DNA of 41,525 nt, taken from NCBI RefSeq assembly GCF_002159535.1, contig NZ_NFIU01000016.1, positions 1 through 41,525 of the forward strand. Direction: 5' to 3'. The DNA is from Olsenella sp. An290. Lineage in GTDB: Bacteria; Actinomycetota; Coriobacteriia; Coriobacteriales; Atopobiaceae. This document shows positions 1-41,525 of this stretch, in pieces. Positions within the stretch are counted from its first letter, which is position 1. Every line of letters begins with the position of its first letter. A model generated the notes under the pieces. That model saw only the letters and a program-made list of their open reading frames with translations, had not been told where the DNA came from and ran no database searches. The translations under genes and the position numbers were made by a program.

Positions 1-298
1 GCGGGCCTCCTTGAAGGAGGTCGCGAGCGCGCGGGCCGCCTCGTCGCGCGAGGGAGGGGCGGGACGGACGTCGTCGGTCACCGCCAGGGCGTTGGCCACG
101 GCCACGTCGGCCGCGGGCGTCCGGTCGGACCCGCCGCCCAGGTGCCCCAGCGCCTCCTCCTGCACGCGCTCGAGCTCGTCGAGGACCGCGCGGGCCTCCT
201 TGAAGGAGGTCGCGAGCGCGCGGGCCGCCTCGTCGCGCGAGGGAGGGGCGGGACGGACGTCGTCGGTCACCGCCAGGGCGTTGGCCACGGCCACGTCG
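1..298. repeat. Exact 109-bp direct repeat, period 189 bp, inside acpS
   Basis: Positions 1-109 and 190-298 are identical by eye. The period is 189 bp, exactly 63 codons, so the repeat keeps the acpS frame. The left copy begins at the window edge and may extend further. Each copy carries the last AcpS strand plus about 25 residues of the extension. Perfect identity at nucleotide level implies a very recent duplication or an assembly problem. Confidence 0.9.
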
Positions 299-642
299 CG
301 CGTGTGGGAGATGGAGAGCGCGATCTCTCGGACGCCCTGCTCCTGCGCGATCTGGGCCGCACGGCCCGCGAGCAGCGCGCGCGGCCGGCCCGTGGACGGG
401 TCGCGCGTCACCGAGACGTCCTTGAGCCCGATCCCCTGCGCAAAGCCGGTCCCAAGCGCCTTGAGCACCGCCTCGCGCGCCGCAAAGCGCGCCGCGTAGT
501 GCTCGGCCGGGCGCGCGCTGCGGTCGCAGTACGCGCGCTCCTCCTCGGTGAAGACGCGCCGCAGGAAGGAGGGCCTGCGCTCGATCACCTGCTCCATGCG
601 CGAGATCTCGAGCATGTCGACGCCAATGCCAGCTGCCGGCAT
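1..642 (-). CDS. acpS: Holo-[acyl-carrier-protein] synthase with duplicated C-terminal segment (partial, 3' end off window)
   Basis: It transfers 4'-phosphopantetheine from CoA to the serine of acyl carrier protein, activating fatty acid synthesis in the cytoplasm. The reading starts MPAAGIGVDMLEISRM, the metal-binding beta strand with its Asp, followed by FAAREAVLKALGTG with the second metal-ligand Glu and the closing SISHTRDVAVANALAV strand. AcpS normally ends about here (roughly 125 residues), but this frame continues through an acidic/basic linker and then repeats the DVAVANALAV segment 63 residues later. The frame is still open at the window edge. ATG at 642 lies 2 nt after the glmS stop, with GGTGGAG as ribosome site inside glmS, so the two genes are co-transcribed. 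The enzyme assignment is firm; the role of the extension is unknown. Confidence 0.9.
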   Translation of the reverse strand, partial: MPAAGIGVDMLEISRMEQVIERRPSFLRRVFTEEERAYCDRSARPAEHYAARFAAREAVLKALGTGFAQGIGLKDVSVTRDPSTGRPRALLAGRAAQIAQEQGVREIALSISHTRDVAVANALAVTDDVRPAPPSRDEAARALATSFKEARAVLDELERVQEEALGHLGGGSDRTPAADVAVANALAVTDDVRPAPPSRDEAARALATSFKEAR

Positions 643-644
643 GG

Positions 645-2495
645 CTACTCCACCGTGACCGACTTGGCGAGGTTGCGCGGCTTGTCGACGTCGCAGCCGC
701 GCGTGCGCGCCACGTAGCGGGCAAGGATCTGGAGGTGCACCACGGCCACGATGGGCACGAGCAGCTCGTCGGGCACCGGCGGAATCCACAGCACGTGCTC
801 GACGAGCGAGGCCACGGACTCGTCGCCGTCCGTCGCCACCGCCACGCAGACGGCACCGCGGGCAATGACCTCCTGGATGTTGGAGACCGTCTTGTCGTGC
901 ACGCGGTCGGCCGGGACAATGGCCACGACCGGGAACCCCGGCTCCAGAAGGGCGATGGGTCCGTGCTTCATCTCGCCGGCCGGGTAGGCCTCGGCGTGGA
1001 GGTAGCTGATCTCCTTGAGCTTGAGGGCACCCTCGGAGGCCGTGGTGGCGTTGACGCCACGGCCCAGGAAGAGCGCCGAGTGCGCGCGCCGGAACACCGC
1101 GGCGGCGCGCTTGTCCTGCCAGGAGCGCGAGATGACCTCGCGGATGAGGCCGGGGAGGGTGCAGAGGTCGCGGTAGTGGCGCTCCACCTCGGGGCGGGTC
1201 ATCCTGCCCTTGGCCTGCGCCAGGCGCAGGGCCAGAAGGGCGCTCGCCACCATCTGCGCGGTGTAGGCCTTGGTGGAGGCCACGCAGACCTCTGGGCCCG
1301 CCTGGACGTAGAGCACGCCGTCGGCCTCGCGCGCGGCCGTCGAGCCGAGCACGTTGGTCACGGCAAAGACCTTGCAGCCCATCCCCCTCATGCGGCGTGC
1401 GGCCGTGAGGGTGTCCGCCGTCTCGCCCGACTGCGTGATGATCACGCAGAGGGTGTGCGGCGTCACGAGCACGTCCTGCTCGTAGTTGAACTCGGACGCA
1501 AAGTCGCAGACGACGGGCACCTTGGCCCAGGTCTGGATGAGCGTGCGGGCAATGAGCCCCACGTGATAGGACGTGCCGCAGGCGATGAGGTAGACCAGGT
1601 CGATCGAGGCGAGCTCCCGCTCGCTCAGGGAGAGCTCGTCGAGAAGAACGCCCTTCTCGCCCAGGCGCTTGTCAAGGAGGCGCTCGATGGCCTCGGGCTG
1701 CTCGGCGATCTCCTTGGCCATGAAGTCGGCGTAGCCGCCGAGCGTCGCCGCGGAGGCGTCCCAGTCGATCCTCACCATGGAGGGCGCCTCGACGGGAAGC
1801 CCCTCCTCGTCAAAGACGGCGACCGAGCCCGACGCGTCGAGGCGGGCGACCTGGCCGTTCTCGAGCTGGATGACGTCGGAGGTCACGCCCGCGAGCGGCG
1901 TCACGTCGGAGGCGGCGTAGGCGCCGTCGGGCGTGGGGGCCACCACGAGCGGGGACCCGTTGCGCGCGCAGACGATCTGGCCGGGCGCGTCGGCGCACAC
2001 GACGGCGATGGCCCAGGAGCCGCGCAGCCGACGGCACGCGTGCCGCACCGCGGTCACGAGGTCGCCCTTGCAGGGGCCCGACCAGGCGTCCTCGATGAGG
2101 TGGGCGATCACCTCGGAGTCGGTCTCGGAGACGAGGGTGTGCCCGATGCGCTGCAGGTAGCTGCGCAGCTCGCGGAAGTTCTCGATGATGCCGTTGTGCA
2201 CGATGGCGATGCGGCCCGTGCAGTCGCGGTGCGGGTGGGAGTTCTTGTCCGTGGGGGCGCCGTGCGTGGCCCAGCGGGTGTGGGCGATCCCCGTGGTGCC
2301 CACGAGGTTGGCGGTCTCGCAGCGCTCGCGCAGGACGGAGACGCGGCCGGCGCACTTCACGCCGTGAAGGGCCCCGTCGGCACCCACCACCTCGACGCCG
2401 GCCGAGTCGTAGCCGCGGTACTCGAGGGTGGCAAGGCCGTCCAGCAGGTATCCGACGGCCTGCTCTCTCCCGGTATAGCCAACAATCCCGCACAT
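645..2495 (-). CDS. glmS: Glutamine--fructose-6-phosphate aminotransferase (isomerizing)
   Basis: GlmS makes glucosamine-6-phosphate from fructose-6-phosphate and glutamine, the first committed step to UDP-GlcNAc for peptidoglycan. The product is 616 residues (family about 608). It starts MCGIVGY, exposing the N-terminal nucleophile Cys2 of the glutaminase domain, and continues with HTRWATHG and a SETDSEV loop. Two SIS domains follow, with CGTSYH and SQSGETADT motifs, and it ends in the diagnostic LAKSVTVE tail. ATG 2495 is chosen because the mature enzyme needs Cys at position 2 and GAGGAGG lies just upstream; earlier in-frame starts would bury it. It lies downstream of glmM in the same direction, so two consecutive amino-sugar steps are adjacent. 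I see no glmS ribozyme-like leader in the short gap. Confidence 0.97.
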   Translation of the reverse strand: MCGIVGYTGREQAVGYLLDGLATLEYRGYDSAGVEVVGADGALHGVKCAGRVSVLRERCETANLVGTTGIAHTRWATHGAPTDKNSHPHRDCTGRIAIVHNGIIENFRELRSYLQRIGHTLVSETDSEVIAHLIEDAWSGPCKGDLVTAVRHACRRLRGSWAIAVVCADAPGQIVCARNGSPLVVAPTPDGAYAASDVTPLAGVTSDVIQLENGQVARLDASGSVAVFDEEGLPVEAPSMVRIDWDASAATLGGYADFMAKEIAEQPEAIERLLDKRLGEKGVLLDELSLSERELASIDLVYLIACGTSYHVGLIARTLIQTWAKVPVVCDFASEFNYEQDVLVTPHTLCVIITQSGETADTLTAARRMRGMGCKVFAVTNVLGSTAAREADGVLYVQAGPEVCVASTKAYTAQMVASALLALRLAQAKGRMTRPEVERHYRDLCTLPGLIREVISRSWQDKRAAAVFRRAHSALFLGRGVNATTASEGALKLKEISYLHAEAYPAGEMKHGPIALLEPGFPVVAIVPADRVHDKTVSNIQEVIARGAVCVAVATDGDESVASLVEHVLWIPPVPDELLVPIVAVVHLQILARYVARTRGCDVDKPRNLAKSVTVE

Positions 2496-2585
2496 GCGAG
2501 CCTCCTCGGGTGGGTGTGTTTGAGCTGCGTCACGATTGTAGCAGTGCCGGTACGTCCCGGGGGAAACCAGACGGTTAAACCACGA

Positions 2586-2651
2586 GGCCCGCCCCGCTCC
2601 GTCGGGCGGGGGCGGGCCCATGCGCAAGCGGGCGCCCAAGAGGGCGCCCGC
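2586..2651 (-). terminator. Two GC-rich hairpins between glmM and glmS
   Basis: One perfect 10-bp stem pairs 2628-2637 with 2642-2651 around a 4-nt loop; another pairs 2586-2595 with 2609-2618. Neither is followed by a strong U run on the minus strand. They may act as a weak terminator, a pause or an mRNA-processing structure separating glmM from glmS expression. Confidence 0.45.
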
Positions 2652-2678
2652 AGCTGATGGCAGAGCCTTTTTGCCGGC

Positions 2679-4016
2679 CTAGGCCTTGTGCGGCTCCAGC
2701 GCGGCAAGGACGATCTCGTTGGCCTCGCGGCAGAGCTCCTCGGTCGGGGCCTCGGCGAGCACGCGCACGAGCGGCTCGGTGCCGGAGGCGCGCACGAGCA
2801 CGCGGCCCTGGCCCGAGAGGAACTCCTCGGCGCGCCTGACGGCCGCGAGCACGGTCTCGTCACCCATGGCGGCATCCTTGTCCTTCACGCGCACGTTCAC
2901 GAGCTCCTGCGGGAAGAGCTTCACGGGCGCGCAGAGCTGGGAGAGCGTCTCGCGCTCGGCGCGCAGGACCTCCATCACGCGCAGGGACGTCATGATGCCG
3001 TCGCCCGTGCACTCGATGTCACCGAAGATGATGTGACCGGACTGCTCGCCGCCCAGGCTGTAGCCGTTCTCACGCATGCACGCGTAGACGTTCTTGTCGC
3101 CCACCGCGGTGGTCTCGTAGGAGAGCGAGGCCTCGTCAAAGGCCTTGAAGAGGCCGTAGTTGCTCATGACCGTAGGCACCACGGTGCCGGCGGAGAGGCG
3201 GCCGTGCTTGTTGAGGTAGACGCCGCAGACGTAGAGGATGAGGTCGCCGTCCACCACGTTGCCGCGCTCGTCCACGGCAAGGCAGCGGTCGGCGTCACCG
3301 TCGTAGGCAAAGCCCACGTCGAGCCCCTGCTCGACCACGTGACGACGCAGCCGGTCGATGTGGGTAGAGCCGCAGTCCACGTTGATGTTGAAGCCGTCCG
3401 GGCTGTTGTTGATCACGCGGACGTCGGCGCCCAGGGCGTCAAAGACCGGCTTGGCCACGGAGGACGCCGAGCCGTTGGCGCAGTCCAGGCCCACCTTCAC
3501 GCCCTGGAGGGAGAAGTTCGCGCTCGCGATGAGGTGCGCGATGTAACGGTTGCGCCCCTGCATGTAGTCAACGGTGCAGCCGATGGCGTCACCCGTGGCG
3601 AGCGGCACCTCGGACTCGCCGTCGATATAGGCCTCGATGAGCTCGAGGACGTCCTCGTCCATCTTGTAGCCCTCGCCGTTCACGAGCTTGATGCCGTTGT
3701 CGGTGTAGGGGTTGTGGGAGGCGGAGATCATGATGCCGCAGTCAAAGCGCCCGTCCACGGTCTCGTAGGCCACGCCCGGCGTGGGAATGACGTGCAGCAT
3801 GTAGGCGTCGGCGCCAGAGGCAACGAGGCCTGCCACGAGCGCGCTCTCGAACATGTAGCTCGAGCGGCGGGTGTCCTTGCCCACCACCACGCGCGCCTTG
3901 CGCTCCTGGCGGGCGCCGTAGTACCAGCCCACGTAGCGGCCAATCTTGAAGGCGTGCTCGACGGTCAGGCCGTTGTTGGCCTCACCGCGGAAGCCGTCGG
4001 TGCCAAAGTACTTCAT
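2679..4016 (-). CDS. glmM: Phosphoglucosamine mutase
   Basis: GlmM converts glucosamine-6-phosphate to glucosamine-1-phosphate in the cytoplasm, the step after GlmS on the way to UDP-GlcNAc. The 445-residue product has the usual family length. It opens MKYFGTDGFRGEAN, the typical start, and carries the phosphoserine loop ISASHNP with the catalytic serine near residue 100. The metal-binding loop AYDGDADRC and the sugar-binding GGEQSGHI follow, with the phosphate-binding RASGTEPLVRV near the C-terminus. ATG 4016 is preceded by GGGAGGG at good spacing. It lies upstream of glmS on the same strand. It may be read from its own promoter, since a terminator and a second hairpin separate it from rpsI. 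Confidence 0.97.
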   Translation of the reverse strand: MKYFGTDGFRGEANNGLTVEHAFKIGRYVGWYYGARQERKARVVVGKDTRRSSYMFESALVAGLVASGADAYMLHVIPTPGVAYETVDGRFDCGIMISASHNPYTDNGIKLVNGEGYKMDEDVLELIEAYIDGESEVPLATGDAIGCTVDYMQGRNRYIAHLIASANFSLQGVKVGLDCANGSASSVAKPVFDALGADVRVINNSPDGFNINVDCGSTHIDRLRRHVVEQGLDVGFAYDGDADRCLAVDERGNVVDGDLILYVCGVYLNKHGRLSAGTVVPTVMSNYGLFKAFDEASLSYETTAVGDKNVYACMRENGYSLGGEQSGHIIFGDIECTGDGIMTSLRVMEVLRAERETLSQLCAPVKLFPQELVNVRVKDKDAAMGDETVLAAVRRAEEFLSGQGRVLVRASGTEPLVRVLAEAPTEELCREANEIVLAALEPHKA

Positions 4017-4040
4017 GCGCAACCCTCCCGCAGTCTGGAG

Positions 4041-4072
4041 AAAAAGACGTCCCCATTCTCTCACAGAATGGG
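4041..4072 (-). terminator. Hairpin plus U-run just upstream of glmM
   Basis: On the minus strand an 8-bp stem (CCCATTCT / AGAATGGG, 5-nt loop) is followed within a few bases by TTTTT at 4045-4041, about 25 nt before the glmM start. It is either a second terminator for the rplM-rpsI transcript or an attenuator in the glmM leader. The sequence alone does not decide. Confidence 0.5.
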
Positions 4073-4191
4073 CCCCTCCCCGGGCCACGGGCAAACTCGA
4101 CAGATTGCGTACGGGACGGGGCGCGACGGGTGGGCGCGAGGCCCGCGCGAGCGGACGGGGCCGCAAGGCCCGCGCGGGCGAGCGCCGACGG

Positions 4192-4222
4192 AAAAGGCCC
4201 GCCGAGCCAGGCTCGACGGGCC
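4192..4222 (-). terminator. Rho-independent terminator of rplM-rpsI
   Basis: An 11-bp stem with one wobble pair (4196-4206 with 4212-4222) and a 5-nt loop is followed on the minus strand by TTTTCC. It starts about 25 nt after the rpsI stop. Confidence 0.85.
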
Positions 4223-4247
4223 AGAAGGCGCATATGCGAAGGTGCGC

Positions 4248-4643
<396 letters not shown>

Positions 4644-4645
4644 CG

Positions 4646-5086
4646 TTAGGCCCTCCAATCAATCTTGACGGGGTTCTGGGCCGTGTGCGGGTGCTCGGGG
4701 CCAGCGTAGACCTTGAGCTTGGTGCCCTGCTTGCGGCCGAGGGTGGTCTTGGGGAGCATGCCCTTGACGGCGTGCTCGACGACGCGCTCGGGGTGCTTCT
4801 CCATAGCCTCGCGGAAGCTCTCGAACTTGATGCCTCCGAGGTAGCCGGAGTGGCGCCAGTACTGCTTGTGATCGGCCTTGACGCCCGTCAGGACGACCTT
4901 GTCGGCGTTGATGACGACAACGAAGTCACCGGTGTCGGCGTTGGGGGTGAACTGCGGCTTGTTCTTGCCACGAAGAATCATGGCAGCCGTAGTGGCAAGA
5001 CGGCCGAGCGTGGCGCCCTCAGCGTCGATGAGCACCCACTTGCGCTCGACTTCGCCGGCCTTGGCGAACTGAGTCGACTTCTTCAC
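4646..5086 (-). CDS. rplM: 50S ribosomal protein L13
   Basis: L13 is an early-assembly large-subunit protein. The 146-residue product has the family signatures [16 protein letters not shown], the [12 protein letters not shown]-like segment (here [14 protein letters not shown]), and [15 protein letters not shown]. The start codon is GTG at 5086, reading [17 protein letters not shown], with AGGAGG a few bases upstream. It is the first gene of the rplM-rpsI unit. A good -10-like hexamer lies about 100 bp upstream, leaving a leader that could carry autoregulatory structure, though I recognise no known L13 leader fold. Confidence 0.98.
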
Positions 5087-5181
5087 TTGACTCCTCCTAC
5101 GTACCTACATGCGATGATGGCCCCTGGACGAACCATCGTGCTTTTGTCAGAGATTACGGGGCTCTGTGGAAAAGCTGTAAG

Positions 5182-5187
5182 AGTATA
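5182..5187 (-). promoter_or_regulatory. Candidate -10 box for rplM-rpsI
   Basis: On the minus strand the hexamer TATACT stands directly behind a TG, in an otherwise GC-rich stretch. No convincing -35 lies at 16-18 bp. It would give a leader of roughly 85-90 nt before the rplM GTG. Confidence 0.45.
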
Positions 5188-5670
5188 CAGCATCGGGCCA
5201 GCTTGGGACCGGTGAATTTTGCGTCCACAAGGCGTTCACGTAGCTGGGCGCGGGGCTTGAGGCTGGGCGCCGGGGCCTGCACAGCCGGGCGGCCCTTGCG
5301 CGGGCGGGTAACCCCCGTGCGGGCGGGCGACCCTTGCTCAGCCGACAGGAATTGCGCCGAGTGCGCGCCGGGCAGCGCGCAGTGGACAAATTATCAGTCC
5401 GAACGGATAAAAACGACGGCGAGTGCGCGCTGGGCACGCGTGGCCGACGCGCACCCGACGCAATCTCTGGCAGCCGGACGCGGGCCCGCGTGCCCGGCAT
5501 GCGCTGCATCCCGCCAGAGAGCAACTGCCCGCAGAGCAGCCGCCCAGATAGCATACAAATCTTGCCTCGAACCTGAAAAAACCGGCCCAAACGGGCGATT
5601 TGTGTATGTTATTCCGCCTCCAAAACTAGTGCGGGACGAGAAAACCGCGCGCCCGCAACCGCGCCCCGCG
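5188..5670. other. Intergenic region without a supported gene
   Basis: About 480 bp between rplM and the terminator of the large GH31 gene. Short open frames exist on both strands, but none has a ribosome site together with a recognisable product. It contains an imperfect inverted repeat (5548-5561 against 5597-5612, with a 2-nt bulge) around an A-rich core. A direct repeat of GAGTGCGCGCNGGGCA occurs near 5359 and 5421. I cannot assign an RNA gene. Confidence 0.5.
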
Positions 5671-5702
5671 AAAAAAGGGGCGGCACCCGAAGGTGCCGCC
5701 CC
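5671..5702 (-). terminator. Strong terminator of the wall-anchored GH31 gene
   Basis: An 11-bp perfect stem (5677-5687 with 5692-5702) is capped by a TTCG tetraloop on the minus strand and followed by TTTTTT. It lies about 30 nt beyond the stop codon. Confidence 0.93.
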
Positions 5703-5730
5703 TCCCCTGATCCCCTAGGGGACCCTTGGG

Positions 5731-8700
5731 CTACTCACGCTCCCTGCGGCGCGCGACCAGGCCCGCGGCGGCAAGTGCCGCACCAGCGAGCGCGATCGGC
5801 GCGACGGCGAGGGCGGCGTCGCCCGTCTCCGGGACGGTGCTTCCGCCGGTGGACGGCTTGCTGCCGCTCGGCTTCTGCGTGTCGTCGCCGGGCTTGGTGG
5901 TGTCGCCAGGCTTCTGGTCGTCGCCAGGCTTCTGGTCGTCACCGCCAGGCTTCTGGTCGTCGCCGGGCTCCTCCGTGACGTCCTCAAGGCCCTCGATGGC
6001 CTCGACGAGCGCCTGGGCGGCGGCGTCAACCTCGGCCTGGGTGGCCTCGGGATCGGCGGCAACGGTCTTGGCGGCCTCGAGCGCGCTTGCGAGCGCGGCC
6101 ACGGACTCCTCGGTCTTGCCGGTCGTGTCGACCGCCTCGGCCTCGGCGATAGCCTTGGCGAGGGCGTACTTGTTGACGACGGGCTGCTCCGGGTCGGCCG
6201 GGTCGAGCGCGGCCTGCGCGGCCTCGAGCGCGGCGAGCGCGGCGTCGATCTGGGCCTGGTCGCCGGAGGTCAGGGCAGCCTTGGCCTTGGCCAGGGCATC
6301 CTGGAGGGCGGCCCAGGACTCGGCGGTGTAGTCATCGCCGTTGAGGATCTCGACCGCGTCGATGGCGGCCTCGAGCTCGGAGGTGTCCGGCTCGGAGGGC
6401 TCGGGCTCGGCAAGACCGTCGTAGGCGGCCTTGAGCTCGTCGTAGGCGGCAGAGATCTGGGCCTCGGTGGCCTCGTCGTTGGCGAGGACCTGCTGCGCGC
6501 CGGAGAGGGCGGCCGTGAAGCGCTCGGCCGTCTCCTGCGTGTAGGCGGAGAGGTCGGTGTCCTTCACCTGGTCGACCAGCTCCTGGAGCTTGGTCTTGTC
6601 GGGCTTCTCCACGGGCGGGATCTCCGTCTTCTTCAGGCCGTCGTAGGCGGTCTGGAGAGCGGCGAGCTTGGCGTTGACGTCGTCCTGCGTGGCGGCGTCG
6701 TCCTCAAGGACGGCCTTGGCGTCGACGAGGGCGTTCTGGAACGGAGTCCAGGTGGCCTCGGTGTAATCCTCGGCCTTGAGGTCGGCGGCCTCGATCGTGT
6801 CAACAAGCTGCTGGAGCGCGGCCTTGTCAACGGTGACCGGGTCCTCGTGCTTGGTGCCGTAGAAGCGCACCTCGGAGGCGCTGCAGTACTGGTCCTGAGC
6901 AGGGCCGCCAGCGTGGTTGACCTTGAACATCACGTACTGCGCGGCCTGCCCCGCAAAGGCGGCCTGGTGCCACTCGGTACGGTCAATCAGGGTCTTACCG
7001 TTGTTGTCATACGTGAACGTACCCAGGCTGACGGCAGAGGAGCCCTCGGTGGGAGCGTAGCCGTTGTCAGCGTACGCCTGGAGGTCCTCAGCGCTCATGG
7101 CGGTGACGATCTCGACCTCGAAGATGTCGCCGTTGGTGCCGTTCTGACGCGGCAGGAACGTGACGTCGGTCAGGTCGTAGGTGCCACCAAGGTCAAAGAT
7201 GACCCACTGCGGCATGTAGACATCGTGCATGTAGTCAGAGTGCCAGTAGCTGGACTCGTCGTAGTCGAGAAGGTTCTCCTTCTCGCCGTCCTCGCCCTCT
7301 TCGACCGTGACCTCGCTGGACGCGCCAACAACCGTGACGGCATCCTTCTTGTCCTCGGTGTTGATGAGCGTGGCCTCGTCGACCGGACGCATCACAAGAG
7401 CATCGATGGCGTCGCGGATGGCCACTGCGGCGGTGGCCACGTCGTTGGCCGTGTAGTCATCGGAGGCGATGAGCGCCTGGCCGGCCGCAACCGCATCAGC
7501 GAGGGCCTGATAGCTGTCCGCCGTATAGGCGGCCTTATCGTAAGCACCGGCCTCCTGGATCGCGGAAACGAGCTCGGAGGTGTCAACGCCCTCCTCGACG
7601 GTCAGCTGGTACTCAGCCGTCACGCTCGGATCGAGCGCGGACTTCACCGTGATGGTAACGGTGCCAGGCTTGTTGCCACGGACGTACCAGACCACGTTGC
7701 CGTCGGCGTCCGTGTTGGACACGACGCTCGCGACAGCGGAGTCGGAGCTCTCAACGGTCACGTACGGATACGCGTCGTCAGCGGTAACCGCCTTGGCATC
7801 AACGCGGGTAAGCTCACCAGCATAGATGGACGTGGCGTTCTCACCCAGCTCGATGCTGTCAACGGTAACGTCGGCGGTCTTGTAGTTGAAGTTGACCTCA
7901 CGCAGCGTGAGCATGCGGTTGGCCGTGTCGGTCTCATTGGGGTTCGTGCTCGCGGTGCCGAGCGAGGTCTTCGGGGTGAGGGCAACCGAGGTCACCTTCT
8001 GGCCCTTGTGAGCCTCGTCGACGGTCAGCGTGAAGACGTCCTGCTGCTCGGCGAAGGAGAACTCCTGCGTCTCGCCGCCCTCAAAGGTGATGACCGCATC
8101 CATGCTCGTCACGGTGCCGTTGCTGCCGTTACGGTTGACAACCTCGACGTTGTCAAGAACGGACGGCTCGGCGAAGGTGAACGTCATGGTGGTGGGAAGC
8201 TTCACGTAGTCGGGAAGGAACCCGTCCTCGGTCCAGTTGGACGAGACGTCCCACTTGAGCTCGAAGTCGTTGCTAGACTCGTCGCCGTTGAAGAGACCGT
8301 CATAGTTCCCCTGCTGGACGATCTTCCCGACGTTGGTGCCGTCATCGGCCGTAAGAATGTCGTTCGTCATGGTGATGCTGGAGAACGCATCCTGGCCATA
8401 CTCGCCAGACTGGGAGGCCGGCGGCTCGGGGAACTCCGGAGCGGTGCCGTCGGACTCGAAGACCTTGGCGTCGCACGCAGGGCCAACGAGCCAACCCGTG
8501 GAGGGAAGCTCCACCGCACCGTCAGCAACAGCCTTCAGCTGGAAGGAGGCAACGACCGCCGTGCCGTTGTAGAGGTCCTTGTCGGCCTCGTTGGCAAGGG
8601 CGATGTTCACCGTCTGGATGCCATCGTCAAAGGTCGTGGTCGAAGTGGTCTCATCGTTCATGCCCGCAAGGTAGGGGCTCGTGGTGATGCTGTCGCCGAC

Positions 8701-11700
8701 CAGCTCGAACATGCTGCTGTCAAAGTGGATGACCGCGCCGAGGGCGTTTGCGTTGGCAACGTCGCTCGCGTACAGGTCAACCGTGATGACATCGCCGGTC
8801 TTGACCGCAGAGGCGCTCGGGATGACCGCAAGGCTGCCGTCAACCGCACCGGTCTTGGTCGTGCCGCCGTTCACCTTGGAAAGGGTGAAGGACATGTCGT
8901 ACACGTCGTAGACACCGTTGTTGTTGATGTCGAAGGCCTTGCTGCCCACGTGCGTCTGGAACTCGTCGGCGTAGGGAGCGCGGTTCTCACGACCAAGGGC
9001 GTTGCCCTCAAGGTGCTGGACGTCCTCGGTGCCCACCGTGGTGGGAGAGCTCGGGAGCGAGCCAACCTCAAAGGCCAGCGAACCGTCGGTCTTGTAGAGC
9101 GCGAGCTCACCGGCAGAGAAGTGCCCGCTGTTGGTGTCAATCGGGGTGAGGCGCAGGTAGCGAGCATAGCCGGTCAGCTCGACCGTCTTGGAGGCAAGGC
9201 CCTCGGCGTTGTTGCCGGTGGCCCACTTGGAGCTCTCCTGCTGGGTGACCCAGTTGACGCCGTCAAGGCTCGTCTCGACCTTCATGGAGATGACGCTGCC
9301 GTTGCCGCCGTTGTCCTGGCGCGGGGTGTAGACAAACTTGTCGAGCGCGTATGCCTGGCCATAGTCAATGGTCATCGGCATGCCCTCTTCCACGCCGTTG
9401 GAGGAGTGGAACATGGTGTTGAGGTCGTGGTCGAACGCGTTGTCGATCGCGCCCCAGTCCTCGCCACCGTCATAGGACACGCTCACGGGCGCGGGCACGT
9501 TGCGCCACGGGTCCTCGAGGGACGTAGCGCTGAGCTCGTCGCTCCAGTCAGAGTAGCCCTCGGCGTTGCGCGCACGGACCTTGTAGGTGTGCGTGCTGTT
9601 GTACGTGAGGTCGGTGTGCGTGTACTCGGTCGCATCGCCCACGTTGAAGAGCGTGCCGTCCACGAGGAGCTCGTAGCTCTCGGCGCCCTCGACCTCATCC
9701 CAGGTGAGCGTGATGCTCGTCGGGGTCATCTGGTCCTCGGGAGCCGCGAGGTTGGCCGGCGCGGACAGGTTCGGGTTGGGAGCGTCGCTCGGCAGGTTGC
9801 CCTCGTTGGCGAAGCCGTTGACGGTCAGCGTCTGGGCAGCGCTGTTGACGTCGGTCTTGGCGAACTTCACGTACAGCTTCGGGGTCGTGGTGATCTCGGT
9901 GCTGCTGAAAGCCTCGCCCTTGATGGCCTCGTCGTCAGAGTAGGCGTTGGAGTTGAGGTTGGGGGACTCATCGTAGAAGTAGATGGCCCGGCCAGCCTCG
10001 GGCGTCGCGGCGTCGAAGGCCTCCTTGGAGTCAACCTTCGTCTGCGCGAGCTCCTGGTCGCCGTTCTTGGCAACGACGCTCTTCGGCTCCGCGGACACGT
10101 TCACCACAAAGGTGGTGGTGCGGTTGGAGTCATAGCCGTCGTAGGTGCCCTCGGATGCGTTGGCCGTAAAGGTGGCCGTGTCGCCCTCGACCGAGGAGGT
10201 GAACGTCGTGGAGACGTTGCTGCCGTAGCTGATGTTGTCCTCGGCACCGTACTCGGGATCGGAGTTGTCGATGTTGTTCTCGATGTAGGAGCCCGTGTCC
10301 TCGAAGAGGGTGTACTCGTTCTCGCCGTCAACCGCGAAGAACTCGACGATACGCTTGGTGCGATCGGTGCCCTCGGGGTTGGTGTCGGTAATCGGCTCGG
10401 GGTTGTTGTTGGCCTCGTACATCGGGATGATGGCGTTGGCCTTCACGAACACCGGGAGCTTCCAGACCGGAGCGTCGAAGTTGTTGAGGACCTGACCACC
10501 GCGGTACTGCTCGCCCGTCCAGTAGTCGATCCAGATGGTGTCCGAGCCGCCCGGGAGATAGATGTTGTCGCGGACGTCGTTGCCATCGCCCAGGCCGCCG
10601 TTGGCGGAATCGCCGTCGGTGTTCTGGTAGATGGGCGCCACGAGGAAGTCCTCGCCCATGGTGAACTCGTACTGGGTGCTCGTGCTCGCGGCGTACGCGG
10701 AGTCATCGGAGAGCATGATCGCGCGCACGAACGGCATGCCGGTGTCACCGTTGCCCGTGTCGATGTTGGACGCGGACGCGGCGGTGGTGTAGATGTACGG
10801 CATGAGCTGAGACTTCAGCTTGAGGTACATGCGGTTGATGCCCGTGTAGGGATCGCCGTAGGTGTAGGGCATCTTGGCGTAGGAGCCCCAGCCGTCCATG
10901 TCGAGCATCAGCGGAACGAAGGTCTTCCACTGGTAGTCGCGCGTGGCGACGACGGAGTGACCACCGAAGATGCCGTCCATGTCGGAGCCCATGTTGGGGT
11001 TGCCCGCAAGGCCCTGGCCGATGAAGGTCGGAATCTGGAAGCGGATGTACTCCCAGTTACCGCCCGTCTGGTCGCCGGTCCAGATGCCCGCGAAGCGCTG
11101 GGAGCCCGCCCAACCGTCGAGGGAGACGATGAGCGGACGCTCGCCGGCCTCAGTGGTCACGATGTCATAGGCGGTCTTCGTGCCGTTGAGGCCGAAGGAG
11201 TAGCCCGGGCCGACCCACGCAACGTCCGTCTTGAGCATGGTGACGCCACCCTCGGAGACCTCTGCGTCAAAGTCGCGGAGCGTCTGCCAGAGCGTGTTGG
11301 CGTTGGAGTCGGGCTCGAGGTTGGACTGGGTCCAGAGGCCCGTGGCGACACCACGCTCGTCAGCGTAGTCAGCGAACTCCCTGAGGTTCTGGACGTTGGC
11401 CGCGATGGCATCGAGGCGCTCCTGGGAGCTCGTGCCGTCGGGGTTGACGCCGCCGGTCATGTTGTAGCCGTTCTGGCCATAGCCGCAACCGTAGCCGTCG
11501 TTGGGCAGGAAGTAGCCCAGCGGCATGTCATAGTCCTGGTACTGGTCAAGCTTGCCGCGAGCGGAGAACTTGACGTCGTACTTGACGCCCTCGGGGACCT
11601 TCTCGGTGGAGACCGTGGGGCCGTAGCCGTTCAGGGTCTCGACGGTCTCGCCCGCGCTCGCCGCAGCGCCCGTGCCGCCCTTCTCATACGTGACGGAGTC

Positions 11701-12717
11701 AGGCGTGCCGCCCGAGGCGGAGTGGCCGTAGATGGGCCAGTCGTTATAGCCGCTCAGCGCCTCGTCGGACCAGGAGTCGCGGTTATAGGCGTTGTAGTGG
11801 CCAAGGTAGAAGGCGTAATCCGGGAGCAGTGCCGGGTCGCCCGTCACCTTGTAGTAGTCCTGAAGCAGGTCCTGGGCCGTGGAGGAGATGCCCTCGGCGT
11901 CGGACGTGAAGATGTACGCGTCGTACTTGTTGTCGCTGTGCGTAGCGCTCACGTAGTCCTGCTCGCTGCCGAAGTTATAGGAGCCCTCGGCAAAGGTGTT
12001 GCGCAGGACGCCGTAGCCATCGCTCGACCAGTAGAACGGGTTCGGGGAGGCAACGCCACCGTCGACCCAGTTGTTGGTGTTGGAGATGGCGATGGTGCTA
12101 CCGGTGTGAATGAAGCGGCCGTTCTGGGTGCCGCCGCCGAAGAAGTTCTCGGCCTCGCCCTTGTCGAGCGACTGCACGGTGGAGTTGCCGTTGAAGCTCA
12201 GCGGCGAGGTCTCCTCCATGACCACGTCATCGCCATCGGTCACGGTCATGAGGGCCGTGTCCTTGTCCAGGGAGATCGTGGTGTCGCCCGAGGTGATGGT
12301 GTACGCCTCGCCGGCGTCCTCAACCGTCACGGCAGGGTGCGAGTACTTGTCGGAATCGTCCGGCTGCGCCTGGATACGGGCCACGTGATCTTTGGAGCGC
12401 GGCGTCGCGTACTCCGCGAACTCGCCCGTAGGATCGACGACGTAGTGGAAGATGCCGTCTTCGAGGAACGTGATGCGGCCCTCGATGGTCTCATCGCCCG
12501 ACTTGAAGCTGATGACGGCCTCGTTGGCCGAGTCGCCCTCCGCAACGCTCTCGACGCTGCTCAGGGAGCCCTGGTAGTTCGCGGGAGCCGCAAACGCCTG
12601 GACCGGCAGGGACGTCGCGAAGAGCGTCGCCGTCATGATGCCACCGGCGATACGACGAGCCTTGGACCACACCTCCCCTCTTTCGTTCTTCCGGGGTTGG
12701 ACATGGCGCTTACTCAT
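5731..12717 (-). CDS. Secreted, sortase-anchored multidomain GH31 glycosidase (possible alpha-N-acetylgalactosaminidase)
   Basis: This 2328-residue protein has a long signal peptide (about 1-44). A GH31 catalytic region (about 60-870) carries nucleophile motif MLKTDVAW (Asp498) and acid/base motif WTGDQ (Asp549). Then come a fibronectin III-like domain (985-1066), an F5/8C (CBM32-like) domain (1075-1210), a dockerin-like half repeat DINNNGVYD (1263), a cohesin-like domain (1295-1425), another carbohydrate-binding-like module (1460-1613) and a Big2-like domain (1615-1708). A FIVAR repeat (1712-1776), a second F5/8C domain (1780-1957) and four more FIVAR repeats (1963-2246) follow. The tail has a KPGDDQ-rich linker, the sorting motif VPETG (2295), a hydrophobic helix and RRRERE. 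GH31 enzymes hydrolyse alpha-glycosides. The spacing of the two Asp residues and the module set recall GH31 mucin alpha-GalNAcases, but this substrate is inference. ATG 12717 has AAGGTGG upstream. Confidence 0.9.
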   Translation of the reverse strand: MSKRHVQPRKNERGEVWSKARRIAGGIMTATLFATSLPVQAFAAPANYQGSLSSVESVAEGDSANEAVISFKSGDETIEGRITFLEDGIFHYVVDPTGEFAEYATPRSKDHVARIQAQPDDSDKYSHPAVTVEDAGEAYTITSGDTTISLDKDTALMTVTDGDDVVMEETSPLSFNGNSTVQSLDKGEAENFFGGGTQNGRFIHTGSTIAISNTNNWVDGGVASPNPFYWSSDGYGVLRNTFAEGSYNFGSEQDYVSATHSDNKYDAYIFTSDAEGISSTAQDLLQDYYKVTGDPALLPDYAFYLGHYNAYNRDSWSDEALSGYNDWPIYGHSASGGTPDSVTYEKGGTGAAASAGETVETLNGYGPTVSTEKVPEGVKYDVKFSARGKLDQYQDYDMPLGYFLPNDGYGCGYGQNGYNMTGGVNPDGTSSQERLDAIAANVQNLREFADYADERGVATGLWTQSNLEPDSNANTLWQTLRDFDAEVSEGGVTMLKTDVAWVGPGYSFGLNGTKTAYDIVTTEAGERPLIVSLDGWAGSQRFAGIWTGDQTGGNWEYIRFQIPTFIGQGLAGNPNMGSDMDGIFGGHSVVATRDYQWKTFVPLMLDMDGWGSYAKMPYTYGDPYTGINRMYLKLKSQLMPYIYTTAASASNIDTGNGDTGMPFVRAIMLSDDSAYAASTSTQYEFTMGEDFLVAPIYQNTDGDSANGGLGDGNDVRDNIYLPGGSDTIWIDYWTGEQYRGGQVLNNFDAPVWKLPVFVKANAIIPMYEANNNPEPITDTNPEGTDRTKRIVEFFAVDGENEYTLFEDTGSYIENNIDNSDPEYGAEDNISYGSNVSTTFTSSVEGDTATFTANASEGTYDGYDSNRTTTFVVNVSAEPKSVVAKNGDQELAQTKVDSKEAFDAATPEAGRAIYFYDESPNLNSNAYSDDEAIKGEAFSSTEITTTPKLYVKFAKTDVNSAAQTLTVNGFANEGNLPSDAPNPNLSAPANLAAPEDQMTPTSITLTWDEVEGAESYELLVDGTLFNVGDATEYTHTDLTYNSTHTYKVRARNAEGYSDWSDELSATSLEDPWRNVPAPVSVSYDGGEDWGAIDNAFDHDLNTMFHSSNGVEEGMPMTIDYGQAYALDKFVYTPRQDNGGNGSVISMKVETSLDGVNWVTQQESSKWATGNNAEGLASKTVELTGYARYLRLTPIDTNSGHFSAGELALYKTDGSLAFEVGSLPSSPTTVGTEDVQHLEGNALGRENRAPYADEFQTHVGSKAFDINNNGVYDVYDMSFTLSKVNGGTTKTGAVDGSLAVIPSASAVKTGDVITVDLYASDVANANALGAVIHFDSSMFELVGDSITTSPYLAGMNDETTSTTTFDDGIQTVNIALANEADKDLYNGTAVVASFQLKAVADGAVELPSTGWLVGPACDAKVFESDGTAPEFPEPPASQSGEYGQDAFSSITMTNDILTADDGTNVGKIVQQGNYDGLFNGDESSNDFELKWDVSSNWTEDGFLPDYVKLPTTMTFTFAEPSVLDNVEVVNRNGSNGTVTSMDAVITFEGGETQEFSFAEQQDVFTLTVDEAHKGQKVTSVALTPKTSLGTASTNPNETDTANRMLTLREVNFNYKTADVTVDSIELGENATSIYAGELTRVDAKAVTADDAYPYVTVESSDSAVASVVSNTDADGNVVWYVRGNKPGTVTITVKSALDPSVTAEYQLTVEEGVDTSELVSAIQEAGAYDKAAYTADSYQALADAVAAGQALIASDDYTANDVATAAVAIRDAIDALVMRPVDEATLINTEDKKDAVTVVGASSEVTVEEGEDGEKENLLDYDESSYWHSDYMHDVYMPQWVIFDLGGTYDLTDVTFLPRQNGTNGDIFEVEIVTAMSAEDLQAYADNGYAPTEGSSAVSLGTFTYDNNGKTLIDRTEWHQAAFAGQAAQYVMFKVNHAGGPAQDQYCSASEVRFYGTKHEDPVTVDKAALQQLVDTIEAADLKAEDYTEATWTPFQNALVDAKAVLEDDAATQDDVNAKLAALQTAYDGLKKTEIPPVEKPDKTKLQELVDQVKDTDLSAYTQETAERFTAALSGAQQVLANDEATEAQISAAYDELKAAYDGLAEPEPSEPDTSELEAAIDAVEILNGDDYTAESWAALQDALAKAKAALTSGDQAQIDAALAALEAAQAALDPADPEQPVVNKYALAKAIAEAEAVDTTGKTEESVAALASALEAAKTVAADPEATQAEVDAAAQALVEAIEGLEDVTEEPGDDQKPGGDDQKPGDDQKPGDTTKPGDDTQKPSGSKPSTGGSTVPETGDAALAVAPIALAGAALAAAGLVARRRERE
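5905..5961. repeat. 18-bp tandem repeats coding the KPGDDQ wall linker
   Basis: Units of 18 bp at 5905-5922, 5923-5940 and (after 3 bp) 5944-5961 are identical, with degenerate units on either side. They encode the Pro/Gly/Asp-rich linker before the sorting signal. Such in-frame repeats can vary in copy number between strains. Confidence 0.85.
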
Positions 12718-12772
12718 ACGCCCACCTTTCTCTCGTGTCCTTCCTTCCCAATACGTTCAGAGCGAATTGACA

Positions 12773-12796
12773 ACTGGTATTAGGTTCAATACCTAT
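12773..12796 (-). promoter_or_regulatory. Candidate operator A overlapping the GH31 promoter
   Basis: Half-sites ACTGGTAT and ATACCTAT face each other across 8 bp, about 60 bp upstream of the GH31 start. On the minus strand the element overlaps a possible -10 (TAATAC, 12777-12782), which has TTGTCT 19 bp upstream. A regulator bound here would block transcription. The motif is seen; the regulator is unknown and not encoded in the window. Confidence 0.45.
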
Positions 12797-12918
12797 AACC
12801 GAGACAATTCACCCATGGTTTAGTCATTATGCGCAAAGTTCCGCTCGCCGTCGCCCACAGTCACGCTAGCGGTAGCAAACGGCCCCGCAGACGGACAAAA
12901 ATAGCCCTTGAGCTGGTA

Positions 12919-12944
12919 ATTGGTATCTACAATCAAATACAAGT
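12919..12944 (-). promoter_or_regulatory. Candidate operator B (degenerate)
   Basis: ATTGGTAT and ATACAAGT each match the half-sites of the 13001-13023 palindrome at 7 of 8 positions and face each other across 10 bp. The variable spacing weakens the case for a single dimer site. Confidence 0.35.
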
Positions 12945-12983
12945 TGGGCCCCGGAGGCCTCCTGTCGGCCCCGGGGCCCCAAC
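12943..12983 (-). terminator. Probable terminator of the cytoplasmic GH31 gene
   Basis: A long GC-rich stem with one gap/mismatch runs from GTTGGG at 12943 to CCCAAC at 12983. On the minus strand it is followed by the T-rich TTGTATTTG. It lies about 65 nt past the stop of the downstream GH31 paralogue. Confidence 0.65.
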
Positions 12984-13000
12984 GTCATCGCAACACGTTA

Positions 13001-13023
13001 ACTGGTATCTCTTCCATACCAGT
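13001..13023. promoter_or_regulatory. Candidate operator C, perfect palindrome ACTGGTAT-N7-ATACCAGT
   Basis: The two 8-bp arms are perfectly complementary around a 7-bp spacer. It lies in the short gap between the stop of the cytoplasmic GH31 gene and its terminator. The half-site resembles those of GntR-family amino-sugar regulators (DasR/NagR-type sites share ACTGGT or ATTGGTAT halves), but their arms abut rather than being spaced, so the resemblance is only suggestive. Confidence 0.5.
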
Positions 13024-13046
13024 ACATAAATCATGCACAAACAGCA

Positions 13047-15824
13047 TCAGACCTGATCGAGGTTCTCCTCGGCAAGCCCCCAGAGCGTGAGCTCCTGCGC
13101 GTGACGGCTCACGTCCGCACGAGCAAAGCGCACGGTCACGCGCGGCGCCCCGTGCGCGGCGGCCACCATCTCGGCGAGCACCCGCTCCTCCGCGGGCGCG
13201 TACGTCTCCACGGCGGGCGCCCCCTCGAAGAGATAGGCGACCTCCCCCGGCGCGGGCTCGGCCGCGAGCAGCCCCGCACGGTCGGCGACCTCGCGGACCA
13301 GGAGCTCCCGCCCGCCGCAGCGCGCCGCCACGCCCTCGGGGCGCGACGTCACGCGCACGGTAAACGTCGTCTGCCGGAAGGGGTCGTAGCCCTCGTAGGA
13401 GCCGCGCGACGGCTCGGCGAGAAGGACCGCGCGGCCGCCCTCGACCACGCACCGGAAGTCCGTGAGCACCCGGCCGCCGTAGTCGATCTCGTCCACCACG
13501 CCATAGCCCGGCTCCTCGTGGGCGCGGCTCACCCCCGTGCGGCCGTCGTCCTCGAAGAGCGTGTAGCGGGTCTCCGTGCGCCCGGGACGGCCGAGCGCCG
13601 GGTAGAACTCGACCACGCGGCGCGTGCGGTCGAGCCCGGCCGGGTTCTTCTCGCCCGGGGGAAGCGGGTTGTTGTGAGGCTCGTAGCAGGGGATGATCGC
13701 GCCGGCGCGCACGAAGAGCGGGAGCTTCCAGAGCGGCGCGTCATAGCCGTTGAGCGTCTGGCCGCCCCGGTGCGCCTCCCCCGTGAGGTAGTCGAACCAG
13801 AGGTCGTCCGCGCCTCCCGGGAAGAAGATGCCGTCGCGGACGTCGTTGCCGCGCCCGTCCGCGCGCACGCTGCGATAGACGGGCGCCACGAGCAGCGCGT
13901 CGCCCAGGGTGAACTGGTAGGTCGCGGCCTCGGCGGGGACGTCGGGCGCGCCGGAGAGCAGAAGCGAGCGCACGGGCGGCAGCCACGTGTCGCCGTTGCC
14001 CCACTCGATGCCCGACGCCGCGGCGGCGCAGGTGTAGGCATACGGCATGAGGCGGCTCTTGAGCTTGAGGTACATCCGACAGATGCCGGTGTGCGGGTCG
14101 CCGTTGGCGTAGGGCAGCTTGGGCAGCGACCCCCACCCGTCCATGTCGAGCATGAGGGGCGTGAGGGCCTTCCACTGGAAGTCGCGCGTGGCCACCACCG
14201 CGCTGCCGCCAAAGATGCCGTCCATGTCCGACGCCACGTTGGGGTTGCCGGACATCCCCTGCCCCAGGTAGGTGGGGACGTGCATGCGGATGTACTCCCA
14301 GTCGTCGCCGTTCTGGTCCCCGGACCAGACGGCGGCAAAGCGCTGGGTGCCGGCCCAGCCGTCCAGGGTCAGCACGAAGGGGCGCCGGCCGGTCCGCGCC
14401 GCCAGGATCTCGTAGCCCTGCTTGGTGGCGTCGAGGCCGAAGGAGTAGCCCTCCCCCACCCACTCCTCGTCGGTCTTGAGGGCCGTGATGCCCGCGCGAG
14501 AAACCTCGGCGGCAAAGTCGCGCAGGTTCTGCCAGGTGATGTCGGGGCTGGGGTCGGGCGTGATCTGCGACTGGGCCCAAAGGCCCGCCTCCACGCCGCG
14601 CTCGTTGGCGTAGGCGGTGAAGGCGGCGAGGTTCTCCACGTTGGTGGCAATCGCCTCGAGGCGCTCGGGCGAGCTCGCGCCGTCCGGCCCCACGCCGCCC
14701 GTCATCTCGTAGCCGTTGTGGCCGTAGCCGGCGCCGTAGCCGTCATTGGGGAGCATCCAGCCGAGCGGCATGTCGTGGGCGGCGTGCTCGTCGATGACGG
14801 CGCGCGCCGAGTAGGCGTAGGGGGTCCGTCCGCGGTACTTCTCGCCCGAGGCGCGCAGCACCTCGTCGGGACCGTTCAGGGACTCGGCGTCGTGGCCCTC
14901 GGGCACCACGTAGCCGCGGCGGCGCCCCAGCTCGTAGCGCACCCGGCCCGGCGCGCCCGCGGGCGCGGACCCCAGGACCGTCCAGGCCTGGGCGCCCCGC
15001 TCGGGCTCCTCCGACCAGGCGTCGCGGTTGTACGCGTTGAGGTGGCCCAGGTAGAAGGCGTACTCGGGAAGCAGCACGGGGGCGCCCGTCACCGCAAAGT
15101 ACGCGGCAAGGACGCTCTGCGCCACCCGGGGAAGGCCCGCCGCCGGGTCGTCGGCGATCAGGAGGTACGCGTCGAGGCAGGGGTCCTCGTGGGTGGCCGT
15201 CACGGCCGCGGCCGCGCTGCCAAAGTCGTAGGTCCCCGGGGCGAAGGTGTTTCTTATGATGCCGTAGCCCGCGCTCGACCAGAAGAACGGGCTCGGCGAG
15301 GCAACGCCGCCGTCGCCCCACTGGTTGCTGTTGGTGGGCGTGGTCACCACGCGCACGACCGCACCCTCGTGGCTCGCGCGCCCGTTCTGGGTGCCGCCGC
15401 CGAAGAAGCGCTCGCGCGCGCCCATGGCAAGCCGCTGCGAGGACGCGGTCGGGCCCAGCTCGGCGGGCGCCGCCTCGCGCAGGGCCACGTGGCCGCGGCG
15501 ACGGACCGTGAGGAGGCCGGAGGGGCCCTCAAGCAGCACCTCGGTCAAGCCCACCCGGATCGCAAGCGCGCCCTCGCGCGCCTCGAGGGTGGGCCGGGGG
15601 TGCGCGTAGCGCGCGGACTCGTCCGGCTGGGCGGGGATGCGCGCCGCGTGCGCGGGGCTGTTGGGACGGGCGTAGGGGGCAAACGCACCCGTGGGGTCGA
15701 GGGTGTAGCGGATGATGCCCTCCTCGAGGAAGGCCAGGCGCGCGGGGACGGGCACGCCGCCCGGCGCGAGCGTCAGGTCGACCTGGTAGGGACGGCCAGG
15801 ATGGGGGCAAGCGTCATATATCAC
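13047..15824 (-). CDS. Cytoplasmic GH31 family glycoside hydrolase, paralogue of the anchored enzyme
   Basis: This 925-residue GH31 enzyme aligns along its length with the catalytic part of the neighbouring 2328-residue protein. Shared blocks include FGGGTQNGR, GGVASP-PF-WSS, LPNDGYG, the nucleophile ALKTDEEW (Asp452) and the acid/base VWSGDQ (Asp503). It lacks a signal peptide, binding modules, FIVAR repeats and sorting signal, so it should act inside the cell. The start is taken as GTG 15824 because AGGAG sits 6 nt upstream; a longer frame from a TTG at 15878 has no comparable site. It ends shortly after the beta-sandwich region at LWGLAEENLDQV. It is visibly richer in G/C third positions than the anchored copy, arguing against a very recent duplication. 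Likely substrates are imported alpha-linked sugars or glycopeptides. It is transcribed after the patatin gene, 60 bp away. Confidence 0.9.
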   Translation of the reverse strand: MIYDACPHPGRPYQVDLTLAPGGVPVPARLAFLEEGIIRYTLDPTGAFAPYARPNSPAHAARIPAQPDESARYAHPRPTLEAREGALAIRVGLTEVLLEGPSGLLTVRRRGHVALREAAPAELGPTASSQRLAMGARERFFGGGTQNGRASHEGAVVRVVTTPTNSNQWGDGGVASPSPFFWSSAGYGIIRNTFAPGTYDFGSAAAAVTATHEDPCLDAYLLIADDPAAGLPRVAQSVLAAYFAVTGAPVLLPEYAFYLGHLNAYNRDAWSEEPERGAQAWTVLGSAPAGAPGRVRYELGRRRGYVVPEGHDAESLNGPDEVLRASGEKYRGRTPYAYSARAVIDEHAAHDMPLGWMLPNDGYGAGYGHNGYEMTGGVGPDGASSPERLEAIATNVENLAAFTAYANERGVEAGLWAQSQITPDPSPDITWQNLRDFAAEVSRAGITALKTDEEWVGEGYSFGLDATKQGYEILAARTGRRPFVLTLDGWAGTQRFAAVWSGDQNGDDWEYIRMHVPTYLGQGMSGNPNVASDMDGIFGGSAVVATRDFQWKALTPLMLDMDGWGSLPKLPYANGDPHTGICRMYLKLKSRLMPYAYTCAAAASGIEWGNGDTWLPPVRSLLLSGAPDVPAEAATYQFTLGDALLVAPVYRSVRADGRGNDVRDGIFFPGGADDLWFDYLTGEAHRGGQTLNGYDAPLWKLPLFVRAGAIIPCYEPHNNPLPPGEKNPAGLDRTRRVVEFYPALGRPGRTETRYTLFEDDGRTGVSRAHEEPGYGVVDEIDYGGRVLTDFRCVVEGGRAVLLAEPSRGSYEGYDPFRQTTFTVRVTSRPEGVAARCGGRELLVREVADRAGLLAAEPAPGEVAYLFEGAPAVETYAPAEERVLAEMVAAAHGAPRVTVRFARADVSRHAQELTLWGLAEENLDQV

Positions 15825-15884
15825 GGTGTTCTCCTGCTTCAGCTGGGCACTTCGGGGGACGTTTCCGCCCTGTCCCAAGAGGGG

Positions 15885-16796
15885 CTACTCCCCACCGGGA
15901 CAGAGGAAGGCGTCAATCTCGGCGAGGCGGGCCTCGGTCTGGCGGCGCGCGGCCACGTAGAGCGAGAGGAGCGCCTCGCCGTCGCGCGTGGTGGAGCCCA
16001 CGCTAACCGGCTCCTCCGGGGCGATCACCAGGCAGGCGCCCTCCAGCTCGAGCTCCCAGAGCCGCTCGCGCTGGGCGTTGTAGCGCTCCGCGCGCGTGGC
16101 GAGGGCCTGCCGGTAGTAGGGGTAGCGGTCGTAGCGGTGAGACCTCAGCGCAAGGCCCTCTCCCCCGCCGGGCTGCTTCTGGTAGGTGCGGTCCTGCGTG
16201 AGGACCACGAGCGCGCGGGACGCCGGGACGTGGCCCTCCACCTCACGAGCGCCGGGCAGGCCCAGGGCCACCTCAAAGGGGATGGAGTCCGTGGTGCCGC
16301 CGTCAAGGTAGCGGTGGCCCTCGATCTCCACAAGCTCGGAGACGGCCGGCAGCGAGGCCGAGGCGCGCACCTTGTCAATGTCCTCGGGGAAGCTCCGCAC
16401 GCGCAGGTAGGCGGGCGTGCCAAAGGTCACGTCCGAGGCCACGACCCAAAGCGGCAGCGGGCTCTCGTTGAAGGTCTCGACGTCGCAGGGGTCAAGGCGG
16501 TTCTGGACCTCGTCGTACATGAAGTCGGCGCCCGCCATGTTGCCCGTCGTGGCAAACGACCAGAGGGACATGAAGCGGCGGTCGTCCCGGAAGGCGAGCA
16601 TGTCGCGCATGGTGCGGCCGATCTGGCGGGAGCGGAAGTTCGAGGCGTTGACGGCGCCCGCAGAGACGCCCCACGCGCTCGAGAACCCCGTGAGGCCGCG
16701 CTCCTGCAAGACGTCGAGCACGCCCGCCGTGAACATGCCCCTGAACCCGCCGCCCTCAAGGACGAGCGCGGGCGCCATGCCCCCCTTGGTCTCCAT
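15885..16796 (-). CDS. Patatin-like phospholipase family protein
   Basis: The 303-residue product is a predicted cytoplasmic serine lipase/acyl hydrolase of the RssA/YjjU-like bacterial patatin group. Visible motifs are the oxyanion loop LEGGGFRGMF near residue 11, the nucleophile elbow GVSAGA (G-x-S-x-G) and the dyad Asp in YLDGGTTDS. The C-terminal half carries a DUF-like region with YRQALATRAERYN. ATG 16796 (METKGGMAPALVLEGGG) has AGGGG upstream; the open frame extends back into ssrA, but that part is a shadow. It precedes the cytoplasmic GH31 gene in the same direction and may be co-transcribed, though no functional link is evident. Confidence 0.92.
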   Translation of the reverse strand: METKGGMAPALVLEGGGFRGMFTAGVLDVLQERGLTGFSSAWGVSAGAVNASNFRSRQIGRTMRDMLAFRDDRRFMSLWSFATTGNMAGADFMYDEVQNRLDPCDVETFNESPLPLWVVASDVTFGTPAYLRVRSFPEDIDKVRASASLPAVSELVEIEGHRYLDGGTTDSIPFEVALGLPGAREVEGHVPASRALVVLTQDRTYQKQPGGGEGLALRSHRYDRYPYYRQALATRAERYNAQRERLWELELEGACLVIAPEEPVSVGSTTRDGEALLSLYVAARRQTEARLAEIDAFLCPGGE

Positions 16797-16922
16797 CCGT
16801 CCCCTCTCGCTTGCCGCTTGCGCACCAGACTTTACACCACATCGCGCGGGCGAGAAGAACATGGGCAAGAAGGGCGCGTGCGAGAGAGCCGCGGCGGCGC
16901 GCCGGGGCGGGCGCCGGGCGTC

Positions 16923-16959
16923 AAAAAGCGCGAGGGGCCCTCCCGGGAGGGCCCCTCGC
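16923..16959 (-). terminator. Terminator downstream of ssrA
   Basis: A 30-bp perfect palindrome (16930-16959) is followed on the minus strand by GC then TTTTT. It is the third hairpin after the tmRNA 3' end and the only one with a U run. Confidence 0.88.
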
Positions 16960-16965
16960 CTCGTA

Positions 16966-17019
16966 AGGACGACAATCACGATCGTCCTCCTCAGGGCGAA
17001 CGCTTCGAGGCGTTCGCCC
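16966..17019 (-). other. Two further hairpins in the tmRNA 3' trailer
   Basis: A 10-bp perfect stem pairs 16994-17003 with 17010-17019, starting 11 nt after the tmRNA CCA end. A 7-bp stem pairs 16966-16972 with 16982-16988. They form a row with the terminator and may guide 3' processing of precursor tmRNA. Confidence 0.55.
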
Positions 17020-17029
17020 AATACAGCCA

Positions 17030-17398
17030 TGGTGGAGGTGCGGAGAATCGAACTCCGGTCCAAAGCAGGTCCCTGACAGGTGTCTCCAGGCTCAGCCACC
17101 GGTTGGGTCTCAGACGCCGCGCACCCGGTTGCCCGCGCTTGGCGCCCCAGTCGGTTCGGTCTTTTCGGGCGGCATACCGACTACGTCCGCCCGAGCATCT
17201 CCCTCAGATGACACCGCACCGGCAACGGGAGCGATCACCGGATTGGCGCGCCGCTATCTAATTAAGCGGCGAGAGCCAGCTGGGGCCCAAAAGAGTTGTT
17301 GTCGTCAATTCAATTTGACGGTACCCCTGTTTAACGTGGCGAGGAGACCACGGCCTGCTGCCCATCTCAGACCCACCCTGTCGAAACCAGTCACCCCC
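17030..17398 (-). ncRNA. ssrA: Transfer-messenger RNA (tmRNA)
   Basis: tmRNA rescues ribosomes stalled on mRNAs lacking a stop codon and tags the nascent peptide for proteolysis. The 5' end GGGGGTGACTGGTTTCGACA and the 3' end with TTCGATTCTCCGCACC...ACCA are the conserved halves of the tRNA-like domain, and the 7-bp acceptor stem pairs with one G-U. The CCA is encoded at 17032-17030. The tag frame ends DDNNSFGPQLALAA followed by TAA at 17264-17262; the ALAA end is the normal protease signal. In that frame a TGA stands one codon (ATT) before the first GAC, so the resume codon must be ATT or later. Length is 369 nt. Confidence 0.96.
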
Positions 17399-17484
17399 GG
17401 GTGGAAAAGGGAAGACCGCCACCATGCGGATGTCAACGTTCGCGCCGCCGGAGGCGGCCGTGCGCCGGCGGGCGGCGCAGGGAC

Positions 17485-17513
17485 ATTCTACCCGATTTCG
17501 GGCCGATTAACAC
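17485..17513 (-). promoter_or_regulatory. Candidate ssrA promoter
   Basis: On the minus strand TAGAAT (17490-17485) lies 17 bp downstream of GTGTTA (17513-17508). The -10 matches the consensus at 5 of 6 positions and the -35 is poor. Transcription would start about 80 nt before the mature tmRNA 5' end. Confidence 0.5.
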
Positions 17514-17534
17514 TTTAGCTCAGTAAAGTTAATC
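17505..17534. promoter_or_regulatory. AT-rich inverted repeat between ssrA and the ABC transporter operon
   Basis: GATTAACACTTTA (17505-17517) faces TAAAGTTAATC (17524-17534), complementary apart from a 2-nt insertion. It overlaps the ssrA -35 region and holds a TTAACA that could serve as a plus-strand -35 for the transporter operon. It is a plausible operator for the divergent pair. Confidence 0.4.
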
Positions 17535-17640
17535 CGCGCCGATTCCGCACGGGGCAACGCCGCGGGGCGCGTACCATCGCCCCCATCTGAGGGCGCGCCG
17601 CCCGGCGGCGCGCTGTCACCAGCGGGACAAGGGAGGAAAC

Positions 17641-19254
17641 ATGTCCAAGGCGTTTGAAATCTCCAGGAGGCGCTTCGTCGAGGCCATGGGCGCCGCGAGC
17701 GTCCTCGGCGTCGTGGGCCTCAGCGGCTGCACCGGCGCCAAGCGCGCGAGCGACACCGGCGAGGAGGGTCAGGGCGGCAACGCCGACACCATCACGTTTG
17801 CGCAGGGCGCCGACCCGCGCGGTCTCGATCCCGCCTACGTCGACGACGGCGAGTCCGCCAAGATCATGTGCAACATCTACGACACGCTGCTGCGCTACGA
17901 CACCCAGACCTGCGACGTCGTCCCCGGCCTCGCTGACATGCCTGACATCTCCGAGGACGGCCTGACCTACACCTTCAAGCTACACGAGGGCGTCAAGTTC
18001 CACGACGGCACCGACTGCAACGCCGCGGCGGTCAAGGCCTCCATCGAGCGCCAGCTCGAGCCCAGCCGCACCGAGGACATGCCCTACGCGTCCTTCGTCT
18101 TTGGCGCCGAGGACACCGGCGCCGGCGTCGCCTCCGTCGAGGCCCCCGACGACACCACGCTCGTCATCACGCTGCGCGCGGCCTCCACGCCCTTCATCAA
18201 GAACATGGCGATGGCGCTGGCCGCCCCGGTCGTGGCCCCCTCCGCCTTCGAGGCCGGCACCTCCAACGAGAGCCCCGTCGGCTCCGGCCCCTACAAGTTC
18301 GTCTCCTGGTCCAAGGGCGAGAACGTCGTTCTCGAGGCCAACGAGGACTACTGGGACGCCGAGCGCATGCCCCAGACCAAAAACGTCATCTTCCGCTTCA
18401 TCGCCGAGAACTCGAGCCGCGTGACCGCCCTCAACAACGGCGAGGTCGACATCATCGACGGCATCGACGCCTCCGTGGTGCCCACCATCACCGACGCGGG
18501 CAACGAGCTGTTCGAAGAGGACGGCATGAACATCAACTACATGGCGTTCCGCAACGACGAGGGCCAGTTCACCGACGTCGCCGCGCGCAAGGCCTTCTGC
18601 CAGGCCGTGAACGTCGAGGAGATGGTCAAGAGCCTCTACGGCGACTACGCGGGCGTGGCCACCTCCGTCATGCCGCTGTGGATGGCCCCCTATGACGAGG
18701 ACATCCAGCAGACCGCCTACGACCCCGAGGCCGCCAAGGCCGCCTTTGCCGAGCTCGGCATCACGAGCTGCACCATGCTCGCCTACACCAACCCGCGCCC
18801 CTACAACTCCATCGGCGGCCAGGCGCTCGCCGAGGCCATCCAGGGCTACCTGGCCGACGCCGGCGTGGACATGGAGATCGTCTCCTACGACTGGACCACG
18901 TACCAGACCAAGGTCGAGACCGACAAGTTCGACGTCTGCCTCTACGGCTGGGTGGGCGACAACGGCGACCCGGACAACTTCATGAACCTGCTTGCCGACG
19001 AGAACGTCTCCATGAACGTGGGCCGCTTCCGCAACGACGAGTACAACGCCCTCATCCAGCAGGGCCTCGCCACCGAGGAGGGCGCCGAGCGCGACGAGAT
19101 CTACAAGCAGTGCGAGCAGATGGTCGCCGAGCAGATGCCGTGGATGGTCATCAGCCACGCCAAGAACCTCGCGGGCTACAGCCCCAAGGTCCAGGGCTTC
19201 TACTACCACCCCACGGGCGTCGTGCACCTGGAGGGCGTCACCAAGTCCGCCTAG
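17641..19254 (+). CDS. ABC transporter substrate-binding lipoprotein, family 5 (peptide/oligosaccharide type)
   Basis: This 537-residue extracytoplasmic binding protein of the DppA/OppA family captures substrate for the four transporter genes that follow. The N-terminus ISRRRFVEAMG is a twin-arginine (Tat) motif and LSGC ends in the lipobox cysteine (Cys30), so it should be exported folded and lipid-anchored. A Ser/Gly/Glu-rich tether precedes the domain starting TITFAQGADPRGLDPAYV. The family signature YTFKLHEGVKFHDG occurs near residue 115, and SPVGSGPYKF near 215. ATG 17641 is preceded by GGGAGGA. Family members bind di- or oligopeptides, and some bind nickel or oligosaccharides, so substrate cannot be read from sequence. 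The cytoplasmic GH31 nearby makes glycopeptide an attractive guess. Confidence 0.93.
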   Translation: MSKAFEISRRRFVEAMGAASVLGVVGLSGCTGAKRASDTGEEGQGGNADTITFAQGADPRGLDPAYVDDGESAKIMCNIYDTLLRYDTQTCDVVPGLADMPDISEDGLTYTFKLHEGVKFHDGTDCNAAAVKASIERQLEPSRTEDMPYASFVFGAEDTGAGVASVEAPDDTTLVITLRAASTPFIKNMAMALAAPVVAPSAFEAGTSNESPVGSGPYKFVSWSKGENVVLEANEDYWDAERMPQTKNVIFRFIAENSSRVTALNNGEVDIIDGIDASVVPTITDAGNELFEEDGMNINYMAFRNDEGQFTDVAARKAFCQAVNVEEMVKSLYGDYAGVATSVMPLWMAPYDEDIQQTAYDPEAAKAAFAELGITSCTMLAYTNPRPYNSIGGQALAEAIQGYLADAGVDMEIVSYDWTTYQTKVETDKFDVCLYGWVGDNGDPDNFMNLLADENVSMNVGRFRNDEYNALIQQGLATEEGAERDEIYKQCEQMVAEQMPWMVISHAKNLAGYSPKVQGFYYHPTGVVHLEGVTKSA

Positions 19255-19286
19255 CGCCCCCCCCCGCCCGACCCCAGCGACTCCCC

Positions 19287-19315
19287 GAGACGGGCCGGCC
19301 CCTCCGGCCCGTCTC
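19287..19315 (+). other. Hairpin between the binding protein and permease genes
   Basis: A perfect 12-bp stem (19287-19298 with 19304-19315) with a 5-nt loop and no U run lies in the 123-bp gap, followed by a smaller hairpin (GCGAGAAG / CTTCTCGC). Structures here often protect the upstream message, keeping the binding protein in excess over the permease. Confidence 0.6.
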
Positions 19316-19377
19316 CGTCTGGCGAGAAGTACCTGGTCCTTCTCGCGCCCGACCCCTAAGAGAGAGGAGGAGGCCAC

Positions 19378-20394
19378 GTGCTGAAATACGTGCTCAAGCG
19401 CATTCTTCTGGCGATTCCCGTGCTGCTGGGCGTCTCGATCATCGTCTTTCTGATCATGCGCGTCTTCTCGGCCGACCCGGCGCCCGTCGTGCTGGGCCAG
19501 CACGCCACGGCCGAGGCCATGGAGGCCTGGCGTGACGCGAACGGCCTCAACGACCCCATCATCGTCCAGTACTTCACCTTCCTCACGGGGGCGCTCACGG
19601 GCAACCTCGGCGAGAGCTACTACACGCACACGCCCGTGACCGAGGAGCTGCTCTCGCGCTTTCCGGCGACCGTCGAGCTGGCGCTCGTGGCCATTGTGAT
19701 CGCGGCCATCGTTGGCGTGGCGCTGGGCGTCGTCTCCGCAACGCACAAGAACACCCCCATCGACGGCCTCTCCACGATCTTGGCCCTCGTGGGCGTCTCC
19801 ATGCCGATCTTCTGGCTGGGCGTCCTGCTCATCATCCTGTTTGCGGGCGTCCTCCACGTGCTGCCGAGCTCCGGACGCATCGACCCGCTCCTGCAGCCGG
19901 TGGGCGGCACCGGCTTCTACCTCCTGGACACCCTGCTCATGGGCGACCTCGAGGCCTTTGCCGACGCGGCGGCCCACATCGTGCTGCCGGCCGTGGCTCT
20001 CTCCATGTACTCGATGGCCGTCATCACGCGCATGACGCGCTCGAGCATGCTCGAGACGCTCAACGAGGACTACGTCCGCACAGCCCGCGCCAAGGGCCTG
20101 AAGAAGCGTCGCGTGGACATCCATCATGCGCTGCGCAACGCCATGCTGCCGGTGACCACGGTCATCGGCCTGCAGCTGGGGAGCCTGCTCGGCGGCGCCA
20201 TGCTCACCGAGACCGTCTTTGCCTGGCCGGGCATCGGCAAGTACGTGGTCGACTCCATCCTCAAGTCGGACTTTCCGGTGGTGCAGGGCGCGGTCCTGCT
20301 CATCGGCGCGATCTTCATCGTCATCAACCTGGTGGTCGACGTGATCTACGCCTACCTTGACCCGCGCATCACCTACGCCAAGGAAGAGGGGTGA
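19378..20394 (+). CDS. dppB: ABC transporter permease, DppB/OppB family
   Basis: The 338-residue inner-membrane permease begins [28 protein letters not shown], the typical first helix and N-terminus of DppB-type subunits. Several hydrophobic segments follow, and the cytoplasmic EAA loop carries [16 protein letters not shown], which contacts the ATPases. The C-terminus ends [14 protein letters not shown], also characteristic. GTG is the start codon, with GGAGGAGG at good spacing. It would pair with the DppC-type permease encoded next, whose start lies just after this stop. Symbol by family; substrate unproven. Confidence 0.93.
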
Positions 20395-20399
20395 TCGGC

Positions 20400-21311
20400 A
20401 TGGCAGAGGCAGTTGCCCAGACCGGCGGTGCCCCCGAGGAGCGCCCGGCCGAGAAGACCGAGTCGCTGTGGAAGGACGTCTGGTACTCGCTGCGCCAGAA
20501 CGTGCCCGCCATGGTGAGCCTCGCGATCATTGTCCTTCTCGCCCTGGTGGCCATCATCACCTTTGTTGCGCCGCAGGTGCTCCCGTACGACCCCTACCAG
20601 CAGGACCTCTCGGCCTCCTTCCAGGGGCCGAGCGCCGCGCACTGGTTTGGCACCGACCAGCAGGGCCGCGACATCTTCTGCCGCATCCTCATCGGCAGCC
20701 AGATCTCGCTCACCGTGGGCCTGCTCTCGGTGGCCATCTCGCTCACGATCGGCGTCACCCTGGGCGCGCTCGCCGGCTACAAGGGCGGCGTGGTGGACAC
20801 CGTCATCATGCGCTTCATGGACATGATGCTCGCCATCCCGTCGATCCTTCTGGCCATCGCCTTCATGGCGGCGCTCGGGCGCGGCATCGACAAGGCGATC
20901 ATCGCCATCGGCTTTGTCTCCATCCCGGAGTACGCGCGCATCGTGCGCAGCCAGGTGCTCGCCGTCAAGCAGTCCGACTACGTGGCCGCCGCGCGCGTCA
21001 TCGGGGACTCCGACGCGGTCATCATCTTCCGTCACGTGCTCCCCAACGTGATGCCCTCGATCATCGTGCGCGCGACGCTCGGCATCTCGAGCGCCATCCT
21101 CGACGCCGCCGCACTCGGCTTTCTGGGCCTCGGCGTCCAACCGCCCGCCGCGGAGTGGGGCGACATGCTCGGGCGCGGGCGCAACTACATCTTTGCGGCG
21201 CCCTACGCGATGATCTTCCCCGGCCTCGCCATCACCGTCACCGTCCTGGCGTTCAACCTGCTCGGCGACGGCATCCGCGACGCCTTCGACCCCAAGAGCA
21301 GGAACAGGTGA
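20400..21311 (+). CDS. dppC: ABC transporter permease, DppC/OppC family
   Basis: The 303-residue second permease has the N-terminal OppC-type segment ([24 protein letters not shown]), the [24 protein letters not shown] motif region split around residue 90, and an EAA loop [14 protein letters not shown]. Six hydrophobic stretches fit the family. ATG 20400 is chosen over an overlapping GTG at 20391 because AGGGG lies 8 nt upstream, leaving a 5-nt gap after the dppB stop. It forms the membrane channel with the DppB-like partner. Confidence 0.93.
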
Positions 21312-21316
21312 TTGAC

Positions 21317-22453
<1,137 letters not shown>

Positions 22454-22454
22454 G

Positions 22455-23555
<1,101 letters not shown>

Positions 23556-23680
23556 CGCCGGCAACCCACCCGATGACACTCCCCGCGGCGGCCGCCCATC
23601 TCCTCCCACTCCCCGACGACCGCCCAACGAGCCCGGCCCCGCCAGTCGCGGGACCGGGCTTCGTCTGTGGGAACGAAAGA

Positions 23681-23706
23681 GGGCGGCCTCCCGCGGGAGG
23701 CCGCCC
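23681..23706. terminator. Bidirectional palindrome between dppF and the rubredoxin-like gene
   Basis: A 12-bp perfect stem (23681-23692 with 23695-23706) stands between convergent genes. On the minus strand it is followed by TCTTTCGTT, so it may serve the rubredoxin-side transcript best. A weaker hairpin near 23628-23662 lies nearer dppF. Confidence 0.65.
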
Positions 23707-23767
23707 TGTGCCGTGAGGCAGCGCCGGGCGTCTGGGGACGCCCTGCGGACGCACCGTGGGTGCGGGC

Positions 23768-23908
23768 CTACTCCTCGACCAGCTCGAACAGATCGGGACC
23801 GACGCCGCAGACCTCGCAGACGAAGTCCTCGGGCAGCTCGGGGGTGTCAACGGTGACCTCCCAGCCGCAGACGGTGCAACGGAACGTGTACTTCTTCTCC
23901 TCGGCCAT
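23768..23908 (-). CDS. Rubredoxin-like small iron protein
   Basis: This 46-residue protein begins MAEEKKYTFRCTVCGWEV and carries two CxxC pairs (CTVC near residue 11, CEVC near 31) with GVGPDLFE after the second, the pattern of rubredoxin-like domains that bind one iron through four cysteines. It is shorter than classic rubredoxins (about 52-54). ATG 23908 has a GGAGAG ribosome site. It lies 78 bp downstream of a flavin reductase gene on the same strand; in some anaerobes these two domains are fused (Hrb, high-molecular-weight rubredoxin), so the pair may pass electrons from NAD(P)H to an oxygen- or peroxide-reducing partner. That role is inference. Confidence 0.88.
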   Translation of the reverse strand: MAEEKKYTFRCTVCGWEVTVDTPELPEDFVCEVCGVGPDLFELVEE

Positions 23909-23947
23909 GCTTCTCTCCTCTCGTTTGACGTACGCACTGCTCAATAA

Positions 23948-23956
23948 ATGCTATCA
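23948..23956 (-). promoter_or_regulatory. Possible extended -10 for the rubredoxin-like gene
   Basis: TGATAGCAT on the minus strand (23956-23948) fits an extended -10 (TG-N-TAGCAT) about 40 bp before the start codon. No clear -35. Confidence 0.35.
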
Positions 23957-23986
23957 CAACGGTGGCGTTTCTCGCCGCGCGCCGTG

Positions 23987-24499
23987 CTAACTCAGGCCGG
24001 CCACATAAGACGAGGCCTTGGCGGGCGTCTTGCCCCTGAGGGTACCATGGTAGTAGGCGTAGGTCATCGGCGGCACGTCAGAAAGGTTGGCCGCGTCGAC
24101 GACCTCGCCGACGAAGGTCACGTGCGTGCCCACGTCGAGGGACCGAACCACGTTGCAGGCCACGAAGGAGCAGGTGTGCTCGGCGGGATAGGGGTCACCC
24201 GTGGAGGCGAGGCCGTGCGCGATGCCGTCGTACTTGTCAACGTCGGCCGAGGACCTGAAGCCAAAGCGGCCCACAAAGAGCATGTCCGCGGACTCGTCGA
24301 CGACGGCAAGGGAGAAGTGCCCCGCGCGCTCGATGGCACCGCAGGTGACGTTCTCCTTGTTCACGGTCACGCTGACCTGAAGCGGCTCGGCGGTCACCTG
24401 CATGCCCGTGTTGACGAGACAGGCGGCCGCGTGCTCCCCGCCCGCCGCCGAGACCACGTAGAGGCCCGACGAGAACTTGAACAGTGCGCTGGCGTCCAT
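23987..24499 (-). CDS. Flavin reductase family protein
   Basis: The 170-residue product belongs to the FMN-binding flavin reductase-like (split-barrel) family. It starts MDASALFKFSSGLYVVSA, followed by ACLVNTGMQVTAEPLQVSVTVNKEN, the flavin-phosphate-binding stretch, and GHFSLAVVDE. These enzymes reduce flavin or hand electrons from NAD(P)H to a partner such as rubredoxin. ATG 24499 is preferred over an upstream frame because of AGGAGAGGG just before it and the canonical N-terminus. It lies 38 bp after smpB and upstream of the rubredoxin-like gene, suggesting an electron-transfer pair. Confidence 0.9.
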   Translation of the reverse strand: MDASALFKFSSGLYVVSAAGGEHAAACLVNTGMQVTAEPLQVSVTVNKENVTCGAIERAGHFSLAVVDESADMLFVGRFGFRSSADVDKYDGIAHGLASTGDPYPAEHTCSFVACNVVRSLDVGTHVTFVGEVVDAANLSDVPPMTYAYYHGTLRGKTPAKASSYVAGLS

Positions 24500-24537
24500 A
24501 CCCTCTCCTCTCCGATCCAAAGGGGCCACCCCTTGGG

Positions 24538-25050
24538 TCACCGGTTGAGCTCCTTGAGCGCGCGGGCGATCTCGCGGTCAGAGTCGCGGCGAGCCATGTC
24601 GGCGCGCTTGTCGTAGAGCTTCTTGCCGCGCGCGAGGCCAATGGAGAGCTTCACGCGGTTGTGCTCGTCGAAGTAGAGCTCCAGGGGCACGAGCGCGGCG
24701 CCCTTCTGGCGGAGCTTGCCGTCGAGGTAGTCGATCTGGCGGCGGTGCAGCAGCAGCTTGCGCTTGCGGTCCGGGTCGACGTTCCAGACGCCGCCGTTGG
24801 AGTAGGGGTGGATGTGGACGCCGTGAAGCCACGCCTCGTGGCCTCGGATGAGGCAGAACGCGTCCGTGAGCTGGCAGGCGCGCTCGCGCAGGCTCTTCAC
24901 CTCGGTGCCCGTAAGGACAAGGCCCGCCTCGAGCGTCTCGTCGACGAAGTACTCGTGGCGCGCGGAGCGGTTCTTGGCAATGGTCTTCTTTCCGCCGGCC
25001 TTCTGGCTGGCGGCCGCGGCGGCCTGACGCAGGACCTTACTCTTGGCCAT
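24538..25050 (-). CDS. smpB: SsrA-binding protein SmpB
   Basis: SmpB binds the tRNA-like domain of tmRNA and places it in the stalled ribosome's A site. The 170-residue product has an extended Ala/Lys-rich N-terminus, then KTIAKNRSARHEYFVDETLEAGLVLTGTEVKSLR in its core region (positions about 24-57) and the conserved C-terminal helix KKLYDKRADMARRDSDREIARALKE. ATG 25050 overlaps the upstream TPR-like gene by 14 bp and has GAGGGGGCGGGA before it. The tmRNA it serves lies 7 kb away on the same strand, and rnr lies just upstream. Confidence 0.97.
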   Translation of the reverse strand: MAKSKVLRQAAAAASQKAGGKKTIAKNRSARHEYFVDETLEAGLVLTGTEVKSLRERACQLTDAFCLIRGHEAWLHGVHIHPYSNGGVWNVDPDRKRKLLLHRRQIDYLDGKLRQKGAALVPLELYFDEHNRVKLSIGLARGKKLYDKRADMARRDSDREIARALKELNR

Positions 25051-25894
25051 GTCCCGCCCCCTCGCTCGCGTCGGTCTCGCGGATGAGCTCGAGGAGCGCC
25101 TTGGCGGCAGGCTCGCCCACCAGGTCGCGGGCCCGCAGCACGAGCGTGGCGGCCACGTCGCGCTCGCCCGCCGCCGCGGCGTCGGAGGCGCACATGAGCA
25201 GGCAGATGGCGATCTCGGCGTTGGCGCCGTCAGGCAGGCCCTCGGCGGCGAGGAGCTCGGCCGCCTCGGCATCGTCCACGAGGTCGGGGTCGCGCTCGGT
25301 GCCGGCGGCCTGGTTGAGCGCGGCCGCGAGCGTGCCGTCCGTGACGTCGAGCGCGCGGGCGGCGCGCAGGGCCGCGGCGGCGGTGCGGGGCTTCTCGGAG
25401 ACCTCGAAGTAGCCGGCAAAGTTCACGAAGGCGCGCGCAAGGTGGCGCGGGTCGCTCGCGCGCTCGAAGACGGTGTAGGTGAGCGCAAGGTACTCCTGCA
25501 TGTCGCCGGCCACGCGGAAGAGGTCGGCGAGGTTGAGGCGGTAGCCGCAGTCCATGGGGTTCCAGCGCACGGCGCGCTTGAGCGCGGCCATCGCGGCGTC
25601 ATAGTCGCCGGCCTGGACGTTTGCGAGCGCGAGGTCGTTGTAGAGCCGGTCGAGCGGCTCGCCGACGTCGCGCAGCTCGCGCGGGTCCTTCTCCACCCGG
25701 CGGTACGCGAGGCGCTCAAAGAGCGTGGGGAAGCTGAACCACTGCACCTCGTCGGTGGTGGGACAGTTCTTGTCCACGTACTCCTCGGCGTCCTCGGCAA
25801 GACGGGCGAGCAGCTCCGCCGCCGCGTCCGCCTGGCCCTGGAGCATGATCCCCTCGGCGCGCTCAAGCTCTCCCGTCAGTTCCGTCTGGCTCAT
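25037..25894 (-). CDS. Tetratricopeptide-like repeat protein of unknown function
   Basis: I do not recognise this 285-residue protein by name. It is acidic and almost wholly helical by composition. A segment near residues 85-145 (LYNDLALANVQAGDYDAAMAALKRAVRWNPMDCGYRLNLADLFR) reads as one or two TPR units, with further Ala-rich helices after it. There is no signal peptide or membrane segment. ATG 25894 follows AGGAGG closely; the preceding in-frame TTG is too near the ribosome site. It is wedged between rnr and smpB and overlaps smpB, so it is translated with the ribosome-rescue genes and may be a partner or scaffold in that process. Confidence 0.8.
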   Translation of the reverse strand: MSQTELTGELERAEGIMLQGQADAAAELLARLAEDAEEYVDKNCPTTDEVQWFSFPTLFERLAYRRVEKDPRELRDVGEPLDRLYNDLALANVQAGDYDAAMAALKRAVRWNPMDCGYRLNLADLFRVAGDMQEYLALTYTVFERASDPRHLARAFVNFAGYFEVSEKPRTAAAALRAARALDVTDGTLAAALNQAAGTERDPDLVDDAEAAELLAAEGLPDGANAEIAICLLMCASDAAAAGERDVAATLVLRARDLVGEPAAKALLELIRETDASEGAGHGQE

Positions 25895-26042
25895 CAAACC
25901 TCCTCGCGGCCGTGCGGCCGCGTCTCGTGCCCTTGACTCCTAGTCTTCCCATTATCCCCCACGCGCAATCCCTTGTGGGGCCGCGGCGGGAGGCGCGGCA
26001 GGGCCGGCGGCCCGTCGCCTTTGTCACGCCCGCCCGCGAGCG

Positions 26043-28064
26043 CTACGCGGGAAGGGCAAAGTCGATCTGGCCGCGGGCCACGTTGACGTCATCGACCACC
26101 ACCGTGACGCGGCGGCCGAGGCCCCAGACCTCTCCGGAGGCCTCCCCCGTGAGCGTCATGCGGGCCTCGTCGTAGGCAAACCATTCGTCTCCGAGCTCGC
26201 GCACGGGCAGCAGGCCCTCGGCGCAGGTGTCGTCAAGCATCACGAAGACGCCATAGCGCTCGCACCCCGTCACCACGCCGGAAAGGCGCTCGCCGATGCG
26301 CTCGGAGAAGAGCTCGGCCATCTTGATCTTCTGGGACGCCCTCCCCGCGGCGTCGGCGGCGCGCTCGCGCTCCGAGCAGGTTCGGCAGAGCTGGGGGAGC
26401 GCCTGGGCCTGCGCGCGCATGGCCCGGCCCTCGAGCGTGCCCGAAAGGCGAGCCTTGAGGGCCCGGTGCACGAGGACGTCGGGATAGCGCCTGATGGGCG
26501 AGGTGAAGTGGCAGTAGGCCGGGGCGCCCAGGGCATAGTGGCCGACGTTGTAGGGCAGGTAGACGGCCCTGCGCTGGGCGCGCAGGAGCAGGGCGCTCGC
26601 AAGGAGGGCGCCATCGGTCCCCCGCGCGCCGTCGAGCACGTCACGAATGGCAAAGGGGTCGCCCGCCAGCAGGCCGGCCGTGAGCTCGCGGTCGAGCAGG
26701 CCAAGCTCCTGAAGGGGCTGGACGCACGCCCTCAGGTCCTCGGGGGCGGGGCGCTCGTGGGCGCGGTAGGCGGCGGGCGCCTCGGCCTCGGAGAGCAGGC
26801 TCGCCACGCATTCGTTCGCCAGGAGCATGGCCTCCTCGATGAGGCCCGTGGCGCGCGTGCGACGTCGGACGGTGACGTCCGTGGGGCGGCCCCTCTCATC
26901 AAGCCGGACCTTGGCCTCGACGGTCTCGAAGTCGATGGCGCCCCGGTCGCGCCTCACGCGCTCGCGCAGCGCGCGGACCTCGTCGAGCACCCGAAGCGCC
27001 TCGGCAACGTCCGTGGAGCGCCCGCCCTCGCAGGGGAGCTCCCCCGCGGAGAGGCGCCCCTCGAGCAGCGCGTCAACCTCGTCGTAGCTCAGGCGGGCCG
27101 CGGAGCGGATGGCCGAGGGGCGGGCCCGGAAGCCCGTCACCCTCCCCCTCCCGTCAAGGCGCACGACCACGCTCACGGCAAGGCGGTCCTCCCGGGGGCG
27201 CAGGGAGCAGAGGTCGTTTGAGAGCCGCTCGGGCAGCATTGGGATGACGCGGTCAACGAGATAGGCCGAGCAGGTGCGGCGCTTGGCCTCGTTGTCCAGG
27301 GGGTCGTCCTGGGCAACGTAGTGCGTGACGTCGGCAATGTGGACGGAGACCTCGAAGCCCCCGTCCTCGAGCCGCCTCGCCCCGACCGCATCGTCAAAGT
27401 CGCGCGCGTCGGCGGGGTCCACCGTCACGCAGAGCCCGTCGCGCAGGTCCCATCGGGCGGGCTCGGCGGCAAGCGTCGCCGCGACGTCATCCGCGAGGCC
27501 CTCCGCCTCCTCGAGCGCCGAGGCAGGAAAGTCCCCGGGAAGCCCAAAGGACGCAATGACGGACTCGACGTTGAGGTCGAGCTCGTCCGATGACCCCACG
27601 CGGCGGTCCAGCGTCACCACGGCGGCGCTTCGCCGGGTCGGGTACTCGGTGATGCGCGCCACCACGACGTCCCCCGGGCGCACGCCCAGCCGCTCCGGGG
27701 TCGGGTCCTCCGGGACCACGAAGAAGTCGCGGCCTAGGCGGGCATCGAGCGGGACCACGGCCCCCAGGGGGCCAGCGTCCTCGAAGCGGCCAAGAAAGGT
27801 CTCGACGGCACGGGAGAGCACCGAGCGCACCACGGCGCGCGGCGCCTGGCCGTGGCGCTCCACAAGGGCCACCTCGACCTCGTCGCCGTTCATGGCCTCG
27901 CGCTGCCCGTGGCGCATCAGGTCAAACGAGCCCTCGGGCGTCTCGACGCGCGCCGCGCCGGGACGTGTCACCACAAGGGTTCCCGTGACCGTCTGGCTGC
28001 GTCCGCGCGGGCCGCCCGTGCGCCCCCGCCTCCTGCTTCCCCGGTGCGGCCTCCCGCGCCCCAT
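26043..28064 (-). CDS. rnr: Ribonuclease R (RNB-family 3'-5' exoribonuclease)
   Basis: RNase R degrades structured RNA from the 3' end, including nonstop mRNA released by tmRNA. The 673-residue product starts with a short Arg/Gly-rich tail, followed by cold-shock-type OB domains and the RNB catalytic domain. The latter has the metal-binding cluster DPADARDFDDAV, IADVTHYV, and HYALGAPAYCHFTSPIRRYPDVLVHR. An S1 domain (ERYGVFVMLDDTCAEGLLPV) closes the protein at IDFALPA. It is shorter than the E. coli enzyme (about 813), mostly for want of the N-terminal helix-turn-helix region and the C-terminal basic tail. ATG 28064 has AAGGGGA upstream. It is first in a minus-strand run with the TPR gene and smpB. 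Confidence 0.95.
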   Translation of the reverse strand: MGRGRPHRGSRRRGRTGGPRGRSQTVTGTLVVTRPGAARVETPEGSFDLMRHGQREAMNGDEVEVALVERHGQAPRAVVRSVLSRAVETFLGRFEDAGPLGAVVPLDARLGRDFFVVPEDPTPERLGVRPGDVVVARITEYPTRRSAAVVTLDRRVGSSDELDLNVESVIASFGLPGDFPASALEEAEGLADDVAATLAAEPARWDLRDGLCVTVDPADARDFDDAVGARRLEDGGFEVSVHIADVTHYVAQDDPLDNEAKRRTCSAYLVDRVIPMLPERLSNDLCSLRPREDRLAVSVVVRLDGRGRVTGFRARPSAIRSAARLSYDEVDALLEGRLSAGELPCEGGRSTDVAEALRVLDEVRALRERVRRDRGAIDFETVEAKVRLDERGRPTDVTVRRRTRATGLIEEAMLLANECVASLLSEAEAPAAYRAHERPAPEDLRACVQPLQELGLLDRELTAGLLAGDPFAIRDVLDGARGTDGALLASALLLRAQRRAVYLPYNVGHYALGAPAYCHFTSPIRRYPDVLVHRALKARLSGTLEGRAMRAQAQALPQLCRTCSERERAADAAGRASQKIKMAELFSERIGERLSGVVTGCERYGVFVMLDDTCAEGLLPVRELGDEWFAYDEARMTLTGEASGEVWGLGRRVTVVVDDVNVARGQIDFALPA

Positions 28065-28164
28065 GGCATCCCCTTTCGTTGCCCTCCTTCATCAAGATGG
28101 TATCGCACGCCAGCGCCGCTCGACCGGGCCCCGGCCCACGAGCGCGCGTCGAACCCTCCCGACT

Positions 28165-28388
28165 GTGCAGTTTGTCCCATCTGGCAGTGAAACTCGTCCG
28201 AGCATGTGCAGATACGGCATTCTGGCAGTGCCCCAATCCGCCGTCCAGACCCATTTCGGCCCAGCCTGCAAACGCCATCCTGCGCATTCTTCCGCAAGGA
28301 CGGCCACCGGAGCGCGCAACCCCACTGCCAAAAGGCTCCTTCTGCACACGGTGGCGGCCTTTTCGCTACCAGAAGGCCAACTTTGCGC
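28165..28388. repeat. Intergenic repeat family GTGCAG-N11-TGGCAGTG, two pairs in inverted order
   Basis: Three clear 25-bp copies of GTGCAG-N11-TGGCAGTG occur in the 441-bp rnr-ftsX gap: 28165-28189 and 28206-28230 on the plus strand and 28323-28347 on the minus strand. A fourth, degenerate copy (GCGCAA-N11-TGGTAGCG) is at 28364-28388 on the minus strand. Spacing within each pair is exactly 41 bp, so the two 66-bp pairs form a long imperfect inverted repeat around a 92-bp centre. No coding function is evident. It could be a REP/MITE-like element, a structured RNA or a set of protein sites upstream of rnr. Confidence 0.75.
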
Positions 28389-28443
28389 AGCCGGCCCCGG
28401 CAATCACAAGCGACGCCGTCGGCGGCCGCCAGGCCAATCCCAC

Positions 28444-28484
28444 GCCAAACAAGAGGGCCCCGGCCGCACGCGGCCGGGGCCCTC
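28444..28484 (-). terminator. Terminator of ftsEX
   Basis: A 15-bp perfect stem (28453-28467 with 28470-28484) is followed on the minus strand by TTGTTTGGC. It lies about 20 nt after the ftsX stop. Confidence 0.82.
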
Positions 28485-28505
28485 CGACAGCCCGATCGGC
28501 TGGTC

Positions 28506-29432
28506 CTACACCTTGAGGTAGCGGCGCATCGCGATGGCAGAGCCAAACAGGCCGATGAGCACGCCGATGCCCAGGAGGGCGGCGTAGGTCAGGTAGACGA
28601 CGTTGGCCGGCAGGTCGAAGGCGAGGAACGAGAGGTTCTCCGCCAGGGCGGGCATGAGGGTGTTCATGCCCGCGGCCAGGGCGCCGATGGCAAGCAGCGC
28701 GCCGAGGATGGCCTCGATCGTGCCCTCCATGACGAAGGGCCCGCGGATGAAGCCGTTGGAGGCGCCCACGAGGCGCATGATGCCGATCTCGCGACGCCGC
28801 GCCGTGATGGCCAGACGAATCGTGTTGTTGATGAACACGAAGGCCACAAAGGTCAGCAGCGCGATGAGCGCCACGGCCGCGATGCGGAAGTACACGCCAA
28901 CGCTCAGGAGGCGCTCGACGGTACCCTGCCCGTACTGGACGTCGCCGGACGGGTCGCTGGAGTCGTCGCAGATCTCCACGAAGTCGGGGTCTTCCATGAT
29001 GCGCTCGGCCGTCTCGGCAACCTTCTGCGGGTCGTCGAGCCTGATGACGATGGAGGCGGGCAGCGGGTTCTCGCCGTCAAGGGCAGTCACGGCGTCGGCC
29101 GCGTTGCGGTTGGACATCGAGGTGCGGAAGTCCTCGAGCGCCTGCTCCTTGGTCTTGAAGGTGACGGACTCGACGTTGTCCCAGCCGCGCAGGGCCTCCT
29201 GGTAGTCCTCGACGGCCTGCTCGTCGGCGTCGTCGGAGATGAACGCCTGGATGGTGACCTGGTCCTCGACGTTGCCGAGGGCGCTGTTGAGCAGCACCGA
29301 GCCCAGCGCAAAGACGCCGATGATGAACAGGGACAGGAAGATGGTGACGACGGCACCGAGCACCGTGGTCCAGTTGCGGCGGAAGTGGTGGCCGCACTCG
29401 CGGAGCGAGTAGCCAAAGTTAGAGGGCACCAT
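28506..29432 (-). CDS. ftsX: Cell division protein FtsX
   Basis: FtsX is the membrane half of the FtsEX complex that transmits ATP hydrolysis to peptidoglycan hydrolases at the septum. The 308-residue product has a cytoplasmic N-terminus, helix 1 near 25-47 (TVLGAVVTIFLSLFIIGVFA), a large extracellular loop and three further helices. RREIGIMRLVGASNGFIRGPF is the usual cytoplasmic loop between them, and the C-terminus ends AMRRYLKV. ATG 29432 overlaps the ftsE end by 14 bp. The ribosome site GGGAGG lies about 11 nt upstream within ftsE, so coupling is likely. Confidence 0.96.
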   Translation of the reverse strand: MVPSNFGYSLRECGHHFRRNWTTVLGAVVTIFLSLFIIGVFALGSVLLNSALGNVEDQVTIQAFISDDADEQAVEDYQEALRGWDNVESVTFKTKEQALEDFRTSMSNRNAADAVTALDGENPLPASIVIRLDDPQKVAETAERIMEDPDFVEICDDSSDPSGDVQYGQGTVERLLSVGVYFRIAAVALIALLTFVAFVFINNTIRLAITARRREIGIMRLVGASNGFIRGPFVMEGTIEAILGALLAIGALAAGMNTLMPALAENLSFLAFDLPANVVYLTYAALLGIGVLIGLFGSAIAMRRYLKV

Positions 29433-30501
29433 AGTAGCCGTAGCCTCCCCTCTCCTGGTCGCGGACCACGTGGCCGGCCTCGAGCGCGATGACGCGCTTG
29501 CGCATGGAGTCGACCATCTCACGGTCGTGCGTGGCCATGACGACGGTGGTACCGGCACGGTTGATGCGGTCGAGCAGCTTCATGATGCCCAGCGAGATGG
29601 CCGGGTCGAGGTTGCCCGTGGGCTCGTCGCAGACGAGCAGCGGCGGGCGGTTGACCATGGCGCGCGCCACGGAGACGCGCTGCTGCTCGCCGCCGGAGAG
29701 CTGGTCCGGGAAGCTCTTCATGCGCTCCGCGAGGCCGACGAGGCGAAGCACCTCGGGAACCTGGGCCCTGATGACGGACTTGGGCTTGCCGATGCACTCA
29801 AGGGCAAAGGCGACGTTCTCGTACACCGTCTTGTCCGGCAGGAGCTTGAAGTCCTGGTAGACCGTACCAATCTGGCGACGCAGGTACGGGACCTTGCGGT
29901 TGCGCATCTTGGTGAGGTCCTGCCCGGCCACGATCACCTGGCCGGAGGTCGCGCGCAGCTCGCGCGTGATGAGGCGCAGCAGCGACGACTTGCCCGACCC
30001 CGAGTGGCCGACGATGAAGACGAACTCGCCGGGGTAGATGTCGAGGCTCACGTCGTCGAGGGCGGGCTTGTTGGGCTGGGCCGGGTAGATGAGTGAGACG
30101 TTTTTGAACGACACGGTCGGGGTGCCGGTCCGCTGGACCTCAGGCGCGTCATCGCTTGCCAGGGGCGCGAAGACGCTCGTGAAGCCCGGCTGATCGGTGG
30201 GATCCGCGGGCTCGGAGGCGGTGACGACATGCACGGCCTCGAGGTCGGCGTCCTGGGACGCCGGGGCGGCCTCGGGGGCGCTCACGGGCTCGACGGCCGG
30301 AGCGGAGGCCGGGACGTCCCCCTCGACGGCCGGCGCAGGGGCGGCCTCGGGGGCGGGCGTCGCGGCGGCAAGAAGGTCGCCGGTGTCCTCGGCCTGCTCG
30401 GCCTCTGCCTCTACCTGCGGAGCCGCGTCGGGCATGGCGGCGTCGAGACGCTCGTCGCCCTCCGACCCCTGTCGCTCAGCGCTGCGAAAGTGACTGGCCA
30501 C
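29419..30501 (-). CDS. ftsE: Cell division ATP-binding protein FtsE with long disordered N-terminal extension
   Basis: FtsE is the ATPase of the FtsEX division complex. The ABC domain starts near residue 129 (TVSFKNVSLIYP) and carries Walker A GHSGSGKSS (165-173), Q-loop YQDFKLLPDKTVYENV, signature LSGGEQQRV, Walker B LLVCDEPTGNLD and ATHDREMV. Ahead of it lies about 128 residues rich in Ala, Pro, Glu and Asp, absent from standard FtsE (about 220-230 residues). GTG 30501 is chosen because AAAGGAG lies just upstream. The frame opens at 30546 without a ribosome site, and I see no good start next to the ABC domain. Total length 360. Confidence 0.93.
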   Translation of the reverse strand: MASHFRSAERQGSEGDERLDAAMPDAAPQVEAEAEQAEDTGDLLAAATPAPEAAPAPAVEGDVPASAPAVEPVSAPEAAPASQDADLEAVHVVTASEPADPTDQPGFTSVFAPLASDDAPEVQRTGTPTVSFKNVSLIYPAQPNKPALDDVSLDIYPGEFVFIVGHSGSGKSSLLRLITRELRATSGQVIVAGQDLTKMRNRKVPYLRRQIGTVYQDFKLLPDKTVYENVAFALECIGKPKSVIRAQVPEVLRLVGLAERMKSFPDQLSGGEQQRVSVARAMVNRPPLLVCDEPTGNLDPAISLGIMKLLDRINRAGTTVVMATHDREMVDSMRKRVIALEAGHVVRDQERGGYGYYGAL

Positions 30502-30546
30502 AGAAGCTCCTTTTCTTGTGCTCACAAACGGGCAAATACGGGCCAC

Positions 30547-30555
30547 AGTCTAGCA
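30547..30555 (-). promoter_or_regulatory. Candidate extended -10 promoter of ftsEX
   Basis: TGCTAGACT on the minus strand (30555-30547) is an extended -10 (TG-N-TAGACT) placed about 45 bp before the ftsE GTG. No good -35. Confidence 0.45.
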
Positions 30556-30670
30556 AAAGCCCAGCTTTCCCCCATTCGGAGGCCGTCTTGAGTCCACATA
30601 AAGCAGAAGCTCGTCACACCTTCTTCTCGCACCGCACACAGCCCGCACACACGAGGCGAGCCCCGGGGCG

Positions 30671-31609
30671 CTACGACGCGCTCGAGGCAAGAAACTCCTC
30701 GACGGCGCGCGAGATGCCGGTGTGGTCGAGCCCAAAGTGCACGAGCAGCTCGTCGCCAGGCGCCGAGGTGCCAAAGCCGCGCATGCCCACGAAGCGCATC
30801 GGGGTCGGCAGCCGCTCGGCCAGAAGCTCGGCCACGGCCGAGCCCATGCCGCCATAGACCATGTGCTCCTCGCAGGTCACCACGCGACCGGTCTTCCGTG
30901 CGCTCGCAAGGATTGTGGCCTCGTCGAGCGGCTTCACGGAGTAGACGTCGATCACCTCGGCGGAGATCCCGCGCTCGGCCAGGCCCTCGGCCGCGCGCAG
31001 CGCGTGGGCCACCTCGACGCCGCAGGCGCAGATCGTGACGTCGGTGCCCTCGCGCAGCACGTTGGCCCCGCCGAGCGAGAAGGAGGCGGACTCGTCGTAC
31101 ACCTCGGGCACCTTGTGCCGGCCCATGCGCACGTAGAGCGGGCCGGGCGTCTGGGCCGCAATGCGGATGGCCGCCTTGGCCGCGCGATAGTCCGCCGGGA
31201 CGAGCACGCGCATCCCGGGGAGCACGCGCATGAGCGTGATGTCCTCGAGCATCTGGTGCGTCGCGCCGTCCTCGCCCACCGTGACGCCGGCGTGCGTCGG
31301 GCAGATCTTCACGTTGAGGTCGGCGTCGCAGACGGTGTTCCTGATCTGGTCGTAGCAACGCCCCGTGCCAAAGACGGCAAAGGAGGCGGTGAAGGCGATG
31401 CGGCCGGTGAGCGAGAGCCCCGCGGCCACGGTCACCATGTTCTGCTCCGCGATGCCCGCGTCAAACGCGCGCTCGGGATAAGCCGCGGCGAGCTTGCCGG
31501 TGGTGGTGGAGCCGGCGAGATCGGCGTCGACGGCGACCACGTTCATGCCCTCGTCAACAAGCTCGACGAGCGTCTCGCCAAACGCCTCGCGCGTGGCACG
31601 GTTAGCCAT
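30671..31609 (-). CDS. Transketolase, C-terminal subunit
   Basis: The 312-residue product is the pyrimidine-binding plus C-terminal half of transketolase, which needs thiamine diphosphate and moves two-carbon units in the pentose phosphate pathway. It has the catalytic Glu region GIAEQNMVTVAAGLS, the PTHAGVTVGEDGATHQ loop and ARKTGRVVTCEEHMVYGGMGSAV in the C-terminal domain. ATG 31609 overlaps the N-terminal subunit gene by 8 bp, and AAGGAGG precedes it. Split transketolase of this kind is common in archaea and some bacteria. The two products together equal one full-length chain. Confidence 0.94.
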   Translation of the reverse strand: MANRATREAFGETLVELVDEGMNVVAVDADLAGSTTTGKLAAAYPERAFDAGIAEQNMVTVAAGLSLTGRIAFTASFAVFGTGRCYDQIRNTVCDADLNVKICPTHAGVTVGEDGATHQMLEDITLMRVLPGMRVLVPADYRAAKAAIRIAAQTPGPLYVRMGRHKVPEVYDESASFSLGGANVLREGTDVTICACGVEVAHALRAAEGLAERGISAEVIDVYSVKPLDEATILASARKTGRVVTCEEHMVYGGMGSAVAELLAERLPTPMRFVGMRGFGTSAPGDELLVHFGLDHTGISRAVEEFLASSAS

Positions 31610-32498
31610 GGCAGACCTCCTTCTCCAGCTCGGCGCGGGCGGCGTCGAGCTCAGCGATCGCGGCGGCGGCCTCGTCGGCCGAGGGGGCGACGCCGTGCCA
31701 GCCGCACGCGTCCTCCATGAAGGAGACGCCCTTGCCCTTGACGGTCTCGCAGATGATAGCGGTGGGGCGCCCGGACCCGAGGTTGCCCTTGGCCCAGCGC
31801 AGCGCGTCCAGCAGCGCCGCGACGTCATGGCCGCAGACGCGCCGCACGCCCCACCCGTAGGCGGCGAACTTCGCGTCGATGTCGCCCAGCGAGCAGACGT
31901 CGGTCACGTGACCGTCAATCTGCAGGTTGTTAAGGTCGAGGAAGGCCACGAGGTTGTCGAGGCCGTGGTGGGCGGCGAACATCATCGCCTCCCAGTTGGA
32001 GCCCTCCTGCATCTCGCCGTCACCAAGGACGCAGAAGACGCGGCGGCGCGCCTCGGGGGCGTCGTCGAGCTTGAGGCCCAGGGCAACGCCCGCGGAGATG
32101 GACAGGCCCTGCCCCAAGGAGCCGGAGCACACCTCAAGGCCGCGCAGCGCGTGGCAGTCGGGATGGCCCTGAAGCTTGCTGCCCAGGTGGCGAAGGGTGG
32201 GAAGATCCTCGTCGGCAACCCAGCCGAGCTGGTGGAACGCCGCGTAGAGCGCGGGAGCCGCATGCCCCTTGGAGAGGAAGAACCTATCGCGGGAGTGGTC
32301 GTCGGGGTTCTCGCGGTCGTAGTCCATCTCACCCGAGAAGTACAGCGTCGCCATGATGTCGGTCGCGGAAAGCGAGCCGCCGGGGTGACCGGACTTTGCG
32401 GCCTCCAGCATCCGGATGATGTCATGGCGCATGGCGTTGGCCACGAGCTCGATCTCAAGGACCGAGCCGGCGTCCTGCGCCGCGATGGTGGTGCTCAT
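31602..32498 (-). CDS. Transketolase, N-terminal (thiamine diphosphate-binding) subunit
   Basis: The 298-residue product is the pyrophosphate-binding half of a two-subunit transketolase. SGHPGGSLSATDIMATLYF near residue 36 and SKGHAAPALYAAF are substrate-site segments. LGDGEMQEGSNWEA to DLNN is the GDG-to-NN thiamine diphosphate/Mg motif. ATG 32498 has AGGAG upstream. It sits 26 bp after transaldolase and overlaps the C-terminal subunit gene, forming a non-oxidative pentose phosphate operon. Confidence 0.94.
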   Translation of the reverse strand: MSTTIAAQDAGSVLEIELVANAMRHDIIRMLEAAKSGHPGGSLSATDIMATLYFSGEMDYDRENPDDHSRDRFFLSKGHAAPALYAAFHQLGWVADEDLPTLRHLGSKLQGHPDCHALRGLEVCSGSLGQGLSISAGVALGLKLDDAPEARRRVFCVLGDGEMQEGSNWEAMMFAAHHGLDNLVAFLDLNNLQIDGHVTDVCSLGDIDAKFAAYGWGVRRVCGHDVAALLDALRWAKGNLGSGRPTAIICETVKGKGVSFMEDACGWHGVAPSADEAAAAIAELDAARAELEKEVCHG

Positions 32499-32524
32499 GA
32501 GTCTCCTCGTCTCTTCGTGCGGTC

Positions 32525-33208
32525 CTAGCCCTGCGCCCTGACCTTTTCCCAGGCGGCGTCAAAGCCGGTAAGCCCCTGGTCGGTCAGCGGGTGGCGCAGG
32601 CACTTCCTGAGGGCGGCGAGCGGCACGGTGGCAATGTCGGCGCCAAGCAGCGCCGCCTGCGTCACGTGGTGCGGCGTGCGCACCGACGCGGCGATGATCT
32701 CCACCGTGTCGTCAGGGTTCCTCCCCGCCCAGTCGTAGTTGTGAACGCAGGCGATGACGGTGCCGAGCTGGTCGAGACCGTCCTCGGAGATGTCGTCAAA
32801 ACGCCCGATGAACGGCGAGATGTAGCGCGCGCCCGCGTTTGCCGCGAGAAGCGCCTGCGGGGCGGAGAAGACAAGCGTCATGTTGACGCGGACGCCCTCG
32901 GAGGCGAGCGTGCGCGTCGCGGCGAGCGCCTCGGCGCAGACCGGCAGCTTGACGACCACGTTGGGGGCAAGCGCGGAGAGGCGCCGCCCGTCGGCGACCA
33001 TGTCCTCGACGGTCTTGGCGCAGGACTCGACGGAGACCGGGAGCCCCTCGCAGAGCCGCGCGATCTTGGTCATGTGCTCCTCAAAGCCCGAGAGCGACCC
33101 GCCCGTCTTGGCATAGAGGGAGGGGTTGGTGGTGACGCCCGCAAGGCACCCCCACGAAAGAGCCTCCCTGATCTCGTCCAGGTCGGCAGTATCGATGAAG
33201 AACTTCAT
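32525..33208 (-). CDS. tal: Transaldolase, small TalC/FSA-type
   Basis: This 227-residue class I aldolase-fold enzyme transfers dihydroxyacetone units in the pentose phosphate pathway. MKFFIDTADLDEI supplies the conserved Asp, GVTTNPSL is diagnostic, and VVVKLPVC holds the Schiff-base lysine. Fructose-6-phosphate aldolase (FSA) and transaldolase share this family. Here the residue at the FSA Gln59 position appears to be Glu (VSVES) and the FSA Tyr131 position is Phe (SPFIGRFDD), both of which favour transaldolase; this alignment was done by eye. ATG 33208 begins the canonical N-terminus. The gene heads the operon with split transketolase, which supports the role. Confidence 0.9.
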   Translation of the reverse strand: MKFFIDTADLDEIREALSWGCLAGVTTNPSLYAKTGGSLSGFEEHMTKIARLCEGLPVSVESCAKTVEDMVADGRRLSALAPNVVVKLPVCAEALAATRTLASEGVRVNMTLVFSAPQALLAANAGARYISPFIGRFDDISEDGLDQLGTVIACVHNYDWAGRNPDDTVEIIAASVRTPHHVTQAALLGADIATVPLAALRKCLRHPLTDQGLTGFDAAWEKVRAQG

Positions 33209-33244
33209 GCTCGGCCCCTTTCCTCGCCGTCACCTACCCGCCCT

Positions 33245-33273
33245 ACGATACACGCGCGGGCCCGCGCTGTCAT
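33245..33273 (-). promoter_or_regulatory. Promoter of the transaldolase-transketolase operon
   Basis: On the minus strand ATGACA (33273-33268, 5 of 6 to consensus) and TATCGT (33250-33245, 4 of 6) are separated by exactly 17 bp. The leader would be about 30 nt. The spacer is a GC-rich palindrome. Confidence 0.6.
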
Positions 33274-33304
33274 CGCACGCGGGACAAAATGAACCAAGCC
33301 GAAA

Positions 33305-34177
33305 TCACGAGCCGCCAATCTGGCGGAATCCCTCGCCAAAGACCTCGTGCACCTCGGAGATGATGACGATGGCGTCGGGGTCGATGCCCGCCACGATCTG
33401 CTTGAGGCGCATGCTCTCCGAGCGCCCGAGCACGCACAGCAGCACGGGACGGCTGTTGCCGCTCCAGACGCCGCGCGCCTGAAGCTCCGTGCACCCTCGG
33501 TTGAGCGTGTAGAGAATCTCGTTGGCGATCTTCTCGTGCTCCGTCGAGATGATGTAGGCGGCGCGCGCGGAGCGCGGCCCGTCGACCACGGCGTCGATGA
33601 CCTTGCCGCAGATGAACATGGCCACGGCCGCGTAGAGCGCCTGCTCGATCGAGAAGACCGTGGCGGAGAAGGCGATGATCACGCCGTCCACGATGATGAC
33701 GGCCGTGCCCACGGGCATGCCGGTCCTTCTCGCAAGGAGCTGGGAGACGATGTCGGTGCCACCGGTGTTCCCGCCGGTCCGAAAGACGAGCCCCAGGCCT
33801 ACGCCCGTGATGATGCCGCCCCAGAGCGCACAGAGGAGAAGGTCGTTCTCCCCGCCGACGGCCGGCAGGAAGGGCACGAGGGCATCCGTGAAAAACCCGC
33901 AGGCCAGAATGCCCGCGACGGTGCGCGCGATGTAGCCGCGGTCCCCAGAGCGCACCACGAGCGCCAGGAGCAGCACGTTCATGGCAATGGTCTGCAGGCC
34001 CACGGGCAGAAAGACGCCCAGGCCGTCGGCGATGGCCGAGAAGACCGTGGCGAGACCCGTGACGCCACCCGCGGCCAGGCCGTAGGGAATCTCAAAGACG
34101 TCGACGCCGACGGCAAAGATGAGCGAGCCCACGATGATGAGGAAGGCGTCGCGAACGACCGTGCGCCACAGGGTCAC
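33305..34177 (-). CDS. YitT family membrane protein (DUF161/DUF2179)
   Basis: The 290-residue product has an N-terminal set of five to six hydrophobic helices (residues about 10-205), with GGVTGLATVFS and RTGGNTGGTDIVSQLL, typical of YitT-family proteins. A soluble C-terminal domain (about 210-290, DUF2179) contains RGCTELQARGVWSG and VLGRSESMRLKQIV. The biochemical role of the family is not established; transport or small-molecule sensing has been suggested. GTG 34177 overlaps the prfB stop in a GTGA arrangement, with GAGGAG 8 nt upstream, so it is translationally coupled to prfB. Confidence 0.92.
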   Translation of the reverse strand: MTLWRTVVRDAFLIIVGSLIFAVGVDVFEIPYGLAAGGVTGLATVFSAIADGLGVFLPVGLQTIAMNVLLLALVVRSGDRGYIARTVAGILACGFFTDALVPFLPAVGGENDLLLCALWGGIITGVGLGLVFRTGGNTGGTDIVSQLLARRTGMPVGTAVIIVDGVIIAFSATVFSIEQALYAAVAMFICGKVIDAVVDGPRSARAAYIISTEHEKIANEILYTLNRGCTELQARGVWSGNSRPVLLCVLGRSESMRLKQIVAGIDPDAIVIISEVHEVFGEGFRQIGGS

Positions 34178-35289
34178 GACGCGCGCTCCTCACCGACCGC
34201 CCAGCGGTGGTAGCCAACGACAAAGCGGTCGAGGTCGCCGTCGTCGAGGACGGACTCGACGTTGCCGGTCTCCACGCCGGTCCGCAGGTCCTTGACGAGC
34301 TGATAGGGATACAGGACGTAGCTCCTGATCTGGTTGCCAAAGCCGATGTCGCGTTTGGGGCCGCGCAGCTCGTCGAGCTCCTCGGCACGGCGGGCGAGCT
34401 CCATCTCGTAGAGGCGGCTCCTGAGCACGCTCATGGCAAACGCCTTGTTCTGAAGCTGGCTGCGCTCGTTCTGGCAGGTGACCACAATGCCCGTGGGGAG
34501 GTGCGTGATGCGCACGGCAGAGTCCGTGGTGTTGACGCCCTGGCCACCGTGGCCGGACGCGTGATAGACATCGATGCGCAGGTCGTTGGGGTCAATCTCG
34601 ACCTCGACGTCATCTGGCAGCACGGGCAGCACCTCGACGCCGGCAAAGGTGGTCTGGCGACGCTTCTTGGCGTCGGTGGGTGAGATGCGCACCAGGCGGT
34701 GCACGCCCTGCTCGGCGCGAAGCATCCCGTAGGCGTTCTTCCCGCTCACGGTAAACGTGGCGCGGTCGAGCCCGATGGCCTCGCCGGGCACCGCGTCGTT
34801 GACGGTGACCTTCCAGCCGCGACGGTCGCAGTAGCGCTGGTACATGCGGAAGAGCATCTCGCACCAGTCCTGCGCCTCGAGGCCGCCCTGGCCCGGCGTG
34901 ATGGTCACGATGGCGTCGCCGTGATCGAGCTCGTCGGTGAACCAGCTCGAGAGCTCGAGCTCCGAGAGGTCGTGCTCGAGCCCGGAAGCGAGGGAGGCGG
35001 ACTCGGCGAGCAGGTCCTCGTCGCCCGTCTCCTCGCCGAGCTCGAAGGCGGCCCGGGCGTCCTCGAGCTTGGCGCGCGCCGCCTCGATGGCCGAGACGTC
35101 GTCTCTGGCGGAGGCCAGGCGCGCCATGAGCTCGCGCGCGGAGTCGGCGTCGTCCCAGAAGCCCGGCTCGGAGCTCTTCGCCTCGAGCTCGCGCACCTCC
35201 AGGCGCCGCTCGTCGAGGTGGAGGTACCCCTCCACCTCGGCAAGGCGTCCGGCGAGCGCGTCAAAGGTCGCCGCGGTGACGTCGGCCAT
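34174..35289 (-). CDS. prfB: Peptide chain release factor 2
   Basis: RF2 recognises UGA and UAA in the ribosomal A site and triggers peptide release. The 371-residue protein has the N-terminal helical domain, the catalytic loop SGHGGQGVNTTDSAVRITH with GGQ, and DLRTGVETGN near the C-terminus. The tripeptide normally SPF in RF2 (stop-codon recognition loop after GVHRLVRI) reads SPT here, confirmed at DNA level (TCA CCC ACC). The frame is intact from ATG 35289, so there is no programmed frameshift as in E. coli. The start abuts the secA stop, with AGGAA as ribosome site. RF1 lacks the RF2-like loop context, so RF2 remains the best call. Confidence 0.93.
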   Translation of the reverse strand: MADVTAATFDALAGRLAEVEGYLHLDERRLEVRELEAKSSEPGFWDDADSARELMARLASARDDVSAIEAARAKLEDARAAFELGEETGDEDLLAESASLASGLEHDLSELELSSWFTDELDHGDAIVTITPGQGGLEAQDWCEMLFRMYQRYCDRRGWKVTVNDAVPGEAIGLDRATFTVSGKNAYGMLRAEQGVHRLVRISPTDAKKRRQTTFAGVEVLPVLPDDVEVEIDPNDLRIDVYHASGHGGQGVNTTDSAVRITHLPTGIVVTCQNERSQLQNKAFAMSVLRSRLYEMELARRAEELDELRGPKRDIGFGNQIRSYVLYPYQLVKDLRTGVETGNVESVLDDGDLDRFVVGYHRWAVGEERAS

Positions 35290-38151
35290 CTATCGGTTCC
35301 TGCCGTGGCAGTTCTTGAACTTCTTGCCGCTCCCGCACGGGCAGGGGTCGTTGCGGCCCACGCCCACGTACGGGTCGGGGTCCTCGGACTTGCGGTAGGT
35401 GCGCGGCTTGCCGGCACCGGGCTGCGGCGCGCTCGGGGCCGCGCCGGCGGGCGCGGGCGCCATGGCGGGGCGGGCGCCCTGGTCGCCGTCGACCTCGCGC
35501 GGGCCGGAGTACTGCGCGCCACGGAGCTCCGCGGGCTCGTCCTCGACGGGCTCCTCCTTGGCGGGGGCGGCGGGCTTCACGATGACCTCGAAGTGGAGGA
35601 TCATGCGCAGGAAGTCCTCGTACATCGTGGCCACAAGCTCGGTGAAGGCCGCGTAGGCCTCGCTCTTGTACTCCACGAGCGGGTCGCGCTGGCCAAAGCC
35701 GCGCAGGCCGATGCCCGTCTTGAGATAGTCCATCTCCTGCAGGTAGGACATCCAGCGCGTGTCAATGACGCGCAGCATGACCTGGGCCGCAAGGGCCTGC
35801 ATGATGTCCGCGCCAAGCCGCTCGCTCTTCTCGGAGAAGCAGCGGTCGACAAAGGCGTCGACGAGCTCCACGACGTCGGCCTGCTTGGCCTTCTCGGGAA
35901 CCTCCAGGTCGCCCTTGCGACCCGTAAGCTCCTCGAGCCAGCCGTTGAGGCCCTTCACGTCCCACTCGCCGCGCGGGGCGTTCTCGGGGCAGTACGCCCC
36001 CACCACGCGCTTGGCCACGTCAAGGGTGACCTCGTCGATGTGCGCCATGAGGTCCTTGCCGTCGAGGATGTTGTTGCGCTCCTCGTAGATGACCTGGCGC
36101 TGCGTGTTCATGACGTTGTCGTAGTCGAGGACGTTCTTGCGCATCGAGAAGTTGACCTCCTCGACCTTGCGCTGGGCGCTCTCGACGGCCCGCGTGACCA
36201 TCTTGGACTGGATGGGCATGTCGTCGGGCATCTGGTACTTCTGCATCATGGCCGCGATCTTCTCCATGCGATCGCCGCCGAAGAGGCGCATGAGGTCGTC
36301 CTCGAGCGAGAGGTAGAACTGGGTCTCGCCCGGGTCGCCCTGACGGCCGGAGCGGCCGCGGAGCTGGTTGTCGATGCGGCGGCTCTCGTGGCGCTCGGTG
36401 CCGATGACGTAGAGGCCACCGGCGGCGATCACGTGCTCGCGCTCGACCGCGCAGCGCTCCTTCGCCTCGGCGAGCGCGCGCGTGCGCTCCTCGGCGATGG
36501 CGAGAAGAACCTCGGGCTCGATCTCTATCCCCTGCCTGGCCAGCTCCTCGGAGGTCAGCCTGGCCGGGTCGCCCGCAGCGAGGACGCTCTTCACCGTGGC
36601 CTGCTCGACGCCGAAGTCGAGGGAGAGCACCGCCTCCTCGGCCAGCTCCTCGGCATTGCCGCCCAGCAGGATGTCCGTGCCACGGCCGGCCATGTTCGTC
36701 GCAATGGTGACCGCGCCCTCACGGCCGGCCTGCGCCACGATCTGGGCCTCGCGCTCGTGATACTTGGCGTTGAGCACGCTGTGCTTGATGCCGCGCTTGT
36801 CGAGGATGCGGGAGAGCTTCTCGGAGTTCTCGATGGAGACGGTGCCCACGAGGCACGGTTGTCCCTTGGCGTGGCGCTCGACGACGTCATCGGCCACCGC
36901 CTTGAACTTGCAGTCGAGCGTGCGGTAGACGAGGTCGTCGTGGTCCACGCGGATCACCGGCTTGTTGGGCGGGATGACCTGCACCGGGATGTGGTAGACC
37001 TCGCGGAACTCCGCGTCCTCGGTCATGGCCGTGCCCGTCATGCCGGAGAGCTTGTCGTACATGAGGAAGTAGTTCTGGAGGGTAATGGTTGCGAGCGTCT
37101 GGTTCTCCTCGCGGATGTGCACGCCCTCCTTGGCCTCGATCGCCTGGTGCAGGCCCTCGGAGTAGCGACGGCCCTCCATGATGCGGCCCGTGAACTCGTC
37201 GACGATCTTGACCTCGCCGTCAACGACCACGTACTGCTGGTCGCGATGGAACATGTACTCGGCCTTGAGCGCCTGCTGCAGGTGGTTGACGAGCTGGCCG
37301 GAGACGTCGGCGTAGATGTCCTCGATGCCCAGGGCCGCCTCGACGCGCTTCAGGCCGTCATCGGTCGTGGCGATGGTGTGCTTGGCCTCGTCCATCGTGT
37401 AGTCGACCTCGGGGGTGAGGCCGCGCACGGCGCGGGCGAAGTCCTTGTAGGTGCTTGCGGACTTGGTGCCCGCACCGGAGATGATGAGCGGGGTGCGCGC
37501 CTCGTCGATGAGGATGGAGTCCGCCTCGTCGACGATGGCGTAGTGGTGACCGCGCTGGACGCGCATGCTCGCGCGCGTGACCATGTTGTCGCGCAGGTAG
37601 TCAAAGCCGAACTCGGAGTTCGTGCCGTACGTGACGTCGGCCGCGTAGGCAGGCTTCTTGAGGTTGAGGCGCATGCCGTTCTGGATGAGGCCCACGCTCA
37701 TGCCCAGGTAGCGGTAGATCTGGCCCATCCACTCGCTGTCTCGGCGGGCCAGGTAGTCGTTCACCGTGACAATGTGGACGCCCTTGCCGGGGATGGCGTT
37801 GAGGTAGCCCGCGAGGGTGGAGACGAGCGTCTTGCCCTCGCCGGTCTTCATCTCGGCGATGGTGCCCCGGTGAAGCGCGATGCCACCGATGATCTGGACG
37901 TCAAAGTGGCGCAGGCCCGTCGTTCGACGAGAGGCCTCGCGCACCGCGGCAAAGGCCTCCGGCAGAAGGTCATCGAGGGTCTCGCCCTGAGCGTAGCGCT
38001 CGCGGAACGCTGCCGTGCAGCCCCTGAGCTCGTCCTCGGACATGGCCGTGAACTTGGGCTCGAGGTCGTTGACGCGCGCCGCGATCTTCTCGAACTCCTT
38101 GAGTTCGCGGTCGGCGCCTATCGACAGCAGCTTGGAGAGAAAGTTAGGCAT
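35290..38151 (-). CDS. secA: Preprotein translocase ATPase SecA
   Basis: SecA drives unfolded preproteins through SecYEG. The 953-residue protein has Walker A MKTGEGKT (101-108), DEAD-like Walker B VDEADSILIDEAR, the preprotein cross-linking region, the second nucleotide-binding domain with TNMAGRGTDI and GRSGRQGDPGET, and the helical scaffold. A Pro/Ala-rich linker precedes the zinc-binding tail NDPCPCGSGKKFKNCHG. ATG 38151 (MPNFLSKLLS) has AGGGGAG upstream and is the canonical start; the frame's earlier start is a shadow. It is followed directly by prfB and likely shares its transcript. Confidence 0.98.
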   Translation of the reverse strand: MPNFLSKLLSIGADRELKEFEKIAARVNDLEPKFTAMSEDELRGCTAAFRERYAQGETLDDLLPEAFAAVREASRRTTGLRHFDVQIIGGIALHRGTIAEMKTGEGKTLVSTLAGYLNAIPGKGVHIVTVNDYLARRDSEWMGQIYRYLGMSVGLIQNGMRLNLKKPAYAADVTYGTNSEFGFDYLRDNMVTRASMRVQRGHHYAIVDEADSILIDEARTPLIISGAGTKSASTYKDFARAVRGLTPEVDYTMDEAKHTIATTDDGLKRVEAALGIEDIYADVSGQLVNHLQQALKAEYMFHRDQQYVVVDGEVKIVDEFTGRIMEGRRYSEGLHQAIEAKEGVHIREENQTLATITLQNYFLMYDKLSGMTGTAMTEDAEFREVYHIPVQVIPPNKPVIRVDHDDLVYRTLDCKFKAVADDVVERHAKGQPCLVGTVSIENSEKLSRILDKRGIKHSVLNAKYHEREAQIVAQAGREGAVTIATNMAGRGTDILLGGNAEELAEEAVLSLDFGVEQATVKSVLAAGDPARLTSEELARQGIEIEPEVLLAIAEERTRALAEAKERCAVEREHVIAAGGLYVIGTERHESRRIDNQLRGRSGRQGDPGETQFYLSLEDDLMRLFGGDRMEKIAAMMQKYQMPDDMPIQSKMVTRAVESAQRKVEEVNFSMRKNVLDYDNVMNTQRQVIYEERNNILDGKDLMAHIDEVTLDVAKRVVGAYCPENAPRGEWDVKGLNGWLEELTGRKGDLEVPEKAKQADVVELVDAFVDRCFSEKSERLGADIMQALAAQVMLRVIDTRWMSYLQEMDYLKTGIGLRGFGQRDPLVEYKSEAYAAFTELVATMYEDFLRMILHFEVIVKPAAPAKEEPVEDEPAELRGAQYSGPREVDGDQGARPAMAPAPAGAAPSAPQPGAGKPRTYRKSEDPDPYVGVGRNDPCPCGSGKKFKNCHGRNR

Positions 38152-38213
38152 GCGGCTCCCCTGTTGGTTCTCAGGACCGTGCTCCCTACGGCACAGCCAC
38201 GCCCACCACTTTA

Positions 38214-38242
38214 CCCATACCCCTTCGGCCAACGGCCGACAA
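38214..38242 (-). promoter_or_regulatory. Possible secA promoter
   Basis: On the minus strand TTGTCG (38242-38237) and TATGGG (38219-38214) lie 17 bp apart, about 65 bp before the secA start. Both are weak matches. Confidence 0.35.
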
Positions 38243-38273
38243 GGTCGTCACTCACCAAAAGCGCACCGCAGCC

Positions 38274-41246
38274 CTAGGCCGGCACCACCTCCTGCCGGAT
38301 GACCCCGGGACGCTCCTCCCGCTCCCCCAGCGCGGCCCGTCTCAGAAGCCTCGAGGGCGGCTCCTTCACCGTGAGCATGAGGCGGCGCGCGTAGCGCCGG
38401 TACTGCTGCTCTGCCTCCACGTTGCGCCCGCTTGCCCTGAGGCCCCGCACGAGGGCGATGACCGCATCCTCTCGCAGCTCGTTGATGGCAAGCGCGTTCT
38501 GGGCGAGCCGCACCGCGGTGCGGCGCCGGCCCAGGCGAAGCGCCGCGTCTGAGCCCGCCACCATGGCGTCCGCGTAGAGCTCTCGCAGCTCGTCCCGACG
38601 TGCCGACACAAAGCCCGTGGCGTCCACCGCAGGGAGGTAGAGGTCGCCCGTGTAGAGCTCCTCCGCACGGCGCGCCATCTCGAGCGCCCGCATGTCGTCG
38701 CGCGCGTCCGAGGCCTCGCGGGCGCACGTCCTGAACTCGTCCACGTCCACGCTCACCAGGGCCGGGTCCAGGGACACCGCGCGCGTGGTCCTGCTCACGA
38801 TGAACGGGTCGAGCCCGTCGTCGATCTCCGAGACGATCGACCTCACCACGCTCGTCGCCTGGTAGACCCGCCCGAACCCCGCCCCATACTCGCAGTCGGG
38901 CCAGACCTGCTCGACGAGCTGGTGACGACGTGCGGCAGCCCCGTGCCGCAGGGCGAGAAACTCGAGCATGGACTTGGCGCCGCGCTGCTCGAGGCGGGCG
39001 TCCGGGACGCGCACGCCCCTCACGTTGAGCACGAAGTCGCCCAGGAGCCTGATCTGAATGGGCGCCGCGTCGAGCGGCGGCCGACCGGCCCAGGCATCGC
39101 CCGCCCAGGCCGCGGGCGCAGCTCCGGACGACGCGGCGGCCCATCCCGTCCCCAGCCGCATCAGCGCCTGGCGCCAGCTCGGGGGGATTGCGTTCAGCAG
39201 GCGTCGGGAGAAGTCACCCACCCCGATGCTCAGGGCAACGAGCAGCCAGAGCGCCTCGCGAGGCGGGTCGTCGGGAAGGTCCACCTCCTCATGGGCGAGC
39301 TCGCCCTCCGGCACGAGCGTCTCGTGGAGCACAACGCAGACCCGCCCCAGGTCATCGTGGGGCTGCACGGAAAGCGGCGTCACCTCGTCGCCGGAGAGGC
39401 CCCTCGCCACGTCCCCCACCATCACCGCCACGCGCGCAAGGTACTCGAGCCCCGCGCGGCCCGCGACGGCGCGGGCGAGCACGGAGCGGACGCCAGCTCG
39501 CGCGAGCGCGCCCCTGCGCAGGTCAAAGATGCAGCCGGCCACAAGGGCGAAGACCTGGACGACGACATCGCCGCTTCGTTCCGCCCGGGAGACAAGGTCG
39601 TCTGCCAGCGCGCCGGCGCTCTCCCCCTCGCCCAGCAGCCCGCGCAGCACGCTCACGGATGCCACGGTGCCGGAGAGGCCGCGCAGCTGCTCGGAGGAGA
39701 GCATCCCTCGAGCTCGCTCCAGGTCTGCGGTGCCCTGCACGGGCGGGTCGCAGAGGAAGAGCCGCGCCAGCTCAAGATCAATCCTGAGAAGGGCCCGAGA
39801 GACGGACGGCCCGTCTCCCGTGCCGGGGTTTGCCACGAGCAGACGCATGGCCGACGCAAAGCGCCCCTGCGCCATGAGCTGCGTCGCCTCGCGATGCGCC
39901 AGAAGACGCGTCTCGAGCTCGCTCCACGCACCCTCCGCAAAGGCGACAAGCGGGGGCAGCGCCCGGAGGGCCCGGCGTGCGTCCAGAAAGAGCAGGGCCT
40001 CGCGCAGGTCGCCGCCTATCGCCTCCTGCTCGTCGGGCGCCCAGGAAAAGACCTCGCGGCCCGGATTTGAGAGCGAGAGCGCGCGCGTCGCCGCCCAGAG
40101 GGCAAAGTCACGGGAGCCGTCCGGAGCGATGGACGGCCCCGGCCCAAGAACGTCCCTCATCAGATTGGTGCACCCCGCCTCCAGAAAGCCCGCCCCATGC
40201 CCAAGCGCCACCTCGCGCCAATCCAGGGAGCGCGAGAAGTCGCAGATGGCCGCGGCGCGCGCATAGTCGCCACGCTCCGTGAGCGCCCGGACGACACCCA
40301 CCAAAACATCTGGGAAAAGGCCCGCCATAGAGGAGAGCTCCGGCCTCAGCGACGCGAGCACGCGCAGGCTGTGGCCGCGCAACGCGCTGAAGCGCGTGAG
40401 GTCAGACGAGAACTCGAGCAGCGCAACGTTGTCGGCCACCATTCCGACAAGCTCGGAGGGAACGGAGCCGAGGGCGACCTCAAGATCGTGGAGGGTCCCT
40501 TGGCCCAAAAGAAGGAGCGCATACCTGAGGCGCAGCTCCTCATCTGAGAGCGTGAGCCTCAGGCAGCCGTCAACGAGCGCGCGAAACGCATCAGTATAGG
40601 AGGCGGGGAGGTCAACGACGCGCCCCTCCGCAAGACGCGCCGAGAGAAGGCCGCGGACGAGCGTAGGAATCCCGTGCGTAAGGCGCCTGATCGGATAGGC
40701 GGCCTCCCCTCGCTCGGCTCCCATCACGCGCCGGGCGAGAAGATCGCGCGATCCGAGGACAAGGCACTCGGGCAGAGGCTCGAGGAGCTGCCGCGCCTCG
40801 GGAGCAAGGGTGAGGACGCAGGAGATGCCCGATTCGATGAGTCTCCGCACGGCGCGAGCCTGCCGGCGAACCCCTCCCTCATCAGAGGGCGGGACGTTCT
40901 CAAACGCGACGAAGGCGGGGGACTTCGAGCGAGTCGCTTCGCGACAGACCCGCACCATAAGCGAAGACGCGTCCGAGGGCGAGAGCGCGAGAAGATCATG
41001 GCGATAGACCTTATGTCCCTGCTGGGCATGGAGCGCGACGATGGACACGACCATCTCCTCGACGCCCATTCCAGGCTCAACGCAGAGCGCAAGGATTCTA
41101 GAGCGCGCACATGACCCAAAAACGGAGCGGGCGCGCCCGTCCTCGAGAAGCTCGTCCAAGTAGTCGGCGTCGATCAAGCGCTCGTCCTGGGATACCTCGG
41201 CGGGTCGTTCGTCGACGAGAGACGCATCGTTCTGGCGATCGGGCAT
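38274..41246 (-). CDS. Large SARP/BTAD transcriptional regulator with degenerate ATPase-like N-terminus
   Basis: This 990-residue protein has its DNA-binding part at the C-terminus. An OmpR-type winged helix (about 730-830, starting IQIRLLGDFVLNVRG) is followed by a bacterial transcriptional activation domain of helical repeats (about 833-970, DVDEFRTCAREASD to QQYRRYARRLM). The N-terminal 700 residues resemble a STAND/MalT-like regulator. However, the P-loop position reads EPGMGVEE (57-64) without the Lys-Ser/Thr of Walker A, and the Walker B-like FVAFEN is also altered, so ATP hydrolysis is doubtful. The long middle part is helical and TPR-like. ATG 41246 is preferred over a start at 41312 because GGAGG lies just before it. 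Targets are unknown. Confidence 0.82.
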   Translation of the reverse strand: MPDRQNDASLVDERPAEVSQDERLIDADYLDELLEDGRARSVFGSCARSRILALCVEPGMGVEEMVVSIVALHAQQGHKVYRHDLLALSPSDASSLMVRVCREATRSKSPAFVAFENVPPSDEGGVRRQARAVRRLIESGISCVLTLAPEARQLLEPLPECLVLGSRDLLARRVMGAERGEAAYPIRRLTHGIPTLVRGLLSARLAEGRVVDLPASYTDAFRALVDGCLRLTLSDEELRLRYALLLLGQGTLHDLEVALGSVPSELVGMVADNVALLEFSSDLTRFSALRGHSLRVLASLRPELSSMAGLFPDVLVGVVRALTERGDYARAAAICDFSRSLDWREVALGHGAGFLEAGCTNLMRDVLGPGPSIAPDGSRDFALWAATRALSLSNPGREVFSWAPDEQEAIGGDLREALLFLDARRALRALPPLVAFAEGAWSELETRLLAHREATQLMAQGRFASAMRLLVANPGTGDGPSVSRALLRIDLELARLFLCDPPVQGTADLERARGMLSSEQLRGLSGTVASVSVLRGLLGEGESAGALADDLVSRAERSGDVVVQVFALVAGCIFDLRRGALARAGVRSVLARAVAGRAGLEYLARVAVMVGDVARGLSGDEVTPLSVQPHDDLGRVCVVLHETLVPEGELAHEEVDLPDDPPREALWLLVALSIGVGDFSRRLLNAIPPSWRQALMRLGTGWAAASSGAAPAAWAGDAWAGRPPLDAAPIQIRLLGDFVLNVRGVRVPDARLEQRGAKSMLEFLALRHGAAARRHQLVEQVWPDCEYGAGFGRVYQATSVVRSIVSEIDDGLDPFIVSRTTRAVSLDPALVSVDVDEFRTCAREASDARDDMRALEMARRAEELYTGDLYLPAVDATGFVSARRDELRELYADAMVAGSDAALRLGRRRTAVRLAQNALAINELREDAVIALVRGLRASGRNVEAEQQYRRYARRLMLTVKEPPSRLLRRAALGEREERPGVIRQEVVPA

Positions 41247-41439
41247 GGGAACTACCTCCGCGACACATTGCTTACAGGCGGTCGCTAGGTACAGTATCAC
41301 CCGAAATGACAATGCAAGAGGAAGTTTAATAAATCTCTTCGTTCAATTTTGGAAGCTTAGTGATAGCAAGCGGAAAGCAGCGGGGAAGCTGGGGCAACGA
41401 GCCCGAAACAATGGGGCCCCGCCACAGGAAAATGCCCCT

Positions 41440-41525
41440 TGTTGGTCAGCGACGTCCTGCTCTCCCACGGACTGACTCCGCAGTACCATCGGCGCTCGGG
41501 GGCTTAACTTCCGGGTTCGGAATGG
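41440..41525 (-). rRNA. rrf: 5S ribosomal RNA, 3' part (5' end off window)
   Basis: The reverse complement reads CCATTCCGAACCCGGAAGTT, then CCGATGGTACTGC and GTGGGAGAGCAGGACGTCGC, the conserved loop and 3' arms of 5S rRNA. The 3' end is placed near 41440 from the expected length of the terminal stem and is uncertain by a few bases. A 16S-23S-5S operon probably lies beyond the right edge, transcribed leftward. Confidence 0.93.

Follow-up and report, generated by a model that had tools for sequence, protein, structure and literature searches.

A GH31 protein without an export signal, nested among surface enzymes, occupies the same chromosomal slot as its anchored relative in Olsenella

INTRODUCTION

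The closest solved structures to the two proteins considered here are those of the GH31 α-N-acetylgalactosaminidase of E. faecalis (PDB codes: 6m76, 6m77, 7f7q and 7f7r; CAZy GH31_18), an enzyme with the PDB name LPXTG-motif anchored protein; the title of 7f7r describes a nucleophile mutant in complex with the Tn antigen. In the excerpts of the literature drawn on here, α-GalNAc activity alone is reported so far for GH31_18 (PMC13096917), and two exported relatives are reported to have shown no activity on Tn antigen when assayed (PMC13096917, PMC11992087). Similar excerpts describe three further systems: a multimodular GH31 from C. perfringens with three GalNAc-binding CBM32 modules (PMC5291390); NagBb from Bifidobacterium bifidum, an intracellular α-GalNAcase of family GH129 that acts on imported GalNAc-Ser/Thr (PMC6109692, PMC8106489); and the gnb operon of L. 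casei, with a mannose-class PTS, the GH35 enzyme GnbG, a GalNAc-6-P deacetylase and an isomerizing deaminase (PMC6109692).

RESULTS

An anchored GH31 enzyme and a signal-less relative

The window, a 41,525-nucleotide stretch of DNA from Olsenella sp. An290 (contig NZ_NFIU01000016.1), contains two GH31 genes on the same strand, as a preliminary description had reported; we refer to them as LONG and SHORT, and all coordinates below are on the minus strand, except those of two palindromes, which have no strand. LONG (5731..12717) encodes 2328 residues, assigned from sequence as a surface-anchored GH31 (GH31_18-like) α-N-acetylgalactosaminidase. Its signal peptide (12589..12717; residues ~1–43, AFA-AP, boundary set by eye) is followed by the GH31 catalytic region (9793..12573; residues ~49–975, from domain and structure-sequence matches), in which alignment to the E. 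faecalis enzyme places the nucleophile at Asp498 (KTDVAW; 11224..11226) and the acid/base at Asp549 (GDQTGG; 11071..11073). Thereafter come an fn3 domain (985–1064) and a first F5/8 type C or CBM32-like module (1083–1198), together spanning 9124..9765, a second module (1457–1582; 7972..8349) and a third, CBM32-like one (1808–1954; 6856..7296), matching 4lpl, 4uap and 4lks/4lqr/4p5y, respectively. Entries 4lpl, 4uap and 4lks are named as family 31/fibronectin type III protein, and we take them to be modules of the C. perfringens GH31; the likeness concerns the modules, and LONG, unlike that enzyme, ends in FIVAR repeats (5968..6828; four stretches, best 1964–2028, outer limit by eye) and a sorting signal composed of VPETG, a hydrophobic stretch and RRRERE (5734..5835). 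The signal peptide, glycan-binding modules, FIVAR repeats and VPETG do belong to only one of the two proteins, as was first described: the full set of sortase-anchor features (signal peptide, LPXTG-like motif, hydrophobic stretch and positive tail) is found in LONG only, and SHORT lacks both export signal and anchor. An N-terminal hydrophobic stretch was seen in all seven LONG rows of the genus examined by hydrophobicity scan. On its sequence, LONG is most likely an ordinary sortase-anchored GH31 α-N-acetylgalactosaminidase with GalNAc-binding-type modules.

SHORT (13047..15824), a GH31 (GH31_18-like) enzyme of 925 residues, starts at GTG 15824 with AGGAG upstream. Its frame opens two codons ahead of the earliest possible start, TTG 15878, and there is, therefore, no room for an export signal. 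The preliminary description had named a secretion signal on the short protein as an argument against its proposal; none was seen, either here or in any of the 16 SHORT proteins of the genus, when inspected by eye and by hydrophobicity scan, although two of the 16 (L006 and L013) have moderately hydrophobic windows. The catalytic region has 6–15 cysteines in the 16 SHORT rows, as against none in 21 of the 26 LONG rows (LONG maximum 3). Set beside the signal stretch of LONG, the missing signal peptide and this gain of cysteines bear out the two cellular locations envisaged earlier, and we infer that SHORT is probably cytoplasmic.

Family assignment and fold

Both proteins match 6m76/7f7q/7f7r far better than any other GH31 structure (SHORT: E 5.6e-176, next GH31 4.1e-26; LONG: E 2.7e-214, next GH31 1.6e-23). 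Judged by these closest solved structures, a grouping of both with the GH31_18-like α-GalNAcases is supported; the match scores place neither among the α-glucosidases or α-xylosidases, in line with the kinship first suggested, and neither has a GH129 catalytic domain, both being GH31. A fold model of SHORT (pTM 0.91) has the four E. faecalis entries as its top four structure matches. The model is poor at residues 454–463 and gives no firm position for the Glu-Glu pair described below relative to the aglycone.

Homology with the E. faecalis enzyme extends over the whole catalytic part, and the KTD and GDQ motifs are common to it and both window proteins. As the preliminary description had proposed for the pair, the catalytic residues correspond (Asp498 and Asp549 in LONG; Asp470 and Asp521 in SHORT, in the numbering of a 943-residue frame), and alignment revealed no loss of the Asp pair. 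In SHORT, the nucleophile and the Glu471-Glu472 pair specific to its clade (KTDEEW) lie at 14463..14471, and the acid/base (GDQNGDD) at 14316..14318; in 925-residue numbering these aspartates are Asp452 and Asp503, invariant in 39 rows, and 7f7q and 7f7r, both structures of nucleophile mutants, line up with SHORT there. The earlier count of 51 residues between the two aspartates is correct for both proteins, but the spacing was dropped as a diagnostic of α-GalNAcases, given that it is 53 in the E. faecalis enzyme.

Fixed changes around the active site

Immediately after the nucleophile, Glu-Glu is found in 16/16 SHORT rows and Val-Ala in 29/29 others; the E. faecalis enzyme has KTDVAW as in LONG, whereas SHORT has KTDEEW, and Val-Ala here is an observed feature rather than a published definition. 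Further changes in SHORT are N209S/C, Y212F, Y349H and F498M, and position 489 is Asp in 15 SHORT proteins and Asn in the one from the window. In the alignment, fixed changes adjoin both catalytic residues, which makes the earlier idea of one activity in two places conjectural. Over 45 rows, 148 columns are invariant, the catalytic ones among them, and dN/dS is 0.20–0.39 for seven SHORT pairs. The column counts leave aside nine distant Streptomyces/Nocardioides/Isoptericola rows; the alignment used for structure also omits five near-identical rows (g40) and the interrupted copies.

Descent of SHORT

In the GH31 trees, SHORT is nested among the LONG rows, the surface enzymes, on a stem of 0.74–0.79, and placing the 20 LONG rows in a single clade is disfavoured (AU p 0.011). 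By this phylogeny, SHORT is descended from a surface GH31 enzyme. A recent tandem duplication is ruled out by the 51% identity between SHORT and LONG and by their different clades. The first tree was built without the interrupted copies of G005 (L022; L024 never entered) and G555 (L075 and L075b) or two partial repeats (L001b and L002b), and the second without the nine distant rows and six near-identical g40 rows; a multi-gene tree kept 18 of 20 genomes, G022 and G025 being dropped for too little sequence. Five SHORT rows (G006, G021, G012, G018 and G017) contain TGA/TAG codons in frame; recoding was considered, but these proved to be gene ends overrun by the match.

A shared chromosomal slot

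Among 31 genomes of the genus, SHORT is present in 16 and intact LONG in five; both occur only in the present genome, one of 21 in which a copy of any kind is found. The two forms are alternatives at the same slot, which slot comparison delimits by a patatin-like gene on the upstream side (15885..16850; start not fixed) and by rplM on the downstream side (4646..5086), followed by glmM and glmS. The region between SHORT and LONG (12718..13046) holds four of the window's five TGGTAT/ATACCA half-sites, and pattern searching identified two operator-like palindromes in it, GGTAT-N7-ATACC (13004..13020) and GGTAT-N8-ATACC (12776..12793). These are the only GGTAT-N7/8-ATACC sites in the 2.15-Mb genome; a wider regulon was considered, and the exact pattern, searched without mismatches, has no site outside this region.

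The preliminary description had read the pair as a system. Against this stand the single genome with both forms and the lack of recent duplication; the arrangement of the genes, LONG having its own 329-bp upstream region with the palindromes and SHORT following the patatin gene by ~60 nt; and GH101, which accompanies LONG, whereas a search of the 15 genomes with SHORT alone found none.

A nearby Opp/Dpp transporter was considered as a partner for SHORT and rejected: in a comparison of 21 stretches from 20 other genomes of the genus, several of them short or ending at contig ends, it was seen near the slot only in G025, a genome without SHORT. Nor did the analysis turn up an importer that would serve glyco-amino acids.

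Co-occurring genes

GH101 is encoded in exactly the five intact-LONG genomes (5/5 versus 0/26), a link spanning about three lineages on our reading of the patatin tree and subject to the same kinship limit as the association discussed next; in the copy of the present genome, a signal peptide and a VPETG anchor are recognisable by eye. One locus of this genome encodes GH35, PTS IIB/C/D/A, GntR, an AgaS-like protein and NagA. It resembles the L. casei gnb operon, but its PTS and AgaS models score below the curated NCBIfam cut-offs, and GalNAc is its predicted substrate. In the 16 SHORT genomes, this locus is seen in full in 12, is cut by a contig end in three and is absent at the AgaS locus in one; SHORT occurs without it in G022, and it occurs without any GH31 in G015 and G030. 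Corrected for relatedness on the patatin tree, the GH35–PTS association with SHORT comprises three independent pairs and is not significant (median p 0.25); it is suggestive. A PF11308 (GH129) search of the 31 genomes gave zero matches, as did its control, so that the blank does not count as absence of GH129.

DISCUSSION

We favour, with a probability of roughly 0.55, a reading in which LONG would be an ordinary surface α-GalNAcase and SHORT a relocated surface enzyme acting in the cytoplasm on small imported α-GalNAc conjugates. On the outside of the cell, LONG would cleave off the GalNAc that is joined to the peptide in host O-glycoproteins, with the surface-anchored GH101 as its working partner. 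The line leading to SHORT would have shed signal peptide, binding modules and anchor, become cytoplasmic, and been fixed in part of the genus at the same slot. The activity, substrate and import route that we infer for SHORT, and the part its acidic residues may play, follow this scheme: α-GalNAc would be cut from imported conjugates such as GalNAc-Ser/Thr, or from core-1 glyco-amino acids or short glycopeptides once the cytoplasmic GH35 had removed galactose. Free GalNAc in the cytoplasm would require a kinase. Points that weigh against this reading are the non-significant GH35–PTS association with the genomes that depart from it, the failure to identify an importer, and the Asn at position 489 of the window's own SHORT. 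The likely working analogue is NagBb of B. bifidum, and SHORT probably functions like it, albeit as a member of GH31 rather than GH129.

The Glu-Glu pair beside the nucleophile and the Asp in the acid/base loop would suit a positively charged aglycone, for example that of a glyco-amino acid whose amino group is free. Taken further, SHORT could open a functionally new branch within GH31_18, as a surface mucin enzyme re-tooled into a cytoplasmic glyco-amino-acid hydrolase that grips the ammonium group of GalNAc-α-Ser/Thr through these residues. We regard this as tentative, its probability being lowered by 7f7r, in which a Val-Ala enzyme has Tn antigen bound, so that Glu-Glu is not needed to bind such a ligand. 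The same structure, together with the retention of the catalytic and many other invariant columns, lends something to a simpler alternative, in which SHORT is a plain cytoplasmic α-GalNAcase with the activity of LONG unchanged and its acidic residues arose by neutral drift once the enzyme had been relocated. That alternative appears unlikely: the strict Glu-Glu/Val-Ala division and the dN/dS values argue against drift, and, since Tn antigen is reportedly not cleaved by two exported relatives, an enzyme that had kept the old activity would be ill suited to small substrates in the cytoplasm.

A change of substrate, for example to a glycoside of GalN or of a different amino sugar, or to a GalNAc compound made by the cell itself, with host O-glycans abandoned, would accommodate the long stem, the new acidic residues with their accompanying substitutions, and the lack of GH101 in SHORT-only genomes; we consider it doubtful, given the exclusively α-GalNAc activity reported in the source excerpted above and the GalNAc-type PTS/AgaS/NagA locus of most SHORT genomes. 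Non-classical export, by which SHORT would act outside as LONG does, is highly improbable, since all 16 proteins have gained cysteines and lost the surface-type composition, and a signal peptide was seen in none.

SHORT offers a clean example from nature of how a secreted carbohydrate enzyme has apparently turned cytoplasmic. Because related species have either an anchored or a signal-less form at the same slot, the steps of relocation are directly testable. It also advises caution, as a GH31_18 gene should not in every case be taken as a sign of extracellular mucin degradation. Were SHORT to cut GalNAc-Ser/Thr, KTDEEW would be a marker of mucin glyco-amino-acid scavengers rather than of mucin degraders. 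If the glyco-amino-acid reading is true, SHORT would have arrived independently, as a second solution, at the task performed by GH129 in bifidobacteria; SHORT-only genomes would live off small fragments produced by others, and the present genome would combine primary degradation at the surface with scavenging.

Gene models, family assignment and compartment

The two GH31 genes named in the preliminary description are real, and both lie on the minus strand. The secreted, wall-anchored enzyme (LONG) is encoded from 12717 to 5731 (2328 aa); the signal-less enzyme (SHORT) ends at 13047 and is best started at the GTG at 15824, which AGGAG precedes; a candidate start codon lies 38–42 residues ahead of a conserved DPxG motif in 12 of 16 SHORT rows. 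Long frames of 1978 and 1386 aa on the opposite strand are judged to be by-products of the 68% G+C. By Pfam search, both proteins contain the GH31 barrel with its N- and C-terminal domains; LONG alone adds fn3, F5/8 type C and, in four stretches, FIVAR, and its C terminus consists of VPETG followed by a hydrophobic stretch and then RRRERE. In the PDB, three modules of LONG are matched by solved ones from a family 31/fibronectin type III protein, which we take to be the C. perfringens GH31 enzyme; in that enzyme, all three CBM32 modules are reported to recognize GalNAc (PMC5291390). Within LONG, residues ~1262–1414 (window ~8476–8934) comprise the stretch FDINNNGVYDVYDMSFTLSKV followed by a segment that is cohesin-like by eye, where the Pfam search gave no match.

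The proposed kinship of both proteins to GH31 alpha-N-acetylgalactosaminidases is borne out by PDB searches and by the fold model of SHORT. The solved E. faecalis enzyme is matched across the whole catalytic part by SHORT (E 5.6e-176; next GH31, 4.1e-26) and by LONG (E 2.7e-214; next GH31, 1.6e-23). With the SHORT model (mean pLDDT 85.2, pTM 0.91), four E. faecalis entries head the search at query TM 0.79–0.80, and other GH31 enzymes reach TM ≤0.65 among the best 50 rows. On sequence grounds, LONG and SHORT belong with the E. faecalis enzyme, as GH31_18-like proteins.

The compartments originally assigned, SHORT without a secretion signal and LONG with one, also hold, as the frame limit, a hydropathy scan and reading by eye agree. 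The open frame of SHORT begins just two codons ahead of an alternative TTG start at 15878, and therefore leaves no in-frame room for a hidden upstream export signal. A hydrophobic stretch (KD15 >1.5) ending 52–64 residues ahead of the DPxG motif is present in 7/7 LONG rows tested from the genus and is missing from most SHORT rows; two SHORT rows have values in range (L006, 1.50; L013, 1.57), one lying 5' of the likely start and the other within an apparent first-strand insert, and neither resembles a signal peptide by eye. The catalytic region contains 6–15 cysteines in all 16 SHORT rows and none in 21 of 26 LONG rows (maximum 3), and the Asn+Ser+Thr share falls from 22.9% in LONG to 12.8% in SHORT; we read the cysteine gain and this lower share as a putative sign that SHORT has long resided in the cytoplasm. 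Values of dN/dS across seven SHORT pairs are 0.20–0.39, and the gene is therefore being kept.

Active site

The catalytic aspartates are retained on alignment in both proteins, as had been claimed: the nucleophile is kept in every row counted and the acid/base residue is likewise invariant. Around them, SHORT is distinctive (E. faecalis chain numbering). Positions 435–436, immediately after the nucleophile, are Glu-Glu in 16/16 SHORT rows and Val-Ala in 29/29 others. The acid/base loop has Asp at position 489 in 15/16 SHORT rows and 0/29 others, the lone exception being the window's own SHORT (Asn at 489, Asp at 491 and 492), and Asp at position 492 in 15/16 and 2/29, respectively. Further marks of the clade are N209S/C (Ser also occurs at 209 in one non-SHORT row), Y212F, Y349H and F498M. 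We infer from the sequence that SHORT may prefer a positively charged aglycone; the model is unreliable at residues 454–463 and does not give the placement of Glu-Glu relative to the aglycone. One exported GH31 relative is reported as active on pNP-alpha-GalNAc and inactive on Tn antigen, gastric mucin and fetuin (PMC13096917), and another as inactive on Tn antigen and active on desialylated mucin (PMC11992087), although PDB entry 7f7r is titled as a complex of Tn antigen with the E. faecalis enzyme.

Distribution and chromosomal slot

The preliminary description took LONG and SHORT for a paired surface and cytoplasmic system, and this is not supported: the pair is not a conserved unit. In the genus, a search of 31 genomes (E at most 1e-50) gave SHORT alone in 15, intact LONG alone in four (G019, G025, G026 and, with two copies, G023), an interrupted LONG in one (G005) and neither form in ten; both forms occur together only in the window genome, G000. 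At family level, 21/140 genomes match, all in this genus (1/35 genera; E at most 1e-60), at order level 40/395, in 2/123 genera, and in a phylum draw 7/396, in the same two of 236 genera. The second genus has matches in 19/43 genomes, with frames >1500 aa save an interrupted one (G555), and SHORT was not seen outside the window's genus in the family, order or phylum sets. Two same-strand LONG-type genes lie close together in the second genus at G343:C12 82290–92306 and G549:C10 216847–226300, every frame being >2000 aa. A scan by pattern through the collection of named genomes, which may pass over close relatives of the window, gave 11 relatives, from Aerococcaceae, Streptococcus, Streptomyces, Nocardioides and Isoptericola.

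SHORT lies between a patatin-like gene (15885–16850, minus strand, in the window) and rplM (4646–5086, minus strand) in 13/15 SHORT-only genomes, only the patatin side being in view in the others (G016, G022). The same slot holds intact LONG in G019, G023 and G026, with the patatin side alone in view in G025. Where GH31 is missing and patatin matched, patatin and rplM are within ~1.5 kb in 5/9 genomes, rplM lying outside the short flank examined in the remaining 4/9. Since the slot is shared by SHORT, LONG or neither, the forms behave as alternatives at one place, to which the window's tandem pair is the exception. A tmRNA gene lies near the slot (17030–17398, minus strand); such genes are common integration sites, and this role may bear on the variable slot content. 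Past the patatin and tmRNA genes are Opp/Dpp oligopeptide/dipeptide ABC transporter genes (17641–23555, plus strand); of the stretches searched elsewhere, only G025 has transporter genes beside patatin. In G005, LONG is split at L056 5221–11662 (G005:C1 ~97.2–103.7 kb) by ~6.4 kb that encodes, by reading of translations, a transposase (IS3-like), a Crp-like regulator and a P-type ATPase for heavy metals; this copy of LONG is outside the usual slot, as the patatin gene is ~80 kb distant.

Across the 2.15-Mb genome, GGTAT-N7/8-ATACC has two matches, both in the 329-bp SHORT–LONG intergenic region (12718–13046); a control pattern has no match in the genome, and no exact-form operator-like palindrome was found elsewhere in it. 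Four half-sites lie in this interval (mean 0.16 on letter shuffling; 0/2000 shuffles reached 4). At the 18 other LONG loci, the same test found no full palindrome, and 15 have half-sites in the 700 bp that precede the catalytic domain, as a raw count carrying no chance estimate. Given these elements ahead of LONG, and a SHORT start ~60 nt past the patatin gene, LONG seems to have its own control and SHORT to trail the patatin gene.

Descent of SHORT

In a catalytic-domain tree (54 rows), the 16 SHORT rows form a single clade (stem 0.74) within the surface enzymes, adjoining LONG of G023 and G026 (support 87); LONG of the window genome groups elsewhere, with G025 and G019. A second tree of 39 rows, from which nine distant rows were left out, gives the same picture (stem 0.79, support 92); in it, an AU test rejects a single group of the 20 LONG rows (p 0.011), a modest value given that the group was picked after the tree was seen. 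Letter composition varies between rows, which calls for caution with both trees. The window's pair may reflect either the gain of LONG beside SHORT or the retention of an old pair in this genome alone. A multi-gene flank tree (18 rows) places the genome among SHORT genomes, whereas the patatin tree (30 rows) places it beside LONG and GH31-less genomes with weak support (79/90), so that the two trees give conflicting histories for the slot.

Physiological context

GH101 (PF12905) occurs in 5/31 genomes (G000, G019, G023, G025 and G026), exactly the intact-LONG set, and was not found in any of the 15 SHORT-only and 10 GH31-less genomes or in G005; the window genome's GH101 frame has, by eye, a signal peptide and a VPETG anchor. 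AgaS-family genes were matched in 30/31 genomes at E <1e-50, all under the curated cut-off. In the window genome, this locus runs PfkB/LacC-like, GH35 beta-galactosidase (no signal by eye), PTS IIB, IIC, IID, IIA, GntR, AgaS-like, NagA and a BNR/CBM32 protein (signal peptide by eye), and resembles the gnb operon of L. casei, which is reported to serve galacto-N-biose (PMC6109692). Sought solely around each AgaS gene, the GH35–PTS locus is fully visible in 12 of the 16 genomes with SHORT, truncated by contig ends in three (G009, G010, G018) and absent in G022; it is found in 3/4 LONG-only genomes (G019 partial at a contig edge; G026 cut), in 2/10 GH31-less genomes (G015, G030) and not in G005. 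Seven other GH31-less genomes carry a divergent PTS that lacks GH35, and AgaS gave no strong match in G020. After correction for relatedness, the association amounts to only about three contrasts. Adjoining the locus, at L130 12023–15487 (G000:C1), is a BNR-repeat (sialidase-like) protein with CBM32-like and List_Bact repeats, also matched in G023 and G026 and in none of the SHORT-only stretches in view.

Outside the cell, LONG, kept in place by its anchor and binding modules, would probably strip core O-glycans together with GH101; inside, SHORT would probably act on small imported conjugates, possibly once GH35 has removed galactose. Inside processing has reported precedents: GH129 NagBb of bifidobacteria, a cytoplasmic alpha-GalNAcase for imported Tn whose transporter is given as unidentified (PMC6109692), glyco-amino acid import through an MFS permease in L. 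casei (PMC6960285) and, in B. theta, a proposed route in which core-1 and Tn glycopeptides are processed once taken up into the periplasm (PMC11992087). The idea is thus not new; no report of a signal-less GH31_18 performing it, through a relocated surface enzyme, was found in literature that lacked most subscription papers. Overall, the more interesting point is the signal-less SHORT branch itself, which is probably cytoplasmic.
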